The notes beneath the pieces were generated by a model that was not told the origin of the DNA, made no database searches, and worked only from the letters and a program-made list of their open reading frames with translations. A DNA stretch of 64,000 nucleotides from NCBI RefSeq assembly GCF_012932215.1, contig NZ_CP048788.1, positions 2,232,001 through 2,296,000 of the forward strand, given 5' to 3'. Below, piece after piece: positions 1-64,000 of this stretch (position 1 is its first letter; the number at the start of each line of letters is the position of its first letter). The stretch comes from Roseobacter ponti (GTDB lineage: Bacteria; Pseudomonadota; Alphaproteobacteria; Rhodobacterales; Rhodobacteraceae). The position numbers were made by a program, and so were the translations under genes.

Positions 1-751
1 CACGGTGCGCGTCCGACAGCGACTCATAGGCGTCAATGTTCACCACAACCGGGCAGTTCACGGTGCCAGGGTTAAGGTTCGCCGTCCACCAGTCCGCCTG
101 GTTGATCGTGCCGAAGCTCAGGTGTGCGTGCTGCGCGAAAGCGACCGTATCGACCACGCCGCCTTCCATCGCCTGATAGGCTTCGGTGGCTGTCACAGAA
201 GTCGGCACGGCGCCGACGGTTTTGAAGGCTTCGCCCAGACCGCCTGTGGCGCGCACCCGCATGCCTTCGAACTCAGCAAGCTCGTCGCGGGGCTCACCTG
301 TTCCGACAAGGTTGTACTGCGGCATCGGTGAGGTCATCAGCAGCTTTGCATTCCACTGCGCCATTTCTTCGGCGGCGGCAGGGTGCGCATAGACCGCACG
401 GGCCACGGCCACTTCCTGATCCAGGTTCTCGACCCCGAGGAACGGCAGTTCGAGAACCGTCACAACGCGGTTTTTATCCGGGTGATAGCCTGCGCAGAAC
501 TGCGCCATCTCAAAGGCGCCGATGGAGATACCGTCGAGGTTTTCGCGGTTCTTGCTGAGCCCGCCGTAGCTTACATTCATGGTGAATTCGCCGCCGGTTT
601 TTTCGGCAACCAGTTCCGCCAGCTTCTCGACGTGCTCGGTGAAAGCCCGGCGTTTGCCCCAGACGGAGACGTTCCATTCGGTGGCAGCCGCTTCGGACAC
701 AAATGCAAAGCTGATGGCGCTGACCGCTGCAGCGCTGAGCAGTTTATTCAT
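1..751 (-). CDS. TRAP transporter substrate-binding protein, DctP family (3' end outside window)
   Basis: Reading the minus strand from an ATG at 749-751 gives an uninterrupted frame to the left edge, about 250 residues, so the C-terminus is missing. It begins MNKLLSAAAVSAISFAFVSE, a clear Sec signal peptide ending near AAA-TEW. The mature part resembles DctP/TRAP periplasmic solute receptors: a segment like ELAEFEGMRVRATGG around residues 160-175 and a following AYQAMEGGVVD match the conserved ligand-loop region of that family. The protein would bind an organic acid or similar solute in the periplasm and hand it to a DctQM permease, probably encoded just beyond the left edge. Substrate cannot be told. 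It is divergent from acs. Confidence 0.85.
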   Translation of the reverse strand, partial: MNKLLSAAAVSAISFAFVSEAAATEWNVSVWGKRRAFTEHVEKLAELVAEKTGGEFTMNVSYGGLSKNRENLDGISIGAFEMAQFCAGYHPDKNRVVTVLELPFLGVENLDQEVAVARAVYAHPAAAEEMAQWNAKLLMTSPMPQYNLVGTGEPRDELAEFEGMRVRATGGLGEAFKTVGAVPTSVTATEAYQAMEGGVVDTVAFAQHAHLSFGTINQADWWTANLNPGTVNCPVVVNIDAYESLSDAHR

Positions 752-1198
752 AATTTTTCTCCCTTTATGCACGCCTCAGACCGGGCATGCCTGGACCGGA
801 AACTACCCGCGCGACCCCGGCCTGCCAACCCCAAAACACGGGCGCTGCCGCGCGCACGCCGCTGCATCCCGAAGGCCGGGCCTTTGCATCAGGCGAAGGC
901 CATTGCGCGGCAGAGCAGCATCAGTCAGCTCAGGTGCGCACTCAGGGCCTCACTCATCCGCACGGACCCGGGAAAAAATTCTTTCTTCCCGGCAGCTTAC
1001 CAGAACTTTACAGCATTTTGCAGATGCAGCGGAAAAATTTTTACAGAGAAAGCCCTATATTCCCGTGGGTTATTCCCTTCTTTTCCGATCCGGCTATGAT
1101 CCATCTCAGAAGAGCGCCCCTGAAAGGCGACGGTCAGCCGCATAAGCCGGCATCTGTCAGCACCAGGGCCGCAGAAAAAGAAAGGGAGAGAGAAAACA
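752..1198. other. Intergenic region between divergent dctP-like gene and acs
   Basis: No convincing gene lies here; the overlapping open frames are low-complexity and have no family resemblance. It must hold the promoters of both divergent genes. A small hairpin is visible at 968-992 (7-bp arms CCGGGAA/TTCCCGG around an A/T-rich loop), of unknown role. A purine-rich ribosome binding stretch (AAAGGGAGAGAG) lies at about 1179-1190, ahead of the acs start. Confidence 0.5.
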
Positions 1199-3172
1199 AT
1201 GTCCGGGAACGTGCCAGCCAGCAAATCCTACCCCCCGTCAGAGGAGACCGTCGCACACGCACATATTGATGCCGCGAAATACGACGAGATGTATGCCGCC
1301 TCGATCAGCGATCCGGAGACGTTCTGGCGCAATGAGGCCGGGCGCATCGACTGGATCAAACCGTTTACGACGGTCAAAGATGTGGATTTTTCGCACGGCA
1401 ATGTGTCGATCAACTGGTATTCCGACGGCACGCTGAACGTGGCGGCAAACTGTGTGGACCGGCATGTGGAGACCCGCGGTGATCAGACCGCGATCATCTG
1501 GGAACCGGACAGCCCGGATGAAGAGGCGCTTCACATCACATATAAGGATCTGCACACTTCGGTCTGCAAAATGGCGAATGTGCTGAAAGATCTCGGCGTC
1601 AGCAAAGGCGACCGGGTCATCATCTACATGCCGATGATCCCGGAGGCCGCCTATGCCATGCTGGCCTGCGCGCGCATCGGGGCAATCCATTCGATTGTTT
1701 TTGCCGGCTTTTCGCCCGATGCGCTCTCGGCCCGGGTCAACGGCTCAGAAGCGAAGGTGGTGATCACCGCCGATGAGGCCCCGCGCGGCGGCCGCAATAC
1801 TCCGCTCAAGACCAACGCGGATCAGGCGCTGCTGCACTGCTCGGACAAGGTGAAATGTCTGGTGGTGAAACGCACCGGTGGCCAGACCACATGGACCGAA
1901 GGGCGCGACTTTGATTATAATGCGCTGGCGGCTGAGGCTTCTGCCGACTGCCCGCCCGAAGAAATGAACGCCGAGGATCCGCTGTTCATTCTTTACACCT
2001 CAGGCTCCACCGGACAGCCAAAGGGCGTGGTCCACACGACCGGCGGCTACATCGTCTATGCCGCGATGACCCATGAGATCACATTCGACTATCACGACGG
2101 CGATATCTTCTGGTGCACGGCGGATGTGGGCTGGGTCACCGGCCACAGCTATATCGTCTATGGCCCGCTGGCCAATGGTGCCACCACAGTGATGTTTGAA
2201 GGCGTGCCGACCTGGCCCGATGCCAGCCGGTTCTGGCAGGTCTGCGACAAACACCAGGTCACGCAGTTTTATACCGCGCCCACCGCCATCCGCGCGCTGA
2301 TGGGCAAGGGCAATGCCTTTGTGGAGGGCTGTGATCTGTCATCTCTGCGTCTCCTGGGTACGGTGGGCGAGCCGATCAATCCCGAGGCCTGGAACTGGTA
2401 CAACGACGTAATCGGCAAAGGTAAATGCCCCATCGTCGACACCTGGTGGCAGACCGAGACGGGCGGTCACCTGATGACCCCCCTGCCCGGCGCACATGCG
2501 ATGAAACCGGGCTCGGCGATGAAGCCGTTTTTCGGCATCGAACCCGTGGTACTCGAACCCACAACCGGTGAGATCATCGAAGGCAACGATGTCGAGGGTG
2601 TGCTCTGTATCGCCAAAAGCTGGCCCGGGCAGATGCGCACGGTCTGGGGTGATCACGAGCGCTTTGAGCAGACTTATTTCAGCGACTACAAGGGCTATTA
2701 CTTTACCGGTGACGGCTGCAAACGCGATGCGGACGGCGATTACTGGATCACCGGCCGCGTCGATGATGTGATCAACGTCTCGGGCCACCGCATGGGCACG
2801 GCGGAGGTGGAGAGCGCGCTTGTGGCCCACGGCAAAGTCGCCGAAGCCGCCGTCGTCGGCTATCCGCATGATATCAAGGGCCAGGGCATCTACTGCTATG
2901 TCACCCTGATGGGCGGCGAAGAACCAAGCGAAGAGCTGCGCAAAGAACTGCGGACCTGGGTGCGCAGCGAGATCGGCCCGATTGCCTCTCCGGATCTGAT
3001 CCAGTGGGCGCCCGGCCTGCCGAAGACACGTTCGGGCAAAATCATGCGCCGGATTCTGCGCAAGATCGCCGAGAACGATTTCGGCGCGCTGGGTGATACC
3101 TCGACCCTTGCGGATCCTTCGGTTGTTGACGACCTGATCGAAAACCGTATGAACAAAAGCTCACCCGTGTGA
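1199..3172 (+). CDS. acs: Acetyl-coenzyme A synthetase
   Basis: 657 residues, the usual length for bacterial AMP-forming acetate-CoA ligase (about 650). It activates acetate to acetyl-AMP and then acetyl-CoA in the cytoplasm. The ATP-binding signature [11 protein letters not shown] lies near residues 264-275, the hinge/adenylation motif [13 protein letters not shown] near 519-531, and the C-terminal motif [10 protein letters not shown] contains Lys614, equivalent to the lysine that is reversibly acetylated in characterised Acs proteins. The region TWWQTETGG is the Acs-type acetate pocket signature. The ATG start follows a purine-rich RBS. It appears monocistronic, ended by a strong hairpin 12 bases after the stop. 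A propionyl-CoA synthetase is the main alternative but the pocket motif favours acetate. Confidence 0.96.
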
Positions 3173-3183
3173 TGCACAGCGCC

Positions 3184-3220
3184 CTCCGGCGGCCCGACCA
3201 TGGCCGCCGGAGTGGTTTTA
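3184..3220 (+). terminator. Rho-independent-type terminator after acs
   Basis: A perfect 10-bp stem (CTCCGGCGGC at 3184-3193 with GCCGCCGGAG at 3203-3212) and a 9-base loop are followed by a short T-rich tract (TGGTTTTAT). It lies 12 bases after the acs stop codon and would separate acs from the downstream flavin reductase gene. The T-run is short, so termination may be partial. Confidence 0.7.
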
Positions 3221-3338
3221 TGTCACCGGTTCTGATCTGCAGGCTTGCCCCGCGCGGTGCGGGTTTTATCTGCCAGTCAGAGAACAGAAGACAGGACCGG
3301 CAGATTATGGCGCAACGCACACTGAAAGGGCTCACGAC

Positions 3339-3863
3339 GTGACCCGTCCCGCGCCTGATTTCGCGCCCTCTCCGGACCGTACATGGGATCTGCGGCGGGC
3401 TTTCGGGTGCTTTGGCACCGGTGTGACCGTCGTCACCGTGATGACTGAGCGCGGACCGATCGGGATGACGGCAAATTCGTTTTCTTCGGTATCGCTTGAT
3501 CCGCCGCTCGTTTTATGGTCGCCCGCCATAAGCTCGCGGCGTCACGATGCTTTTGCCGATGCCACGGATTTCTGCATTCACGTACTGCGCGCAGAGCAGC
3601 TTGATCTGGCGACCCATTTTGCCACCAACGGCGAGGGATTTGAGACCTTTGGCTGGGTGCCGGGCCCGGGCGGTGCGCCGACGCTGGCGGGCTGTCTGGC
3701 GGAGTTTCACTGTCAGACCCATGCCCTGCACCCCGCCGGCGATCATTCGGTGATCCTGGGCCGTGTTTGCCATGTGCGTCAGGCGACCGATACCGGACCG
3801 GGGCTGCTGTTTGAACGCGGCCGCTTCGGGGCTTTCGCCCCTGCCCCGGATCCTGCGACCTGA
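3339..3863 (+). CDS. Flavin reductase-like, FMN-binding split-barrel protein
   Basis: 174 residues with a GTG start. The N-terminal pattern FGTGVTVVT followed by GMTANSFSSVSLDPPLVL is the hallmark of the flavin reductase / small-component (HpaC-like) split-barrel family that binds FMN or FAD and supplies reduced flavin to a partner monooxygenase. Length matches the family (about 160-180). No monooxygenase gene lies next to it, so the partner is unknown. It is separated from acs by a terminator and converges on tamB with only 6 bases between the stops. Specific substrate cannot be assigned. Confidence 0.8.
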   Translation: MTRPAPDFAPSPDRTWDLRRAFGCFGTGVTVVTVMTERGPIGMTANSFSSVSLDPPLVLWSPAISSRRHDAFADATDFCIHVLRAEQLDLATHFATNGEGFETFGWVPGPGGAPTLAGCLAEFHCQTHALHPAGDHSVILGRVCHVRQATDTGPGLLFERGRFGAFAPAPDPAT

Positions 3864-3869
3864 CTGCGA

Positions 3870-6800
3870 TCAGTAATCGCGCTCAAAGAAAAGACCGATG
3901 CTGCTCTGTCCTTCGGAGCCTACGGTGGCACGGCCCTTAAGCGCATCCGTCAGGTCGATATTGATTGAGATATCCGTGCCGTCCTCGGCGCTTGCAGAGA
4001 CATCGGTGTAAATATCATCGGTGAGATATTTACCGGCGGTCACTTTGGTATCGCCGCTTTCGCTGGTCGAAACGTCCAGCTCATCAAGCCCGATACCGGT
4101 GCGCAGGCGCCCGAAAACCCCGACACCGCCACGCCCGGTCAGCTCGGCAATACCGTTCGCCAGCTGCAGCGCCTGAAACCCTGAAATCTCAGAGACATAG
4201 CGGCCAAAGATGATCAGCGACAACACCTCGTCGGGCGGGTATTCGGGGTTAGAGGTAAACTCAAACTCCAGCGCATCGGCAGGCCCTTCTATGATAATAC
4301 TGCCGGTGCCGTCGGGGATCTCTGTGGTCGACACGAACCGGATGTACGGGACCAGGCTGCCCTGAAAATCAATCGTGCCCTCATCGAGATCGAAACGTTT
4401 TGCAATAATATCAAGCCGACCGCGGATCAGATCAAAGCTGCCGGCGGAGATGATATTATTGGTATTGCCGGTGATCTCCAGAGAGCCGCCAAGCTCGGCG
4501 TTGACCCCGCGGCCCCGCACAAATATCTGCGACGGTGCGTTGACCCTGATCGACAGCGGATAGGCCGGCCCTGCGCCCGATCGGGCCGTTGTTTCCTGCG
4601 GGATGACACCGGCACGCGCGCGCGTGCGGTTGACCGGAGCGGTCGCTCCGATGTGGCGGATGTCCGGGATCGCGCCGATGCTGGTCACACCGGTTGAAGG
4701 CACCGTCACATCCACTCCGTCGATATTGATGGTACCGTCGATACGCGCCCCGCCGGTCAGCGGGCCGTTCACCGTGACATCGCCGTTGAGGGTGGTTGTG
4801 TAAAGCCTCGGGTCAGTAAGAACCGCGCCGCGCAGACCGATGCTCAGATCTGCCGCCAGACTGCTCAGATTGACACCGCCGTTCACGACAATCCGACCCC
4901 CTGCCGCCACGCGGGTTTCGGCATCGATACGCGCCGAGCCACCGTTCAGAGCAATGGTGGTCCGCAGGTCCTCGAGCCCGATGCGCAGATTTGGCGCGGA
5001 AAAGCGTGCGTCTGAGGTTTCAATCCGCCCGGTCACAGACGAGAGCGCCGGCGGGCCATCGACGGCAAGATCAAACCGCGCCTGCCCCAGCAGGCTGCGC
5101 GGTGCCAGGAAAGGCTGCGAGAGACCCAGGGGCGCAGACCCGCTGGCGGTCAGATCCAGGTTTCCGTTCTCACGCACGAGACCCGCCACTACCGCATTGG
5201 ACCCGGCCGGGCCGTTGGCGGAGGTATCAATCTGCCAGCCCTCACTCTGACGGCGTGCCGTGCCGGCCACGTCAAAGGGTCCCGGCAGTTCCGGCACCAG
5301 CACGGACAGATCCGGTATCGCGGCTTCAAAGGCGAGATCAGCATCCGGCCCGGTGGCCAGCCCCGACACGAGCGCATTTACCCCGTCTGGTCCGTCTGCA
5401 TCCAGATCAACGCGGTATCCGTCTTCGGTGAGCCACAGTCGCGCATCCGCCTGTGCCGGGCCGCTGACGGCTGCCAGCAAGGGCTTCACTTCGGGCACAG
5501 ACACCGCAACCGTCAGATCCGTGTCCGGTCCGGTGGCCAGTCCTTTGATTGCGGCTTTCGCCTCATAGGGACCGTCCGCCGTGACATCCACACGGTAGCC
5601 TGTTTCTGTCTGCCAGACGCGCGCATCTGCAGCCAGAGGACCGGAAACCGAGGGTACCAGGGGCTGCACATCCGGCAGGCTCACGGTTATATCCAGATCT
5701 GCATCCGGACCGGTTGCGAGGCCTTCGACTGCGGCTTTCGCCCTGTAGGGACCGTCCGCAGTAACATCCACGCGGTAACCGTCAGGCGTCTGCCAGACGC
5801 GGGCATCCGCATCCACAGGCCCGGTGACCGAGGGCAACAGGGGCTGAACATCCGGCAGGCTCAGGGCGATGTTGAGATCAGCATCGGGGCCTGTGGCCAG
5901 GCCTTCTACGGCTACTTTCGCGGCGTATGGACCATCCGCCTCCACGTCCACCCGGTAGCCGCCGGGCGTCTGCCAGACGCGGGCCTCCGCATCAACAGGG
6001 CCGGAGACCGACGGCACCAGCGGCTGCAAATCCGGCAGGCTCAACGCGATATCGAGATCGGCGTCCGGGCCGGTGGCGAGGCCTTCGATAGCAGCCCGCG
6101 CCGCATAAGGGCCGTCTGCTTCAAATTCCACGCGGTAGCCTTCGGGCGACTGGAAAACCCGGCCGTCTGCCCGCAGCGCGCCGGTGATATCGGGCACCAG
6201 CGGCTCCAGATCCGGTACGCTGATGCGCAGGCCCACATCTGCATCCGGGCCGGTGGCCAGCCCCTCAGCGGCGATTTCGGCCTCATAGGGCCCGGCCGCG
6301 GCAAAATCGACACGGTAGCCTTCCGGCGATTGCCAGACCCGACCGTTCGCCGACAGCGACCCGGTGATGTCCGGCACCAGCGGTGCGACATCCGGCAGGT
6401 TAAGATCGATCCGCAGATCTGCATCCGGCCCGGTGGCGAGCCCGGCCACCGAAAGTGTCCCGTCATAGGGCGCATCGAGATCCGCATCCACACGCCAGCC
6501 GTTCGCGTTTTCGGATGCTGACCCGTCAAAGACCACAGCCCCTTCGTACTGCGGCAGCACAAGGCCGATATCCGCGAGTGCGGCACGTGCGGTTACAACG
6601 CTCTCGCCGGGATCCAGCGCCACATCGGCGGTGACATCCAGCGCGTCGTTTTTCAGCACCAGATCGCGCACAAAGGTCCCGGTGTCATCGCGCACCGCCG
6701 TGACGGACAGTTCGGTCAGCCCCGTCAGCACGGCATCGGCCTGCGGAATATCGACGGCGATATCTTCGGTGGTCCCGGCCACGTTCAGATCAAAGGTTCC

Positions 6801-8372
6801 GGCCAGCGGCGTCACACGCCCCCTGACCTTCACATCCACCGAACCGCCCAGAGACCGGCCCGCGAGTGCTTCGAAGCGCCCGATGTTTCCCGCAGACACC
6901 GCGAGATTCAGCGTGGTGGGAAAACCGTTCTGCAGCCCTTCGACGGTGATTTCACCCCCAAGGCCATAGTCGGCACCGGTGATATTGAGGGCAACAACCT
7001 CAATCGGGCCGTCTTCGATATAATCAATGCTGGCCCGGCCGGTGATGCGATCGCCAAGAGCGCGCGCTACCGAAGGATCGGTCATTTCCACCTCGGTCGC
7101 CGTGAACTCAAGATCAGTGAAGAGCTCACCGATGCTGCCCGGGGCGGCATCCAGCGATCCGTCCAGCGTCAGCTGCGTACGGCCGATGCTGATCTCATCC
7201 CGTGCAAGGCTCAGGATATCGAAAACGCCCAGCAGCGCGTTATCCTGTGCGGCGTCGAAATCGACACTCAGCTTTACATCGCCGACGGTCATGCCGTCGC
7301 CCGAGCCCGGCAGCAGAACCGGCTCGCCTTCCCGGAAAATGCGCCCGTCGATATCGATAAAGGCAGGCCATTTGTCTGAGTTCAGCCGCACACTGCCATC
7401 GAGTGATACGGACTCCGCACCAAAGGAAAAGGCGCTGACATCAATCTCGCCACCGGCGGCAAGCACCGTATCGGCCACAAAGCTGATATCCGATCCGAAA
7501 AACTCCCAGTATTCTTCGGGAATAAGCGGCCGCACGTCACCGCTGATTTCGGCCAGCACACGGCGATCCGGCGTATCGTCCGTGCCTGTTCCTTCCAGGG
7601 CGGCGAGGGAAACAGCACCCGTCAGGCGGGGCTGATCAGCCGTGGTCAGGGCGATGTCCGCAGTGAAATCATCCAGCGGCCCCTCGCCTTTCACAGCCAG
7701 ATAGACGGTCGGTCTGTCCGGCAGGTTCAGCGTATTGGCGACAAGACCATCCTCGCCCTCGTCAATTTCGATATCCACCGAGATCGCTTCGTTTTCGCGC
7801 AGAAAACTGGCGCGGATCACAAATTCGCCCTGTGCGTCGTCGATCCTGTCAGCCGTCAGATCAATCACCGCGCCCTCATCGTCAAGCTTTGCTGCGGCAC
7901 GCAGGTTCAGTTCGGCCGCAATGCCCATCACCTCTTCGCCCAGCGAAATACGCCCGATCTCAAAATCCGCGATGTTCACACTGACCGGCAGCTCCGGCAG
8001 GGCAAATCCGGAAGCCTCGGCATCCGGAACCTCGATGGTTTCAACCGGGTCCGGCAGACGTGGAATTTCAAGCGTCGCGGCGGTCAGGCTCTGGACCTGA
8101 AGCCGTCCGCGCAGCAGCGCGGTGCGCTGCCAGTTCAGCGTCACATCCCTGAGGATCAGCCAGTCGCCTGAAGGGTCGGAGATGGTCATGACGTCAAAGC
8201 TGGCCTCGGAGCTCAGCGCGCCGGAAAAGCCGCGGATGGTGACATCACGTCCTTCGCCGGACAAAAGGTCTTCGATGGTGCGCTCAAGAAAGCTGCCGCC
8301 GTCTTCATCCTGTGCTGCGACGGTAAAGGTCAGAGCAGCCAGAAACGCGAAGGTGAATACCAGAAGCCTCAA
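3870..8372 (-). CDS. tamB: Translocation and assembly module subunit TamB
   Basis: 1500 residues. An N-terminal signal/anchor (MRLLVFTFAFLAALTFTVAA) is followed by a long beta-rich, repeat-containing periplasmic region and a C-terminal DUF490-type domain with the sequences VRGRGVNAELGGSLEITGN and GRLDIIAKRFDLDEGTIDFQG that mark TamB. TamB spans the periplasm and works with TamA in outer-membrane protein assembly and/or phospholipid transport to the outer membrane. Its ATG overlaps the tamA stop by 4 bases, showing translational coupling. Unusually, residues 644-1063 consist of seven identical-length 60-residue repeats (listed separately). Stop-to-stop convergence with the flavin reductase gene leaves 6 bases. 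Confidence 0.93.
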   Translation of the reverse strand: MRLLVFTFAFLAALTFTVAAQDEDGGSFLERTIEDLLSGEGRDVTIRGFSGALSSEASFDVMTISDPSGDWLILRDVTLNWQRTALLRGRLQVQSLTAATLEIPRLPDPVETIEVPDAEASGFALPELPVSVNIADFEIGRISLGEEVMGIAAELNLRAAAKLDDEGAVIDLTADRIDDAQGEFVIRASFLRENEAISVDIEIDEGEDGLVANTLNLPDRPTVYLAVKGEGPLDDFTADIALTTADQPRLTGAVSLAALEGTGTDDTPDRRVLAEISGDVRPLIPEEYWEFFGSDISFVADTVLAAGGEIDVSAFSFGAESVSLDGSVRLNSDKWPAFIDIDGRIFREGEPVLLPGSGDGMTVGDVKLSVDFDAAQDNALLGVFDILSLARDEISIGRTQLTLDGSLDAAPGSIGELFTDLEFTATEVEMTDPSVARALGDRITGRASIDYIEDGPIEVVALNITGADYGLGGEITVEGLQNGFPTTLNLAVSAGNIGRFEALAGRSLGGSVDVKVRGRVTPLAGTFDLNVAGTTEDIAVDIPQADAVLTGLTELSVTAVRDDTGTFVRDLVLKNDALDVTADVALDPGESVVTARAALADIGLVLPQYEGAVVFDGSASENANGWRVDADLDAPYDGTLSVAGLATGPDADLRIDLNLPDVAPLVPDITGSLSANGRVWQSPEGYRVDFAAAGPYEAEIAAEGLATGPDADVGLRISVPDLEPLVPDITGALRADGRVFQSPEGYRVEFEADGPYAARAAIEGLATGPDADLDIALSLPDLQPLVPSVSGPVDAEARVWQTPGGYRVDVEADGPYAAKVAVEGLATGPDADLNIALSLPDVQPLLPSVTGPVDADARVWQTPDGYRVDVTADGPYRAKAAVEGLATGPDADLDITVSLPDVQPLVPSVSGPLAADARVWQTETGYRVDVTADGPYEAKAAIKGLATGPDTDLTVAVSVPEVKPLLAAVSGPAQADARLWLTEDGYRVDLDADGPDGVNALVSGLATGPDADLAFEAAIPDLSVLVPELPGPFDVAGTARRQSEGWQIDTSANGPAGSNAVVAGLVRENGNLDLTASGSAPLGLSQPFLAPRSLLGQARFDLAVDGPPALSSVTGRIETSDARFSAPNLRIGLEDLRTTIALNGGSARIDAETRVAAGGRIVVNGGVNLSSLAADLSIGLRGAVLTDPRLYTTTLNGDVTVNGPLTGGARIDGTINIDGVDVTVPSTGVTSIGAIPDIRHIGATAPVNRTRARAGVIPQETTARSGAGPAYPLSIRVNAPSQIFVRGRGVNAELGGSLEITGNTNNIISAGSFDLIRGRLDIIAKRFDLDEGTIDFQGSLVPYIRFVSTTEIPDGTGSIIIEGPADALEFEFTSNPEYPPDEVLSLIIFGRYVSEISGFQALQLANGIAELTGRGGVGVFGRLRTGIGLDELDVSTSESGDTKVTAGKYLTDDIYTDVSASAEDGTDISINIDLTDALKGRATVGSEGQSSIGLFFERDY
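5184..6443 (-). repeat. Seven tandem 180-bp (60-residue) repeats inside tamB
   Basis: The DNA shows a motif encoding GLATGPDAD recurring at exactly 180-base spacing, seven times without a single insertion or deletion. Each 60-residue unit reads approximately GLATGPDADLxIxLSLPDxx, PLVPSVSGPxxADARVWQTP, xGYRVDVxADGPYxAKAAVE. The middle copies (units 3-5) are nearly identical and the outer copies (1, 2, 6, 7) more diverged, as expected for expansion by unequal exchange from the centre. The repeats fall in the beta-taco body of TamB, so copy number would set the length of the periplasmic groove. Confidence 0.95.
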
Positions 8373-10204
8373 AACGATTGTCCTATGCCGATGTAAACCT
8401 GAAAAGAGGCCGCGTCCTGATCGCCGGACACCACAGTTGCAACGTCAAAGCGGATGGGGCCGATCGGCGTGTCATAGCGGACGCCCAGACCTGCGCCGGA
8501 CTGCCATTCGCCCGACCCGTCCGGGAAAGCCTCGGCCCCGATATAGCCTGCGTCGAAAAAGCCGACGAGCCCCAGGGCACCACTGGTGCGGTAGCGGACT
8601 TCGGCCTGCAGGCCGATGAAGGACCGGCCACCTGCAATCTGGCCACCGCCCAGATCCACACCGAGCGATTCAAAATCATGACCGCGCACGGTGCCACCGC
8701 CGCCGGAATAGAACAGAAAATCGGCCGGCGCATCGGCAAGCGAGGGCCCGGCGACCGATCCGAGCTGCCCGCGCAGGGCAAGCGTGGTACTGCCGAACGT
8801 TCTGTATCCGCGCAGGTCAACCTCGGAGAGCAGGCCGTTGTCTGTGCCATCAATGGCCAGAAAAGGCGTCAGGCCGAGGTCGAGATAATATCCGCGCCGC
8901 GCATCCAGTTCACTGTCGCGATAGTCGAAGTTCAGCCCGGTGGGCACCATAAAGATCAGATAGCTGCTCTCTCCGAAAACATCGCGCGTGTTTGCACGCT
9001 GGAACGCTCCGCCGAAGCGATATTTGCGCTGGTCGGAGGCAAAGCGTTCAATACCCGCGCCGATCGTCGCCTGGCGCGAGAAATAGTTCACAGAATCAAT
9101 CTGTTCGATCTCTGCAAGCAGGTAAAGATCAGTGTCTTCGTTAAAGGTCGCGGGCCGCTGATACCGCACCCCGAGCGAGTAATCGATGCCCCCTGTGTCG
9201 CCCCCGATGCCCGAGACTTCGGCATCAAAGCGCAGCCGTTCCGCACCGCCGAAATAGTTGCGGTGCAGCCAGTAGGCAGACAGCGAGACGCCCTCTTCGG
9301 TGCCAAGCTCTCCGCCGAACCCGAAGCGGCGCGGCTTGGCCTCTGCCACCCGCGCGGTGATGGGCAGCGTATCGCCCGGACCGGGCTGTTCGGCCTCGAT
9401 CATCGCGACAGCGCCAAAGGCCCCGGACCGGCGCAGACGCCCGGCGGCATCGTTCAGCTCATCAGGGGAAAAGTCTTCTCCCACCGGCAGGCCGGCAATC
9501 TCTAATATCCGCTCGGTCCGTACCGCTTCATTGCCGCGTACGGTCAGCGGGCCAAAGCGCAGCTTTGGTCCCGGTGTCAGGGTCAGATCTACGTCGATCC
9601 GTTCTTCCCTGTGGCGCGCGGTGATCTTTTGTTGCGTCAGCGTGGCTTTCGCGTGGCCCGCGTCGCGCCAGCCACCGACACCGGCGGCGGCAGCGCCGCT
9701 GATCTGGCTCAGTCGGGCAGGCTCGCCGCTGCGAAAGCCCTCGGGCAGTTCTGTTTCAGGCGCCAGCGGGTCTATTTCTGTCTTGCCAAAGCGAAAAGCG
9801 GTGCCCGGCTGAACGGTGATCACCGCCCTGCTGATTGACGCGGGCGGGTTCACGATCTGTATGCCCGTTGCTTCTCGCCCGTCTATTCGAATTTCAATGA
9901 CCGGGCTGAAATATCCCTGATCATAAAGGATCGCCAGCAGGCGCTTGTAGTCGGCCTGGGCAACCGAAACGATTTCCTGCGGGCGCACCGGCGGCGCGTC
10001 GTCGTCATCCCCGGACGCGGCTTCCGCCTGCTCAAAAAGCAGTGAGCCGTTTTCCAGCGTTTCGCGCAAATCGTCATCCAGAGGTCCGGTCAGCGAAACC
10101 TCGAGTGCGGATGCTGCCTGTGCCTGCAGCGCCAGCCAGAAAGCAACGGAAGAAAATCCGGCCGCACGGCGCAGATATGTCCTGCTCAGATACCTGAAAT
10201 ACAT
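8369..10204 (-). CDS. tamA: Autotransporter/translocation assembly outer-membrane protein TamA (Omp85 family)
   Basis: 611 residues with signal peptide (hydrophobic segment ending near AASALEVSL). Periplasmic POTRA-like modules occupy roughly residues 35-290, including LRFGPLTVRGNEAVRTERIL, the typical POTRA strand-helix start. The C-terminal half is a 16-strand Omp85 barrel: GGGGTVRGHDFESLG contains the VRGH/F lid-lock motif, and the last residues QVYIGIGQSF end with a terminal Phe typical of barrel proteins recognised by BAM. It is translated just before tamB with a 4-base overlap. Together they form the TAM complex linking inner and outer membranes. A GGGGGAAG RBS lies right before the ATG. 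Confidence 0.93.
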   Translation of the reverse strand: MYFRYLSRTYLRRAAGFSSVAFWLALQAQAASALEVSLTGPLDDDLRETLENGSLLFEQAEAASGDDDDAPPVRPQEIVSVAQADYKRLLAILYDQGYFSPVIEIRIDGREATGIQIVNPPASISRAVITVQPGTAFRFGKTEIDPLAPETELPEGFRSGEPARLSQISGAAAAGVGGWRDAGHAKATLTQQKITARHREERIDVDLTLTPGPKLRFGPLTVRGNEAVRTERILEIAGLPVGEDFSPDELNDAAGRLRRSGAFGAVAMIEAEQPGPGDTLPITARVAEAKPRRFGFGGELGTEEGVSLSAYWLHRNYFGGAERLRFDAEVSGIGGDTGGIDYSLGVRYQRPATFNEDTDLYLLAEIEQIDSVNYFSRQATIGAGIERFASDQRKYRFGGAFQRANTRDVFGESSYLIFMVPTGLNFDYRDSELDARRGYYLDLGLTPFLAIDGTDNGLLSEVDLRGYRTFGSTTLALRGQLGSVAGPSLADAPADFLFYSGGGGTVRGHDFESLGVDLGGGQIAGGRSFIGLQAEVRYRTSGALGLVGFFDAGYIGAEAFPDGSGEWQSGAGLGVRYDTPIGPIRFDVATVVSGDQDAASFQVYIGIGQSF

Positions 10205-10358
10205 CTTCCCCCCGGAACGAACCCCGCCTGATCAACACGATCAGCCACACACAAACACGCTCTCCCCGACTTTTCTACCGGACTTCTTAACCGGACTGCA
10301 ATCGGGCAAAGCGACCCACACCGAGAATAATGCGCCCACCGGCGAGCACCCGCCATAT

Positions 10359-12029
10359 TCAGGGCAGATTGTGATGAACAGCCCCGGTTTCATCGTTTTT
10401 GCGTGCAATGCAGACCTGCCATGGACCCAGATGCAGACGATTCTCTGCGCCGGGCCGTGCGCCGCCAAGTTCGGCACCGATTGTTTCCCAGTCGCCGGGC
10501 GGCAGCGCATGCATCGAGGGGGTGTCGGACATATTAAATGCACAGAAAAGCGTCTGATCGGCGGAGCGGCGGGTAAAATGCAGCACATCACCATAGGCGA
10601 AGACACCGTTATGACTGCCGTGGCGCAGTGCCGGGTTTGCTTTGCGGAAAGCAATGGCAGCGCGGTAGTGATGCAGGATTGATCCCGGAGCGCGCTCCTG
10701 TTCCTCAACGGCCCTGCTGAGATGGCTGTGGGCCACCGGCAGCCACGGATTATGGTCGGTAAACCCACCGTTCTGGTCATCTGCGACCCAGACCATCGGC
10801 GTGCGACAGCCGTCGCGGCCCCTGAACTCCGGCCAGAATTCAATGCCGTAGGGATCCTGCAGATCTTCAAAAGGCACATCTGCCTCGGGCAGCCCAAGCT
10901 CCTCTCCCTGATAAAGACAGGCAGACCCCGGCAGGCACATCAGTAAGGTTGCATGCAACCGGCGCGCCGCCGGGCTGAGATCCCAGCGGGTGCTGTGACG
11001 CGTAACATCATGGTTAGAGAAGGCCCAGGCCGCCCAGCCATGCCGCGCGACCCGGCTCAGCTCATCAAAGACCTGCGCAACCCCGGTCGCCGTCAGGCGG
11101 TCGGGCGCCAGAAACTCAAAGCCATAGCACATATGCACGCCGTCTTTACCGCTGGTGTACTGCCCCAGCAGCTCAAGGCCACGGCGTCCGTCTCCTACTT
11201 CGCCCAGTGATGTGATGCCATCGTATTCATCAAGCAACCGACGGAAACGCGCCAGAAAAGCAAGGTTTTCGGGCCGGTTGCGCGAATAGATATGATCCTG
11301 ATGATTGTAGGGGTTCACGCTGGGCGCTATTTTTGCCGTGCGCTCTTCGGGCGGCAGCGGCGGGTTATCGCGCAACTCATTATCGTGGAAATAGAAATTG
11401 ATTGTGTCCAGACGAAAGCCGTCCACCCCCCGGTCCAGCCAAAAGCGCGTCACGCCCAGAAGCGCGTTCTGCACATCCTCGCTGTGCAGATTAAGATCGG
11501 GCTGTGAGGTCAGGAAATTGTGCAGGAAATACTGTTCGCGGCGCGGGTCCCACTGCCAGGCCGTGCCGCCAAAGATCGACAGCCAGTTGTTGGGTGCCGT
11601 GCCATCCGGTTTCGGGTCTGCCCAGACGTACCAGTTGCTGCGCGGCCCCTCACGACTGCTGCGGCTTTCGGTAAACCAGGGATGAATATCCGACGTATGC
11701 GACAGCACCAGATCGATCATCACCTTTAAACCGTGCTCGTGGGCTGTCTCGACCAGTGTGTCAAAATCAGCAAGCGTGCCGAACATCGGGTCGACATCGC
11801 AGTAATCGCTGACGTCGTAGCCGAAATCCTTCATAGGCGAAGTGAAAAACGGCGAGATCCAGACCGCATCAACGCCCAGCCCTGCGACATAGGGGATGCG
11901 GCTGACGATCCCGGCTAGATCGCCGATGCCATCGCCGTTGCTGTCCTGAAAACTGCGGGGATAGATCTGGTAAATAGTACAACCGCGCCACCAGTCGTCG
12001 GGCGCGGTTGCAGGGTCTGTATCGATCAT
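10359..12029 (-). CDS. GH13 alpha-glucosidase (oligo-1,6-glucosidase type)
   Basis: 556 residues, family GH13, probably cytoplasmic as no signal peptide is visible. The start WWRGCTIYQIYPRSFQDSNG is the classic GH13_23/AglA N-terminus. Catalytic residues are all present: nucleophile Asp208 (GFRLDTINFY), acid/base Glu277 (SLGEVGD) and the transition-state Asp341 (FSNHD). It would hydrolyse alpha-1,4/1,6-linked glucosides or sucrose-like substrates. It is a close paralogue of the second GH13 gene at 30296-31963 but sits outside the transporter operon, immediately downstream of galU on the same strand. Its location next to galU and the ggpS operon raises the possibility of a role in compatible-solute turnover, which is inference only. 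Confidence 0.9.
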   Translation of the reverse strand: MIDTDPATAPDDWWRGCTIYQIYPRSFQDSNGDGIGDLAGIVSRIPYVAGLGVDAVWISPFFTSPMKDFGYDVSDYCDVDPMFGTLADFDTLVETAHEHGLKVMIDLVLSHTSDIHPWFTESRSSREGPRSNWYVWADPKPDGTAPNNWLSIFGGTAWQWDPRREQYFLHNFLTSQPDLNLHSEDVQNALLGVTRFWLDRGVDGFRLDTINFYFHDNELRDNPPLPPEERTAKIAPSVNPYNHQDHIYSRNRPENLAFLARFRRLLDEYDGITSLGEVGDGRRGLELLGQYTSGKDGVHMCYGFEFLAPDRLTATGVAQVFDELSRVARHGWAAWAFSNHDVTRHSTRWDLSPAARRLHATLLMCLPGSACLYQGEELGLPEADVPFEDLQDPYGIEFWPEFRGRDGCRTPMVWVADDQNGGFTDHNPWLPVAHSHLSRAVEEQERAPGSILHHYRAAIAFRKANPALRHGSHNGVFAYGDVLHFTRRSADQTLFCAFNMSDTPSMHALPPGDWETIGAELGGARPGAENRLHLGPWQVCIARKNDETGAVHHNLP

Positions 12030-12096
12030 TGCACGTCCGGAATTCTCAGCATCCGCGGCAGCTTAACCGCGGTTTTGCCGTTTGGGAAGCGCAGGA

Positions 12097-12993
12097 TCAG
12101 GCAACTTCGGCAGTGTGAAACGATGCGACGAAATCGTCGATCACCGCATCAAACTCAGGGTCCTGGCGGGCGAGGTGCAGTTCAGCAGCCAGCATCCCGG
12201 CTTTGGAGCCGCAGTCAAAGCGTATTCCCTCAAAACGGAACCCCGCAAGCCCGGTGGTCTCAATGCCCCGCGCAATGGCGTCGGTAAGCTGAATTTCACC
12301 CCCGGCCCCCGGTTCCTGTGAGCGGAGCGTTTCAAAAATACTGCCGTCGAGCACATAACGGCCCACGGCCGCTGTGGTGGACGGTGCCTCTTCGGCGGCA
12401 GGCTTTTCAACCATCCGGTCTGCATAGGCGAAAGGCCCGTCGCGGCGCGCCACAGAGAGAATACCATAGCTGGAAACGGCCTCACGCGGAACTTCCATAG
12501 TTGCCACCATATGGCCGGCCTCGGACGTGTTGTAAGCCTCGATCATCTGGGTCAGGCAGCCGGTTTTTCCGAGGATCAGATCGTCCGGCAGAATGACGGC
12601 CACTGCGCCCGGGAGCGCGTGTTCGGCGGCACAGAGGATCGCGTGGCCAAGGCCCAGCGGCTCGTCCTGCATTACAAATATGACGTCGTGATCATCCTCA
12701 TCAATTGCTGCTTTCCGGAGTCGGTCCGCAAGTCTCGCCTTGCCCCGTTCTTTCAGCGTGGCGCGTAATTCTGCATCATCGAGAACATGGTGCTCAATAG
12801 CGTCTTTCGAGGGGTGGCTGACGAAAATCATGCGCTCAACCCCGGCCGCCTGCGCCTCTTCAATCGCATACTGAATGAGCGGTGTGTCCAGAACCGGCAA
12901 AAGCTCTTTGGGCACCGATTTGGTCGCTGGCATGAACCGTGTTCCAAGACCTGCTACCGGAAAAATCGCTGTTCTCACATTCTGGTCTGTCAC
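12097..12993 (-). CDS. galU: UTP--glucose-1-phosphate uridylyltransferase
   Basis: 298 residues, the normal GalU length. The nucleotide-binding start AIFPVAGLGTRFMPATKSVP with KELLPVLDTPLIQYAIEEA is diagnostic. It makes UDP-glucose from glucose-1-phosphate and UTP in the cytoplasm, feeding polysaccharide, glycolipid and possibly osmolyte synthesis. The GTG start (revcomp of 12991-12993) is preceded by AAGGAG seven bases upstream, which supports it. It is divergent from the gpsA-HAD-ggpS operon across a 471-base region and is followed 67 bases later by the GH13 gene, so the two may be cotranscribed. Confidence 0.95.
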   Translation of the reverse strand: MTDQNVRTAIFPVAGLGTRFMPATKSVPKELLPVLDTPLIQYAIEEAQAAGVERMIFVSHPSKDAIEHHVLDDAELRATLKERGKARLADRLRKAAIDEDDHDVIFVMQDEPLGLGHAILCAAEHALPGAVAVILPDDLILGKTGCLTQMIEAYNTSEAGHMVATMEVPREAVSSYGILSVARRDGPFAYADRMVEKPAAEEAPSTTAAVGRYVLDGSIFETLRSQEPGAGGEIQLTDAIARGIETTGLAGFRFEGIRFDCGSKAGMLAAELHLARQDPEFDAVIDDFVASFHTAEVA

Positions 12994-13464
12994 TTACTCG
13001 CTCCTTGTTATTGCTGCGACGCAGCGCCTGCCTTTAAGTTAGGAATAATCGGTTCAATGTCAAAAAAACGACATTTTGGATTTTCCGAATTCAGCTCATA
13101 CTCCACTACGGAGTCTGTCGGATCTTAAAAACGCATTCCCGCGATTGCGTGTCCACAAAACAATGGATTTTTGGCAGAAACTGATCGCTGCCGTACCTCA
13201 TTGCACCAGTACATCGTCTGAACCCCTGTTCTGGTTCCACGGAATCTGCCTCCGGCGGCAAATTTATTATTTCAGCATTTCCGATGTCAGATGCCTGCTT
13301 TTTAAGCATCTGGCGAAAATCTTCGAGGCAGGAATGCCGGTTTGCGACCTCACACCTTGATGCGGCGTCGAATGTGTTTAGCTCAGGCTGAACGGAACTT
13401 TTGCACTGCAGCGATGTTTGTGACCAGTGCGATCGGGGAAAGCGCACAAATCTGAGGAACAGCG
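12994..13464. other. 471-base divergent promoter region between galU and the glucosylglycerol operon
   Basis: No credible gene: the open frames on either strand have unusual composition and no family resemblance. The segment is visibly more A/T-rich than its surroundings. It must contain the promoters of galU and of gpsA-HAD-ggpS. I see no clear hairpin or riboswitch architecture. A GAGGA ribosome binding stretch precedes the gpsA ATG. Confidence 0.5.
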
Positions 13465-14595
13465 ATGACCAGAACAGGTAATTCATCTTCATCCGCACCC
13501 AAGACAGCGCCTTATGACCGGATTGCCGTAATCGGGTCCGGGGCCTGGGGCACGGCACTCGCCAATGTGGCTGCGGTGGCGGGCCGGCAGGTACGCATCT
13601 ACGGACGCAACAGAGAGACGGTCGATGCGATCAATAACGTGCATCAGAATACCACGTATCTGCCGGACGTGCCGCTCGCTCCTTCTCTGAGCGCCACCAC
13701 GCAGATGTCCCAGGCGCTCACCGGCGCCGACGCCGTGATCATGGTCGTGCCCTCGGGCGCCGTACGCAAGGTTGCCGCTGAAGTGAATAATTTCATCCCG
13801 CCTGGCGTCCCCGTCGCGGTCTGTACCAAGGGGATCGAGCCCGGCAGCGGGTTGCTGATGTCTCAGGTCGCGCATGAAGAGCTCGGACACGTTCCCGTCG
13901 GCACAATCTCCGGGCCGACATTCGCGCGCGAGACCGCACTCGGACACCCGACGGCGGCAACGGTCGCGTTCGAATTCAGCCACCAGGACCGGCTTGATCC
14001 CTATGCGAGCCCTGCTGCGCGCATGGCGCTTTCGATGAGCACCGGATCCTTCAAAACCTATATCTCTGATGATCTGATCGGGGTTGAAATCGGCGGCGCT
14101 GTAAAGAACGTGATCGCGATCGGCTGCGGCATGATGACGGGGGCCGGCTTTGCCGAAAATACCCGCGCGGCGCTGATCACCCGGGGCATATACGAAATGA
14201 AGGTGCTTGCCGAAGCACTTGGCGGGCGGCGGGAAACTGTCACCGGGCTTGCCGGGGCCGGAGATCTGACGCTCACCTGTTCGAGCCAGACGTCGCGCAA
14301 TATGTCGCTTGGCGTGCAGCTTGGTCAGGGACGCAGGCGCGCCGACTGTTTCGACGGACGCGCGGTTGTGGTCGAGGGCGAGGCCAATGCCCGCTCGATT
14401 GTCGACCTGGCGCGACGTGTTAACGTGTCGATGCCGATCTGTGAAACGGTCGACGCCATCCTGCACGATGGCGCGGAACTGAACGAGGCTTTTGCCGCAC
14501 TCTGGACACGCCCCATTGAGGGCGAGCCGCGCACGCTCGACATTTCGTTGCGCAATCCGGCCCGGCCAAGCCTCAGCAATCTGAACGGAGAGTGA
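13465..14595 (+). CDS. gpsA: NAD(P)-dependent glycerol-3-phosphate dehydrogenase, operon-specific GpsA paralogue
   Basis: 376 residues, slightly longer than the usual 330-340 because of an N-terminal extension of about 18 residues and a longer tail. The Rossmann motif IAVIGSGAWGTALAN, the CTKGIE segment, and the catalytic-lysine segment GGAVKNVIAIGCGM are all present, so the enzyme should reduce dihydroxyacetone phosphate to sn-glycerol-3-phosphate. It is the first gene of a three-gene operon (1-base and 3-base gaps), in which glycerol-3-phosphate is exactly the acceptor needed by the third gene product. This context suggests it serves osmolyte synthesis rather than phospholipid synthesis; a second housekeeping gpsA is expected elsewhere in the genome. 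Confidence 0.9.
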   Translation: MTRTGNSSSSAPKTAPYDRIAVIGSGAWGTALANVAAVAGRQVRIYGRNRETVDAINNVHQNTTYLPDVPLAPSLSATTQMSQALTGADAVIMVVPSGAVRKVAAEVNNFIPPGVPVAVCTKGIEPGSGLLMSQVAHEELGHVPVGTISGPTFARETALGHPTAATVAFEFSHQDRLDPYASPAARMALSMSTGSFKTYISDDLIGVEIGGAVKNVIAIGCGMMTGAGFAENTRAALITRGIYEMKVLAEALGGRRETVTGLAGAGDLTLTCSSQTSRNMSLGVQLGQGRRRADCFDGRAVVVEGEANARSIVDLARRVNVSMPICETVDAILHDGAELNEAFAALWTRPIEGEPRTLDISLRNPARPSLSNLNGE

Positions 14596-14596
14596 T

Positions 14597-15358
14597 GTGA
14601 GTACCGATCTATCCGGACACCGGTTTGTCCTGGCGACAGATCTCGACGGAACATTCCTTGGCGGCAGTAAGGCCGACCGGGCGCGGCTTTATGACTGGAT
14701 CGAGGATAACCGCGCCAGCGTCGGCCTGATCTTTGTCAGCGGCCGGGATCCGGAGTTTATCCACCAGCTGTGCGGCAGCGGTGTGCCCTGGCCCGATTAT
14801 GTGATCGGTGACGTCGGTACCACCATTGCCCGTGTCACTTCCGGCCGAGAGATCGCGCCGATCGAAGCACTTGAAGAAGACATCGCATCACGCTGGAAAG
14901 ACAGTGGAAAAAAAGTGCGAGAAGCTCTCGACGGACACCCCGGTCTTGAGGTGCAGCCAACAGGTTTCCGTTACCGGGTCAGTTACGACTACGACCCTGA
15001 GCGTTTTGACCCTTCGGCAAAAGATAAAATCGAAGCGATGGGTCTTGATGTGCTGATTTCGGACAACCGCTTCTTTGACGTGCTGCCCGGTGGGGTGAGC
15101 AAGGGGCCGTCTTTGCTGCGTCTGCTGAGCCATCTGGATATCGCAACAGGTGACGTCCTTGCGGCGGGTGATACGCTTAACGATCTGTCGATGCTGGTGG
15201 CCGGCACCCCGGCGGTTGCAGTTGGCGGATCAGAAAAACCGCTGCTTGATGCGCTGCCCGAGGCGGACCGTATCTTCCGCGCCGGGGATATAGGAGCGGG
15301 TGGTATTCTGGAGGCAGTGCGCTATTTTAACCTGCATGCCGCACCGGAAAAGGTCTGA
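14597..15358 (+). CDS. HAD-IIB family phosphatase, probable glucosylglycerol-phosphate phosphatase
   Basis: 253 residues, GTG start one base after the gpsA stop. HAD motifs are intact: motif I LATDLDGTFLGG (nucleophile Asp and DxDGT), motif II VSGR, the lysine in GVSKGPSLL, and motif IV GDTLNDLSML. The overall pattern is HAD-IIB, resembling sucrose-phosphate phosphatase and the phosphatase domain of the fused GgpPS enzymes of some gammaproteobacteria. It does not resemble the longer cyanobacterial GgpP/StpA. Placed directly before ggpS, it most likely removes phosphate from glucosylglycerol-phosphate in the cytoplasm. Sucrose- or trehalose-phosphate phosphatase activity is the alternative; the assignment rests on context. 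Confidence 0.8.
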   Translation: MSTDLSGHRFVLATDLDGTFLGGSKADRARLYDWIEDNRASVGLIFVSGRDPEFIHQLCGSGVPWPDYVIGDVGTTIARVTSGREIAPIEALEEDIASRWKDSGKKVREALDGHPGLEVQPTGFRYRVSYDYDPERFDPSAKDKIEAMGLDVLISDNRFFDVLPGGVSKGPSLLRLLSHLDIATGDVLAAGDTLNDLSMLVAGTPAVAVGGSEKPLLDALPEADRIFRAGDIGAGGILEAVRYFNLHAAPEKV

Positions 15359-15361
15359 CCC

Positions 15362-16876
15362 ATGCCCTCCGATCTTGTGATCGTCTACCACCGTCAACCC
15401 TATGAAGAAGTCGAGGAAAACGGCAAAACCGTTTTTCGTGAAAACAAGAGCCCCAACGGCATTGTCCCGACGCTAAAAAGCTTTTTCGGCACGGCAGAGC
15501 ACGCATCCTGGATCGCCTGGAAGCTGGCCAAAGACCCGTCAAACCCGGAATTCGACAAGGTAGTGGAAATTTCTGATGTGCACGGCGACTACACCGTGTC
15601 CCGCCTGCCGCTGACGCATGAGCAGGTCAGCAGCTTTTATCATGTCTCCTCGAAAGAGGCTTTCTGGCCGATCCTGCACAGCTTTAAAGAGAAATTTAAC
15701 TATGATCCTGTGGACTGGCCGACGTTCCGTGAAGTGAACTGGGCGTTTGCCGAAGCAGCCGCACGCGAGGCGGCACAGGGCGCGCGCGTATGGGTGCATG
15801 ACTACAATCTCTGGCTGGTGCCCGGGTATCTGCGCCAGCTACGCTCGGACGTGACGATCTCGTTTTTCCACCACACGCCTTTTCCGGCTGCGGATATGTT
15901 CAACGTGCTGCCCTGGCGGCGCGAAATCGTCAAAAGCCTTCTCGACTGTGACATCGTGGGATTTCACATTCCGCGCTATGCCGCCAATTTCGTCTCTGTC
16001 GCGCGCAGTATGTTCGATGTCGATGTGCTGCGCCGTGAAGCCGTGGGAGATGATCTGATTTCGGACGGTACCGCGCTCAGTGAACGCAGCGCACCGGTGC
16101 TGATCGGTTTTGAAGGCCGCGAGATATCAATCAGCTCATCCGCTGTGGGCGTCTCAACCGGATTTATCGAAGACCGCGCGACCGACCCCAAGGTGATAGC
16201 TGCCGCCAAAGAGGTGCGCGAAGGCCTCGGGGACTGCCGGCTGATCCTCTCGGTGGGCAGAACCGATTATACCAAGGGCGGCGTGGACCAGCTCGAAAGC
16301 TTTGAGCGGGTTCTGGACGATCATCCTGAACTGCGCGGTACGGTTAAGCTCATGCATGTGTCGGTCAGCGCTGATCGCAACATGTCGGCTTATGCCCGCA
16401 CGCAGACCGGGATCGAAGAAACCGCAGGTCGCATCAACGGTCGTTTCGGCACACTTGAATGGCAGCCTATCGCGTTGATTTCAAGAGCAATTCCGTTTGA
16501 CGACCTGATTAAATATTACCTCGCAGCGGATGTCGCCTGGATCACGCCGCTCGTGGACGGGATGAACCTTGTCTGTAAGGAGTATGTCGCTGCCCGTACG
16601 GATGGCGACGGTGTACTGGTGCTGTCGGAATTCGCCGGTGCTGCGGTTGAACTTAATTCGGCCGTGGTGACCAACCCGTTTTCACACCGGTCTATGGATC
16701 AGGCGATCCTGCAGGCGCTGGACATGCCCGAAGAAGAGCGTCGTTCCCGCATGGCGGAACTGCGCCGGGTGGTGAAGCTTTATTCAGTCGCGTCCTGGGG
16801 TGAAGAACAGCAGCGACAGTTTGATGATGCTCTGGCGCGTAAAGCCGTGAAGAGTGCGGCGACAGAATCCGCGTAA
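15362..16876 (+). CDS. ggpS: Glucosylglycerol-phosphate synthase (GT20)
   Basis: 504 residues, family GT20. Unlike OtsA trehalose-phosphate synthases, the N-terminus reads [12 protein letters not shown] followed by [20 protein letters not shown], which closely follows the N-terminus of cyanobacterial GgpS. Conserved GT20 residues remain: [17 protein letters not shown], the donor-phosphate Arg/Lys in GRTDYTKGG, and [12 protein letters not shown]. The enzyme would transfer glucose from a nucleotide sugar (ADP-glucose in cyanobacteria) to glycerol-3-phosphate, giving 2-O-alpha-glucosylglycerol-phosphate, an osmolyte precursor. The upstream gpsA and phosphatase genes complete the pathway. Trehalose-6-phosphate synthase is the main alternative call, made less likely by the acceptor-side N-terminus and by the gpsA neighbour. 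Confidence 0.87.
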
Positions 16877-16907
16877 ATCCCGCAGTGAACCGTCCGGGGC
16901 ACCGGTC

Positions 16908-19900
16908 TCAGACAGTCGCACCGTCCGAGGCCGTAACAACCACATCACTGTCAATCGCCAGAGTGGCGAGCACTTCCCCGGCACCGCCCACATACTGATA
17001 GATGGTAAGCGCGTTGCCGTCAGCATCAGTGACCCCGGGACCTGCAACCTGGTTCAGGGCATCGCCGGCTGCCACCTCAAAACTAACCGCATCACCGGCA
17101 TTGCCGAGGATCGTCGCACTTTCCGGCAGCGCCGCTGCGAGCAGGTCTTCAAGGCTTTCGTCGGCTGTGGAGGACAGATCGACCACATCCGCAAGTGACA
17201 GGGTGAGCGTATCGTTCTGGCCATTGTCCATATCGATCACTTCGATGTCTGTCAGGTCCAGACTGGCGAGAACCGCGTTGATGTCTCCCACATCGCCGAG
17301 AAAGAGCGTGTCGCGCCCTGCCCCGCCGTCAATGATTTCGGTGCCCGAGGGCGCATCGGTCACTTCGATGGTATCGTCACCCGCGCCCGCCAGGATCACG
17401 TCATCGCCGGTGCCGCCGTTGATCAGGTCATCACCGTCATAGCCGAGGATCACATCATTGCCGCCTGCGCCAGAAATGGTATCAGCCTGATCGCTGCCAA
17501 AGAGCAGGTCCGCACCGCTGAGCCCGGCGATGTCCTGCGCATCGGCGGCTTTGCCGATTTCATCTGACGAGAAGAGATCGATCTCAATCGTGTCGTCATT
17601 GCTGTCGGTGCTGAATTTCGCCCGCACGTTCACGCGGTTCACATCACCGAGAAGGGCCGCGATATTCTCGATCGAGGCAAGCGGCAGCTCATAGTCCACT
17701 CCTTCCACGATCAGTGCATCACTGGTCTCATCTGCAATTATCTGTACCGGCCCGCCGTCCACCTCAAGTTCGACCTCAAGCGAGACAAGCTGCGGATTGA
17801 AGAGCGCCGTATCAAGCAGCCCTTCGGTCAGCTGGTCGGGAGATGACAGTTCCTGCGCGCCGGGGTCCACCAGCAGCAGTTCGTCAAAGACCACGTCGCC
17901 GATGCCAAAGGCATTGATGATGACCGGCTCTCGCCCGTCTGCCGGATTCCTGAGCGCGTCCACCGCAGATTCCCACCCGGCACTGTTCGGCTGACCGTCA
18001 GTGAAGAAAATCAGATAGTTCGTCTCAACCGCGGGCTCCGAAAGCAGGAAATCACCCGCTGTCAGCAGCGCATCCTTCCAGTTCGTGCCGACCCCCAGAT
18101 AGGGCAGCGTGCTGACGGCCCCGGGCAGCCCGGGATCATTCAGATCATAGATTGCCGTGGCCGTGCTGGTGGAGGAAAAGCTGATCAGCTGCACGTCGAC
18201 GGTGGTTGTCGACCCATCGAACTGATCGCGCAGAATGTCGACCGCGGATCCCACAGCGCCGAGAAGGGATTCCCAGTCCGCAGGCGAAATGCTGCCCGAG
18301 CTGTCGAGCACAAAGACCACGTTCACCGCATTCGTCGCCGCCGTCTCCACCACGTCAATGGCCACGGCACCGGCTGCTGTTTCGGCTGTCGCACCGGTGC
18401 TCAGACCAATGGATACATTATCGTCCCCCGAGGCATCGCTGTTTTCGACAACAATATCGAGCCGCGCCGTCGAGACCCCGCCGGCGCCGTCATCCACCTG
18501 ATATGTGATGCGTTCGATCCCGAGAAAACCAGGATCGGGTGTGTAAGAGAAAATGCCGTCCGGCGACAATGTGACCGTGCCGTCATCGGGGCCGATTGTG
18601 ACGCTGAAAGTCAGCGTGCCGGCGCCATCAACGTCCGATGCCGTCAGCGTGCCGCCGATGGCCTCTCCGTCCACGGTTTCAAAGACAGATACCGGGACGA
18701 GTTCGGGCGTGTCATTGGTGCCGGTGATCACGACGCTGACAGTCTCGGTGACCTGCTGACCGGTGATATCTGTGGCCAAAGCCGTCAGGGTTTCGGTCAC
18801 GGTCTCGCCCAGATCAAGTGGATCGGCTGCGAGGTTGTCGAGCGTGTAGCTCCAGGTGCCGTCTGCCAGCAGCGTAAAGCTGCCATAGGCCACGGCAACG
18901 GCGCCCACGGACCAGACCGCCGACCCGCCGGTATCGGGATCAGTCGCGGTGATCTGACCTGAGACGGTGACATCCTCACTGCCTTCGGGCACGGCACCGC
19001 TGGCATCCGCTGCTGTGCTGGTAATCACGGGCAGATCATCGGTACCGGTCAGCGTGATCGTCACGACCTGATCAGCGGTCGCGCCGGTGTCGTCGGTCAC
19101 CGTAGCCGTATAGGTCTCGGTTACAACCTCACCACCGCCAAGGCTTACGGCCGCAACCGCATCAAGAGCATAGGTCCAGTCACCGTTCGCCGCGATGCTG
19201 AAACTGCCAAAGGCAGAGCTGCCCGCACCCGACCAGACGAGAACCGCATCCGCATCCGCATCTTCTGCGACCAGCGTGCCCTCTGCGATCACCGGACCCG
19301 CGCCATCTGTCAGCGCACCGGTCGTGGTGGAGGAGGTGACAACCACTACCGGTACATCCGGCAGCGCCGAGACAGTCACAGAAACCGTGGCATCGGCAAA
19401 ATCACCCGCCGGGTCAGTGACCCGTACCGTAAAGCTGTCGGTGCCCGCGAAATCGGCATCCGGCGTGTAAGAGTACGTGCCGTCAGTCTGCAGCGCGACC
19501 GCACCGTTCGACGGTGTTGCGGTGATGGAGAAAGTCAGCAGATCGCCATCAATATCGCTGGCTGCGATCACGCCGATCACGGCATTGTCTTCTGAGACGC
19601 CGGTGCTCTGATCGGTGGTCTGCGGCGCGTCATTGACGGGCAGAACAGTGACGATCACAAACCCCTCGACCGCCCCGCCCGCCGCGTCGGTGGCCGTTAC
19701 CGTGAAGGTGTCCGTACCGTTGAAATCCGGGTCCGGAACAAAATCAAAGGTGCCGTCAGGGTTCAGCGAGGCAGTACCGTTACCCGGTGCGCTGGTGATG
19801 GCAAAGGTCACCCCCGCGACACCGCCACTGATAACAGAAACACTCCCGGTGATGGCTGCGGCAGCCGTTGCGTCCTCCGGCCCTGAAACCAGGATAACGG

Positions 19901-21074
19901 GCGGCTCAGAGGGCTCCTCAAGCAGATTGAGGCCCTCGTCAAACGGGGTGAAGTCTTCGGCGTCGTCGCCCTGGATGTCGGGCGGTTGTTCGATGGTGTC
20001 GGCTTCATCAATGGAATCAACTTCCAGATCCGTGCCCGCGCCGCCGCCGTCGGAGCCGGTCGCAGACTGCCCGCCGGCATCCCCGAGCGACACAAAAGTA
20101 TCGCCTGCCTCAACCCGGTTCACAGCACTTCGGAAGGCGGCGAAGGCTTCGGCAATCAGGAGGTTGTCGCTGGCATCATCATCGAGTGTGCGCGGCACTT
20201 CCCGGCTTTCGCCGTTGCTCGACACCAGCCATTTGACGTCCGTTCCGCTGATGTTGGCCAGCAGATTGCCCTGAAGATCAAAGACTTCAATCTGGCCCAC
20301 ATCACCGTCCGGGTCGCGGGTCAGCGTGATTTCACTGGTCACGACGCCCGCGTCCGTGCCAACCGACACAAGCACCGTTGTTCCACGGATGCCCATGGTG
20401 GAAGAGGGCGTGCTGACTTCCATGCCGCCGGTTTTCGCCACCTGACCCGCGATGAAGACAAACCCGCCCTGAATAAGGCTGAAACTGCCGGAGTTGTCAT
20501 TGGCATCGGGATCAAAGATCAGCTCATCGATGACCATGCGCGACGCTGATGACAGCGTGAAAATGGTGCCGTCGACAAAGGTCACGGAGACCGAAGCGCC
20601 GTCACCCGTGATCAGTACATCCTGCTGGAAAACCTTGGTCCCGACCTGCAGTGTCTCGACGGTCCCGTCAGCGCGCTGCACTGTGGTCTCGCCCTCTGCC
20701 GTCTCGACCTGGCCGATTGCGGCTGCGGCCCCGGTCTGCGCGGCACCGGCCTGAGCATACTGTCCCGGCGTTAGGGGACCGGCGAGCAGTTCGACCAGAT
20801 CGCCGCGCAGCACAGCACCGTCAGGCGCAAAAAGACCGGCGGGCGGGGATGCGGCAAAATACCCGGGCAGATAAACATCCGGCACGCCATCATAGCTGAT
20901 GGTGAGGTCATTGCCACTGCGTGAAAACGCACCGCTGAAGAGCTGAGCGGCATCCGGCACGACGATGTGCCCGGACGCGTCCGGCTCCGGCGTCAGCGGC
21001 GCTGGTCCGCTCTGGATGTTTTCTGAAATCTGCAAAGACACGACGTTAATTCCCGGTTGCGTATTTTCAGACAT
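16908..21074 (-). CDS. Large FecR/Ig-like/VWA/RTX exported protein, probable type I secretion substrate
   Basis: About 1388 residues from ATG 21072-21074 (MSENTQPGINVVSLQIS); a GTG at 21113 would add 13 residues. Domains in order: a FecR-type domain around residues 140-245 (VTFVDGTIFTLSSASRMVID, STMGIRGTTVLVSV); cadherin/VCBS-like Ig modules around 390-880 (repeated FNGTDTFTVTATD, GDWTYALD, GTWSYTLDN units); a von Willebrand A domain around 915-1125 with full MIDAS (DSSGS, then a Thr in GVGTNWKDAL and Asp in FFTDGQ); and RTX nonapeptides around 1190-1245 (GGNDVILGYDGDD, GGTGDDVILAGAGDD). There is no Sec signal; the acidic, hydrophobic C-terminus fits a T1SS signal. A matching T1SS follows nearby, so it is probably a surface adhesin. 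Confidence 0.87.
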   Translation of the reverse strand: MSENTQPGINVVSLQISENIQSGPAPLTPEPDASGHIVVPDAAQLFSGAFSRSGNDLTISYDGVPDVYLPGYFAASPPAGLFAPDGAVLRGDLVELLAGPLTPGQYAQAGAAQTGAAAAIGQVETAEGETTVQRADGTVETLQVGTKVFQQDVLITGDGASVSVTFVDGTIFTLSSASRMVIDELIFDPDANDNSGSFSLIQGGFVFIAGQVAKTGGMEVSTPSSTMGIRGTTVLVSVGTDAGVVTSEITLTRDPDGDVGQIEVFDLQGNLLANISGTDVKWLVSSNGESREVPRTLDDDASDNLLIAEAFAAFRSAVNRVEAGDTFVSLGDAGGQSATGSDGGGAGTDLEVDSIDEADTIEQPPDIQGDDAEDFTPFDEGLNLLEEPSEPPVILVSGPEDATAAAAITGSVSVISGGVAGVTFAITSAPGNGTASLNPDGTFDFVPDPDFNGTDTFTVTATDAAGGAVEGFVIVTVLPVNDAPQTTDQSTGVSEDNAVIGVIAASDIDGDLLTFSITATPSNGAVALQTDGTYSYTPDADFAGTDSFTVRVTDPAGDFADATVSVTVSALPDVPVVVVTSSTTTGALTDGAGPVIAEGTLVAEDADADAVLVWSGAGSSAFGSFSIAANGDWTYALDAVAAVSLGGGEVVTETYTATVTDDTGATADQVVTITLTGTDDLPVITSTAADASGAVPEGSEDVTVSGQITATDPDTGGSAVWSVGAVAVAYGSFTLLADGTWSYTLDNLAADPLDLGETVTETLTALATDITGQQVTETVSVVITGTNDTPELVPVSVFETVDGEAIGGTLTASDVDGAGTLTFSVTIGPDDGTVTLSPDGIFSYTPDPGFLGIERITYQVDDGAGGVSTARLDIVVENSDASGDDNVSIGLSTGATAETAAGAVAIDVVETAATNAVNVVFVLDSSGSISPADWESLLGAVGSAVDILRDQFDGSTTTVDVQLISFSSTSTATAIYDLNDPGLPGAVSTLPYLGVGTNWKDALLTAGDFLLSEPAVETNYLIFFTDGQPNSAGWESAVDALRNPADGREPVIINAFGIGDVVFDELLLVDPGAQELSSPDQLTEGLLDTALFNPQLVSLEVELEVDGGPVQIIADETSDALIVEGVDYELPLASIENIAALLGDVNRVNVRAKFSTDSNDDTIEIDLFSSDEIGKAADAQDIAGLSGADLLFGSDQADTISGAGGNDVILGYDGDDLINGGTGDDVILAGAGDDTIEVTDAPSGTEIIDGGAGRDTLFLGDVGDINAVLASLDLTDIEVIDMDNGQNDTLTLSLADVVDLSSTADESLEDLLAAALPESATILGNAGDAVSFEVAAGDALNQVAGPGVTDADGNALTIYQYVGGAGEVLATLAIDSDVVVTASDGATV

Positions 21075-21264
21075 TTTTACTGATACACATCCGGTGCGTA
21101 TGTGAAGAACCACACACTACGCCCGATAAAAGACAAAAAAATGACATAATCTTACTGAAAGCAACATCTTACAGCATTTATTAACAAAATGGAAACAATG
21201 TGCTCTGTTTCGCAGGGTTGATCCTGGATGCGATTCAGTGCCTTAGTTGACGCAGGGGCAGCGA

Positions 21265-23574
21265 ATGCGTCGCTTACGCCCGGATATCATTGGCTTTTCG
21301 GGCCTTCAGGACAGGGCAGCCGTGCAGGAGTGGTTTTCAAAATGGCTCGGGTGGGTCCGTGTCGTTGCCTTTATCGGCCTGATCTTTGGTCTGGTGATTC
21401 GCGTCGGTGATCCCCAGGTGGTCGCCACCCTGCGAAATGCCGCTTTTGATTTCTACCACCAGTCCAAACCGCGTGAAATGGCCCCGCTGCCGGTTGCCAT
21501 CATCGATGTGGACGACAACAGCATTGACGAAATCGGCCAGTGGCCCTGGCCGCGGACGCGCATTGCTGAAATGGTCGATCTGGCCACGCAGGACGGCGTC
21601 GCCGCCATCGGTTTCGATATCGTGTTTTCCGAACCCGACCGGCTGTCGCCACCACAGATCGCCCGCGATAACCCCGATATGCCGCCCGCGCTGGCCTCCG
21701 GGCTGGCCGCTCTGCCGGAAAACGATGCTGTGCTCGCGGATGCCTTTGCCCGGTCACGGGTGATTGTCGGCCAGGCCACAGTCCGCACCCAGGCCGGTAA
21801 CCGCACGGAAAAACGCGAGATGACTGACCGGCCGCCTGCGCTGATCGGGCCGGATCCGGCGCCCTATCTGCTCAGTTTTCCGGATATCCTGCTGAACCTT
21901 CCCGCGCTGGAGCAGAACGCCTCGGGTCACGGTATGTTCGCCACCCGTCCGGATGCCGACGGGGTTTACCGGCGGGTGCCGCTGGTGATGCTGGTACAGG
22001 GCAGGATACGGCTCGGGCTTACACCGGAACTGCTGCGCGTGGCCACCGGTGGCGGAACATATGCGATCCGCACCAATGACGCCGGGATCGAGGGCGTTGT
22101 GCTCGCCCGCCAGCTGATCCCCACGGCGCAGGACGGTACGGTCTGGCCCTATCTCACGCCGTCGTCCCGGTCTCGCTATGTCCCGGCCGCTGATCTGCTG
22201 AACGGTCGCATGCCGCCCGGTCGCCTGTCCGGCCATCTCGTTCTCGTCGGCACTTCTGCGATCGGTCTTGAGGATTTTCGCGCCACGCCGCTGGGTGTGC
22301 CGATGGCCGGGGTCGAGATCCATGCTCAGGTGCTTGAAAACATCATGGCGAAAACACTGCTCAGCCGGCCGAATTACACCATCGCCGTCGAGCTCGTCAT
22401 CACATTCACGCTCTGTGCACTGGTGATCATCTTTGCACCCGGCCTTTCGGGGAGAGTGCTGATTTTCTCCTCTGTTCTGCTGCTCGGAGCCTATGTGGGC
22501 GCATCTTACTATATGTTCTGGGAAAACCGCATCCTGCTCGATCCGACCTTTCCGGTGCTTGCCACAACCACTGCCATCATGCTGATCTCGACCGTCAATT
22601 ACCTGCGCGAGGAACGTCAGCGTCAGCAGATCCGGAGCGCATTCGGGCAGTATGTATCGCCTGATCTGGTTGAACAGCTGAGCCAGAACCAGGGTCAGCT
22701 GACACTGGGCGGAGAGAGCCGCGATCTGACGCTGCTCTTCAGTGATGTGCGCGGTTTTACCGCAATTGCCGAAGGCTTCCGGGACAATCCCGAAGCGCTG
22801 ACCCTTCTGATGAACCGCTTTCTGACCATTCTGTCCCAGGCCATCATGGATCACAAAGGGACGATCGATAAGTTCATGGGCGACGCGGTCATGGCGTTCT
22901 GGAACGCACCGCTCGATAACCCCGATCACGCCCGCGAGGCCTGCCACGCGGCCCTGAGGATGATCGCAGATGTCGAAGCCTTCAACGCGCGGCGGATGAG
23001 CGAGAGCAGCGCGAAACGGGGACCCGGCAAAAAGAAACATCTGGCGGCCGAAGACGTGCAGCGGATAAATGTCGGCATCGGGATCAACACCGGCCAGTGC
23101 GTGGTCGGCAACATGGGCAGTGAGACCCGGTTTGACTATACCGCGCTCGGGGATCCGGTGAATGTGGCCTCAAGGCTTGAGGGCCAGTCGCGGTACTATG
23201 GCTGCCCGATCATACTCGGCCAGACCACAGCGAAAGAGGTTCGGGGCAGCTTTGCCGTGATGGAACTTGATGTGATCCGGGTGGTCGGCAAAGAGGTGCC
23301 GGAAAACATCTTTGGTCTGCTGGGTGATCAGCAGATGCAGAACGATCCGGCGTTCCTGCGCGCCTTTGGTCGCAACGGTCTGATGTTACAGGCTTACCGC
23401 GAGCAGAACTGGGATGCAGTGGAAGAAGCACTGCCGCGTCTGCGCGCTGAATTCCGCGCTCTGAGCATCGGCCTTGAGGATTACATCGAAATGTATGAAA
23501 GCCGGGTTGCCGATCTGCGTGCCGCCCCGCCCGGGCCTGACTGGGACGGTGTTTATGCCTCCACCCGCAAATAA
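21265..23574 (+). CDS. CHASE2-domain adenylate/guanylate cyclase (class III)
   Basis: 769 residues from ATG 21265, preferred over the TTG at 21247 because CAGGGGCAGCGA precedes it. An N-terminal membrane helix near residues 30-47 is followed by an extracytoplasmic CHASE2 domain (about 55-355, with VAIIDVDDNSIDEIGQWPWP and LVGTSAIGLEDFRATPL), then three membrane helices (about 375-455) and a class III cyclase domain (about 480-680). Metal ligands Asp494 (FSDVRGFT) and Asp540 (KFMGDAVMAFW) and the NVASRLEG catalytic segment are present, so it should be active. It is divergent from the FecR-domain exported protein gene. CHASE2 cyclases are often found near FecR proteins. It would make cAMP in response to an envelope signal. 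Confidence 0.92.
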   Translation: MRRLRPDIIGFSGLQDRAAVQEWFSKWLGWVRVVAFIGLIFGLVIRVGDPQVVATLRNAAFDFYHQSKPREMAPLPVAIIDVDDNSIDEIGQWPWPRTRIAEMVDLATQDGVAAIGFDIVFSEPDRLSPPQIARDNPDMPPALASGLAALPENDAVLADAFARSRVIVGQATVRTQAGNRTEKREMTDRPPALIGPDPAPYLLSFPDILLNLPALEQNASGHGMFATRPDADGVYRRVPLVMLVQGRIRLGLTPELLRVATGGGTYAIRTNDAGIEGVVLARQLIPTAQDGTVWPYLTPSSRSRYVPAADLLNGRMPPGRLSGHLVLVGTSAIGLEDFRATPLGVPMAGVEIHAQVLENIMAKTLLSRPNYTIAVELVITFTLCALVIIFAPGLSGRVLIFSSVLLLGAYVGASYYMFWENRILLDPTFPVLATTTAIMLISTVNYLREERQRQQIRSAFGQYVSPDLVEQLSQNQGQLTLGGESRDLTLLFSDVRGFTAIAEGFRDNPEALTLLMNRFLTILSQAIMDHKGTIDKFMGDAVMAFWNAPLDNPDHAREACHAALRMIADVEAFNARRMSESSAKRGPGKKKHLAAEDVQRINVGIGINTGQCVVGNMGSETRFDYTALGDPVNVASRLEGQSRYYGCPIILGQTTAKEVRGSFAVMELDVIRVVGKEVPENIFGLLGDQQMQNDPAFLRAFGRNGLMLQAYREQNWDAVEEALPRLRAEFRALSIGLEDYIEMYESRVADLRAAPPGPDWDGVYASTRK

Positions 23575-24897
23575 TCAGCGTTCCCGGAAGGCTTCTCCCC
23601 GGGCCCGCAGAACCGGTTTTGCCAGATATGACAGCACGGTTTTCTCACCGGTCCGGATATCGACCTGCGCAATCATGCCAGGTGTGATCGGCAGCGGGTT
23701 TTCATCCGTGCCCAGATAGGATTTTTCCGTGCGCACGATGACGCGGAAGCTTTCGATCCCCTCGCCCGTGGTGATGGTATCCGCGCCGATGCGGACCACC
23801 TCTCCGTCCAGCGCCCCGTAGATGAGGTAGTCATAGGCCGAGATCTTGACCGAGGCCGCCTCACCGGTGCTGACAAAGGCGATGTCGCGCGGCCCCAGAT
23901 CCGCCTCAATCAGCAGGCTGTCATCGATGGGTACAATTTCGATCAGGGCCGCACCGGGCTGCACCACCGCGCCGATGGTCGTGGTGTGCACGCGGTTGAT
24001 GGTGCCACGCACCGGCGCGCGCAGCCGTGCCCGGGTAATACGGTCATTTGCACTGCGCAGTGTTTCCTGCGCCACAGCCAGTTCCAGCTGCAGCGTCGCC
24101 AGCCGCTGGCGCGCAGAGAGCACATAAGCCGAGCGCGCGGCGTCAATCTGGTTCTGCGCCTCACGGATGGCGGCCTGCAGACGCGGCTCGCCGGCTTCGC
24201 TCACGGCCAGATCACCGTTAAGCTCGGCAAAACGCGACTGCAGGCGCAAAAGCTCGATCTGCGGCACCAGCCCGCGGTCAAACATGTCCTGCGTCAGGCT
24301 GATCTCCTCCGCCAGCGGGGCGATTACGGCGCGTGTGCGCTCCCGGATCGCGCGCAGTTCGTCAAGCTCGCTGCTGCGCTGCATCAGTTGCGACTGCAGC
24401 ACCTCAAGCTCGCGTTTGAGCTGTTCGCGGCGGGAGATGAACACCTGTTCCTCAGCGGCTGTGGCCAGCGGATTGCGCGCGACCAGACCGGCCGGGAAAT
24501 TCAGCGCGCTGGCATAGACGGCCTCGGCCTCCAGCCGGGTCATTTCCGCGAGCACGGCCTCTTCGCGTTCCATGAGTTCGCCGCGCTCTGCATCAAACCT
24601 GGTGTCGTCGATCTGCATCAGCACGTCGCCCGCGCCGACGATATCGCCTTCGCGCACTGAAATTTTGCGCACGATACCGCCCTCGGCGCTCTGCACCACC
24701 TGAACCTGCTGAGACGGGATTACCCGGCCCGTGGCCCGCGCCGTTTCTTCGATCTCGAAAGAGGCGGCCCAGAACAGAAACGCCCCCAGACCCGCAGCCA
24801 CCGCCAGCAGCAACCGCCAGGGGCCGCGCTCACGCACAGCAGCTTCGGCAGCCGTTATGTTGTTGGCGAAATCGTCCTCAATCCGGCTGCCGAACAT
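23575..24897 (-). CDS. Type I secretion periplasmic adaptor, HlyD family
   Basis: 440 residues. One N-terminal membrane helix (residues about 28-47, LLLAVAAGLGAFLFWAASFEI) is followed by a lipoyl half-motif (GGIVRKISVREGDIVGAGDVLM), long coiled-coil hairpins (about 100-270), the second lipoyl half (APVRGTINRVHTTTIGAVVQ) and a beta-barrel/C-terminal region ending in ITPGMIAQVDIRTGEKTVL, typical of HlyD/LapC. It bridges the ABC exporter and TolC. The gene overlaps the upstream ABC gene by 20 bases. Its stop directly abuts the stop of the convergent cyclase gene with no base between. Confidence 0.93.
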   Translation of the reverse strand: MFGSRIEDDFANNITAAEAAVRERGPWRLLLAVAAGLGAFLFWAASFEIEETARATGRVIPSQQVQVVQSAEGGIVRKISVREGDIVGAGDVLMQIDDTRFDAERGELMEREEAVLAEMTRLEAEAVYASALNFPAGLVARNPLATAAEEQVFISRREQLKRELEVLQSQLMQRSSELDELRAIRERTRAVIAPLAEEISLTQDMFDRGLVPQIELLRLQSRFAELNGDLAVSEAGEPRLQAAIREAQNQIDAARSAYVLSARQRLATLQLELAVAQETLRSANDRITRARLRAPVRGTINRVHTTTIGAVVQPGAALIEIVPIDDSLLIEADLGPRDIAFVSTGEAASVKISAYDYLIYGALDGEVVRIGADTITTGEGIESFRVIVRTEKSYLGTDENPLPITPGMIAQVDIRTGEKTVLSYLAKPVLRARGEAFRER

Positions 24898-27097
24898 CTT
24901 CTGTCCTCCCGGTGCCCGCAGCGCCCATAGAGCGCAGTTTCTGCATCACCTGATCGCGCGGACCATTGAGCACCGCGCGCCCGTGATCGATCACAATGAG
25001 CCGGTCTGCCATGGCAGCAAGAGACTGTCGGTGCGTACAGATCATCATGCCGGTTCCGGCAGCGTTCAGATCCTGCAGGCGCGCGATGATCTGGCCCTGC
25101 ATACGCTGGTCCATCGCGTTTGTCGGCTCATCCAGAAACAGCATCGCAGGCTCACGCAACAAAAGACGCGCAAGCGCCACACCCTGGCGCTGACCACCCG
25201 AGAGCCGCCTGCCCTGTTCCCCGATGAAAAGATCGAGCCCCTCCGGCGTCGCCGCCAGAAACTCATCCATGGCAGCATACCAGAGCGCGCGGTGAATGGC
25301 CTCATCGGTAGCGCCCGGCGTGCCGATCACGAGGTTCTCCCGCAGGCTGCCGGTGAACAGCTCAGGCGTCTGCGGCAGATAGCCGATGCCGCGGCGCAGC
25401 TCTGCCGGCTCGAACTGCTCAATGGAGATACCGTCGATCAGAACGGTGCCGCTGTCTGCCGGCATGAGCCCGCTGATGATTTTCCCGGCGGTCGTTTTGC
25501 CTGAGCCCACACGGCCCAGAAGGGCCACACAATCACCGGGTTTCACGTCAAAGCTCAGGCCATCAAGCGCAGGCACCTGTGCTTCGGGATAGCGGAAATG
25601 CACTTTGCGCAGGCTCACCGCCCCCTGACGCACCGCTGCATCCGAACCCACCGGGCCCTGCTCATCGACCGGCAGCTTCATGAATCCGTTCAGCGCCGCG
25701 AGCGCACGAAAGGCGTATTGCGCGCGGAAAATGGTCTGGGCAATGGTGCCGAGCGGGGACAGAACGCGGCCCGCCAATATGTTGGCCGCAATGAGCCCGC
25801 CGATGGTGATCCGGCCTTCTGAAACCAGGAAAACACCCCAGACAATGATCAGGACGCTGACCGATTGCTGGACGAGCATGGTGCCGTTGGAGGCGACGCC
25901 CGACCAGAACCGCGTGCGCCCGCTGACCTGAGAGGATGCGGCCACAGCGGTTTCCCATTCCCGCTGCATGACCGGCTCTGCACCGAGGCTCTTGATGGTC
26001 TCAATGCCGGCGAGCGATTCCACCAGCACCACATGACGTTTGGTGGCCATCTGCTGCGCACGGTCCGCCGCCCGGCCGAGGGGCATCTGTGCCAGCAGCG
26101 CCAGCACCAGAACCACAGGCACGGCACAGAGCGGCACAAAGGCCACCGGCCCGACGATGAAAAACAGCGCGGCCACAAAGATGCCGATGAAGAAAAGATC
26201 AATGACGGCAACAAAGGTCGCCGAGGCAAAAAACTCCCGCACCACCTCGAAATCGCGGATCGTGCTGGCAATGCCCGCAGCCCCGCCCGGCCGGTCGAGC
26301 AGACGCGCCTGCATCGCCTGTCGAAAGAGCGAGGCGGCCACCTTGAGGTCAACGCGGCGGCCCACATTTTCGAGGATGTTGGCGCGGATCGTGCGCATCA
26401 TGAAATCCAGCGCCAGGGCCAGGCCAACGCCCACCGCAAGTGTCCAGAGCGTCACATAGGCGAGGTTGGGGATCACCTTGTCATAGACGTTCATGACAAA
26501 GAGCGGCAGGGCCAGAGCGAGCACATTGAGCAGCAGCGCTGCAATCACCACCTGGGCCCAGTTGGCCCGATTGGCCCGCACCGGGGCCCAGAACCAGTGG
26601 CCCCGGGGCTCAGACATCCGCGCGGCCTGAGGCGACAGCATGGTCGCCGCTCGGTCACCTGCCACCGTGACCAGCATCAGCTGCGGACGGATCATGCGGC
26701 GCAGTTTGCGCAACGGGATTTCTTCGGTATGGCTGCCGCGCGCCGGATCGGTCACTTCGGCTGTTTTACGACCCGGCAGGCCGGTCACGATAAGCGGTGT
26801 GCCCTCTTTGCGGAACACCACAAACGGCAGGGCCACAGGGTCCGTTGTCCCGGGGTCCCGCAGGATAATGCGCGCCCGCAACCCGATCGTCTCAAGGGCG
26901 CGGGCCAGTGCTGCGGGGTCGGAGAGTTCCAGACCACCGGGCAGGCGCGCGCACACGGCGGCCTCGGACCAGGGTCGGCTGAACGCCTGCGCCAGCCAGT
27001 GCAGTACCTTAAGATCGGGCGACACATCGCCCACCGGTTCAGACGCGGGCGGGCGCTCTGACACGGCCTTAGCGGCTGTGCCATCTGCGGGGGTCAT
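24878..27097 (-). CDS. Type I secretion ABC exporter with degenerate C39-like domain
   Basis: 739 residues. Residues about 25-150 form a C39 peptidase-like domain, but the catalytic Cys motif is absent at the expected place (the segment is SPDLKVLHWLAQAFSRPWSE), so it is the non-processing CLD type seen in HlyB/LapB exporters of unprocessed RTX proteins. Six membrane segments follow (about 170-440), then the ATPase with Walker A LLGRVGSGKTT, signature LSGGQRQGVALARLL and Walker B MLFLDEPTNAMD. It is the second gene of a tolC-ABC-hlyD operon, overlapping tolC by 4 bases and hlyD by 20 bases. The likely cargo is the RTX/VWA protein encoded at 16908-21074. Confidence 0.94.
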   Translation of the reverse strand: MTPADGTAAKAVSERPPASEPVGDVSPDLKVLHWLAQAFSRPWSEAAVCARLPGGLELSDPAALARALETIGLRARIILRDPGTTDPVALPFVVFRKEGTPLIVTGLPGRKTAEVTDPARGSHTEEIPLRKLRRMIRPQLMLVTVAGDRAATMLSPQAARMSEPRGHWFWAPVRANRANWAQVVIAALLLNVLALALPLFVMNVYDKVIPNLAYVTLWTLAVGVGLALALDFMMRTIRANILENVGRRVDLKVAASLFRQAMQARLLDRPGGAAGIASTIRDFEVVREFFASATFVAVIDLFFIGIFVAALFFIVGPVAFVPLCAVPVVLVLALLAQMPLGRAADRAQQMATKRHVVLVESLAGIETIKSLGAEPVMQREWETAVAASSQVSGRTRFWSGVASNGTMLVQQSVSVLIIVWGVFLVSEGRITIGGLIAANILAGRVLSPLGTIAQTIFRAQYAFRALAALNGFMKLPVDEQGPVGSDAAVRQGAVSLRKVHFRYPEAQVPALDGLSFDVKPGDCVALLGRVGSGKTTAGKIISGLMPADSGTVLIDGISIEQFEPAELRRGIGYLPQTPELFTGSLRENLVIGTPGATDEAIHRALWYAAMDEFLAATPEGLDLFIGEQGRRLSGGQRQGVALARLLLREPAMLFLDEPTNAMDQRMQGQIIARLQDLNAAGTGMMICTHRQSLAAMADRLIVIDHGRAVLNGPRDQVMQKLRSMGAAGTGRTEDVRQPD

Positions 27098-28461
27098 TTC
27101 AGAGGCTCAATGGTCACGTTAAAGACATTGGTCGGGCTGACTTTCGCGCGGTCCTGAAACTGCGGGTTCAGTGCCAGCTGTGCTTTGGGCAGCCCGAAGT
27201 GTTCGGCAAGCCGGCTCTGGGCCGCCAGCGCGCGGTAGGTGCTGAAGACCAGACCGGCTTCGGCGCCGACGCTTTCAAATTCCACGTTAAACCGCGCGCG
27301 CTCAACTTCGAGAAGATCCAGCAGGGTGCGTTTTGCTGCTTCGAACTCGTCGCCGTACACCTCTACGATAGAGCGGTTTATGCGCAGCTGTTCGCGCAGC
27401 TGGCCCGAGCGTTCCAGGTTTGTGCGATAGGTATTCCAGGTCCGTGCTGAAAGCTCCCGCACTTCGCGTACCGCCACCGACTGTGCCGCCATCGCGCGGC
27501 TGTTCTTCGAGGCAATCGCGTTTCTCTCTGCGACCCGCCCGCCCTGCCAGAGCGTCCAGCGCAGACCGATCCCTATGGTCTCATCGGTCCGGGTACCAGA
27601 GACACCGTTGCGGTTGATGTCGCGGGACAGGCCGGCACCCAGCGTCAGCTGCGGATAGCGGTCAGCCAGCGCCACTTCGCCCTCAAAGCGCGCCTGATCG
27701 ATCTGGGTGCGGGCAAACTGCAGACGGTAGCTGTTCTGCAATGCCGTTGCGGTCAGCGCTTCCAGCGAGGCCGGTGCTGCGGCACGCGGTGTGCTCATGC
27801 CACCCGACGGCGCGCGTCCGACCACGCGTTCATAGCGCGCGCTGGCATCACGCAGCGCCCGCTGCACCTCAAGCTCTGCAAGCCGGGCTGAGCGGATTCT
27901 GTCTTCGATGGTGAGCTGGTCGCTGAAGGGCAGCCGCCCGCCCTCAACCAGGTCGGTGACGCGCCGTCCGATCTCCACGTGTTTTTCGATATTCCGACGT
28001 GCGACCACCAGCAGGGCGCGGTGCCGATACACATCGATATAGGCCTCGACCGCATTCAGCGCCATGGTTTCGGAGGCATCCAGCAGTCGGTAGATGCTGC
28101 CATCGACCCGCGCTGCACTGGCATAGACCAGGTTCGAACGGCGGAAACCGTCAAACAGAATGATCTCGGCCCGCACGCCAAGCTGATTACGGGCTTTGGT
28201 CACATCGTTGTCGGCAGCCGAGAGCGAACTGGGATCGTCCACACGCTGGTATCCGGTCTCTCCGGTCACCGTCACGACGGGCAGATACTGCCCTTCAAGC
28301 TCCAGCAACTCCCATGCCGCAGTGCGCATTTCAAATTCCGTGGCCTTAACCGACGGGTTTGTCGTCACGGCGAACCTTACAGCGTCCCGCAGACTCTCTG
28401 CGGTAACCGGGCTCAGAAGTAATAGCGTAAAGCACTGTATATAAAAAAGAATTCGTATCAA
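27094..28461 (-). CDS. TolC-family outer-membrane channel of the T1SS
   Basis: 455 residues with a TTG start (revcomp of 28459-28461) and a signal peptide (MIRILFYIQCFTLLLLSPVTA). The body shows the twofold TolC repeat: helical stretches beginning SLRDAVRFAVTTNPSVKATE and, about 200 residues later, EALTATALQNSYRLQFARTQ, plus the segment VTKARNQLGVRAEIILFDG characteristic of TolC/LapE. It forms the trimeric exit duct for the neighbouring ABC/HlyD pair. It is the first gene in the secretion operon and its stop overlaps the ABC start by 4 bases. The initial ATA/TTT-rich codons are untypical for the genome, so the precise start is less sure than the function. Confidence 0.92.
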   Translation of the reverse strand: MIRILFYIQCFTLLLLSPVTAESLRDAVRFAVTTNPSVKATEFEMRTAAWELLELEGQYLPVVTVTGETGYQRVDDPSSLSAADNDVTKARNQLGVRAEIILFDGFRRSNLVYASAARVDGSIYRLLDASETMALNAVEAYIDVYRHRALLVVARRNIEKHVEIGRRVTDLVEGGRLPFSDQLTIEDRIRSARLAELEVQRALRDASARYERVVGRAPSGGMSTPRAAAPASLEALTATALQNSYRLQFARTQIDQARFEGEVALADRYPQLTLGAGLSRDINRNGVSGTRTDETIGIGLRWTLWQGGRVAERNAIASKNSRAMAAQSVAVREVRELSARTWNTYRTNLERSGQLREQLRINRSIVEVYGDEFEAAKRTLLDLLEVERARFNVEFESVGAEAGLVFSTYRALAAQSRLAEHFGLPKAQLALNPQFQDRAKVSPTNVFNVTIEPLK

Positions 28462-28492
28462 TTTAAATTAATCCCCCGCCATATTACCGGCC

Positions 28493-28507
28493 CCGGATCA
28501 GATCCGG
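28493..28507. promoter_or_regulatory. Odd-length palindrome upstream of the T1SS operon
   Basis: CCGGATC-A-GATCCGG is a perfect 7+1+7 inverted repeat, too tight to form a hairpin, lying 32 bases upstream of the tolC start codon. Its form and position fit a dimeric regulator's operator or a site overlapping the promoter of the secretion operon. No second copy was noticed in the window. The regulator is unknown. Confidence 0.4.
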
Positions 28508-28625
28508 TGACGTTACGGTACCCTGATTTCGGGAAAAAGCAATCGTGCAGAAGACTGTTTGGTATAAACAAAATCCGGCCGGGGCGCGTTTTCCGGGCGG
28601 GGGCCTTTCCTCCCGTCCGGTGTGC

Positions 28626-29018
28626 TCAGCCGGTGGCCCAGAGCAGCCAGATGCCGATCATGGCCACATAGGTCAGCTGGTGCAAAGCCTGATCAATCCC
28701 CGAGGCGCGCCAGTATGCAGCGTCGGCCGGTGTCAGGTTCTGATCCGACGTGAGACGCCCTTTCCACCAGTCGATGTGAAAGTGCACAGCCCATTCGGCC
28801 AGCACCAGAGGGAGGAAGAACCCGACCGGCGCACCGATCAGCGCAAAGGCAATTGCAGAGCCTGCGGCGTGGATCCCGGCATGCAGAAAACGGCCTGTGT
28901 GAAGATACTGATCACGCCCGTCCAGCATGCTTCTGGTCTGAAGAAAGTAATCGCCAAACATGTGTTTGATCTGCAGCAAACACAATAGCACCAGTAACGC
29001 ACCAAAAGGTTCAGTCAA
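28626..29018 (-). CDS. DUF3307-like small integral membrane protein
   Basis: About 130 residues. I prefer the TTG at 29018 because GGAAGGA lies six bases before it; the TTG at 29033 would add five residues. The protein has three to four hydrophobic segments and the pattern LQIKHMFGDYFLQTRSML, LHAGIHAAGSAIAFALIG and HFHIDWWKGRL, matching the conserved His/Asp layout (HxxxDFxLQ, HxxxH, HxxIDxxK) of DUF3307 membrane proteins. Function is unknown. It stands alone between the T1SS operon and the agl operon, both on the same strand. Confidence 0.75.
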   Translation of the reverse strand: MTEPFGALLVLLCLLQIKHMFGDYFLQTRSMLDGRDQYLHTGRFLHAGIHAAGSAIAFALIGAPVGFFLPLVLAEWAVHFHIDWWKGRLTSDQNLTPADAAYWRASGIDQALHQLTYVAMIGIWLLWATG

Positions 29019-29180
29019 TTCGTGTCCTTCCAAACACCGCCGCCTTAAGCCAGATTAATGCGACGGAGACCGGCCTGTAAATCCGCATCTCCTGCTAAAC
29101 CCTGTCGGAAACCCCGTTTCAGGGCTCTGCGTCGGGGAACCCGGGTGGATTGCCTCTGCTGGATACACGTATTAAGTGAA

Positions 29181-30281
29181 TTAGTCGCGATAGAGCAATG
29201 AGTGACCGTTGGAGAAAATGTGCACTTTCGATGGATCTGCCGTCATATGCAGCGTCTTGCCGCGGACATCTGCGTGGATGCCCGGCAGTTTACCGATCAC
29301 GGACGCGCTCTCCGGACTTTCTTTTGCAAAATAGAGTTGTGTTACCTCGCCAAGGGCTTCGACGATTTCCACCTCACCGCGGAACGCATAGTTTTCGGCA
29401 TCGGTCTGGACCATATCTTCGGGGCGGATACCCACGTTGACCTTCAGCCCCATATCGCTGTCCCGTGTGGGGATACCGGCTTCGATCTCGCCCTGCCCGG
29501 CTGCGACCCTGACCCGCGTGACAGGCCCTGTGCCGGTGATCTCTCCGGGCAGCAGGTTCATCGCAGGCGACCCGATAAACTGGGCCACGAATTCGTTCTC
29601 GGGCTTTTCGTAAAGTTCCAGAGGGGTGCCGACCTGTGCGATACCCTTATTGGCAAGCACCACGATCCGGCTCGCCAGGGTCATCGCCTCGACCTGATCG
29701 TGGGTGACATAGATCATCGTCGAATTGGGCATGCTCTCCTTGAGCTGCGCGATTTCGATCCGGGTGGCGACACGCAATGACGCGTCGAGGTTCGAGAGCG
29801 GTTCGTCAAAGAGATAAACTTTGGGATCGCGCACGATGGACCGGCCGATGGCAACCCGCTGGCGCTGCCCGCCCGAAAGCGCCTTGGGCAGGCGATCCAG
29901 ATATTCGTCGAGCTGCAGCACTTTGGCGGCGCGGTTGACGGCAGCGTCGATTTCTTCGGTGGATTTCTTCGCAAGCTTCAGCGCAAAGGCCATGTTGTCG
30001 CGCACGGTCATATGCGGATAAAGCGCATAGGACTGGAAGACCATTGCGATGCCGCGCTGTGCCGGCGGCACGTCGTTCATCCGGTCACCGTCAATCTGCA
30101 GCTCGCCCGAGGTGATTTTCTCCAGCCCCGCAATCATCCGCAACAGGGTCGATTTACCACAACCCGAAGGCCCGACGAAGACGATGAGTTCGCCGGTCGT
30201 AATGTCGAGGTTGATGTCTTTAAGAACCTCGACCGTGCCTCCGTATGCCTTGCCCACATCAGTGAGTTTCAGATTTGCCAT
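29181..30281 (-). CDS. aglK: Alpha-glucoside ABC transporter ATP-binding protein (UgpC/MsmK family)
   Basis: 366 residues, typical for CUT1 sugar ABC ATPases. Walker A GPSGCGKST, signature LSGGQRQRVAIGRSI and Walker B VYLFDEPLSNLD are intact, and a C-terminal TOBE regulatory domain follows (about residues 240-360, with NVGIRPEDMV). It powers the AglFG permease. It is the last gene of a five-gene operon (aglE-aglF-aglG-aglA-aglK) read on the minus strand, 14 bases after aglA. A GGGAGAG RBS precedes the ATG. The order matches the agl locus of rhizobia and roseobacters. Confidence 0.92.
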   Translation of the reverse strand: MANLKLTDVGKAYGGTVEVLKDINLDITTGELIVFVGPSGCGKSTLLRMIAGLEKITSGELQIDGDRMNDVPPAQRGIAMVFQSYALYPHMTVRDNMAFALKLAKKSTEEIDAAVNRAAKVLQLDEYLDRLPKALSGGQRQRVAIGRSIVRDPKVYLFDEPLSNLDASLRVATRIEIAQLKESMPNSTMIYVTHDQVEAMTLASRIVVLANKGIAQVGTPLELYEKPENEFVAQFIGSPAMNLLPGEITGTGPVTRVRVAAGQGEIEAGIPTRDSDMGLKVNVGIRPEDMVQTDAENYAFRGEVEIVEALGEVTQLYFAKESPESASVIGKLPGIHADVRGKTLHMTADPSKVHIFSNGHSLLYRD

Positions 30282-30295
30282 TACGTGCTCTCCCT

Positions 30296-31963
30296 TCAGC
30301 CCTGTGCCGGGACGCCAGACGCAAAGAACGCCTGATGTGGCGGCAGGCTGATGCCTTCCGCCGTTTCGTTGAATTCAAACGGTGCTCTGGTGTCTGTCTC
30401 CCAGGAGCCCTCGGGCAGCTTGATCTGCACCGGCGCGTCGCTCAGATTGAAGGCGCAGAAAACCTGCGCACCTTCAAAGCTGCGCAGAAAGGTAATCTGA
30501 TCCTCCGTCGCACTCAGGACGTCGATATCACCTTTCAGCAGCGGCAGATGCGCTTTGCGGAACGCCAGCATCCGGCGGTAAAACTGCAGAGTCGACGACG
30601 GGTCTTCCTGCTGGGCCTGTACCGCGCGCTCCACGTGTTCGACGGCCACCGGCAGCCATGGTTTGCTGTCTGTAAACCCGCCGTTGTGATTGTCGCGCGT
30701 CCAGGGAAAAGGGGTGCGCGCGCCGTCGCGTCCCTTGAATTTCGGCCAGAACCGCTTGCCGTAGGGGTCCTGAAGATCCTCATAGGGCACGTAGGCCTCT
30801 GTCAGGCCGAGCTCTTCGCCCTGATAGAGACAGACAGACCCTTTGAGGCTCATCAAAAGCCCGGCATAAAGCCGCAGCACCGGCTCATTCATGCCCCAGC
30901 GCGTGGCATGGCGCACGACGTCATGGTTGGAATAGGCCCAGCAGGCCCAGCCTTCAGTCACGATCCGGTTGAATTTTTCCAGGATGGCGCCGACATGCGG
31001 GCCCGTCGGATAGGCGCTTGCGAGAAAAGCAAAGTCATAGCACATGTGCAGCAGGTCATCGCCGGCGGTGTACTGCGCCTGTACCTCCATGCCGCGCTGG
31101 CTCTCGCCCACCTCACCCACTGCCGTGGTGCCGGGGTATTCGTTCAGCAGGGCCCGGAAGCTCCGCAGGAAATCGATGTTTTCAGGCTGCGTTTTGTCCC
31201 AGAGGTGATCCTGAAAGTTATACGGGTTCACCGACGGAGCCGTATTGTCATTGCGCTCTTCCTCCGCCAGCGGCGGGTTATCGCGCAGCTCTTTATCATG
31301 CACATAAAAGTTCACCGTATCCAGCCGGAAGCCGTCCACGCCCCGCTCAAGCCAGAAGCGGGTGATGTCGAGCAGTTCGTTCCGGACGTCCGCGTTGTGG
31401 AAGTTCAGGTCGGGCTGTTCGGTCAGAAAGTTATGCATGTAATACTGCATCCGCTCCGCATCCCACTCCCATGCAGAACCGCCGAAGATCGACAGCCAGT
31501 TGTTGGGCGGTGAACCATCAGGTTTCGGATCGGCCCAGACGTACCAGTCGGATTTTGCATTGTCGCGCGAGGCCCGGCTTTCCTTAAACCAGGTATGCTG
31601 TGCGCTGGTATGGCTCATCACCAGATCGATGATGACCCGCAGGCCAAGTGCGTGCGCCCGCTCGATCAGCGCGTCGAAATCCCCCAGCGTGCCGAACATC
31701 GGATCGATGTCGCGGTAATCCGATACGTCATACCCGAAATCGAGCATCGGCGAGCGGAAAAACGGCGAGATCCAGATCGCATCGACACCGAGTTCCGCCA
31801 CATAGGGGAGCCGGTGAATGATGCCAGAGAGATCCCCGATACCATCGCCGTTGCTGTCCTGAAAACTGCGCGGATAGATCTGATAAATCGCAGCCCCCCG
31901 CCACCAGTCGGCATCGTCAGAGAGCGCGTTCTGCGGCACGGACATGGGTTCCATTCTGGTCAT
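30296..31963 (-). CDS. aglA: GH13 alpha-glucosidase of the alpha-glucoside operon
   Basis: 555 residues, GH13 with catalytic Asp215 (GFRLDTVNFY), Glu284 (AVGEVGE) and Asp348 (YSNHD). It is cytoplasmic and would split the imported alpha-glucoside. Its position inside the transporter operon, between permease and ATPase genes, is the typical agl arrangement. It is clearly paralogous to the enzyme at 10359-12029: both share IYQIYPRSFQDSNGDGIGDL and the unusual HDxELRDNPPL segment after the nucleophile. Substrates in characterised relatives include sucrose, maltose, trehalose and related alpha-glucosides; the present specificity is not resolvable from sequence. Confidence 0.92.
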   Translation of the reverse strand: MTRMEPMSVPQNALSDDADWWRGAAIYQIYPRSFQDSNGDGIGDLSGIIHRLPYVAELGVDAIWISPFFRSPMLDFGYDVSDYRDIDPMFGTLGDFDALIERAHALGLRVIIDLVMSHTSAQHTWFKESRASRDNAKSDWYVWADPKPDGSPPNNWLSIFGGSAWEWDAERMQYYMHNFLTEQPDLNFHNADVRNELLDITRFWLERGVDGFRLDTVNFYVHDKELRDNPPLAEEERNDNTAPSVNPYNFQDHLWDKTQPENIDFLRSFRALLNEYPGTTAVGEVGESQRGMEVQAQYTAGDDLLHMCYDFAFLASAYPTGPHVGAILEKFNRIVTEGWACWAYSNHDVVRHATRWGMNEPVLRLYAGLLMSLKGSVCLYQGEELGLTEAYVPYEDLQDPYGKRFWPKFKGRDGARTPFPWTRDNHNGGFTDSKPWLPVAVEHVERAVQAQQEDPSSTLQFYRRMLAFRKAHLPLLKGDIDVLSATEDQITFLRSFEGAQVFCAFNLSDAPVQIKLPEGSWETDTRAPFEFNETAEGISLPPHQAFFASGVPAQG

Positions 31964-31978
31964 GCGGGAGCGCCTTCT

Positions 31979-33103
31979 TTACTTGACCGAGCCGGCCAGC
32001 AGGCCGCGCACCAGATAGCGTTGCATGGTGAAAAAGACGATGAGCGGCACGGCTATCGAAATAAAGGCCGCCGCCGCCAGGATGCCCCAGTCGCCGCCAC
32101 GCGAGCCCAGCAGATCGTCCGCGATCTTCACGGTCATCACCCAGGATTCAGAGTTCGACGGCAGGAATACCTTGGCCACCAGCAGATCGTTCCAGGTCCA
32201 CAGGAACTGGAAGATCGCAAAGGACGCGAGCGCCGGGAAGCTGAGTGGCAGCACGATTTTGGTAAAGACCTGAAAATCAGTGGCGCCGTCCACTTTGGCG
32301 CTTTCGATGATATCGCGCGGCAGGCCGACCATGTAGTTGCGCAAAAGATAGATCGCCAGTGGTAACCCGAAGCCGGTATGCGCCATCCAGATGCCGAGGA
32401 AACTCTGCCCGATGCCGATGCTGTTGTGAAACTGCAAAAGCGGCACGAGCGCCAGCTGCAAAGGCACCACGAGCAGGCCAACGACGGCCGCGATGAGCGT
32501 CCCGCGCCCGACAAAATCCATCCAGGCCAGCGCGTAGGCCGCAAAGGCCGCGATCAGGATGGGGATAATCGTTGCCGGGATCGTGACCGTCAGCGTGTTG
32601 ATAAAGGCCACATCCATGCCGTTTGAATTCAGGATGGTGTCATAGTTATCCAGCGAGAACTCCGGCGGTGTAGCGGTTGAGTAATATATACTCGGGTCGC
32701 GTTTGATTTCGGCGGGCGAGCTGTATCGGAAATCGCCTTTCTCCTGCACCGTCAGCAGCCTGTCCCGGCGCAGATCGGCGGTTTCTCCGGCAGCGTTCGC
32801 CGTGGGGTCCGAGCGCATGCCACCAAAGCGGATGACCTGGCCCTCGCCGTCCTCAAAGATGTTGCCTTCGATGACATAGAGGTCGCCCTCGCGGCGCACC
32901 TCGCCTGCCGGGGCACGGGCCTGAAAGTTCTGCTCCACCGCGAAGGGCGACAGCCACCAGCCGGAGGCCGAAATCTGATCACGATCCCGGAAGGAGGAGA
33001 CCAGCAGACCCACCGTCGGGATCAGCCAGAGCACCACCAGCAGCACCACGGAGATGTTGACGGCCCAGCTGAGCGACGACTTTGTACCTGCGATATTATC
33101 CAT
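31979..33103 (-). CDS. aglG: Alpha-glucoside ABC transporter permease AglG
   Basis: 374 residues, about 90 longer than a standard CUT1 MalG-type permease. After the first membrane helix (residues about 17-35) there is a soluble insertion of roughly 100 residues (through SPAEIKRDPSIYYSTATPPE) that is a feature of AglG proteins and should face the periplasm. Five further membrane helices follow, and the ATPase-contact EAA loop reads IIESAKVDGATDFQVFTKI. It pairs with AglF to form the channel. 15 bases separate it from both aglF and aglA. Confidence 0.9.
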   Translation of the reverse strand: MDNIAGTKSSLSWAVNISVVLLVVLWLIPTVGLLVSSFRDRDQISASGWWLSPFAVEQNFQARAPAGEVRREGDLYVIEGNIFEDGEGQVIRFGGMRSDPTANAAGETADLRRDRLLTVQEKGDFRYSSPAEIKRDPSIYYSTATPPEFSLDNYDTILNSNGMDVAFINTLTVTIPATIIPILIAAFAAYALAWMDFVGRGTLIAAVVGLLVVPLQLALVPLLQFHNSIGIGQSFLGIWMAHTGFGLPLAIYLLRNYMVGLPRDIIESAKVDGATDFQVFTKIVLPLSFPALASFAIFQFLWTWNDLLVAKVFLPSNSESWVMTVKIADDLLGSRGGDWGILAAAAFISIAVPLIVFFTMQRYLVRGLLAGSVK

Positions 33104-33118
33104 GTTTCCGGTTCCCTC

Positions 33119-34099
33119 TCAGCGCATCTCTGCCCGCGCCTGGCGGATGTTCCAGATCATCACCGGCAGCACGACGATCATGATCACAAAGGCGACAGCA
33201 GTCGCGCGCCCGTCATCGCGGAACATGTAGGCCATCATGTAACTGGGCAGGATCTCGGTGCCGAAGTTCCCGCCCGTCATGGTGTAGACGATGTCGAAAA
33301 CCTTGAGCACGAGGATGGTGATGGTGGTCCAGACCACGACGATGGTGCCCATGATCTGCGGTACCTTGATCTTAAAGAAGACCTGGAACGGGTTGGCCCC
33401 GTCGATGATCGCTGCCTCCACGGTTTCCTCCGGAATCCCGCGCAGGGCCGCCGAAAGGATCACCATGGCAAATCCGGTCTGGATCCAGACGAGGATAAAC
33501 ATCAGAAAGAAGTTGTTCCAGAAGCGCACCTGCAGCACGTCGATGGGTTCTGAGGCGCCAAAGAAATCCCGGATCGCGTTGATCAGGCCGATGTCAGCGT
33601 TATTCGCATAGACGAATTTCCATATCAGCGAGGCGCCCACAAATGAAATCGCCATCGGCATGAAGATCAGGGATTTAGCGATATTGCCCCATTTCAGCCG
33701 GTCGGTAAGCTGCGCCACCAGAAGGCCCAGAAAGGTCGAGGCGGCGGGCACAACAAGGACCCAGAGCAGATTGTTGAGAAAGGCCGTCTGGAACCCGTCA
33801 TCGGCAAACATGGTGGAATAATTGCCGAAACCGATAAACTCATCACCCGCGCGGTTATAAAGCGAGCGCCAGAATGAGCCCACCACCGGATATACAAGGT
33901 AAAGCCCCAGCGCCGCCATCGCCGGAAAAAGAAACAGCCAGGGCCGGACCAGATTGGCGCGGTTGATATTGCGCCCCGGGTTTTCTGACCGGGCCGGAAA
34001 GATTACTTTATCGAGGACGAGATTGGACAGCCAGAAGTATCCGATACATCCGCCAACGCCGATGACAATCGTCAGCAGTCCCTGAACCAGCGGTGACAT
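33119..34099 (-). CDS. aglF: Alpha-glucoside ABC transporter permease AglF
   Basis: 326 residues, MalF-type CUT1 permease with an extra N-terminal helix (LLTIVIGVGGCIGYFWLSNL), then the classic RPWLFLFPAMAALGLYLVYP helix, and the EAA loop TVEAAIIDGANPFQVFFKI that docks on AglK. It forms the translocation path with AglG. It lies 84 bases after aglE, a slightly larger gap than elsewhere in the operon, which may reflect a step-down in expression after the binding protein. Confidence 0.91.
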   Translation of the reverse strand: MSPLVQGLLTIVIGVGGCIGYFWLSNLVLDKVIFPARSENPGRNINRANLVRPWLFLFPAMAALGLYLVYPVVGSFWRSLYNRAGDEFIGFGNYSTMFADDGFQTAFLNNLLWVLVVPAASTFLGLLVAQLTDRLKWGNIAKSLIFMPMAISFVGASLIWKFVYANNADIGLINAIRDFFGASEPIDVLQVRFWNNFFLMFILVWIQTGFAMVILSAALRGIPEETVEAAIIDGANPFQVFFKIKVPQIMGTIVVVWTTITILVLKVFDIVYTMTGGNFGTEILPSYMMAYMFRDDGRATAVAFVIMIVVLPVMIWNIRQARAEMR

Positions 34100-34182
34100 G
34101 ACATCCCTCCCAAGACGTTAGTGCACGCTTTGTGCCTAGCAGCCCGGCGCAGCTGATGCAGCGCCGGGTCTCGTGTCGTCTC

Positions 34183-35538
34183 TTACTGGATCGCGTCCCA
34201 GCGGTCCTGGATGCCTTTGGCAACCTCTTCGGCACTGGCGCCGGTGGTGTAATCCACCATGCCGGTCCAGAAGGCGCCCGCGCCGATTTCGCCCGGCATC
34301 AGGTCAGATGCATCAAAGCGGAATGTGGTCGCATTGAGCAGGATATCGCCCTGTGCGCGCAGGCTGTCCTCCGCATAGGTCTCAGAGTTCACACCCGCAT
34401 GCGGTGTCAGAAACCCGCCCTGGGCCATCCAGAGTTCATGAGCGATCGGTGTCTTCAGCCATTCGACAAAAGCCATGGTCGCATCCGAGGGGCTGGTAAT
34501 GCCAAAGAGCGTGCCCGCCCCCAGAACCGGCTTACCCAGATCCTTGTCGGCATAGGCCGGGAAGTAAAAGAAATCCACATCGTCACCGACCACCGTGCCT
34601 TCCGGGAAAAAGGCCGGGATGAAAGACGCCTGACGGTGCATGTAGCAGTCCGGCGGGATCGCAAAGAGACCTGCCGGGCTGTCGCGGAAATCGGTGTTGG
34701 CCACTGCAGTTGCACCACCGCTCACATAATCATCGTTGCGCGCGAAATAGCCGAACTCGTCCATGGCCGCGATGACCCTGGGGTCGTCGAACTTCATCTC
34801 GTTGGAGACCCAGGCATCGTAGTCTTCGGGCGACTGCGTACGCAGCATCATCTCTTCGACCCAGTCGGTTGCCGGCCAGCCGGTCGCCGCTCCGGATCCC
34901 AGACCGATACACCACGGCGTGCCGCCGTCCTCGACGATCAGATCGGTCAGCTCCTTGAGTTCTTCCATCGTCTCAGGGATGTCATAACCGGACTCATCAA
35001 AGGCGATCGGCGAATACCAGACCAGCGATTTCACATCGACGCGATAGAACATGCCATAGAGATCTTCGGCACCGTCAGCTCCCGCATAGGTGCCCAGATC
35101 GACCCAGGACTGGCCCGCGGCATAGTTGTCGCGCACCCATTCGGATGTGCCCTCGGGCAGCGGTGTCAGCATCCCCTGGCTCGCAAGATCGGCCGCCAGC
35201 CCCGGCTGCGGAAAGACCGCGAGATTGGGCGCAGAGCCCGACCGGGTCGAGATCACGATATCCTGCTCAAAGCTGTCAGAGCCAGAATAGTTCACAGTGG
35301 CACCCGTAGCGGAGGTGAAATAGGAGAAAGCCTTGTCGACCTTTTCCTTTTCATTGCCCGTCCAGGGACCGGTAATTTCCACAGTCTGACCGCTGAGATC
35401 ATACCTGTCCGCAAATTCGTTGTAGCTGTCCCAGCTGAAGTCGCCCTCGCCCACTGCAAAGGGCTGGTGCCCGTCGGCCTGCGCGATTCCAGCGATCAGA
35501 GCCAGCGCAGCCGCGCCGGCGTAAAGTCGTGCCGTCAT
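34183..35538 (-). CDS. aglE: Alpha-glucoside ABC transporter substrate-binding protein AglE
   Basis: 451 residues with a Sec signal peptide (MTARLYAGAAALALIAGIAQ, cleavage near AQA-DG). The mature protein is a family-1 extracellular sugar-binding protein; the start LSGQTVEITGPWTGNEKEKV matches AglE/ThuE-like receptors. It captures alpha-glucosides in the periplasm for AglFGK. It is the first gene of the operon, with a GGGAGGAAA RBS and a palindromic operator 66 bases upstream of its start codon. The same receptor family includes glucosylglycerol-binding GgtB of cyanobacteria, so glucosylglycerol is a possible ligand. Confidence 0.91.
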   Translation of the reverse strand: MTARLYAGAAALALIAGIAQADGHQPFAVGEGDFSWDSYNEFADRYDLSGQTVEITGPWTGNEKEKVDKAFSYFTSATGATVNYSGSDSFEQDIVISTRSGSAPNLAVFPQPGLAADLASQGMLTPLPEGTSEWVRDNYAAGQSWVDLGTYAGADGAEDLYGMFYRVDVKSLVWYSPIAFDESGYDIPETMEELKELTDLIVEDGGTPWCIGLGSGAATGWPATDWVEEMMLRTQSPEDYDAWVSNEMKFDDPRVIAAMDEFGYFARNDDYVSGGATAVANTDFRDSPAGLFAIPPDCYMHRQASFIPAFFPEGTVVGDDVDFFYFPAYADKDLGKPVLGAGTLFGITSPSDATMAFVEWLKTPIAHELWMAQGGFLTPHAGVNSETYAEDSLRAQGDILLNATTFRFDASDLMPGEIGAGAFWTGMVDYTTGASAEEVAKGIQDRWDAIQ

Positions 35539-35603
35539 GATTTCCTCCCATGCGGTGCCTCAAACGACACCGTCGTGCTCATTTTTCAGGCGCTCAGAAT
35601 CAC

Positions 35604-35619
35604 TCCAAAGCGCTTTGGA
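35604..35619. promoter_or_regulatory. LacI-family operator in the aglE/aglR divergent promoter region
   Basis: TCCAAAGCGCTTTGGA is a perfect 16-bp palindrome with the central CG step and AAnCGnTT-like half-sites typical of LacI/GalR-family operators. It lies between the divergent aglE (66 bases from its start) and the LacI-type gene (158 bases from its start). It is the obvious binding site for the adjacent regulator, giving derepression of the agl operon on alpha-glucosides. No other copy was noticed in the window. Confidence 0.8.
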
Positions 35620-35776
35620 TGGCAAAACCGTGAAGCAAGGCTGTATGAGTGTCAACTCAGGGCTGTAAGAGCACCGCAGCAGGGCCCGCGCCGCCGCCAC
35701 GCACGGTGCTTTGACGACCGTCGCGCCCAGGCGTAGTGTGCAGACCCGAACAGGACCAGGTCAACGGACACAGAAG

Positions 35777-36808
35777 ATGAACCTCAAAGAGCTTTCACAG
35801 CAGCTCAATCTGTCACAGACCACGGTCAGCCGCGCACTGAACGGCTATCCTGAGGTCAATGAAATTACCCGCCGAAGGGTGACGGACGCGGCCGAAAAGT
35901 TTAACTACCGTCCGAACCGTCGCGCGCTGACACTGGCCACCGGGAAATCCATGTCGATCGGGCACATCATCCCGGTGTCGCGGCGCAATGAAATCGTGAA
36001 TATCGTGTTTGCCGATTTTATTGCCGGGGCGGGTGAGGTCTATTCCCTGAACGGGTATAACATGACCCTGTCGGTGGTGCCCGATGCGCAGGAGTTCGAG
36101 GCCTACCGGACTGCCGCCGAAACCGGAGCTGTGGACGGGATCATCCTGCAGTCACCGACGCGCGAGGATCCGCGCATTCCGCATCTGGCAGCGCTGAATA
36201 TCCCCTTTCTCGTTCACGGGCGCGCAACAGCGATAGAGCAGCCCTATTCCTGGCTCGATGTGAATAATCTGCGGGCTTTCGAGGTGCTGACCGGGCATCT
36301 GCTGTCACTTGGCCACCGCCGCATCGGGTTCATCAACGGCCAGGAACGGCTCGATTTTGCGCTGCGCCGGCGCGCGGGGTATCTCAGCGCGCTGAAGGCT
36401 GCCGGCGTTGCCGCTGATCCGGATCTGATGACCACGGGAGAGATGAGCGAACAGAACGGATTTGCCGCAGCACAGGCGATGCTGGCCGGCGCTCACCCGC
36501 CCACGGCCTTCATCACCTCGTCGGTGGTGCCGGCGCTTGGCGTGCGGCGCGCAGCGGCGGAGGCAGGTCTGCGTCTGGGCAGGGACCTTTCGCTGGCATG
36601 CTTTGACGATGATATCTCCTTTTTGCCCAACGGGGGGGCGCGTCCTGTCTTTACCGCCATGCGGTCATCGGTCCGTGATGCAGGCCGGCGCTGTGCGGAG
36701 ATGCTGATCGAACAGATCCGGTCGCCGGACGGGCCACCCCGGACCGAGCTCTGGGAAGCCGCCCTGGTATCGGGCAGTTCCACCGGCCCCTGCCCTGCAA
36801 AGGATTAG
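35777..36808 (+). CDS. aglR: LacI-family transcriptional regulator of the alpha-glucoside locus
   Basis: 343 residues from ATG 35777. The frame is open from a TTG at 35711, but the HTH begins directly at MNLKELSQQLNLSQTTVSRA, as in other LacI proteins, so 35777 is the better start. The N-terminal HTH and hinge (residues 1-60, with RRVTDAAEKFNYRPNRRALT) are followed by a periplasmic-binding-protein-like effector domain. It is divergent from aglE with the 16-bp palindrome between, and its stop is two bases before the GH1 gene, so regulator and glycosidase are co-transcribed. Expected to repress the agl genes in the absence of an inducer sugar. Confidence 0.91.
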   Translation: MNLKELSQQLNLSQTTVSRALNGYPEVNEITRRRVTDAAEKFNYRPNRRALTLATGKSMSIGHIIPVSRRNEIVNIVFADFIAGAGEVYSLNGYNMTLSVVPDAQEFEAYRTAAETGAVDGIILQSPTREDPRIPHLAALNIPFLVHGRATAIEQPYSWLDVNNLRAFEVLTGHLLSLGHRRIGFINGQERLDFALRRRAGYLSALKAAGVAADPDLMTTGEMSEQNGFAAAQAMLAGAHPPTAFITSSVVPALGVRRAAAEAGLRLGRDLSLACFDDDISFLPNGGARPVFTAMRSSVRDAGRRCAEMLIEQIRSPDGPPRTELWEAALVSGSSTGPCPAKD

Positions 36809-36810
36809 CA

Positions 36811-38124
36811 ATGCAGTTTTCCCGATCAGATTTCCCGCCCGGGTTTCAGTTTGCGGCGGCCACCTCCAGTTACCAGATCGAGGGGCATGCTTTCGGTGGC
36901 GCGGGCAGAACCCACTGGGACACCTTTGCCGCAACCCCCGGCAATGTCGTGCGCGCCGAAGATGGTGCCACGGCCTGCGATCATTATCACCGGATGGAGG
37001 ATGATCTTGATCTGATGCAGGCAATGGGTCTTGATGCCTACCGCTTTTCAACCAGCTGGGCGCGGGTGCTGCCCGAAGGCCGTGGCACGCCCAACCCGGA
37101 AGGGCTCGATTTTTATGACCGGCTGGTGGACGGGTTGCTGGCGCGCGATCTCAACCCGATGGTCACGCTTTATCACTGGGAGATGCCGTCTGCCCTTGCT
37201 GATCTCGGCGGCTGGACCAACCCGGATGTCAGCCACTGGCTGGCCGATTTCGCGACCGTGATCATGGACCGCATCGGGGATCGTGTATTCAGCGTGGCCC
37301 CGATCAATGAGCCGTGGTGCGTGGCCTGGCTGTCGCATTTTCTGGGGCTGCAGGCGCCGGGACTGCGCGATATCCGAGCGGCTGCCCGGGCGATGCACCA
37401 TGTGCTGCTCGCACACGGGCGATGCATTGCGGCACTGCGCGCAGCCGGGGTCGGGAACCTCGGCGCGGTGTGTAATTTCGAACGTGTCTATGCCGCGTCC
37501 GACACGCCGGAAGACCGGCGGGCGGCGCGGGTCTATGAGGGGATCTATAACCGTTTCTTTGTGGGCGGGCTGTTTAAAGGCGCCTACCCGGATGAGGTTC
37601 TTGAGGGGCTTGGTCCCCATTTGCCCACAGGCTGGCAGGATGATTTTGACCTGATCGGTGCGCCGCTCGACTGGTTCGGTGTCAATTACTATACCTGCAA
37701 GCGGATCGCACCCGCCGGCGGCGCATGGCCCGGCACGGCGGAAGTGCCCGGGCCTTTGCCAAAAACCCAGATGGACTGGGAGATCGACCCCGGCGGCCTC
37801 GAACACATTCTCAAATGGCTGCAGACAGATTATACCGGCGCGCTGCCGCTCTACATCACCGAAAACGGCCTTGCGAACCCGGATGCTCCGGGGCGTCCGG
37901 ATACAGAGCGGATGGAATACCTTGACGATCACCTCGCTGCCGCGCGCCGCGCGATGCAGGCCGGCGTGCCGCTGGCGGGTTATACGTTCTGGTCACTGAT
38001 GGACAATTACGAATGGTCGCTGGGTTATGAAAAACGCTTTGGCCTCATTCATGTGGATTTCGAAACACTGGACCGGACGCCAAAAGCTTCGTACCACGCA
38101 ATTGCGGACGCGCTCGCGCGCTGA
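36811..38124 (+). CDS. bglA: GH1 beta-glucosidase
   Basis: 437 residues, GH1. The N-terminal FPPGFQFAAATSSYQIEG, acid/base Glu167 (APINEPWC) and nucleophile Glu351 (LYITENG) are all present, and the C-terminal YEWSLGYEKRFGLIHVDF supports family GH1. It should hydrolyse beta-glucosides or related aryl/alkyl glycosides in the cytoplasm (no signal peptide). The start codon is two bases after the LacI gene stop, indicating an operon. A beta-glycosidase attached to an alpha-glucoside regulator is commonly seen in rhizobial and roseobacter agl loci, but why is not clear. Confidence 0.92.
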   Translation: MQFSRSDFPPGFQFAAATSSYQIEGHAFGGAGRTHWDTFAATPGNVVRAEDGATACDHYHRMEDDLDLMQAMGLDAYRFSTSWARVLPEGRGTPNPEGLDFYDRLVDGLLARDLNPMVTLYHWEMPSALADLGGWTNPDVSHWLADFATVIMDRIGDRVFSVAPINEPWCVAWLSHFLGLQAPGLRDIRAAARAMHHVLLAHGRCIAALRAAGVGNLGAVCNFERVYAASDTPEDRRAARVYEGIYNRFFVGGLFKGAYPDEVLEGLGPHLPTGWQDDFDLIGAPLDWFGVNYYTCKRIAPAGGAWPGTAEVPGPLPKTQMDWEIDPGGLEHILKWLQTDYTGALPLYITENGLANPDAPGRPDTERMEYLDDHLAAARRAMQAGVPLAGYTFWSLMDNYEWSLGYEKRFGLIHVDFETLDRTPKASYHAIADALAR

Positions 38125-38165
38125 CATTCTGCCGCCGGCACGAACCCCGCGATCCATGGTAGAGA

Positions 38166-39041
38166 TCAGGGAGAGATCACCTCGACACCGGGAATACGCG
38201 CGATCTCCAGCATGTCTTCGTCGTAAAGCTCAGTCAGCTCGTCCACAAGATCATGGGTCCAGCCGGGCATGTCGAGCGTTTCCTCGATCGCCTCATCACG
38301 CGCGTATTTGTCGAGGAATGCCACCATGACGCGGCGGATCTGGATCTCGGTCATGTCGGGGTGCTTGCTCAGATAATCGTTGAACCGCGTCACACCGTCG
38401 GGCTGCATGATGTCTTCAAGCAGATCAAAGCCGCCTGTGACCGCGGCACCATGATCAAGCCCGGCCATCTCGCGCACAACCTGGCTCCAGACCAGTGGCG
38501 CGTCTTCATTACACCAGACGACAACGGGGATTTCAGGCGCTGCCTCACGGATCCGCAGAAAGGTATCTGACCAGCGGATCCCGCGCGGGTCCACACCGTC
38601 GGTAAAGTGCTCTGCCGTCTCCCGCGGCGAAGCCGAAAAGGCCAGCGGCAGAAAGGTCGCCGGATTGCGGACCCCCATGCAGAGCGTCACCTCATCCACG
38701 TTGAACAGCCGCGCTGTCTGAGCCATCCTGTCAGCCCCGTTGGGATAAAGCTGCCCCCTGCGCAGCGCCGCACGCGGGGCGCCGAAAAAATGCGGCAAAG
38801 AAAGAAGCACGCGGTCGGGCTGCCCGCCCTCCAGGATGGCGTCAAACAGGACCTCACGCGCATCAGGTGCGACGGGCGCATTTTCCATGGCGACAACGGT
38901 GTCCCGCAGAAGCTTGCGGTACCGCCCGGGACCGGGCACCGCGATCCCCTCCTCATGAAAGGCATCCTTGTTGCGCAACAGACATTTGATCAGGCGGTCT
39001 TCTTCGGTGAAATGTGCGCCTGTGTGAAAAACCAGCTGCAT
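38166..39041 (-). CDS. Conserved protein of unknown function (Rhodobacteraceae type)
   Basis: 291 residues, no signal peptide or membrane segment. I do not recognise a characterised family. The start MQLVFHTGAHFTEEDRLIKC vaguely resembles the P-loop/GAHxT start of sulfotransferase-like proteins, but a proper PAPS loop is missing. The protein is acidic with many Asp/Glu near the C-terminus (LVDELTELYDEDMLEI). It is convergent with bglA (41 bases apart) and lies immediately upstream of the tRNA-Thr in the opposite direction, probably as part of the core chromosome flanking the insertion site. Confidence 0.7.
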   Translation of the reverse strand: MQLVFHTGAHFTEEDRLIKCLLRNKDAFHEEGIAVPGPGRYRKLLRDTVVAMENAPVAPDAREVLFDAILEGGQPDRVLLSLPHFFGAPRAALRRGQLYPNGADRMAQTARLFNVDEVTLCMGVRNPATFLPLAFSASPRETAEHFTDGVDPRGIRWSDTFLRIREAAPEIPVVVWCNEDAPLVWSQVVREMAGLDHGAAVTGGFDLLEDIMQPDGVTRFNDYLSKHPDMTEIQIRRVMVAFLDKYARDEAIEETLDMPGWTHDLVDELTELYDEDMLEIARIPGVEVISP

Positions 39042-39180
39042 TTAAATGCTGAACCCTGCCCGATCGTTACCGCAGGCTAGCCTGCAACGCACATGTGTTC
39101 AAACCTAAACGAAAACCTCTGAATTTACGCCATATCCCCCCTTGCGCGATTCAGTCAAACTGACTAAACGACCTCCCAGC

Positions 39181-39256
39181 GCCCCTATAGCTCAGCTGGT
39201 AGAGCAACTGATTTGTAATCAGTAGGTCCGCGGTTCGAGTCCGTGTGGGGGCACCA
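39181..39256 (+). tRNA. tRNA-Thr (anticodon TGT)
   Basis: A 76-base cloverleaf. The acceptor stem GCCCCTA pairs with TGGGGGC (one G-T pair), the D-arm contains GCTCAGCTGGTAGAGC, the anticodon arm is ACTGA-TTTGTAA-TCAGT with anticodon TGT reading ACA/ACG-type threonine codons, and the T-arm holds GGTTCGAGTCC. The CCA end is encoded (39254-39256). A broken integrase gene begins 80 bases downstream, indicating that the 3' end served as an attachment site. Confidence 0.96.
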
Positions 39257-39335
39257 TTTCTCTCTAATAAACCCTTTAATTCCCTGATCTTTGGGCGTTC
39301 GGCTGTCTATCACGACACACATCGAGGAAACAAAG

Positions 39336-39609
39336 ATGGCCCTAAGCACGAAAATCAAACATGTGGACAAGCGCCCGAACGGGGTTCTGAGGTTTAGAAG
39401 GCGATTTCCGACAGATGGTGCTGAGGCCCTTGGTGAGCCAGCCCTGCAGGTTCACGTCAAAAATCGCGAAGGCCTCGCCTTTCACTGAAAGTATCAGGCC
39501 ATCATACAAGAGTTTGACAGGATGGTGTCTGATCGCTGAGAGCACCTATGGGGCTCCTGGGGCGCGACTGACCGAGTTCGCAAAGCGGGCTGAAAGGGCT
39601 GGGCTTTAG
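39336..39609 (+). pseudogene. Truncated, frameshifted tyrosine-recombinase (integrase) remnant
   Basis: An ATG at 39336 opens a frame with RPNGVLRFRRRFPTDGAEAL and a following LQVHVKNREGLAFH, the SAM-like arm-binding N-terminus of phage-type integrases (FRRRFP.DVAEALGEP is typical in alphaproteobacterial islands). It is stopped by TGA at 39486; the same frame continues as KYQAIIQEFDRMVSDR, is stopped again, and a plausible continuation ESTYGAPGARLTEFAKRAER appears in a different frame to 39609. No catalytic domain (R-H-R-Y) remains. Position directly after tRNA-Thr fits a decayed island integrase. Confidence 0.75.
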
Positions 39610-39613
39610 GCCG

Positions 39614-40012
39614 TCAAAGCAGCGTCTTAATTGTCGAGGCGAGTTTTAAGTATGCCTCCTCGGCCTCTCCTTCCGTCATGGTGATCAAGGCTTTACTTGG
39701 TGGGTTAATCGCTTGGAACTTCGAGAGTTCATCGATTTCCGGGAACAGGCATGCTTTAGTTATGGTGGGGATAATCCGCGCTACCCGTTTTTTTGCTGCT
39801 TCCAGAAGTGGAGGTAGCTCCTCTGTCACAATAAAATCAGACGCTGGAAAATCCGCAGACACGAGCAAAATAGCAGCGGAGCAGTCTTCGATTTCTTTCG
39901 CTATCTCCTCCTTCCAATCATCGCCAGCCTGCAATTTTGTGTCATCCCATAGTTCAAGGCCAAATTCTCGCGAAATTGGTTTAAGATAAACCTTTATCCG
40001 TTCAGGAAATTG
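39614..40012 (-). pseudogene. 5'-truncated TIR-domain gene
   Basis: The frame reads ERIKVYLKPISREFGLELWD followed by DDWKEEIAKEIEDCSAAILL and VSADFPASDFIVTEELPPLL. This is the middle and C-terminal part of a TIR domain of the type found in prokaryotic stand-alone or effector proteins. The expected N-terminal strand (KxFISYSHxD) is missing: an in-frame TAG at 40013-40015 sits where it should join, and nothing similar lies upstream. The only start within the frame is a TTG at 39934 that would cut off half the domain. It ends five bases after the integrase remnant. It is most likely the remains of an anti-phage TIR gene. Confidence 0.7.
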
Positions 40013-40190
40013 CTAGTCCACGTGCGCGCAACTGCCACCGCAAAGGCTAGGCCGTGTCTTCATTACAAAAGTCCCTTTGAATCAGTCTTGGTGTTTCTGT
40101 TTTCTCTCTGGTTTTCAGATTCAACGTTTCTTCTGTCCGCCCCTTTTCTTAAATTACTCCCTGCTGTTTCCACGGATAACCGACACCCGT

Positions 40191-41174
40191 TCACTCTGAT
40201 TTGCGCGCTGACGTGCGAATGCTTTTGCCCAGGGATTGCGACGGAAATTCTCCAAACTTTTCTTTATACTTCTGAGAAAATCGTCCGAGATGGCTGAACC
40301 CGCATCCAACTGCAATTTGTGTCACGGTTTCATCCTGACGAGGATTGAGGAGCCGAAGCCGCGCGTTGCTGAGGCGTATCGACGTAAGACTCGACCAGGG
40401 GGTTTCACCAGTCACGCTTCTGAAAGAAGTCTGCAATCGGCGGGACGAGACACCAACAGCCGCCGCGATGTCAGACAGGCGAAGCGGCCGATGAAAATTG
40501 TCACGAAGAAATTCAATTGCGCTCAGAACCGTCCGGTTTGATGCAGATGATCCGAATTCGTCAGACACCTTCAGAGTGATTTCGAACATGGCGCGGATGT
40601 GTTCGTCCAGCAGCAACTCCGCCAGCGTGCTCCAGTTTACTGGCAACGTCTTGTCGAGACCTTTCTCCAGCACGTTCATGACGTATTGAACCAGATCATG
40701 CATCGCAGTCGAGTCACTGCTCGGAATCTCGAGCCTCGGGTCGGACAAATCCGAAGCGAGCAACCCGTCTCGCAACTCAGGAAAAACCGGGGCCTTAAGC
40801 ATGTACGCCTCAAACCACTCAAACTCGCCACGACGAACACGGGTATCACGTCGGGAGGGCAGAAGAGCCAGGCTGGACCGGTTCTCTAGCTGATACTCTC
40901 GTCCTGCAGTTTTGACCGCAAGCTTCCCGTGAACCGGCATCATCACCGTGATGGACTGTTCATCAACTACGCTGATATCATGTCCGGTTGTTCTGACATG
41001 AAGCAGGTCCGAGCTTATCCCTGGAAGAGTAGCGCGTGAAACTTTCAGGGAACGCGATTCGATATCATCATCGAATTTGAAGTACTTCGGATCACTGTAA
41101 AAAACCGAACTGGCTTTGCCGGAAAAAGAACGATCATCGAACCAGGATTGGGAGCTGAATTCTATCAAAGTCAC
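40191..41174 (-). CDS. AraC-family transcriptional regulator (left bracket of the envelope cluster)
   Basis: 327 residues, GTG start at 41172-41174. The N-terminal part is a cupin-like AraC-binding-domain region (through LALLPSRRDTRVRRGEFEWF) and the C-terminal 100 residues contain two AraC helix-turn-helices: RPLRLSDIAAAVGVSSRRLQ and QDETVTQIAVGCGFSHLGRF. It is related along its length to the AraC protein at 56616-57584: both have the TRV.......FEAYxxKxP and SHLGRFSQ/VHLGRFTQ patterns. It is on the same strand as the following SH3 and hydrolase genes, but lies downstream of them. Target genes are unknown; the neighbouring cluster is the natural candidate. Confidence 0.88.
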   Translation of the reverse strand: MTLIEFSSQSWFDDRSFSGKASSVFYSDPKYFKFDDDIESRSLKVSRATLPGISSDLLHVRTTGHDISVVDEQSITVMMPVHGKLAVKTAGREYQLENRSSLALLPSRRDTRVRRGEFEWFEAYMLKAPVFPELRDGLLASDLSDPRLEIPSSDSTAMHDLVQYVMNVLEKGLDKTLPVNWSTLAELLLDEHIRAMFEITLKVSDEFGSSASNRTVLSAIEFLRDNFHRPLRLSDIAAAVGVSSRRLQTSFRSVTGETPWSSLTSIRLSNARLRLLNPRQDETVTQIAVGCGFSHLGRFSQKYKEKFGEFPSQSLGKSIRTSARKSE

Positions 41175-41493
41175 TTTCCGCAGTTCAAACCAGCGAACAA
41201 AGTTCTGAGTTCATTCTACAACAATATGTCTGCCTGGCGACACGGACAAAAAATATCGATTAGTTTTAAAGAGTTATATATATTTTTGACTATGTCCCTC
41301 TCGATGCGGATAAGTCTCGCAATACACGCCGGGTTTGTCGGTCCGTTGATTCTCCCGGCGACCCGAGCACGTCAGAACATTGGCTTGTCAGCTTTGACAG
41401 GTCGAAAAAGCGAACCGGCAACGGGACGATCCCGACGCCCGTATGAATTGAAGATCCATTACCGCTTCTGGTCTGCCCGGCCGGTCAACCGGA
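41175..41493. other. 319-base A/T-rich intergenic region
   Basis: No gene is supported. The stretch about 41250-41300 is strikingly A/T-rich for this genome (including TTATATATATTTTTGAC) and may carry the promoter of the AraC gene read leftward. No tight hairpin with a T-run was seen. Confidence 0.5.
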
Positions 41494-42666
41494 TCACATG
41501 AAACGTTTGACGATCAATGCGGAACCCAACAACTGCGCCTGAGAGCAGGTTGAACCCGCGTTGATCTGCTGACCACCAGGATTATAGAGCACCGTGCAAC
41601 CGCCCGGCCAACGCACTTCCATCTCTCCGGTTCCACGAAGGTGGAGGTCGGGACCAACTGAGCTTCCGGATGGGATTGTAATCGGCGTGTTGTCGGAGGG
41701 TTGCTGCGCTCCTTCACGCAGGAAAGCGCCCGACGCCCAGCCATCGTATTTGCCCTCTGGTGTCTGCACGTGGCACCAGCGTTTCGCGCCCAGCCCGCGG
41801 CACCCCAGATTGCGGAACAGCGCGCCATTTCGGGCACTCGCAACAATGCTGTAGCGCGTTGAAGGTCCCGAGCGGATGTTCAGCTTGTCGCCTGCCGGGA
41901 CACGGGTGACTTCCCAGAAATCGGGGCCCATAGCATCCACTTCGAATTCAGGCTCACGATCGGCCGTGGCAACATTGCCGGGCGCGCTGCCTTCAGTCAG
42001 GTAACGGCCAGCTGCCCAGCCGTTGATCAGGTTGTTCTGCGACTGCACATGGCACCAGCGGTTGTTAGCGGTGGTCTGGCATCCCAGATTGCGGAGAACC
42101 TGACCGCGATGCGCACGCGCGATGACGGCAGCTGATGTCGAGGGTCCCCTGCGTACATTCAGTGTTGAAGCCCCGGTAACCTGCCAGTAGTCCGGCCCGC
42201 CAGCATCGCTGTCGGCGAAATCGCTGTCGGTCGGCATATGGATCGCACCGCCGACATGCACTGACAGCGTGAAATCAGCCTGTTCATCACGTTGCGCGGC
42301 GTTGCGGGTCAGGTAAACCCGGATCACCCAGTCACCGCCGGATGGCAGCGTGCTGTCAAAGTGCATCCCGTCGGCCGATCCGACATGAACCGCCGCACGT
42401 GCACCGTCTCCCGTGACATTGAAATACGAACTGGCATTGTTTGTTGTCATGTCGACAACCATGCGCTGGCCAGCCGAAACAGACAGAACATAATCTACGA
42501 TCTGGTATCCCCGAATACTGTCGTCGATTACTGTGCCGGATGTCCCGGGATCAAAAGACACGCGTTCAACGCGCGGGGCTTGTGCGACCGTCGATGTGGC
42601 GCAGAGAGTTAAGATCACCAGCAGAAGCGCAGGTATCACTGGCAAAAAATTTGTCGCTCGCGTCAC
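41494..42666 (-). CDS. Exported protein with two bacterial SH3 domains
   Basis: 390 residues, GTG start with AGGAG upstream. A signal peptide (NFLPVIPALLLVILTLCATS, cleavage after AQA) indicates export. Residues about 30-145 form a beta-rich domain resembling PPC-like inhibitor/peptidase-associated modules. Two SH3b domains follow (about 160-230 and 250-325), each with LNVRRGPS/LNIRSGPS, a xxxLGC and a WCHVQ segment, suggesting a Cys-Cys bridge in each. The last 60 residues (GEMEVRWPGGCTVLYNPGGQ) are of unknown type. SH3b domains commonly bind peptidoglycan or proteins. The gene precedes the hydrolase-independent AraC gene on the same strand. Confidence 0.82.
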   Translation of the reverse strand: MTRATNFLPVIPALLLVILTLCATSTVAQAPRVERVSFDPGTSGTVIDDSIRGYQIVDYVLSVSAGQRMVVDMTTNNASSYFNVTGDGARAAVHVGSADGMHFDSTLPSGGDWVIRVYLTRNAAQRDEQADFTLSVHVGGAIHMPTDSDFADSDAGGPDYWQVTGASTLNVRRGPSTSAAVIARAHRGQVLRNLGCQTTANNRWCHVQSQNNLINGWAAGRYLTEGSAPGNVATADREPEFEVDAMGPDFWEVTRVPAGDKLNIRSGPSTRYSIVASARNGALFRNLGCRGLGAKRWCHVQTPEGKYDGWASGAFLREGAQQPSDNTPITIPSGSSVGPDLHLRGTGEMEVRWPGGCTVLYNPGGQQINAGSTCSQAQLLGSALIVKRFM

Positions 42667-42712
42667 TATCTGTTCTCCTGATTATTGCGTGTTCGTTGGA
42701 ATTCAGCGTCGG

Positions 42713-44704
42713 TCATTCAAGTTTTGCCGCCGCTTTTTCCCAGGGAATTTTGTAATAAGGCGCTTTGGAGCAGCTGAAATCCGGCGGCGAAGACGGGCGG
42801 TCGAGGAAGGCGGCGGCAATGGCCCCGGCACATCCGTCCGGGCTTCGGCCCGTGATCACATGACCTTCACTGCCCCATTCCAGGAGAACCCCGTTCGCCA
42901 GCGTCTCCAGTGCCTTATATCCCAGGGAAAGGTTTGTTTGAGAATCCAGCGCTTCCTGAAAGATCAGTGCCGGTTTATCGCTGACGACCGGGCTCATCAT
43001 TTCGTCCTTGCTGAAACGGTCAGGAAAGAACTGGCAGGCAAAACGGAAATTCCTGTAGGTCTCGACATCCTGCATGAAGATTCCGGGATATGGTGCATTT
43101 GCGATCTGGTCGATGGCGACCTGATCGGGCGTATGTTTAATATCCTCCGGGCAGTTGATGCCAAAGAGTATGCCAAAGGCAATACCGCCGCTTCGTTCCG
43201 GCGCGCCGCTCATCACCATCGCGATATCCTGGATCGCCCACATAGTTTTGCGCACGTCCTGACGGGTCATCTCATTCACCAGTGCGGCAGAGACCGCGCC
43301 CGCTTCCGGTTTCAGATGGGATCGCGCAAATTCTTCAAGCACCGTCCTGTCGGTTCCCCCGAGTGGCAGCAGGGTGAAATCAACGAAGTCACGGATCACC
43401 TCTGCCTGAGTTTCGCCAGCCTCCAGTCGTTCACGAAACTGGTTGACGATCATCTCGACCCAATCGTCGCTCAAATGACTGTCAGTGTCTGCACTCGTGC
43501 GTTCGGCATAGCCGAGGATCAAATCAATGCTCGGGGCGAGAAAGATATCGTCGGCCACCAGCGCATCATCCGGGGTGGCTACAATGGCCACCTGCGTGTT
43601 TTCCTCAGGCGGTGGCCCGCCAAGGATCTTGCGCAGAGCGTCTGTGTCGCGCTCTTCAAGCGCCTTGATAATAAAAGGTAGAAAGGCGGCAAAGCCCCCC
43701 TGCGCGCCATCATTGGTGATCTTGCCAAAACCGCCAAAGAACGACGGTTCGATCTGCTCGATTACAGTGAACCTGCTGCGTAACAGCTGGTGCGGCACCA
43801 TTGGCGGGTCAAACACCAGCGGCTCTTCGGTCAGCTGCTTCAGCGTTGTGATAAAACGGTTGCGCAGATCAGGGAAATTGCCGTTGCAGTATTCGCTGGC
43901 GGCACAGGCTTTGAAGATACTGTCGTACTGCTCCTGGATCCGCGCGCTGGTCAGTGCCGTGTTGGGTGTGTCCGGTGTGACCGTGCCGTCCAGTATAACT
44001 GCTCGCACGTTTTCCGGGGTCGAGCGCAGCGCATTCAGCGCCAGTCGTGTGCCATAGCTGGTGCCATAAAGGTTGTAGTCACCGGTATAGCCAAGGGCGG
44101 TGACGATCGCCTGAACGTCCCTGGCACTGGCGACGCTGTTGTATTGCGACATGTCAACGCCAACCGCCCCCATCCCGCTTGCACAAAGCGCCAGTGACAG
44201 TGTCATGCCAACAGCAGATGACGCCGCCTCAAGCTCTTCGATGGAAACCTGCGGATAAAGCTCGCCAACGACACCGGTGGCTGCATTGAACGGGCCGCAG
44301 GTCAGGATCTGCGAATGGCCGGTGCCGCGCTGATCGTAAAAGATCACGTCGCGTCGCTGGCGCATGGCCTGCATGTTCAGGAACAGAGTTGGCAGCGTCA
44401 GTTCATGCAATGCCGAAGACCCCGGACCGCCCGACAGATAAACCACCGGATCGGGCATCGGCGACAGCGAGGTCGATTTCAGCCGCAACGAGACCAGCTC
44501 CACTGTGCGGTCGCCCGGCGCATCGTGATTTTCAGGTACAATGACCGCGTGACACTCGTAAGTCTCGCCTTCGACCTCGCTTTCGTAAGGCAGAGGATTC
44601 GGACAGGGGATGGCTTCGATCGAAACTGCCTGCGAAAATGCCGGCACCGGCGAAAGGCAGATCAGAACAAAGGAAAAAAGCTGCGGAATTCGTTTCATAC
44701 GCAT
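42713..44704 (-). CDS. Exported alpha/beta hydrolase, S33/TAP-like (paralogue 1)
   Basis: 663 residues with a Sec signal peptide (RIPQLFSFVLICLSPVPAFS). The oxyanion-region motif VVYLSGGPGSSALHE, the nucleophile elbow LYGTSYGTRLAL with Ser216, and a C-terminal TAP-like segment place it with the proline iminopeptidase/tripeptidyl aminopeptidase (S33) group. The C-terminal His lies in GSEGHVITGRSPDGCAG. It would act on short peptides or esters in the periplasm. It is divergent from paralogue 2 across 281 bases and precedes the SH3 gene on the same strand (46-base gap), so they may be cotranscribed. Real substrate unknown. Confidence 0.85.
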   Translation of the reverse strand: MRMKRIPQLFSFVLICLSPVPAFSQAVSIEAIPCPNPLPYESEVEGETYECHAVIVPENHDAPGDRTVELVSLRLKSTSLSPMPDPVVYLSGGPGSSALHELTLPTLFLNMQAMRQRRDVIFYDQRGTGHSQILTCGPFNAATGVVGELYPQVSIEELEAASSAVGMTLSLALCASGMGAVGVDMSQYNSVASARDVQAIVTALGYTGDYNLYGTSYGTRLALNALRSTPENVRAVILDGTVTPDTPNTALTSARIQEQYDSIFKACAASEYCNGNFPDLRNRFITTLKQLTEEPLVFDPPMVPHQLLRSRFTVIEQIEPSFFGGFGKITNDGAQGGFAAFLPFIIKALEERDTDALRKILGGPPPEENTQVAIVATPDDALVADDIFLAPSIDLILGYAERTSADTDSHLSDDWVEMIVNQFRERLEAGETQAEVIRDFVDFTLLPLGGTDRTVLEEFARSHLKPEAGAVSAALVNEMTRQDVRKTMWAIQDIAMVMSGAPERSGGIAFGILFGINCPEDIKHTPDQVAIDQIANAPYPGIFMQDVETYRNFRFACQFFPDRFSKDEMMSPVVSDKPALIFQEALDSQTNLSLGYKALETLANGVLLEWGSEGHVITGRSPDGCAGAIAAAFLDRPSSPPDFSCSKAPYYKIPWEKAAAKLE

Positions 44705-44973
44705 TGCTTTTCTACTCCTCGTTTACCGGCCCTTACAGGCATTCGGCGTTGGCGCAATGAGCGCGCTTCACCGGTACTGAAACCGTAAGAATACCCTGAG
44801 TCAACTGTCGTCAGTACAGACTTCGCAATCGGGACAGACAATTCGTTTATTGGATAGGTCACTCAAAACATTGGCAAAAAAATTAACCCGACGGCCTCAG
44901 AATGCTGTCGCAACAGTGTTTACCCGATGGTGCAATTCTGTAAGCTGAACCGGTCAGCCGTTACAATGAATGC

Positions 44974-44988
44974 AGGAGCCAGATCATT
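44974..44988 (+). promoter_or_regulatory. Shine-Dalgarno and probable ATT start of hydrolase paralogue 2
   Basis: AGGAG at 44974-44978 is followed after seven bases by ATT (44986-44988) in the frame of the hydrolase. The sequence (I)SPDSIIALVAALTATEPD downstream of this ATT matches MTPDQVITTVLALLAGEQD, the start of paralogue 3. No ATG/GTG/TTG occurs in frame until GTG 45094, which has no ribosome binding site. ATT is a rare but real bacterial start codon. Confidence 0.6.
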
Positions 44989-46950
44989 TCACCGGATAGC
45001 ATTATCGCACTTGTTGCAGCACTCACAGCAACCGAGCCGGACCCCACTGCTTTTCCCGAAATAGATGCAGGTAGTGCTGATGCGCGTTATGAAGTGACCG
45101 GGGCCGACTGCACCCGGCCACTGGCACCGCTGGAAATAGAGGGGCAGACCATCCGGTGCGGCTTTGTGACCGTGCCGGTAGATCATGCAGTGCCGGACGG
45201 ACCCACACTGCGACTTGCCTTCGCGTTTTTCAAAGCTCATTCCACGGCGCCTGCACGGGATCCGGTCATCCACTTACATGGCGGACCCGGCGGCGGCATC
45301 GTGGAACGTGTTGCGAAGCTCAGTACCTACTTCGATAAATTGCGCCGCAGCCGGGATATTATCGTCTTTGACCAGCGCGGAGTAGATGCCTCCGGTGAGA
45401 CCACGCGCTGCGTTACCACCCTCGCCGATAACATTGGTGATATCCTGCTCAGCAGAACCGGCGAAGGCCCGGCCACACTGGATGCCGATCTGACCCGCGC
45501 CTGCATCGCGGAGCTGACCGACCGGGGGCTGGAACTGGAACAAATCAACTCAGAGCAGAACGCGCTTGATGTAGAGGCTGTGGCTGCGGCCTTCGGGGCG
45601 GAAAGCTACAACCTTTACGGGGTTTCTTACGGCACCAAGCTCAGCCTTGAAGTAATGCGCAACGACCCGCCCGGATTGCGCGCGGTGGTGCTGGATTCTG
45701 TGGCGCCGAGCCACATCGCACTTTTCGACAACCTCTTCGTGCCGAATTACGAGGCGGTGCAGTCTATCGGCACCCTGTGCGAGGCGGACGCCAAATGCGC
45801 TGCCGCATATCCTGACATTGTCGGGCGCTACTGGGGCGTTGTGAACGCTATGACCGATGCGCCTTTGCAGAGCGCCACCGGTCCGGTCACCGGTGATGCC
45901 TTCAATTCCCTTGTCGAGGCGCGTAACAGCTCAGAGGGCCCTAAGGGGCTTACAACATATATTCCAAAGATGGTCGCAGAATTCGAAGCTGGTGACACAA
46001 CGACATGGGACGCATTTCAGGCGCGCGAGATCCCACCGCAGACCAGTGGAGACAAGATCATTGCCAGCGCCACCGGTCTGAGCGCGGACGAGGTTACGCT
46101 GGCCTGGAACGCGGTGCGCGCAGCAGAGCAGATTGGCTTGCAGACCGAGATCGCCACACGAAACCTGCAAAGTCTTGAAGCGGACGTAGATGCCGACCGC
46201 ACCCACAGCGCGCTGGCGGATGTGTTTGATGCAGCCCTGGGTGCTGCGATTACAGCGCTCCCCGAAAAGCAGTCGCGACTTGAGTTTGCCAGCGACTATC
46301 TCAGGCTGGCGCAGGTTTCACCGGACGCAAGTAAACTGGACGCACTTTTGGTCGCGCATTTTGACGGCGACACGCTTGAGCAGTTGCAAGGCCTTGTCAG
46401 GGTCATGTCCGTCGCCGATATCGTCGATACCTTTGCGCGCAGCGGCACCGACAACGCCGAAATCCAGCAGGTGATCGCGGGCGAGTTCGAACAACGCATG
46501 TACTCTTGCCAGGAAGATATGGACATCAATTCAGTCAGCGGAGTTCGCGCGAGCTTTGACCAGATGCCAGAAGTGCCAGCGTTGCTTAGCGAATTCTACG
46601 TGGCCTATCTGGGGGATTACTACAGCAAATGCGCGCTCTTTGATCAACACTATCGCGAGGGTTGGCACGATCCGGTGCACAGCGATGTGCCAACCCTCGT
46701 GCTGGCGGGACTGTCTGATACCCAGACCGCGGTCAGCTGGGCCAGGGACGCGGCCAGCTATCTGAGCGATGCCCGGACCGTTGTGCTACCTGAAACCGGC
46801 CATGCCGCCCTGACCTTTTCTAACTGCGCGCAGGATCTGGGTGAGGCTTTCATCAACGCCCCTGAAACGGCGCTGACAACCACTTGTGCCACTGACCTGA
46901 CGCCGCCTTTTCTGCTTCCGGACGGCACCATGTCCGTCGAAACCAACTGA
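44986..46950 (+). CDS. Alpha/beta hydrolase, S33/TAP-like (paralogue 2), probable ATT start
   Basis: 654 residues if started at ATT 44986, or 618 from GTG 45094. I choose 44986 because AGGAG precedes it and because the N-terminus then aligns with paralogue 3, putting the nucleophile at Ser214 (LYGVSYGTKLSL) versus Ser209 there. HGGPGGGIVERV is the oxyanion motif; VLAGLSDTQTAVSWA and PETGHAALTF carry the acid and His. It lacks a classical signal peptide, unlike paralogue 1, so it may be cytoplasmic. It is followed by an M13 peptidase gene 14 bases later, then paralogue 3: an operon of three peptidase-like enzymes. Substrate unknown. Confidence 0.85.
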   Translation: MSPDSIIALVAALTATEPDPTAFPEIDAGSADARYEVTGADCTRPLAPLEIEGQTIRCGFVTVPVDHAVPDGPTLRLAFAFFKAHSTAPARDPVIHLHGGPGGGIVERVAKLSTYFDKLRRSRDIIVFDQRGVDASGETTRCVTTLADNIGDILLSRTGEGPATLDADLTRACIAELTDRGLELEQINSEQNALDVEAVAAAFGAESYNLYGVSYGTKLSLEVMRNDPPGLRAVVLDSVAPSHIALFDNLFVPNYEAVQSIGTLCEADAKCAAAYPDIVGRYWGVVNAMTDAPLQSATGPVTGDAFNSLVEARNSSEGPKGLTTYIPKMVAEFEAGDTTTWDAFQAREIPPQTSGDKIIASATGLSADEVTLAWNAVRAAEQIGLQTEIATRNLQSLEADVDADRTHSALADVFDAALGAAITALPEKQSRLEFASDYLRLAQVSPDASKLDALLVAHFDGDTLEQLQGLVRVMSVADIVDTFARSGTDNAEIQQVIAGEFEQRMYSCQEDMDINSVSGVRASFDQMPEVPALLSEFYVAYLGDYYSKCALFDQHYREGWHDPVHSDVPTLVLAGLSDTQTAVSWARDAASYLSDARTVVLPETGHAALTFSNCAQDLGEAFINAPETALTTTCATDLTPPFLLPDGTMSVETN

Positions 46951-46964
46951 CAGGGAACCCTTTG

Positions 46965-49037
46965 ATGCCAGGATATTTTTCCGCAAAACTTCACACCGCA
47001 ACCGCAGTGGTCGCCCTGATCGCAATGGGCGGCATAGCCACGGCTGATGAGGTTTACGAAATCGGTCCCGACCAGCTCGCCTTTTCACTGTCAAATATGG
47101 ATCCGTCAGTCGACCCGGGTTCCGACTTTCTGAAATATGCAGCTGGCAGCTGGCTTGCCCGTGTTGACCGCCCCGACAACCTGCCTTCGGTTGGGGTGTT
47201 CAGCTACATTCAGGAGCGGGTCAAAGCCCGGCTGCTTGTGACTTTGCAGGAGGCGAGCAAAGCGGCTGACAGCGCAGAGAAAGGCAGCCCGACCCAGCAA
47301 GTCGGCGCGTTCTACAATGCCTATCTGGACATTGAGGCGCGCAACGCCGCGGGCATGGCCCCGTTACAAGAAGAACTGGCAGCCATCGCGGCGATTGACG
47401 ACTATGATGCCCTGGCGCGATACCTCGGACACTGGACAAAGGGGATTGGCGTGCCGCCGTTGATCGCGATGGCCCCGAGCCCCGATCTGGCCGATGCGAC
47501 CAAGATTACGCTCTATTCGGTATCCGGTGAGCTTGGGCTTGGTGATCAGGCCGCGATCTATGCCGAAGGCGACGGCTCCGCCAAAAAACAGGCCTATCAG
47601 GATTATATTGCAGGCATCCTGACCGTTGCCGGGTATGCTCCGGACCGGATCGACGCAATCAGCCCCACGATCGTTGCCCTTGAGAGTGACCTCTATGGAG
47701 GGCTCCTGACGGCAGAGGACAAGGTTGACCCCCGGGCGGTTTACAATCCGATGACCTTTGACGAGTTGAACGCCCTGATCCCGCAGATCAACCTCAACCT
47801 GGTACTGGACGAGGTCGGTATCGAAAAGCCGGAAGGGGTCATCAACTATGAACCAAGGTATCTGCAGGCCCTTTCTGCGGCGCTGGACGAGTATTCGATG
47901 CAGGACATTCGCGACCTTCTGTCGTTCATGCTGATCAAGACATTTGCCGATGTCCTGAGCACGGATTTCGAAGACCCTAAACGAGCCCTGAGCGAGGCAC
48001 TGACCGGTGTGGCCGTATTGCCCCCGCGCGAGGAACAGGTTCAGGAACTGCTGGCCGGCCTGATGGGTCATCCCACCAGCCAGCTCTACACCGAGGCGTA
48101 CTTTGACGCCGAGACCCGGACCGAAGCGCTTGGTATGATCGAACAGATCAAAGGGGCGTTCCGGCAGCGGATCGCGAACCGCGAATGGCTGTCCGAGGAA
48201 ACGAGGGTGGAGGCCCTCAGGAAAATCGACAACCTCTATTACCGCGTTGGTACCCCTGACGAATGGCTGGACTACAGCTCGGTCGAGGTGGGAAATGATC
48301 CGGTCGCAAACCTGATAAACCTCACCGCTTTCGGCAATGCGCTCGAATATGCCAAGATCGGCAAACCTGTGGTCCATGTGCAGTTCAATGGCGCGCGTAC
48401 GTTGCCCATCGCCATCAACGCGCAGTATGACCCCCAGATCAACGGGTTTGAGGTGACGGCGGCCATTACCCAGCCTGCGGCCTTTGATCCGACACTGGAT
48501 GCGGCGGTCAACTTTTGTCGTCTGGGGGGCATCATTGGCCATGAAATGACCCACGGCTTTGACGCCACCGGGCGCCGCTATGATGCCGCCGGCAACCTGC
48601 GCAACTGGTGGACCGATGCTGATACCACCTATTTCGAAGGGGAGGCACAGAAACTGGCCGAACAGGCCAGCAGATACGAGGCACTGCCGGGCAAGACCAT
48701 GAACGGCGCCGCAATGATCGGCGAGAATATGGCGGATGTCGGTGGCATCACACTCGCCCATGCAGCCCTTGTGGAATTCCTGGAGGAAAATCCCGACGAG
48801 AACGTCGAGATTGATGGCTTCACGCCGGCGCAGCGTTGTTTCCTGTCCTGGACGCAAATGTGGGCCGAACAAAACAGCGAGGCGCAATTGTCGTTTCAGC
48901 TGACGTCAACACACCCGCCCGGATCCTACAGGGCCATCGCCCCGCTGCAACATGTCGATGCATTCTATGAGGCATTTGACATTCAGGAAGGCGATGCCAT
49001 GTGGCTGGCACCGGAAAAGCGGCTCAACGCCTGGTAA
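46965..49037 (+). CDS. Exported M13-family metallopeptidase (neprilysin/PepO type)
   Basis: 690 residues from ATG 46965; the TTG at 46962 is simply the codon before. A signal peptide (LHTATAVVALIAMGGIATA) directs it out of the cytoplasm. The zinc site is complete: GGIIGHEMTHGFD (His526, Glu527, His530) and GENMADVGGI (Glu587), with the family segments LGGIIGHEMTHGFDATGRRY and the C-terminal ending PEKRLNAW. M13 peptidases cleave oligopeptides; this would act in the periplasm. It lies between two S33-like hydrolase paralogues in the same operon (14 and 69 base gaps), suggesting stepwise peptide degradation. Confidence 0.94.
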   Translation: MPGYFSAKLHTATAVVALIAMGGIATADEVYEIGPDQLAFSLSNMDPSVDPGSDFLKYAAGSWLARVDRPDNLPSVGVFSYIQERVKARLLVTLQEASKAADSAEKGSPTQQVGAFYNAYLDIEARNAAGMAPLQEELAAIAAIDDYDALARYLGHWTKGIGVPPLIAMAPSPDLADATKITLYSVSGELGLGDQAAIYAEGDGSAKKQAYQDYIAGILTVAGYAPDRIDAISPTIVALESDLYGGLLTAEDKVDPRAVYNPMTFDELNALIPQINLNLVLDEVGIEKPEGVINYEPRYLQALSAALDEYSMQDIRDLLSFMLIKTFADVLSTDFEDPKRALSEALTGVAVLPPREEQVQELLAGLMGHPTSQLYTEAYFDAETRTEALGMIEQIKGAFRQRIANREWLSEETRVEALRKIDNLYYRVGTPDEWLDYSSVEVGNDPVANLINLTAFGNALEYAKIGKPVVHVQFNGARTLPIAINAQYDPQINGFEVTAAITQPAAFDPTLDAAVNFCRLGGIIGHEMTHGFDATGRRYDAAGNLRNWWTDADTTYFEGEAQKLAEQASRYEALPGKTMNGAAMIGENMADVGGITLAHAALVEFLEENPDENVEIDGFTPAQRCFLSWTQMWAEQNSEAQLSFQLTSTHPPGSYRAIAPLQHVDAFYEAFDIQEGDAMWLAPEKRLNAW

Positions 49038-49106
49038 AAGTGCGCCCCCGGCCACAGACCGTGCCGGCGTTCCGCAACCGAGATCTGACAAAAAGGACTT
49101 CCCCGG

Positions 49107-51032
49107 ATGACCCCTGACCAAGTAATCACAACCGTGCTCGCCCTGCTGGCGGGCGAGCAGGACGCCGCCTTTGACCAATTACGCAACGGTGGTTATGACG
49201 ACAGATACCCGGTCACTATCGAAGAATGCGTGCAACCGAGGCAGGTGTTCGAGGTCGAGGGCAAGACCTTGATCTGCGGCCGCGTTTCAGTACCCGAAAA
49301 CCACGATGCCGATAATGGCAATTCCGTATCACTTGCCTTTGCGGTTCTGAAGGCGCGATCCAGTTCTCCGGCTCCGGACCCCATTGTCTATCTGCACGGC
49401 GGCCCCGGCGGTAGTGCTGCCGGGGAGCTTGTCGGCAATGTCGGCCTGTTCGACTTTCTTCGCGACCGTCGCGACATCGTGCTCTTTGATCAGCGTGCCG
49501 GGGGGCTCTCGACCCTGACGGTCAAATGCCACAACGAACGCGCGAAGAACATTGTGGATTTCGTCAACCTGGAGAATGAATTCTCGCCGGACGGCCCCTT
49601 GGCCAAATGTCTGGAAGAAGTTCTCACTTCCGGTGTGGATGTCTCGCTCTACAACACTTACCAGAACGCCAGGGACGTGCGCGCGGTAGCGGATGCGCTT
49701 GGCTATCCGGTCTACAACGCTTTTGGCATTTCTTATGGCACCAAGCTCGCGCAGGAAGTCATGCGCAGCGCACCGGAAGGTGTTCGGTCGGTTGTCATTG
49801 ACAGCATCAGCCGTGTCGACAACGCCGCCTATGATACTAACATTGTACCATCGGATCAGTCGCTGGGGTGGATTGTCGACAACTGCGCCGAAGATGCGCA
49901 ATGCGCCGAAGCCTATCCGGATCTCGAAGCCAAGATTAATGAGGTTGGTGCAGCGCTTGCAGAAAATCCACTGCAGGCAGGCGAACAGCTTATCGATGGC
50001 AAATGGATCTCTTCTTATCTGGAAAGGAGCAACAGCAGCCTTGAACCTGCGTCGGCTTTCCTGCCCAGGATGATCTATGAGTTTGCCGAAGGCCAGACCG
50101 ACACCGCCGAGAAAGTTGCGGCGCGCGCCTTTGTACCGGCACCCCGGACACCCGCATCCGTTGTAGGCCCTTACGAGGCCGGGCTTGATCCGCAAGCTGC
50201 GGCCATAGCCCGGGCGCTGGTGACGGAGGCGCAGGGACTCGGCCTGACAGAAACTTCAATCAAGACTTTGCTGGCAGCTCTGTCAGACGAAAAGTCATCG
50301 CAATCGGCAACGGTCACTGAAAATCTGTTGGACGAGGCATTGTCAAAACTACTGGGCCAGCTGGAAGCAGATGAAATGATCCGCGCGGCGCAGGACTATG
50401 TTCTGTTGGTCGGGCGGTCCCCCAACCGCAGGGATATCGAAACCTTCATTCGCGCTCATGTGCCGGCAGCCCACCTGCCCCATACGCTTGGCCTGCTGGC
50501 GGCAATGACCGATGCGGATGTTGATGCATTCTTTGCCCGGGCGGACAGGGATACTACGCTGCTGACCGGGTCCGCCAGAACCCATTTCGCGCTGGGGATC
50601 ATCGCCTGTCAGGAAGACTTCCCTTTCAACTCCCTCGAAGGATTTGAGCGCAATCTCAACAACATGCGATTTCCGTTCCTGAGAGCGGACGCCGACGGCA
50701 CGCGCGCACTTTACGAGTTCTGCAACATCTTTGAACCGCAGCCGCGCGAAGGCTCCCACGAACCTGTCGTCAGCGACATTCCCACCCTGGCGCTGGCCGG
50801 GCAAAAGGACGTACAGACCAACCCGGACGCCGCTGAAATGGTCGTGCGCACTCTAACCAATGCCCATGCCGCCACCTTCCCCAGTTCAGGGCATGCGGTG
50901 GTACGGTTCTCGCAGTGCGCCAAAGACTTTACGGAGGCCTTCATCGAAGACCCTTCGAAAAGGCCTGATGACAGCTGCATCAGGGATCTTAAGCATAAGT
51001 TCTATCTGCCGGACGGAACGTTCTCAGATTAG
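49107..51032 (+). CDS. Alpha/beta hydrolase, S33/TAP-like (paralogue 3)
   Basis: 641 residues, ATG preceded by AAAAAGGA. It shares the whole architecture of paralogue 2: oxyanion motif YLHGGPGGSAAGE, Ser209 in AFGISYGTKLAQEV, acid region LALAGQKDVQTNPD and His in FPSSGHAVVRFSQC. No clear signal peptide is present (MTPDQVITTVLALLAGEQ), a feature shared with paralogue 2. Two Cys near the C-terminus (SQCAKDF, DDSCIRD) are conserved in paralogue 2 (SNCAQDL, TTCATDL), indicating a conserved disulfide, which would fit better with export by an unidentified route. Function is presumably peptide or ester hydrolysis. Confidence 0.85.
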   Translation: MTPDQVITTVLALLAGEQDAAFDQLRNGGYDDRYPVTIEECVQPRQVFEVEGKTLICGRVSVPENHDADNGNSVSLAFAVLKARSSSPAPDPIVYLHGGPGGSAAGELVGNVGLFDFLRDRRDIVLFDQRAGGLSTLTVKCHNERAKNIVDFVNLENEFSPDGPLAKCLEEVLTSGVDVSLYNTYQNARDVRAVADALGYPVYNAFGISYGTKLAQEVMRSAPEGVRSVVIDSISRVDNAAYDTNIVPSDQSLGWIVDNCAEDAQCAEAYPDLEAKINEVGAALAENPLQAGEQLIDGKWISSYLERSNSSLEPASAFLPRMIYEFAEGQTDTAEKVAARAFVPAPRTPASVVGPYEAGLDPQAAAIARALVTEAQGLGLTETSIKTLLAALSDEKSSQSATVTENLLDEALSKLLGQLEADEMIRAAQDYVLLVGRSPNRRDIETFIRAHVPAAHLPHTLGLLAAMTDADVDAFFARADRDTTLLTGSARTHFALGIIACQEDFPFNSLEGFERNLNNMRFPFLRADADGTRALYEFCNIFEPQPREGSHEPVVSDIPTLALAGQKDVQTNPDAAEMVVRTLTNAHAATFPSSGHAVVRFSQCAKDFTEAFIEDPSKRPDDSCIRDLKHKFYLPDGTFSD

Positions 51033-51111
51033 TAAGTCTGTTTGCAATGGCTGGCGCCAGCGCGCCTTGCAGAAGCAGGCCAGCCGCCTGATCAGCCAAA
51101 GGATCGAAACA

Positions 51112-51510
51112 ATGAAGTTCAATTTACCCGTATTCACCGCTGCATTGTTGCACGCCACGCAGGTGTTCGCCGCGGACTGGCGCATCATTTCGATCAACGG
51201 TGCCCCGGCCATTGGCGACCCGGCGATTTCGTTTCTGTCCGATGGCAGTATCTCAGGAGGAACCGGCTGCAATCGCTTTTCTGCCACAGGACAGACGAGC
51301 GGTGACCGGCTGATTGTTTCAGGTCCGGTTGCCACCACCCGTATGGGATGTGACGGTGACGCGCTACTCCAGCAGGAGGCAATGATCGTCGCTCTTGTTG
51401 AGAGCGGAGCGTCAGTCACAGCAGATGTTTTTGCCGATACGCTGACCCTGACGGATGTCAATTCCACCTTTGTACTGAAACGCACAGCGGCCCCTGCCCC
51501 ACATAACTAG
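51112..51510 (+). CDS. Small exported META-domain protein
   Basis: 132 residues from ATG 51112, chosen because a signal peptide starts there (FNLPVFTAALLHATQVFA); the frame is open much further upstream, into the end of the hydrolase gene, but that is a shadow. The META/HslJ domain signature is present: WRIISINGAPA, SGGTGCNRFSATG and TTRMGCDGDALLQQE. The domain is known from heat-shock/novobiocin-resistance HslJ and from secreted proteins of unknown role. It follows paralogue 3 by 79 bases and shares its domain with the larger protein at 54542-55489. Confidence 0.85.
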   Translation: MKFNLPVFTAALLHATQVFAADWRIISINGAPAIGDPAISFLSDGSISGGTGCNRFSATGQTSGDRLIVSGPVATTRMGCDGDALLQQEAMIVALVESGASVTADVFADTLTLTDVNSTFVLKRTAAPAPHN

Positions 51511-51813
51511 ATGCAACCCCATTCCCCGCGGCGGATGATACAGGTTTCCAGGGGGTGGCGAGCACGTGATCCTGCATGGTGCCGCAAAACAGTCGCTGGG
51601 ACGCCGACCGGATGCGTATTATCGATCATGACGAAAGCTAGAAAATACCGGAGGCCACCATTTTCGGAAACAGTTCTGACAGGCCGGCATACACTGGTTT
51701 GCGCACGCAACGGGCGCGCGGGTTTCCTCTAGTGCATCCAATTTTAAAAGGGACTAATCTTAGTCGATACGGTCACTCCCGGCCGCCGAACGGTTAGTTA
51801 CAGGAGAAACTCT
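51511..51813. other. 303-base region before the MscS-type gene
   Basis: A 73-codon open frame exists at 51511-51732 but has an Arg/Cys-rich, non-protein-like composition and no RBS, so I do not call it. The region probably holds the promoter of the channel gene; a good CAGGAGAAA RBS lies immediately before its ATG at 51814. Confidence 0.5.
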
Positions 51814-54273
51814 ATGCGGCGGGTTCTGTTGGTCTTGTCCTTATTTTTCTGCGTAGGTCTTACCGACGTCAGTCACGCACAGGACAGCACAACCGCCGAG
51901 CCATCCGAAAGCACCCAGCAATTCGAAAGTGTCGTGACCCGCGCCCAGGAGGCCGTTGGATCCGGCGCAGCCTCGGCAGAAGCGCTGACCCGCCTGCGGA
52001 CTGAACTGGACGATCTGAGGTCTCAGGTTTCTGTCATTTCAGAAAGCGGCAGCGTCGAGGCGCGCACCATTGAGGCTCAGATCGAAGCACTCGGGCCGCC
52101 ACCACTCGAAGGTGAAACTGAACCAGAGGCAATTGCCTCCCGCAGAAAAGCGCTTGCAGAGAACCTGGCCGTGGCGAACCAGCCTGTGCGCGAGGCGCGG
52201 GAAAGGCTGAACCAGATTGAATTGCTGATCCGGGAACTTGACGGGCTGATCCGACAGAAAGACACCACCAGACTGATTGAACGCTTCCCCAGCATCCTGT
52301 GGCCCGGCACGCTGACCGTTGCCAGTAAGGAACTAAAAACCCTGGGATCCGAAGCCATGGGCGAGGTGCAGCGCAGCTTTGACACCAATGATTACCGCGA
52401 AAATCAGATTGCGCGCACTATTCTGGCCCTCGGACTGGTACTGTTCAGTCTTTTGACGATTTTTGTCGTCCGTCCTGTCCTGATCCGCTTCTTTGACCGT
52501 CGCTTTGAGGAAACCCAGACCTCAGGACGATACCTTTGGGCGCTTCTGTCGAATCTGGCCAACATTCTGGTGCCCGCTGTTGGCGCCGTAGCGCTCGGCG
52601 TGACTGTGCCAGCTCTTGGCATTCAGTCGCGGTTGACTGACTTTCTCGGGCAGTATGTGGTGTGGATGCTTCTCCTGATAATCTCAGCGAACTGGCTGGG
52701 GCATACAGTATTTTCCCCCGACGCACCCAATCGCAGACTGGTAAACCTTGACGATCAGGAGGCGATGGTTGGGCTCCGCATCTGCCAGATGCTGGGCATT
52801 GTCGAAGCGGTCGAAATCCTTGTCGAGGTGCTGGCGCTCGGATTGATCCAAAATGCGGCCACGATATCAGTTCTGGCTGTGCCGATCCTGAGTGCCGCCG
52901 CTTTTCTACTCTGGAGTTTGGCCGGGTTGTTGCACCGGGTCGTCAGGAAGGGGACAGTTGCCGACAGCGACAGTGCAGCTTTGGACAGTCTCGATCCGGC
53001 TCCTGCACATGGTCAGAAGGAGTCCAATCGTAGTCTTATCAAGGCACTGGTTTTCCTTCTCCGCGCAGTAGCACTGATAACGGTGCCGCTCGTGCTTGCA
53101 GGCTTTGTTCCGATGGCGCGGCACATCTCTGATGCGACTGCAATGTCACTGGGGCTGCTTGGTTTTGCACTGTTCCTCTATAGCTTGATAATGGGCAGTT
53201 TCCGGACATTCAGCCGCCTCAAAAGGCGCGACCAGGCTGAAATGGCTACCACTCTGCCACTGCTGCCGATCGTTGTCAGTTCCCTGCTATTCCTGTGCAC
53301 TGTGCCGATGCTGGCCATCTTCTGGGGCGCGCGTACAGCGGACGTGGCCGAGGTCTGGCGTCTGTTGACCGTCGGGGTGCAGATCGGCGACGTTCAGATA
53401 TCATTGGGCGTTGTGGTGTCGTTGATGCTCGTATTCTTTCTGGGCACGGTCGCGACAAGATGGATGCAGCACGGATTGCGTGAAACGGTTCTGCCGCGCA
53501 CCCGGCTCGATGCCGGCGCACGTAACGCATTGGTTACAGGTGTCGGATATGTCGGATTGTCTCTGTCGGCGCTCATCGCGATAGCGGCAGCAGGCCTGAG
53601 CCTTTCCAGCCTGGCTGTTGTGGCCGGCGCACTGTCTCTTGGTATTGGTTTCGGCATGCAGACGATAGTGTCTAATTTTGTTTCAGGAATCATACTGCTG
53701 GTCGAACGCCCTATAGCAGAAGGAGACTGGATTGAGGTCTCAGGCCACGCCGGTATCGTCAAGAAGATTGCCGTGCGGTCTACCCAGATCAGCACTTTTG
53801 ACAAACATGATGTGATCGTGCCGAACCAGGACCTGATTGGTGGCACAGTCAAAAACATGACCCTTTCCTCGCGCATGGGACGGCTGATCGTGCCGATTGG
53901 CATCGCTTATGGCAGCGACATTGAACAGGCTCGCGAAATTCTGGAAAAGGCTGCGAAAGACGACAACACCGTCCTTGGTCACCCGCCTCCGGCTGTGCTG
54001 TTCCGTGGCCTGGGTGACAGCTCGCTTGATTTTGAACTGCGCTGCTATCTCAAAAATGTTGATACCATGTTGGCAACCCAGTCTGATCTGCTGTTCCGCA
54101 TTTATGTTGACCTGTCCAGGGCCGGAATCGAAATTCCTTTCCCGCAACGGGACGTGCATGTGAAAAACGTCTCGGAGAAGACTGCGCCACCGACCAAGGA
54201 AACGGAAGATACTCAGGTGCCTTCAAAAACTGCCGGACCCGATGACGCTGAAGAGCCGCTTGAAGGACGTTGA
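51814..54273 (+). CDS. DUF3772/MscS-family mechanosensitive channel
   Basis: 819 residues. A signal peptide (RRVLLVLSLFFCVGLTDVSH) leads into a coiled-coil-rich periplasmic region (about 30-150) and a DUF3772-like segment (about 130-190, RLIERFPSILWPGTLTVASK). About ten membrane helices span 200-600, the last being the MscS pore helix (LAVVAGALSLGIGFGMQTIV), followed by the beta domain (FVSGIILLVERPIAEGDWIE) and a C-terminal mixed domain with RSTQISTFDKHDVIVPNQDL. It is an MscK/large-MscS type channel that releases osmolytes on hypo-osmotic shock. The cluster's other genes are envelope enzymes, so a shared osmotic/envelope role is plausible. Confidence 0.93.
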   Translation: MRRVLLVLSLFFCVGLTDVSHAQDSTTAEPSESTQQFESVVTRAQEAVGSGAASAEALTRLRTELDDLRSQVSVISESGSVEARTIEAQIEALGPPPLEGETEPEAIASRRKALAENLAVANQPVREARERLNQIELLIRELDGLIRQKDTTRLIERFPSILWPGTLTVASKELKTLGSEAMGEVQRSFDTNDYRENQIARTILALGLVLFSLLTIFVVRPVLIRFFDRRFEETQTSGRYLWALLSNLANILVPAVGAVALGVTVPALGIQSRLTDFLGQYVVWMLLLIISANWLGHTVFSPDAPNRRLVNLDDQEAMVGLRICQMLGIVEAVEILVEVLALGLIQNAATISVLAVPILSAAAFLLWSLAGLLHRVVRKGTVADSDSAALDSLDPAPAHGQKESNRSLIKALVFLLRAVALITVPLVLAGFVPMARHISDATAMSLGLLGFALFLYSLIMGSFRTFSRLKRRDQAEMATTLPLLPIVVSSLLFLCTVPMLAIFWGARTADVAEVWRLLTVGVQIGDVQISLGVVVSLMLVFFLGTVATRWMQHGLRETVLPRTRLDAGARNALVTGVGYVGLSLSALIAIAAAGLSLSSLAVVAGALSLGIGFGMQTIVSNFVSGIILLVERPIAEGDWIEVSGHAGIVKKIAVRSTQISTFDKHDVIVPNQDLIGGTVKNMTLSSRMGRLIVPIGIAYGSDIEQAREILEKAAKDDNTVLGHPPPAVLFRGLGDSSLDFELRCYLKNVDTMLATQSDLLFRIYVDLSRAGIEIPFPQRDVHVKNVSEKTAPPTKETEDTQVPSKTAGPDDAEEPLEGR

Positions 54274-54541
54274 GGACGCTCAAACTTAACAGCGCTGGCC
54301 GGTTGATCCTTCCCGATTTAAGTGGTCCGCCCAAGTCGTCAGGAAACGGAAGATTGGCATCCAGAAATTGTGAAGCCTTGCCAGCCGTCATTGTAGCTGT
54401 GATGACTGTAGCGCTGGACCATGGTGGCGTTCTGTTGCTTGAGTATAACAGTCCGGCAGTAGTGTTTCTGCAGGGATTGGTTCCCGAGGCACTCGTGTTG
54501 CCGCTCAGTCCCGCCTTGGAAAGGTGAGTGGTCTGGGGAAA

Positions 54542-55489
54542 TTACGGTCGCAATGCACGTTCGGGTACATCCAGCTGATAACCTCCGGTGATCACCCGCA
54601 CGCCATTCTCAAGTGAATGCGAAGAGACCCGCTCGACGGCAAACGGTCCGAAAGACGAAACCGGGTCAAAGCTGCCTTGCCTGAAATGCAATACAACCGG
54701 GGCGCCGGAGCTTGCGAAAACAGAAACAATTGCATGTGCGTCTTCAATCGCTGCGCCAAATTCACAACGGCCTGCGTTTTCGCCATTTTTATCCGTGCAA
54801 TTCAGTCGCCCTATTTTGTCGTAACTGCCGCTCTTCGCTCGACGGCCAACTGTCAGCGGGCTGAGGTATTGAGCCGCAGCCCAGCCCACTACCCCGTTCT
54901 CGAGCGAAAGGCGGCACCAGTCGCGATCATCCTTCCGTTCGCACCCCAGGTTTGCGTGGAGTGACCGCGGGCGCAACCGCCCTACGATCTGAGAAGACGT
55001 GGTGGGTTCCGCCCTGAAGTTCAGGAGGCCGGAAAGACCGGTTACCATCACGGTCTGCGCACCAAAAACAGCGGGCAGGCCTTCATCGGCAACGCCGGAA
55101 GCCGGCTGCAACACGGCCGAGTGACCATTGCCTGAAAGAGTCAGCTGCTCAGTATAGGCATCATATTCAACGGCGACGCGATCGCGAAGAAGTGCGAGAA
55201 TTGCCTTTTCCTGCGCGTCGACTGCGGGATCCGGGCACGCCATACGTGTCGATGCCAAAGACTCCGCAAGGGACAGCTCATTTTCTTCATAGGTGCCCTG
55301 AATATTAAACCTATTGCAGCCTGTCGCGCCCGACAAACTGTTGTCCTCACCAATTCGCAACAGGGCAGCGCCTTGCGCGGCAACGCTGTCGACACTTACA
55401 AATCGCCATTCGCTTGCAAGCGCAGCACCCGTCACAGCAGTCGCAAAAAGCGTGCTCACCATGAATTTCAATACGTCCGCGCTCTTCAC
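54542..55489 (-). CDS. Exported META-SH3b fusion protein
   Basis: 315 residues, GTG start overlapping the stop of the upstream L,D-transpeptidase gene by 4 bases (GTGA), so the two are translationally coupled. After a signal peptide (LKFMVSTLFATAVTGAALAS) comes a META domain (about 25-130: SGATGCNRFNIQG, STRMACPDPAVDAQE), an SH3b domain (about 145-215: LLNFRAEPTTSSQIVGRLRP, LGCERKDDRDWCRLS) and a C-terminal domain of unknown type (NCTDKNGENAGRCEFG). It combines the domain of the 51112 gene with that of the 41494 gene. It is presumably periplasmic and may target the cell wall. Confidence 0.85.
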   Translation of the reverse strand: MKSADVLKFMVSTLFATAVTGAALASEWRFVSVDSVAAQGAALLRIGEDNSLSGATGCNRFNIQGTYEENELSLAESLASTRMACPDPAVDAQEKAILALLRDRVAVEYDAYTEQLTLSGNGHSAVLQPASGVADEGLPAVFGAQTVMVTGLSGLLNFRAEPTTSSQIVGRLRPRSLHANLGCERKDDRDWCRLSLENGVVGWAAAQYLSPLTVGRRAKSGSYDKIGRLNCTDKNGENAGRCEFGAAIEDAHAIVSVFASSGAPVVLHFRQGSFDPVSSFGPFAVERVSSHSLENGVRVITGGYQLDVPERALRP

Positions 55490-56466
55490 GACATGATCAC
55501 GAAGTCACGGCCCGATCGGTGGTCCGGGTGCAGGGGCAGATCAGTAAGCACGAACAGCATACCTGGATGAACGTATTGTCTGAGCTTCTCGTTAAACTCC
55601 GGGCCCGCACCGACGCGCGACAAATCGGATACGCCTCCACGACCTGCAACATCATAGGTGAGCGCCTCCCAGTGCATTCCTTTTGCTGCCTCGTTCGGAC
55701 CTTTGAGCGTATACACATGGGACCCGAGCGGTTTGCCGTCCCAAATCAGATCGCCCTGGAGTACTTCCTCATTGTTCTCCAGCACCAGAAGCTGCGCATC
55801 CGTCGAGGACGCGATAATTGACGTTATTGGGTGGATATCCGAGATTTTCCAGTCTTTCGGGTGTTTGCGCGGCTCCAGAGTGGACAAAACTTCATCAAAC
55901 TCATGGTCCGCGTAGCCTGAAAGGATCAGCCCCGGATGAACAACATCAATCGGATCATGATTTGACGCCGCAATTATCACAGGTGTGCCGAGATGGGTGA
56001 GTTCGAAAAGCAGAGCCGAGAATTCAAGAGGCAATCTGACACATCCGTGAGATGCCGGATAGCCTGGTAAATTGCCCGCGTGCAGCGCGATCCCGTCCCA
56101 TGTAAGCCGGTTCATGTTCGGCATCGGCGCGTTGTTATAGGTCGAGGAGCGGTGGTCGCGGTCTTTTTGCAGGATCACAAAAACCCCGGTTGGGGTTTCG
56201 TGTCCGGCCTTTCCGGTCGAACAGGTTGAAACGGCGATACGCACCCCGTTGCGATAGACATGCGCGCGCTGTTCATCAATCGAAACCACGACAGCCAGAG
56301 GCCCATAGGGCTGGCGTTCCGGATGCCAGGTGAATTCACCGGGCAACAATGCGTGAACTTCCTTGTACACATGCTGACCCGACAGAGGCCCTGCTACCAA
56401 CCCAAAGAGTCCCGCGCCACCCATTTTTAAAGCAAGTCGGCGCCCTATGCTGTGCGTTTCTGTCAT
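55486..56466 (-). CDS. L,D-transpeptidase (YkuD domain)
   Basis: 326 residues, beginning with RRLALKMGGAGLFGLVAGPL, a signal peptide with twin-arginine (the RR is followed by LALK, only partly Tat-like). The YkuD catalytic site HAGNLPGYPASHGCVRLP contains Cys142 and the SHGCVR motif. L,D-transpeptidases cross-link peptidoglycan (3-3 links) or attach proteins to it; they also may be plain carboxypeptidase-like. The C-terminal half (about 170-326) is an extra domain of unknown type. It is co-translated with the META-SH3b protein and divergent from the AraC gene at 56616, whose promoter lies in the 150 bases between. Confidence 0.92.
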   Translation of the reverse strand: MTETHSIGRRLALKMGGAGLFGLVAGPLSGQHVYKEVHALLPGEFTWHPERQPYGPLAVVVSIDEQRAHVYRNGVRIAVSTCSTGKAGHETPTGVFVILQKDRDHRSSTYNNAPMPNMNRLTWDGIALHAGNLPGYPASHGCVRLPLEFSALLFELTHLGTPVIIAASNHDPIDVVHPGLILSGYADHEFDEVLSTLEPRKHPKDWKISDIHPITSIIASSTDAQLLVLENNEEVLQGDLIWDGKPLGSHVYTLKGPNEAAKGMHWEALTYDVAGRGGVSDLSRVGAGPEFNEKLRQYVHPGMLFVLTDLPLHPDHRSGRDFVIMS

Positions 56467-56615
56467 CGCATCCCTTCACGGCCTGTAACAGTCACACAAG
56501 TGTAGACTGGAAAACTACGCGGTAACAGTTGTAAACACTGGTTCTGGCGTCATTCTTGCTTTGTGATCCGCAACGCGGGTACCCTGCCTGCGTCGGCGTG
56601 TTTCGGGAGTTCGAA

Positions 56616-57584
56616 TTGACACCCATCAAAATTGAAAGAATAGCGCCCGCGACGGGCAGTCCGGATGCCGTCCGGTCGATTCTTTTCAGCCAGGCCCGCT
56701 CTTTTCAATTTACTGATCCCGAGTATCCGATGCTTACTTTGAAGTCGGTTACTCTTTCGTCTGCCGCAACCAGGCTCTTTGCAATTGAATCTTCGGGCCA
56801 CGAGATTGAAGTTGATGCCGACGCCTATCTTTCCGTTTTTCTGCCCGCGAACGGTGCCGTTGCCGTTGATGGTAAACGCAGCAGCACCTCTGTCACCGGA
56901 GGCGAAGCGCTTACCCTGCGACCGAGCGCTCGAAGGACACGCGTGGGCACATCGTCCCGTAATCCGTTTCAGGCTTACGTATTCAAGATGCCCTGGACAG
57001 CTGCGGGAACCGTCTCAGAAAACTGGGCTTTCTTCAGCAAAGGCAATCCAGGCACAGAAGTTATACGCCACCCTCTTTCGAGCCCGGCGACAAGATCATT
57101 GCGGACGTTCATTGAATATGTCTTCGGCGACATGCTGTCAGAGCACCCCATACTGACCTCACCGATGGCGCTCCGCTCAGTTGAAGCCCTGATGCTCGAA
57201 CATTTAAACGAGCTGTTCTCCATAGAAGACAGCCTGCAGGGCTTGCCGTCAAATGGCGAACTGCAACTGTGCAAACGAGCCGAAGATTACATGGATGCTC
57301 ATCATGCCGAACCGTTGACGACCTCAATGATCGCCCGATCCATGGGGGTTCCTCCAACAGTATTGAGCAAAGCTTTTCGAAACAGCCTTGGTAAAACAGT
57401 CCGACAAAGACTGACGGATTTAAGGCTTGAACATGCCCGGGCCCAACTGCTTTCGGGTATGCACGAAACCGTCACCTCTTCTGCGTTTTCAGTTGGCCTG
57501 GTACATCTCGGCCGGTTCACCCAGGCATATCGCGCAGCATTCCGGGAACTGCCTTCTGTGACCCTTGCGCGCTCACGGAAATAA
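56616..57584 (+). CDS. AraC-family transcriptional regulator (right bracket of the envelope cluster)
   Basis: About 322 residues from TTG 56616, chosen because GGGAG lies six bases upstream; a TTG at 56556 would add 20 residues with no RBS. The C-terminal AraC HTHs are AEPLTTSMIARSMGVPPTVL and HETVTSSAFSVGLVHLGRFT. The N-terminal half aligns with that of the left-bracket AraC protein (VFLPANGAVAV / VMMPVHGKLAV; RPSARRTRV / LPSRRDTRV). It is divergent from the L,D-transpeptidase gene and likely controls it. Inducer unknown. Confidence 0.87.
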   Translation: MTPIKIERIAPATGSPDAVRSILFSQARSFQFTDPEYPMLTLKSVTLSSAATRLFAIESSGHEIEVDADAYLSVFLPANGAVAVDGKRSSTSVTGGEALTLRPSARRTRVGTSSRNPFQAYVFKMPWTAAGTVSENWAFFSKGNPGTEVIRHPLSSPATRSLRTFIEYVFGDMLSEHPILTSPMALRSVEALMLEHLNELFSIEDSLQGLPSNGELQLCKRAEDYMDAHHAEPLTTSMIARSMGVPPTVLSKAFRNSLGKTVRQRLTDLRLEHARAQLLSGMHETVTSSAFSVGLVHLGRFTQAYRAAFRELPSVTLARSRK

Positions 57585-58356
57585 CACACGTTATCATGCT
57601 CGCGACCCGCATCTGATACAGTAGCAGGAACAACGAAGCGGACGCGACCTTCGGTCGGGCCATCAGAAGCCAAACTGGCTTCCGCCCGTACCGTCGGTTT
57701 GAAAGCCGGATAAAGCGCATGTTTTCTTACCAATAACTGTCAGCAGACCCGTAGATTGCCCCCGCCGAAATGCAAACCGATCAACTTATCTCCTACAAGA
57801 TCTTTTTATTAACTGAAGATTAGCTTTGCCTCTCCCGATGTTTCTCAATCGCACCGGAACTCACTGATTTTGGATAAACGGCGTGGAAATACTGGATAGA
57901 CTGTATCTGATCCCCGGAATATCTTTGATTTGTAAAGAGTTACATGGGTTAAGGGGGAGTAACGAGTTGAATTTGTTATCGGACTACGAATACCGGTGCG
58001 TTGCCGCGTCAGACGTCTCCCTAAGCAGGTTCTGAAGAGCCCCTGCGATGGGTATTTCTTACAATTGGCGGAAACCGTGCGACATGTTTTTGCCGCCTTG
58101 CGTCCACGACGGGAGTAAGGCGCGTCTGCACTCGCATCATCTGCAAAAGGAAGACAAAAGCTGCCGCTGATGGGCAACGTAAAAAACACTACAAAACGCA
58201 GGCTTTCCCAAGATGTCCGACAATATGCAGTACAGGCGTCGCACGGAAAATGGTTTTGGAAAGTAACAACACAAGGAAGCGCATCCACCATATGGGATGC
58301 GACGTAAGCGGGGCAGCCGGTGCGGCACGAAAAAGAACATAAGGAGATAACCAATC
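57585..58356. other. 772-base region without a supported gene
   Basis: The longest open frame (57845-58354, minus strand) is Cys/Arg-rich with no domain resemblance and no RBS; I do not call it. Composition is A/T-richer than the core genome. A 7-bp hairpin (CGCATCC/GGATGCG, loop 8) lies at 58280-58301, within the probable leader of the lipoprotein gene at 58357. An AAGGAG RBS is just before that start. Confidence 0.5.
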
Positions 58357-58665
58357 ATGTTGAATACAGCAAGAATATGCGCGGGCGTTGCTGCTCTTAC
58401 TTTAGTTGCCGGTTGTGTCGAAGAAACGTCATCGACGGCACCCGGGCGGCCGCTTGTCGGCAGTGAAACAGACCTGTCGGCATTTGAAGGCGCACGGGCG
58501 GGTCAGGCGGAAGGTGGACTGATGAACCTTGGTTACGAAGCGGTCCGCACCAGGGGACTCACGACGTACTGGCTGAACAGCGCGACGGGCGCCTGCGCGC
58601 AGATCATCACAGCCGACGGTCGGTATTCTTCTGTGACGATGGTGTCAGCCTCCAATTGTATTTAA
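58357..58665 (+). CDS. Small lipoprotein 1
   Basis: 102 residues, with AAGGAG eight bases upstream. The signal peptide ends in the lipobox LVAGC (Cys20). The mature C-terminal half, YEAVRTRGLTTYWLNSATGA then AQIITADGRYSSVTMVSASN and a final Cys, resembles a widespread small-lipoprotein motif in proteobacteria in which a Cys pair brackets a short beta structure (YWxNxxxxxCxxIxTxDGR). The function is unknown. It is followed 24 bases later by a second lipoprotein of identical length, suggesting an operon. Confidence 0.8.
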   Translation: MLNTARICAGVAALTLVAGCVEETSSTAPGRPLVGSETDLSAFEGARAGQAEGGLMNLGYEAVRTRGLTTYWLNSATGACAQIITADGRYSSVTMVSASNCI

Positions 58666-58689
58666 TCAACTCAACGAAGGAAAAACCCT

Positions 58690-58998
58690 ATGACCACAAT
58701 GAAGCTGGCTGTTCTTGCCCTGATTCTGCCGCTGTCCGCCTGCGTCCAGGAAACCTCAAACCCTACGGCGTCGGTCGCCAGTAGTGGCCCGCCAAGCGTT
58801 GAAGAACAAGCATGCCTGCGTGACGTGAGCCGCACGACCAACAACGGTGACGTCGTCCTGCTGAGTTCCAGTTTTTCTCAGGCCGGGACACAGGTTGTTG
58901 TCGGGGTCGGACTTGATCGCGCCCGGTGGGAGTGTACCGGATATTCAAACGGAACCACTGCAGGTATAATATCATTGACGAATGAGGGGACGCTCTGA
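58690..58998 (+). CDS. Small lipoprotein 2
   Basis: 102 residues. GAAGGAAA precedes the ATG. The signal peptide MTTMKLAVLALILPLSAC ends in the lipobox LSAC (Cys18). The mature part has Cys at ACLRDVSR and WECTGYS that could form one disulfide, and a glycine/valine-rich beta stretch (GTQVVVGVGLDRARWEC). It shares length, lipoprotein type and the CxxET start (CVQETSNPT versus CVEETSSTA) with the upstream gene, hinting at an old duplication of the leader. Outer-membrane localisation is likely as no Asp follows the Cys. Function is unknown. Confidence 0.8.
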   Translation: MTTMKLAVLALILPLSACVQETSNPTASVASSGPPSVEEQACLRDVSRTTNNGDVVLLSSSFSQAGTQVVVGVGLDRARWECTGYSNGTTAGIISLTNEGTL

Positions 58999-59214
58999 TG
59001 TCAGACTGAACACCGTAGAAAACCCCGCTCCTGCTTCGGTACAAATGCATCTTTGCAGAGACTTCAGGGGATTGTGCCTGGTGCAGAATTTTCTGCGTCA
59101 GGCATCGTCATACACCAGTACATTGCCATGCAGTTTTGTGCGACGGTCTGACAGGGTGTTTGGCTAAGCTTCGCCTGCGAGCGACAAGCGGCTTCTCGAT
59201 CAGGACGGCGCTGT

Positions 59215-60019
59215 GTGGCCCGTCTCTTGTCGCGTTGCATAAAGACACGAGGATTGAGGCGGCTGGCTTCGAACCGGATGCCTTACAACAACACGCAGAT
59301 TCACAGAAAAACGCGTCCGTTGCGATTGGACGAACTTCGCGTGGCAGATCTGGATATTGCCCGCAGCCTTGCTCTTTTTGGCATTATCGTTTTCCACACC
59401 GCCCGCGATCCTGCGCACTTCGGCGTTCTTGAACAGGGCACGACGCTGTGTGGCACTCGGGAAGCACTGGCGCGTCTGGTTGCCGGGAGTTTCTTTGTAA
59501 TTGCCGGTGCGGGTCTTGTTCTGGCTCATGACTGAAGCCTGAGGTGGCGTGCTTGTTTCAGGTGTCTCGGGGTGACTTGCGCTGGTGCGGGTGCGGCATC
59601 GATTGCCACCTATGCACTGACCCCCGCAAATTTTGTCTGCTTTGGTGTTCTGAATAGATTGCGTTGACCAGCATCCTGGCGTTACCTTTTTGCGGGCACC
59701 AACAATTTTGATTGTTGGTGCGGCTACGGCCACTCTGTTTTTACATGCCTCGGAAACCCATCCGCTGAATTCACAGATATGGTCTTTTACCGGCCTGAGC
59801 CGCGATGTGCGCCCATCCCCTGATCTGCTGCCGTTGGCGCCATGGTTTGCGCTCACACTGTCGGGCGGTGCCCTCGCCCGGAGATGGCCGCTGTCGGCAG
59901 GCATCCCAACGCCACTTGCTGCCGTGCTCGCCTGGCCCGGACGCTTTAGTCTGGTTATGTATCTTGGGCACCAACCTGTTCTGATCTGTATCATGTGGCT
60001 TGTAGTGGAGCAGCGTTAG
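59215..60019 (+). pseudogene. Decayed DUF1624/acyltransferase-like membrane protein gene
   Basis: The segment reads LDIARSLALFGIIVFHTARD then LVAGSFFVIAGAGLVLAHD before a stop at 59535, then ATYALTPANFVCFGVL in another frame, and finally a C-terminal piece SQIWSFTGLSRDVRPSPDLL and FSLVMYLGHQPVLICIMWLV to 60019. Together they match the start, middle and end of a heparan-alpha-glucosaminide acetyltransferase-like (DUF1624) multi-helix protein, but the parts are in different frames with a large piece of the middle lost. It is not functional as read. The intact form in relatives is about 220-240 residues. Confidence 0.75.
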
Positions 60020-60301
60020 CGTTCCGGCCGAGGCAATTGCGAAAAGTTCCGACCAGCCCGTTTATTCGCGTCAAAACCCTTAACCTTTTCAGGATCACAG
60101 CCAAAGTCGCAGGGGCAAACCGGCACTCTTCCGGAAGTCATGAGGTTTGATGACCACACGCGGATCACGGGTGAAGCCTCGCTAAACCAACCGGCACTGA
60201 TCGGCACCGGCACGCGGGCGTAAAGTCTGTTTCAATAGATTTCAACACGCTTCGAACTCGGCAAAAGAAGCGGCAAAGCGCCCCGCCGGTTCTCCGGAAA
60301 A

Positions 60302-61819
60302 CTACAGCTCACCCTCAATCGGCAGATGCGCAAAAAACCAGTCTCCGATACGCTGAAAAACGGAGGATGCAGGCTGTGCATCGAGTGTTATATCGTCGCC
60401 GATCCAGACAACTTTCTGGTCAGGGGTTATATCCAACTCCCAGGCGTTTGATCTGAGAAAATCCGGGTTGGTCAGTTCGCGAAGTTCACGATTCAGAGCT
60501 CTGTCCCGAACCAGCAATCCGATCTCGGTATTTATCCGCAACGAACGGGGATCCAGGTTCGCACTGCCGATGAACACAAGATCACTATCAATGATCAGAT
60601 ACTTTGCGTGAAGGCCGAGCTTTTTTTGCGCTACTGGCGACACAATGTAGCGATGCCTTTCCTTTGCCTCCGCTCTGACTTCATGCAGGTCGACACCGGC
60701 GGACAGCATTTCGCGCACATGGTTCTGATAGGCGCTGTGCGCGACAAGGTGATTATTTGACCTGATTGAATTCGTCAGGATCCGAACTCTTACACCCCGT
60801 TTAACCGCAGCGGCCAGCGCATCTGAAACTCTTTGCGTCGGTATAAGGTAGGCCGACACAATAATGATCTCCCTCCTCGCATTTTCAAACAGCAGAGCCA
60901 GTTCGTCGGCAACCTGAACCGGTGCGTTTGCGGCATCGTCAGGATTTCCGACGGGTGGCCTGTCGACATACAGTTCAACGCTTCCCCGAAAAGCGCCGCG
61001 TACTGTTCGTCTCCAGATATCGGCTGTCCCGGCATCGCTCAGCCCGTCATGATATCTGTGTGTTGTGTCCGGATCCGGCAATAGCCCGTCATGGCTGATT
61101 TCACGCGTCCGGACGTGACTGATCTCGTGAACCGGAAAGGACCATTGGTCGTTCCAATATTCATCAAAAGAAGCGGTGATTTTCCTGACAGCTGGCCCGC
61201 CGATGAGCAGATCCATGTCCCGGAAATTCGCTGAATCATCAAGACCGAAGTATTCGTCTGCGATGTTTCGCCCCCCGACAATGGCAATCTGGTTGTCGAC
61301 GATCATTGCCTTGTTATGCATCCGGTGATCCAGCCGGTGAAATTCACCCAGATTGAATATGGTTCGGGTGATCGCCGCGCCGCTGCGACGTTTGTAAGGA
61401 TTGTAAATCCGGTATTCGATGTTCTCATGTTGCTCAAGCGCAAGAAGCGTCTGATCTTCGCCTGCAAGAAAACTATCGTCGATCAGCAGCTTGACCTGCA
61501 CGCCGCGGTGAGCAGCAGCCAGCAATCTGGACAGGACCTTGGTTCCGACAGTATCCAGTGTCCACAAAAACGTTTGCAGATCAATTGAAGCCTCCGCGCT
61601 GTCGATGGCCCGTAGCCGCCAGGACAGCGCAGACGGCCCATCGTTCAACGGTACCTGCCAGTCTCTCCCGTTCCCACTCCCTATCTCCCTCCATACGCCT
61701 TCATTTACGGGGGCTTCAGTGTATTCCGGAGGCAGAAAAATCGGCTGCAGCGCCGTGCATGAAACAAGAATGGCACTGATAAGAGGATAGAGCACAAGTG
61801 TTCTCAGGTTTAGTTTCAA
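60302..61819 (-). CDS. Phospholipase D-family lipoprotein (cardiolipin synthase-like)
   Basis: 505 residues, TTG start. The signal peptide ends in a lipobox (ISAILVSC, Cys21). Two HKD motifs are complete: HNKAMIVDNQIAIVGGRN starting at His168 and HAKYLIIDSDLVFIGSANLD starting at His404. This is the pattern of PLD-superfamily phosphatidyltransferases such as ClsC/YmdC-type cardiolipin synthases; the lipoprotein form is common in proteobacteria. It would act on envelope phospholipids in the periplasm. It stands alone, convergent with the decayed acyltransferase-like gene. A nuclease role is less likely given the lipid anchor. Confidence 0.88.
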   Translation of the reverse strand: MKLNLRTLVLYPLISAILVSCTALQPIFLPPEYTEAPVNEGVWREIGSGNGRDWQVPLNDGPSALSWRLRAIDSAEASIDLQTFLWTLDTVGTKVLSRLLAAAHRGVQVKLLIDDSFLAGEDQTLLALEQHENIEYRIYNPYKRRSGAAITRTIFNLGEFHRLDHRMHNKAMIVDNQIAIVGGRNIADEYFGLDDSANFRDMDLLIGGPAVRKITASFDEYWNDQWSFPVHEISHVRTREISHDGLLPDPDTTHRYHDGLSDAGTADIWRRTVRGAFRGSVELYVDRPPVGNPDDAANAPVQVADELALLFENARREIIIVSAYLIPTQRVSDALAAAVKRGVRVRILTNSIRSNNHLVAHSAYQNHVREMLSAGVDLHEVRAEAKERHRYIVSPVAQKKLGLHAKYLIIDSDLVFIGSANLDPRSLRINTEIGLLVRDRALNRELRELTNPDFLRSNAWELDITPDQKVVWIGDDITLDAQPASSVFQRIGDWFFAHLPIEGEL

Positions 61820-62939
61820 CTTATCAACTCAGCTCCCGAACCTGCGTGCGTTGCCATCATAACCTCGACCACACGGCCAGCTCAGACTGTAAACGCTCAC
61901 GGCAATGAACAGGGCGATGAAAAGTGGTTGGTTCCATCTGCACTGATCCCTGAACCGGCAAGGATCTGTTAAGGTTTTTGAGATGATAACTATCTGAGCG
62001 CAATAAATAAACTGGCGACCGCGTTCTGCCAGCTGTGAACACATATCAACCTCGAAATGAGACGCTCCAGGGTCAGACGATATCGGGTATGACATTTTTA
62101 ATCAATGCATGGAGAACCGTCGCATTGCCTGACATTTTTTCTATGGCGCACCTGGTAATCAAGTCTAAGATTCAGGGAAACGAGGCTGGTGCATATTTCA
62201 TTCTGTTACCTGCTGAACCGGTGTTGCTCGCGCAAGCGGCGATGTTCGGTTTGTGAAACGCCAAAGTTCTTCGGCATTGTCGAATACATTGGGCATATTC
62301 AGGGTCAGTTACATGGCTCAAACGGCTTTGACGTTCACCCGAAGGACAGTACGGATTGTCATCACATTCCGGAACAACAGTTCCATACTTGTCCCTCCTG
62401 ACGTCTCGGCGGGTCCCCCCGTCGGATCGGTATATGCTCGCTGAACCTATACTTTCGGACTTAGTACGGCATGTCAGGGGGTATATCTGGGGGGGGTATA
62501 TCAGATGATTAATGTCTGAAGTGTATTTATCATCGATTATTTAAAGCCGTAATATGGAGACGCGTGGACACCACTTCAGCATAAAAGACTACTATTGATA
62601 TGCCTGCTGGCCCTTCTTCGCGTGCCTGTGCCATGTGAGAACGCGGCGGGGCCGGACTGAGTGTAACTTCCGGGCTTCGACCGGCTATTCCGGACCCAGC
62701 GAGACCTGATGCCCCGGACAGAGCAAACTGCGCCAGGCGGTTTTTCTGAACAACAGGTGCGAAATTCCTGAAAAAACCGCGTACAGAGATGCGCGCCACA
62801 GCATTGGACGTCCCCGGCGACACAGCCCCTTTTTGCGTGCCATACCATGCCACTACTGAGCAGTCGGGCGGCATTTCCAGTGCGCTGCACAGCGGTCACC
62901 GACGGCGGCTCCGCAGGGTCAGTGACCGGTTTTCAGATG
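61820..62939. other. 1.1-kb region with no supported gene
   Basis: All open frames here are under 115 codons, Cys/Arg/His-rich and without RBS or family resemblance. The segment appears to be a decayed or non-coding stretch at the right boundary of the accessory region. It contains a short direct repeat of GGGGGTATATC (listed separately). The end of the TPR gene lies at 62940. Confidence 0.45.
62477..62502. repeat. Direct repeat GGGGGTATATC (two copies, 15-base period)
   Basis: GGGGGTATATC occurs at 62477-62487 and 62492-62502, offset by 15 bases, within the gene-poor stretch. G-runs of this length are rare in the window. It may be an orphan regulatory site or a decay product; no associated gene is evident. 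Confidence 0.5.
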
Positions 62940-64000
62940 CTATTGCCCGCCGGCACCCTCAAGTGCTGCCATGCTGCGCGCACGGTTGGGAGACAGGCTG
63001 AGCGTGGCCTCATAGGCCTGCACGGCTTCATCCTGCCTGCCCAGTTCGGCCAGCATATCCCCCAGCAGTTCACGGGCCGGCAGCACGTGACCGGGCGTCA
63101 CGGGGCTCTTTCCGATACTGTCTTCAAGCTCCGCCGCAGACCGCTGCATCTCCAGAGCGGACACTGTATCGCCTTCGGCCAGTTCTATCCACGCCTGAAC
63201 GCTCAGGATCTGCGCGCCGGTGAGCTTTGCCCAGTACCCCTGGCCGCGCTCCTCCATAGCTGCTTTCAGCGTTTCCAGACCGGCCACCGCCTCCCGGGCC
63301 GCGTCTGTGTCGCCGCTGCGTGCTGCCCCAAGTCCGCGGGCAAACCGGTTTATGGCGACGGTCTGGGGGAATTCATCCCAGGGAATCGCCGCGTGCATAT
63401 CTGGTGAGAGACCCGCCGCCTGCGACCAGTCGCCGGTTTCGAGAACTACCCGGACCGGGGCGGCCGCCAGCGCATAGGCGCCGCCAAAGCTGACCTGGTG
63501 GTTGTCGATGGCGAGCATTTCATCTACCAGCGCCTGCGCTTTGCTGACCTCTCCGAGTTGCAGATAGCCATACACCAGATAATCGACGGCATGCGCGTAA
63601 TGAGTCTGGATCACATCGCCGGACTGCTCAAGAGCAGCCCTGGCCGAACGATTGTTGAGATCGATGGAGCGGTCCCAGTCGCCTGTCCTCGTGAAAATAT
63701 GCGCCGGCATGTGCAGCGCATGAGGAGCCTCGGGAGCCGTCCTGTCGTAGATCTCCGCATAGGGTCGTCCGCGCTCTTTCAGCGCCGGGTTGTCATAGGC
63801 ATGGATGGCATAATGGATCACACCGGGATGCCCGGGATCCGATTTGTGCAGCGCGTCGAGCGCATCTCCGACCTGCGCTTTCACGGCCACGCCTTCGGGA
63901 CCGCGCGGCGCGGTCGCCAGACGTGCCAGCGCCGCAAAAGCCGCCGTATCAGTGTTATCGGGGTTCTGCTCACCTGCGGCAATCTGCGCCTGCGCCCATG
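62940..64000 (-). CDS. Tetratricopeptide-repeat protein (N-terminus outside window)
   Basis: The frame is open across the right edge (353 residues visible); a GTG at 63890 is internal. The sequence HPGVIHYAIHAYDNP and APHALHMPAHIFTRTGDW are hallmarks of a TPR-like family common in proteobacteria in which His-rich helix repeats resemble TPRs; later units (NRSARAALEQSGD; AVQAYEATLSLSPNRARSMA) are ordinary TPRs. The N-terminal part of such proteins usually has a signal peptide. Function unknown; protein-protein interaction in the periplasm is likely. GC content here returns to that of the core genome. Confidence 0.8.
   Translation of the reverse strand, partial: WAQAQIAAGEQNPDNTDTAAFAALARLATAPRGPEGVAVKAQVGDALDALHKSDPGHPGVIHYAIHAYDNPALKERGRPYAEIYDRTAPEAPHALHMPAHIFTRTGDWDRSIDLNNRSARAALEQSGDVIQTHYAHAVDYLVYGYLQLGEVSKAQALVDEMLAIDNHQVSFGGAYALAAAPVRVVLETGDWSQAAGLSPDMHAAIPWDEFPQTVAINRFARGLGAARSGDTDAAREAVAGLETLKAAMEERGQGYWAKLTGAQILSVQAWIELAEGDTVSALEMQRSAAELEDSIGKSPVTPGHVLPARELLGDMLAELGRQDEAVQAYEATLSLSPNRARSMAALEGAGGQ

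Follow-up and report, generated by a model that had tools for sequence, protein, structure and literature searches.

The window analysed here, a stretch of 64,000 nucleotides of the Roseobacter ponti genome, contains three genes arranged head to tail on the forward strand. The first (13465-14595) is a gpsA paralogue encoding an NAD(P)H-dependent glycerol-3-phosphate dehydrogenase of 376 aa, the presumptive acceptor supplier. The second (14597-15358) encodes an S6PP-type HAD phosphatase (PF05116) of 253 aa, a candidate glucosylglycerol-phosphate phosphatase, and the third (15362-16876), ggpS, encodes a GT20 protein of 504 aa that is assigned below as a glucosylglycerol-phosphate synthase from its TIGR02398 score, a tree and its residues. 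The first-pass annotation had described three adjacent genes separated by 1 and 3 bases, and the open reading frames show exactly this spacing. On the reverse strand, a galU paralogue (12097-12993), putatively a dedicated UDP-glucose pyrophosphorylase, diverges from gpsA, and behind it lies a GH13 alpha-glucosidase-like gene (10359-12029) with a possible role in turnover. The galU/gpsA divergent intergenic region (12994-13464) spans 471 bases and carries a conserved inverted repeat, TGTC-N8-GACA, at 13058-13073 on the forward strand, a possible operator.

The GT20 protein, the only one found in the genome, scored 640 bits on the curated GgpS equivalog model TIGR02398, above its cut-off of 569, and 399 bits on the OtsA model TIGR02400, below its cut-off of 564.85. 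E. coli OtsA, which is likewise a GT20 family member with conserved donor-site residues, showed the opposite pattern (277 bits on the GgpS model and 610 bits on the OtsA model); it also has R300 and falls on the other side of the tree. Phylogeny agreed with the earlier choice of GgpS over OtsA: in a tree of 55 rows, for which 20 of the 80 retrieved relatives were sampled and E. coli OtsA was entered twice, the protein lay outside the OtsA-like side, which split off at 100/99, and grouped with fused and unfused GgpS proteins, the GgpS rows being defined by TIGR02398 and assayed or cyanobacterial GgpS being absent from the tree. The N-terminus had also been called GgpS-type. Indeed, the motifs [VL]YHR and SPNGI were present in 95/95 GgpS-type rows of the alignment, as against VSNR in the OtsA-like rows (the 10 of 18 with residues aligned at the N-terminal site). 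An arginine aligned with OtsA R300, a residue that takes part in glucose-6-phosphate binding, was found in 18/18 OtsA-like rows and in 0/95 GgpS-type rows. Because an arginine sits one residue past this column in 74/95 GgpS-type rows, the loss of R300 may represent a shift. Donor-site residues were conserved in both groups alike, and the best-matching solved structures for the GT20 protein are trehalose-phosphate synthases. Taken together, the protein is very probably of the glucosylglycerol-phosphate synthase type, as predicted from its sequence.

In Pfam, the HAD phosphatase matched only PF05116 (sucrose-phosphatase-like, S6PP) and PF08282. The motif residues D15, D17, K169, D192 and D196 were present in 115/115 aligned HAD rows, which include a few copies of the window's own protein. 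As an S6PP-type protein with these residues that adjoins GgpS, it has the hallmarks of the heterotroph-type GgpPS phosphatase. PF09506, the cyanobacterial GgpP family, did not match the window HAD, and in this the PF05116 protein differs from cyanobacterial GgpP; a genome search for PF09506 returned 0 matches, and the control genomes gave 0 as well. In five genomes from other classes, an S6PP-type HAD domain is fused in frame ahead of GgpS; in the alphaproteobacterial locus L091 (genome G016), HAD and ggpS are in different frames and are thus separate genes. Fused ggpPS genes are reported from the heterotrophs Stenotrophomonas, Pseudomonas, Azotobacter and Marinobacter in an extract of PMC10873239. 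The five fused genes resemble these in having an S6PP-type HAD ahead of GgpS, a likeness of domain order and not a placement in those genera, whereas the window has two separate genes with gpsA in front.

A scan of genome contigs gave at least 580 relatives, and the best 80 were kept: about 64 from Rhodobacterales, 9 from Hoeflea and 7 others. Among these best 80 of at least 580, HAD is directly 5' of GT20 in 80/80 loci and gpsA directly 5' of HAD in 68/80, an order far above chance; one of the 12 loci without gpsA beside HAD (L013) starts too close to HAD for judging. The conserved neighbours identified in the 80 loci were HAD, gpsA, galU and GH13. A further neighbour cluster, ABC permease-like by eye, was seen at varied places in 16/80 loci. 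Across the phylum sample, 12/398 genomes, including that of the window, scored over the GgpS cut-off.

The linked GpsA carries both Pfam domains (PF01210 and PF07479) and scored 364 bits on NF000942 (cut-off 257), in keeping with a GpsA. The genome holds a second, distant GpsA that is 38% identical to it, and the linked gpsA is therefore an extra copy; it belongs to its own paralogue lineage, which tracks ggpS. Among 90 genomes of the family, the window genome included, ggpS over cut-off was found in 16, cassette-type gpsA (at least 53% identical) in 15 and both in 14, with the exceptions of G404 (cassette-type gpsA without ggpS) and of G399 and G433 (ggpS without cassette-type gpsA). The cassette-type protein was the sole GpsA found in 5 of the 15 genomes, and 9/90 genomes gave no GpsA whatsoever. 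A 78-row tree placed 44 cassette and 34 other GpsA proteins on opposite sides of one branch. The support of that branch, 96/79, is below the strongest. Since 11 of the 12 genomes without gpsA beside HAD have the other type only (L052 has the cassette type elsewhere), the linked gpsA is favoured but dispensable in the module. The label "dedicated" given to this gene earlier thus stands as far as the second GpsA and the separate lineage go, and is weakened by the 12/80 loci in which gpsA is not beside HAD. The linked GpsA was also considered for a residue conferring feedback resistance, an idea that was discarded: position Ser255 disagreed with the E. coli sequence and failed to separate the GpsA types. 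According to an extract of PMC8168540, glucosylglycerol rose by 26 to 42% when a cyanobacterium equipped with ggpP and ggpS also received glycerol-3-phosphate dehydrogenase genes, showing that glycerol-3-phosphate supply can limit the pathway. Some cyanobacteria also resemble the window in that gpsA, glpD or glpK are among the genes co-located with ggpS (extract of PMC6753628).

In 29/80 loci (best 80 of at least 580 relatives), the cassette has a divergent galU as its neighbour, at a distance of 179 to 815 bases between alignment ends. The linked galU is a second, divergent paralogue on its own branch. When 32 genomes were searched with the window GalU, a linked-type GalU (at least 63% identical) was present in 16/16 genomes with linked galU, the window genome included, together with at least one other copy at 47 to 51%; of the 16 genomes without linked galU, only G499 had a linked-type GalU, located elsewhere and the sole copy found. 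In a 50-row GalU tree, one long-stemmed clade (support 100/100) united the 17 linked-type rows with a single outsider, the long-branch L202 from G514. The linked protein retains the motifs typical of GalU. Although TIGR01099 was its best match, it reached 271.9 bits, below the cut-off of 326.8, and for this reason its specificity may have changed; the genome's other GalU copy passed at 328.9 bits. Linked galU probably provides a dedicated UDP-glucose supply.

The inverted repeat emerged from the galU/gpsA gaps of 29 loci and of the window, 30 in all, where the best 10-mer occurred in 12/30, compared with at most 5 in 20 shuffles. The consensus is TGTCAAAAAACGACA; compared with the 15-base form of the relatives, the window copy has one extra A. 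When one mismatch at most was allowed, the 47.4 kb of sequence preceding the cassettes held 14 copies of the 15-base form, spread over 13/79 loci, and 981 kb elsewhere in these loci held 0, a comparison that partly favours the upstream regions from which the consensus was derived. The 79 loci exclude L004, where the contig starts within gpsA; in 66/79 no close copy was present. In 11/13 loci, the galU start follows the repeat at a distance of 51 to 86 bases; in L012, which has no galU, it lies 51 bases before GH13, and L014 has two copies and neither galU nor GH13. Because the repeat contains TTGACA when read towards galU, it may be an operator over a -35 box. A promoter/terminator consensus scan gave matches at chance level. 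The idea of a wider repeat regulon was rejected, as the degenerate form had 3 genome matches versus 5 for the pattern read backwards; one of the 3 is the ggp site, and another falls within a short ORF flanked by ORFs that look phaC-like and phaR-like by eye.

GH13 occurs near the cassette in 6/80 loci (best 80 of at least 580 relatives) and in three arrangements: behind galU (L008, L010, L011), opposite gpsA (L012, L062) or downstream (L040). Its closest solved structure is the alpha-glucosidase 3wy1, a Halomonas enzyme that glucosylates glycerol. GH13 may take part in the breakdown of glucosylglycerol.

With a GT20 protein that is GgpS-type by model and tree, and with conserved HAD and gpsA linkage, the glucosylglycerol operon proposed in the first-pass annotation is very probable: the module is predicted, with high confidence, to make glucosylglycerol as a salt-protective osmolyte. 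The linked GpsA would convert dihydroxyacetone phosphate to glycerol-3-phosphate, GgpS would transfer glucose from NDP-glucose to glycerol-3-phosphate, and the HAD protein would dephosphorylate the intermediate to glucosylglycerol. Linked GalU probably makes UDP-glucose for GgpS, GH13 may degrade the product, and the module would be induced by salt.

Two other products have to be weighed against this prediction. The shared GT20 family, the 399-bit match to TIGR02400 and the trehalose-phosphate synthases among the best structure matches would suit a diverged trehalose-6-phosphate synthase, with the HAD protein as trehalose-phosphate phosphatase. However, the GT20 protein is below the OtsA cut-off and above that of GgpS, does not group with the OtsA-like proteins in the tree, has no counterpart of R300 and is linked to gpsA, which makes trehalose synthesis barely credible here. 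The enzyme might also accept 3-phosphoglycerate, in which case the product would be glucosylglycerate. Dinoroseobacter shibae, which has the same operon, is stated in an extract of a paper on another organism (PMC9062515) to use alpha-glucosylglycerate/alpha-glucosylglycerol, with a preference for glucosylglycerate when nitrogen is limiting, and the D. shibae product is not clear-cut because the two compounds are named together. Yet gpsA, in the operon in 68/80 loci (best 80 of at least 580 relatives), makes glycerol-3-phosphate, and the GT20 protein passes the GgpS equivalog model, so that glucosylglycerate is very unlikely as the product.

For a module that makes glucosylglycerol, the identity of the sugar donor divides two further readings. 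Both substrates seem to have dedicated suppliers, galU and gpsA, which hints at UDP-glucose as the donor. Absence of glgC cannot be used as proof of this, since glgC is present in the genome, over its cut-off, and its presence makes ADP-glucose a possible donor. GgpS may thus form the same product from ADP-glucose made by GlgC, as in Synechocystis, where the donor is ADP-glucose (extracts of PMC6753628 and PMC8168540) and synthesis depends strictly on it (PMC8168540), and the linked galU would serve, for example, surface polysaccharide. A divergent galU in just 29/80 loci (best 80 of at least 580 relatives) and a linked GalU under its cut-off (271.9 versus 326.8) fit such an arrangement, whereas the distribution of linked-type GalU (16/16 linked-galU genomes versus 1/16 without), its status as an additional, separately branching copy and the conserved repeat between two divergent units argue for a tie between galU and the cassette; we give the ADP-glucose route somewhat less than an even chance. 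Our fuller model is a two-sided module with an operator of its own, dedicated GalU and GpsA copies that make both substrates, an alphaproteobacterial GgpS that has switched its donor from ADP-glucose to UDP-glucose, and a GH13 that recycles the product. It is tentative and, in our estimate, stands just short of an even chance. The three genes had been called a self-contained module. This fits in part: the module more fully includes the dedicated galU and perhaps GH13, and gpsA is not beside HAD in 12/80 loci.

The first-pass annotation had confined the pathway to cyanobacteria and a few gammaproteobacteria. This does not hold, as the cassette occurs widely among Rhodobacterales and Hoeflea, ggpS is annotated in D. 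shibae, and glucosylglycerol use by D. shibae is in print (PMC9062515, in extract). D. shibae plasmid pDSHI02 (NC_009956.1) and a Falsirhodobacter algicola plasmid both carry gpsA-HAD-ggpS with ggpS annotated. The D. shibae order is that of the window, and its GT20 protein shares 67.8% identity with that of the window (95% query coverage) and likewise passes TIGR02398; its cassette is plasmid-borne, and the annotated neighbours covered include no galU, whereas that of the window lies on the large contig with divergent galU and GH13. A gene table seen in an extract of PMC7002103 names a glucosylglycerol-phosphate synthase in Paraoceanicella profunda. In view of the D. shibae and F. algicola annotations and the stated D. 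shibae use (PMC9062515), the pathway is not new in alphaproteobacteria, and the three-gene cassette is already visible in public annotation. Likeness to the cyanobacterial system (Synechocystis sll1566/slr0746 for GgpS/GgpP) extends to the GgpS equivalog model passed by the window GT20. What is added here is the gpsA lineage tracking ggpS, the divergent galU paralogue and the conserved inverted repeat. No description of a dedicated galU or of this repeat was found in the glucosylglycerol literature covered, which consisted of extracts and left subscription journals mostly outside its scope.

The host had been called heterotrophic, a label that is incomplete because two PF00124 reaction-centre genes are present on the genome's second contig, of about 101 kb. 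Glucosylglycerol need not be its sole osmolyte, since the genome also encodes an ectoine synthase. Glucosylglycerol is discussed mostly as a cyanobacterial osmolyte. Because galU and gpsA are present as dedicated copies, the choice of donor and the supply of precursors are open to direct testing, and the dedicated galU together with the conserved repeat marks a variant worth testing; a two-sided UDP-glucose module, if true, would uncouple the osmolyte from the glycogen precursor. With a cassette conserved across marine Rhodobacterales, many ocean bacteria may make glucosylglycerol without nitrogen cost.

The cassette's ggpS gene is followed by a convergent gene on the reverse strand (window 16908-21113), which encodes an RTX-type protein of 1401 aa with FecR, cadherin-like/Big_9, VWA and RTX calcium-binding repeat regions. 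In close relatives, partial matches to this protein likewise lie beyond the downstream end of the cassette. Divergent from the RTX-type gene lies a CHASE2-adenylate/guanylate cyclase gene on the forward strand (21247-23574), and the pairing of the two is kept at five related loci (L005, L006, L007, L009 and L016). Elsewhere in the window (3870-10204), the reverse strand carries an exceptionally long ORF (1500 aa) that contains near-repeats within it, followed by an Omp85/POTRA protein. These genes are probably a TamB-TamA pair, with the TamB identity assigned by eye.

Outside the window, two PF00124 reaction-centre genes adjoin each other on the second contig of the R. ponti genome (C2, 21820-23504). 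Because this contig is ~101 kb, the photosynthesis genes of this strain may be plasmid-borne.

Among the relatives, the GalU sequence L202 (genome G514) is diverged and forms a long branch within the linked-GalU clade of the tree. Next to it lies a stretch with 25% identity to the N-terminal part of the window GT20 protein; L202 could perhaps be a further case of a GalU associated with an enzyme of the GT20 family.

Cassette-type gpsA was also observed at two loci, L176 (G404) and L177 (G493), where ggp genes were absent from the surrounding 14 kb examined. The two are sisters in the GpsA tree. Since no GpsA other than this one copy was found in either genome, the cassette gpsA copy may have taken over the housekeeping role in both.
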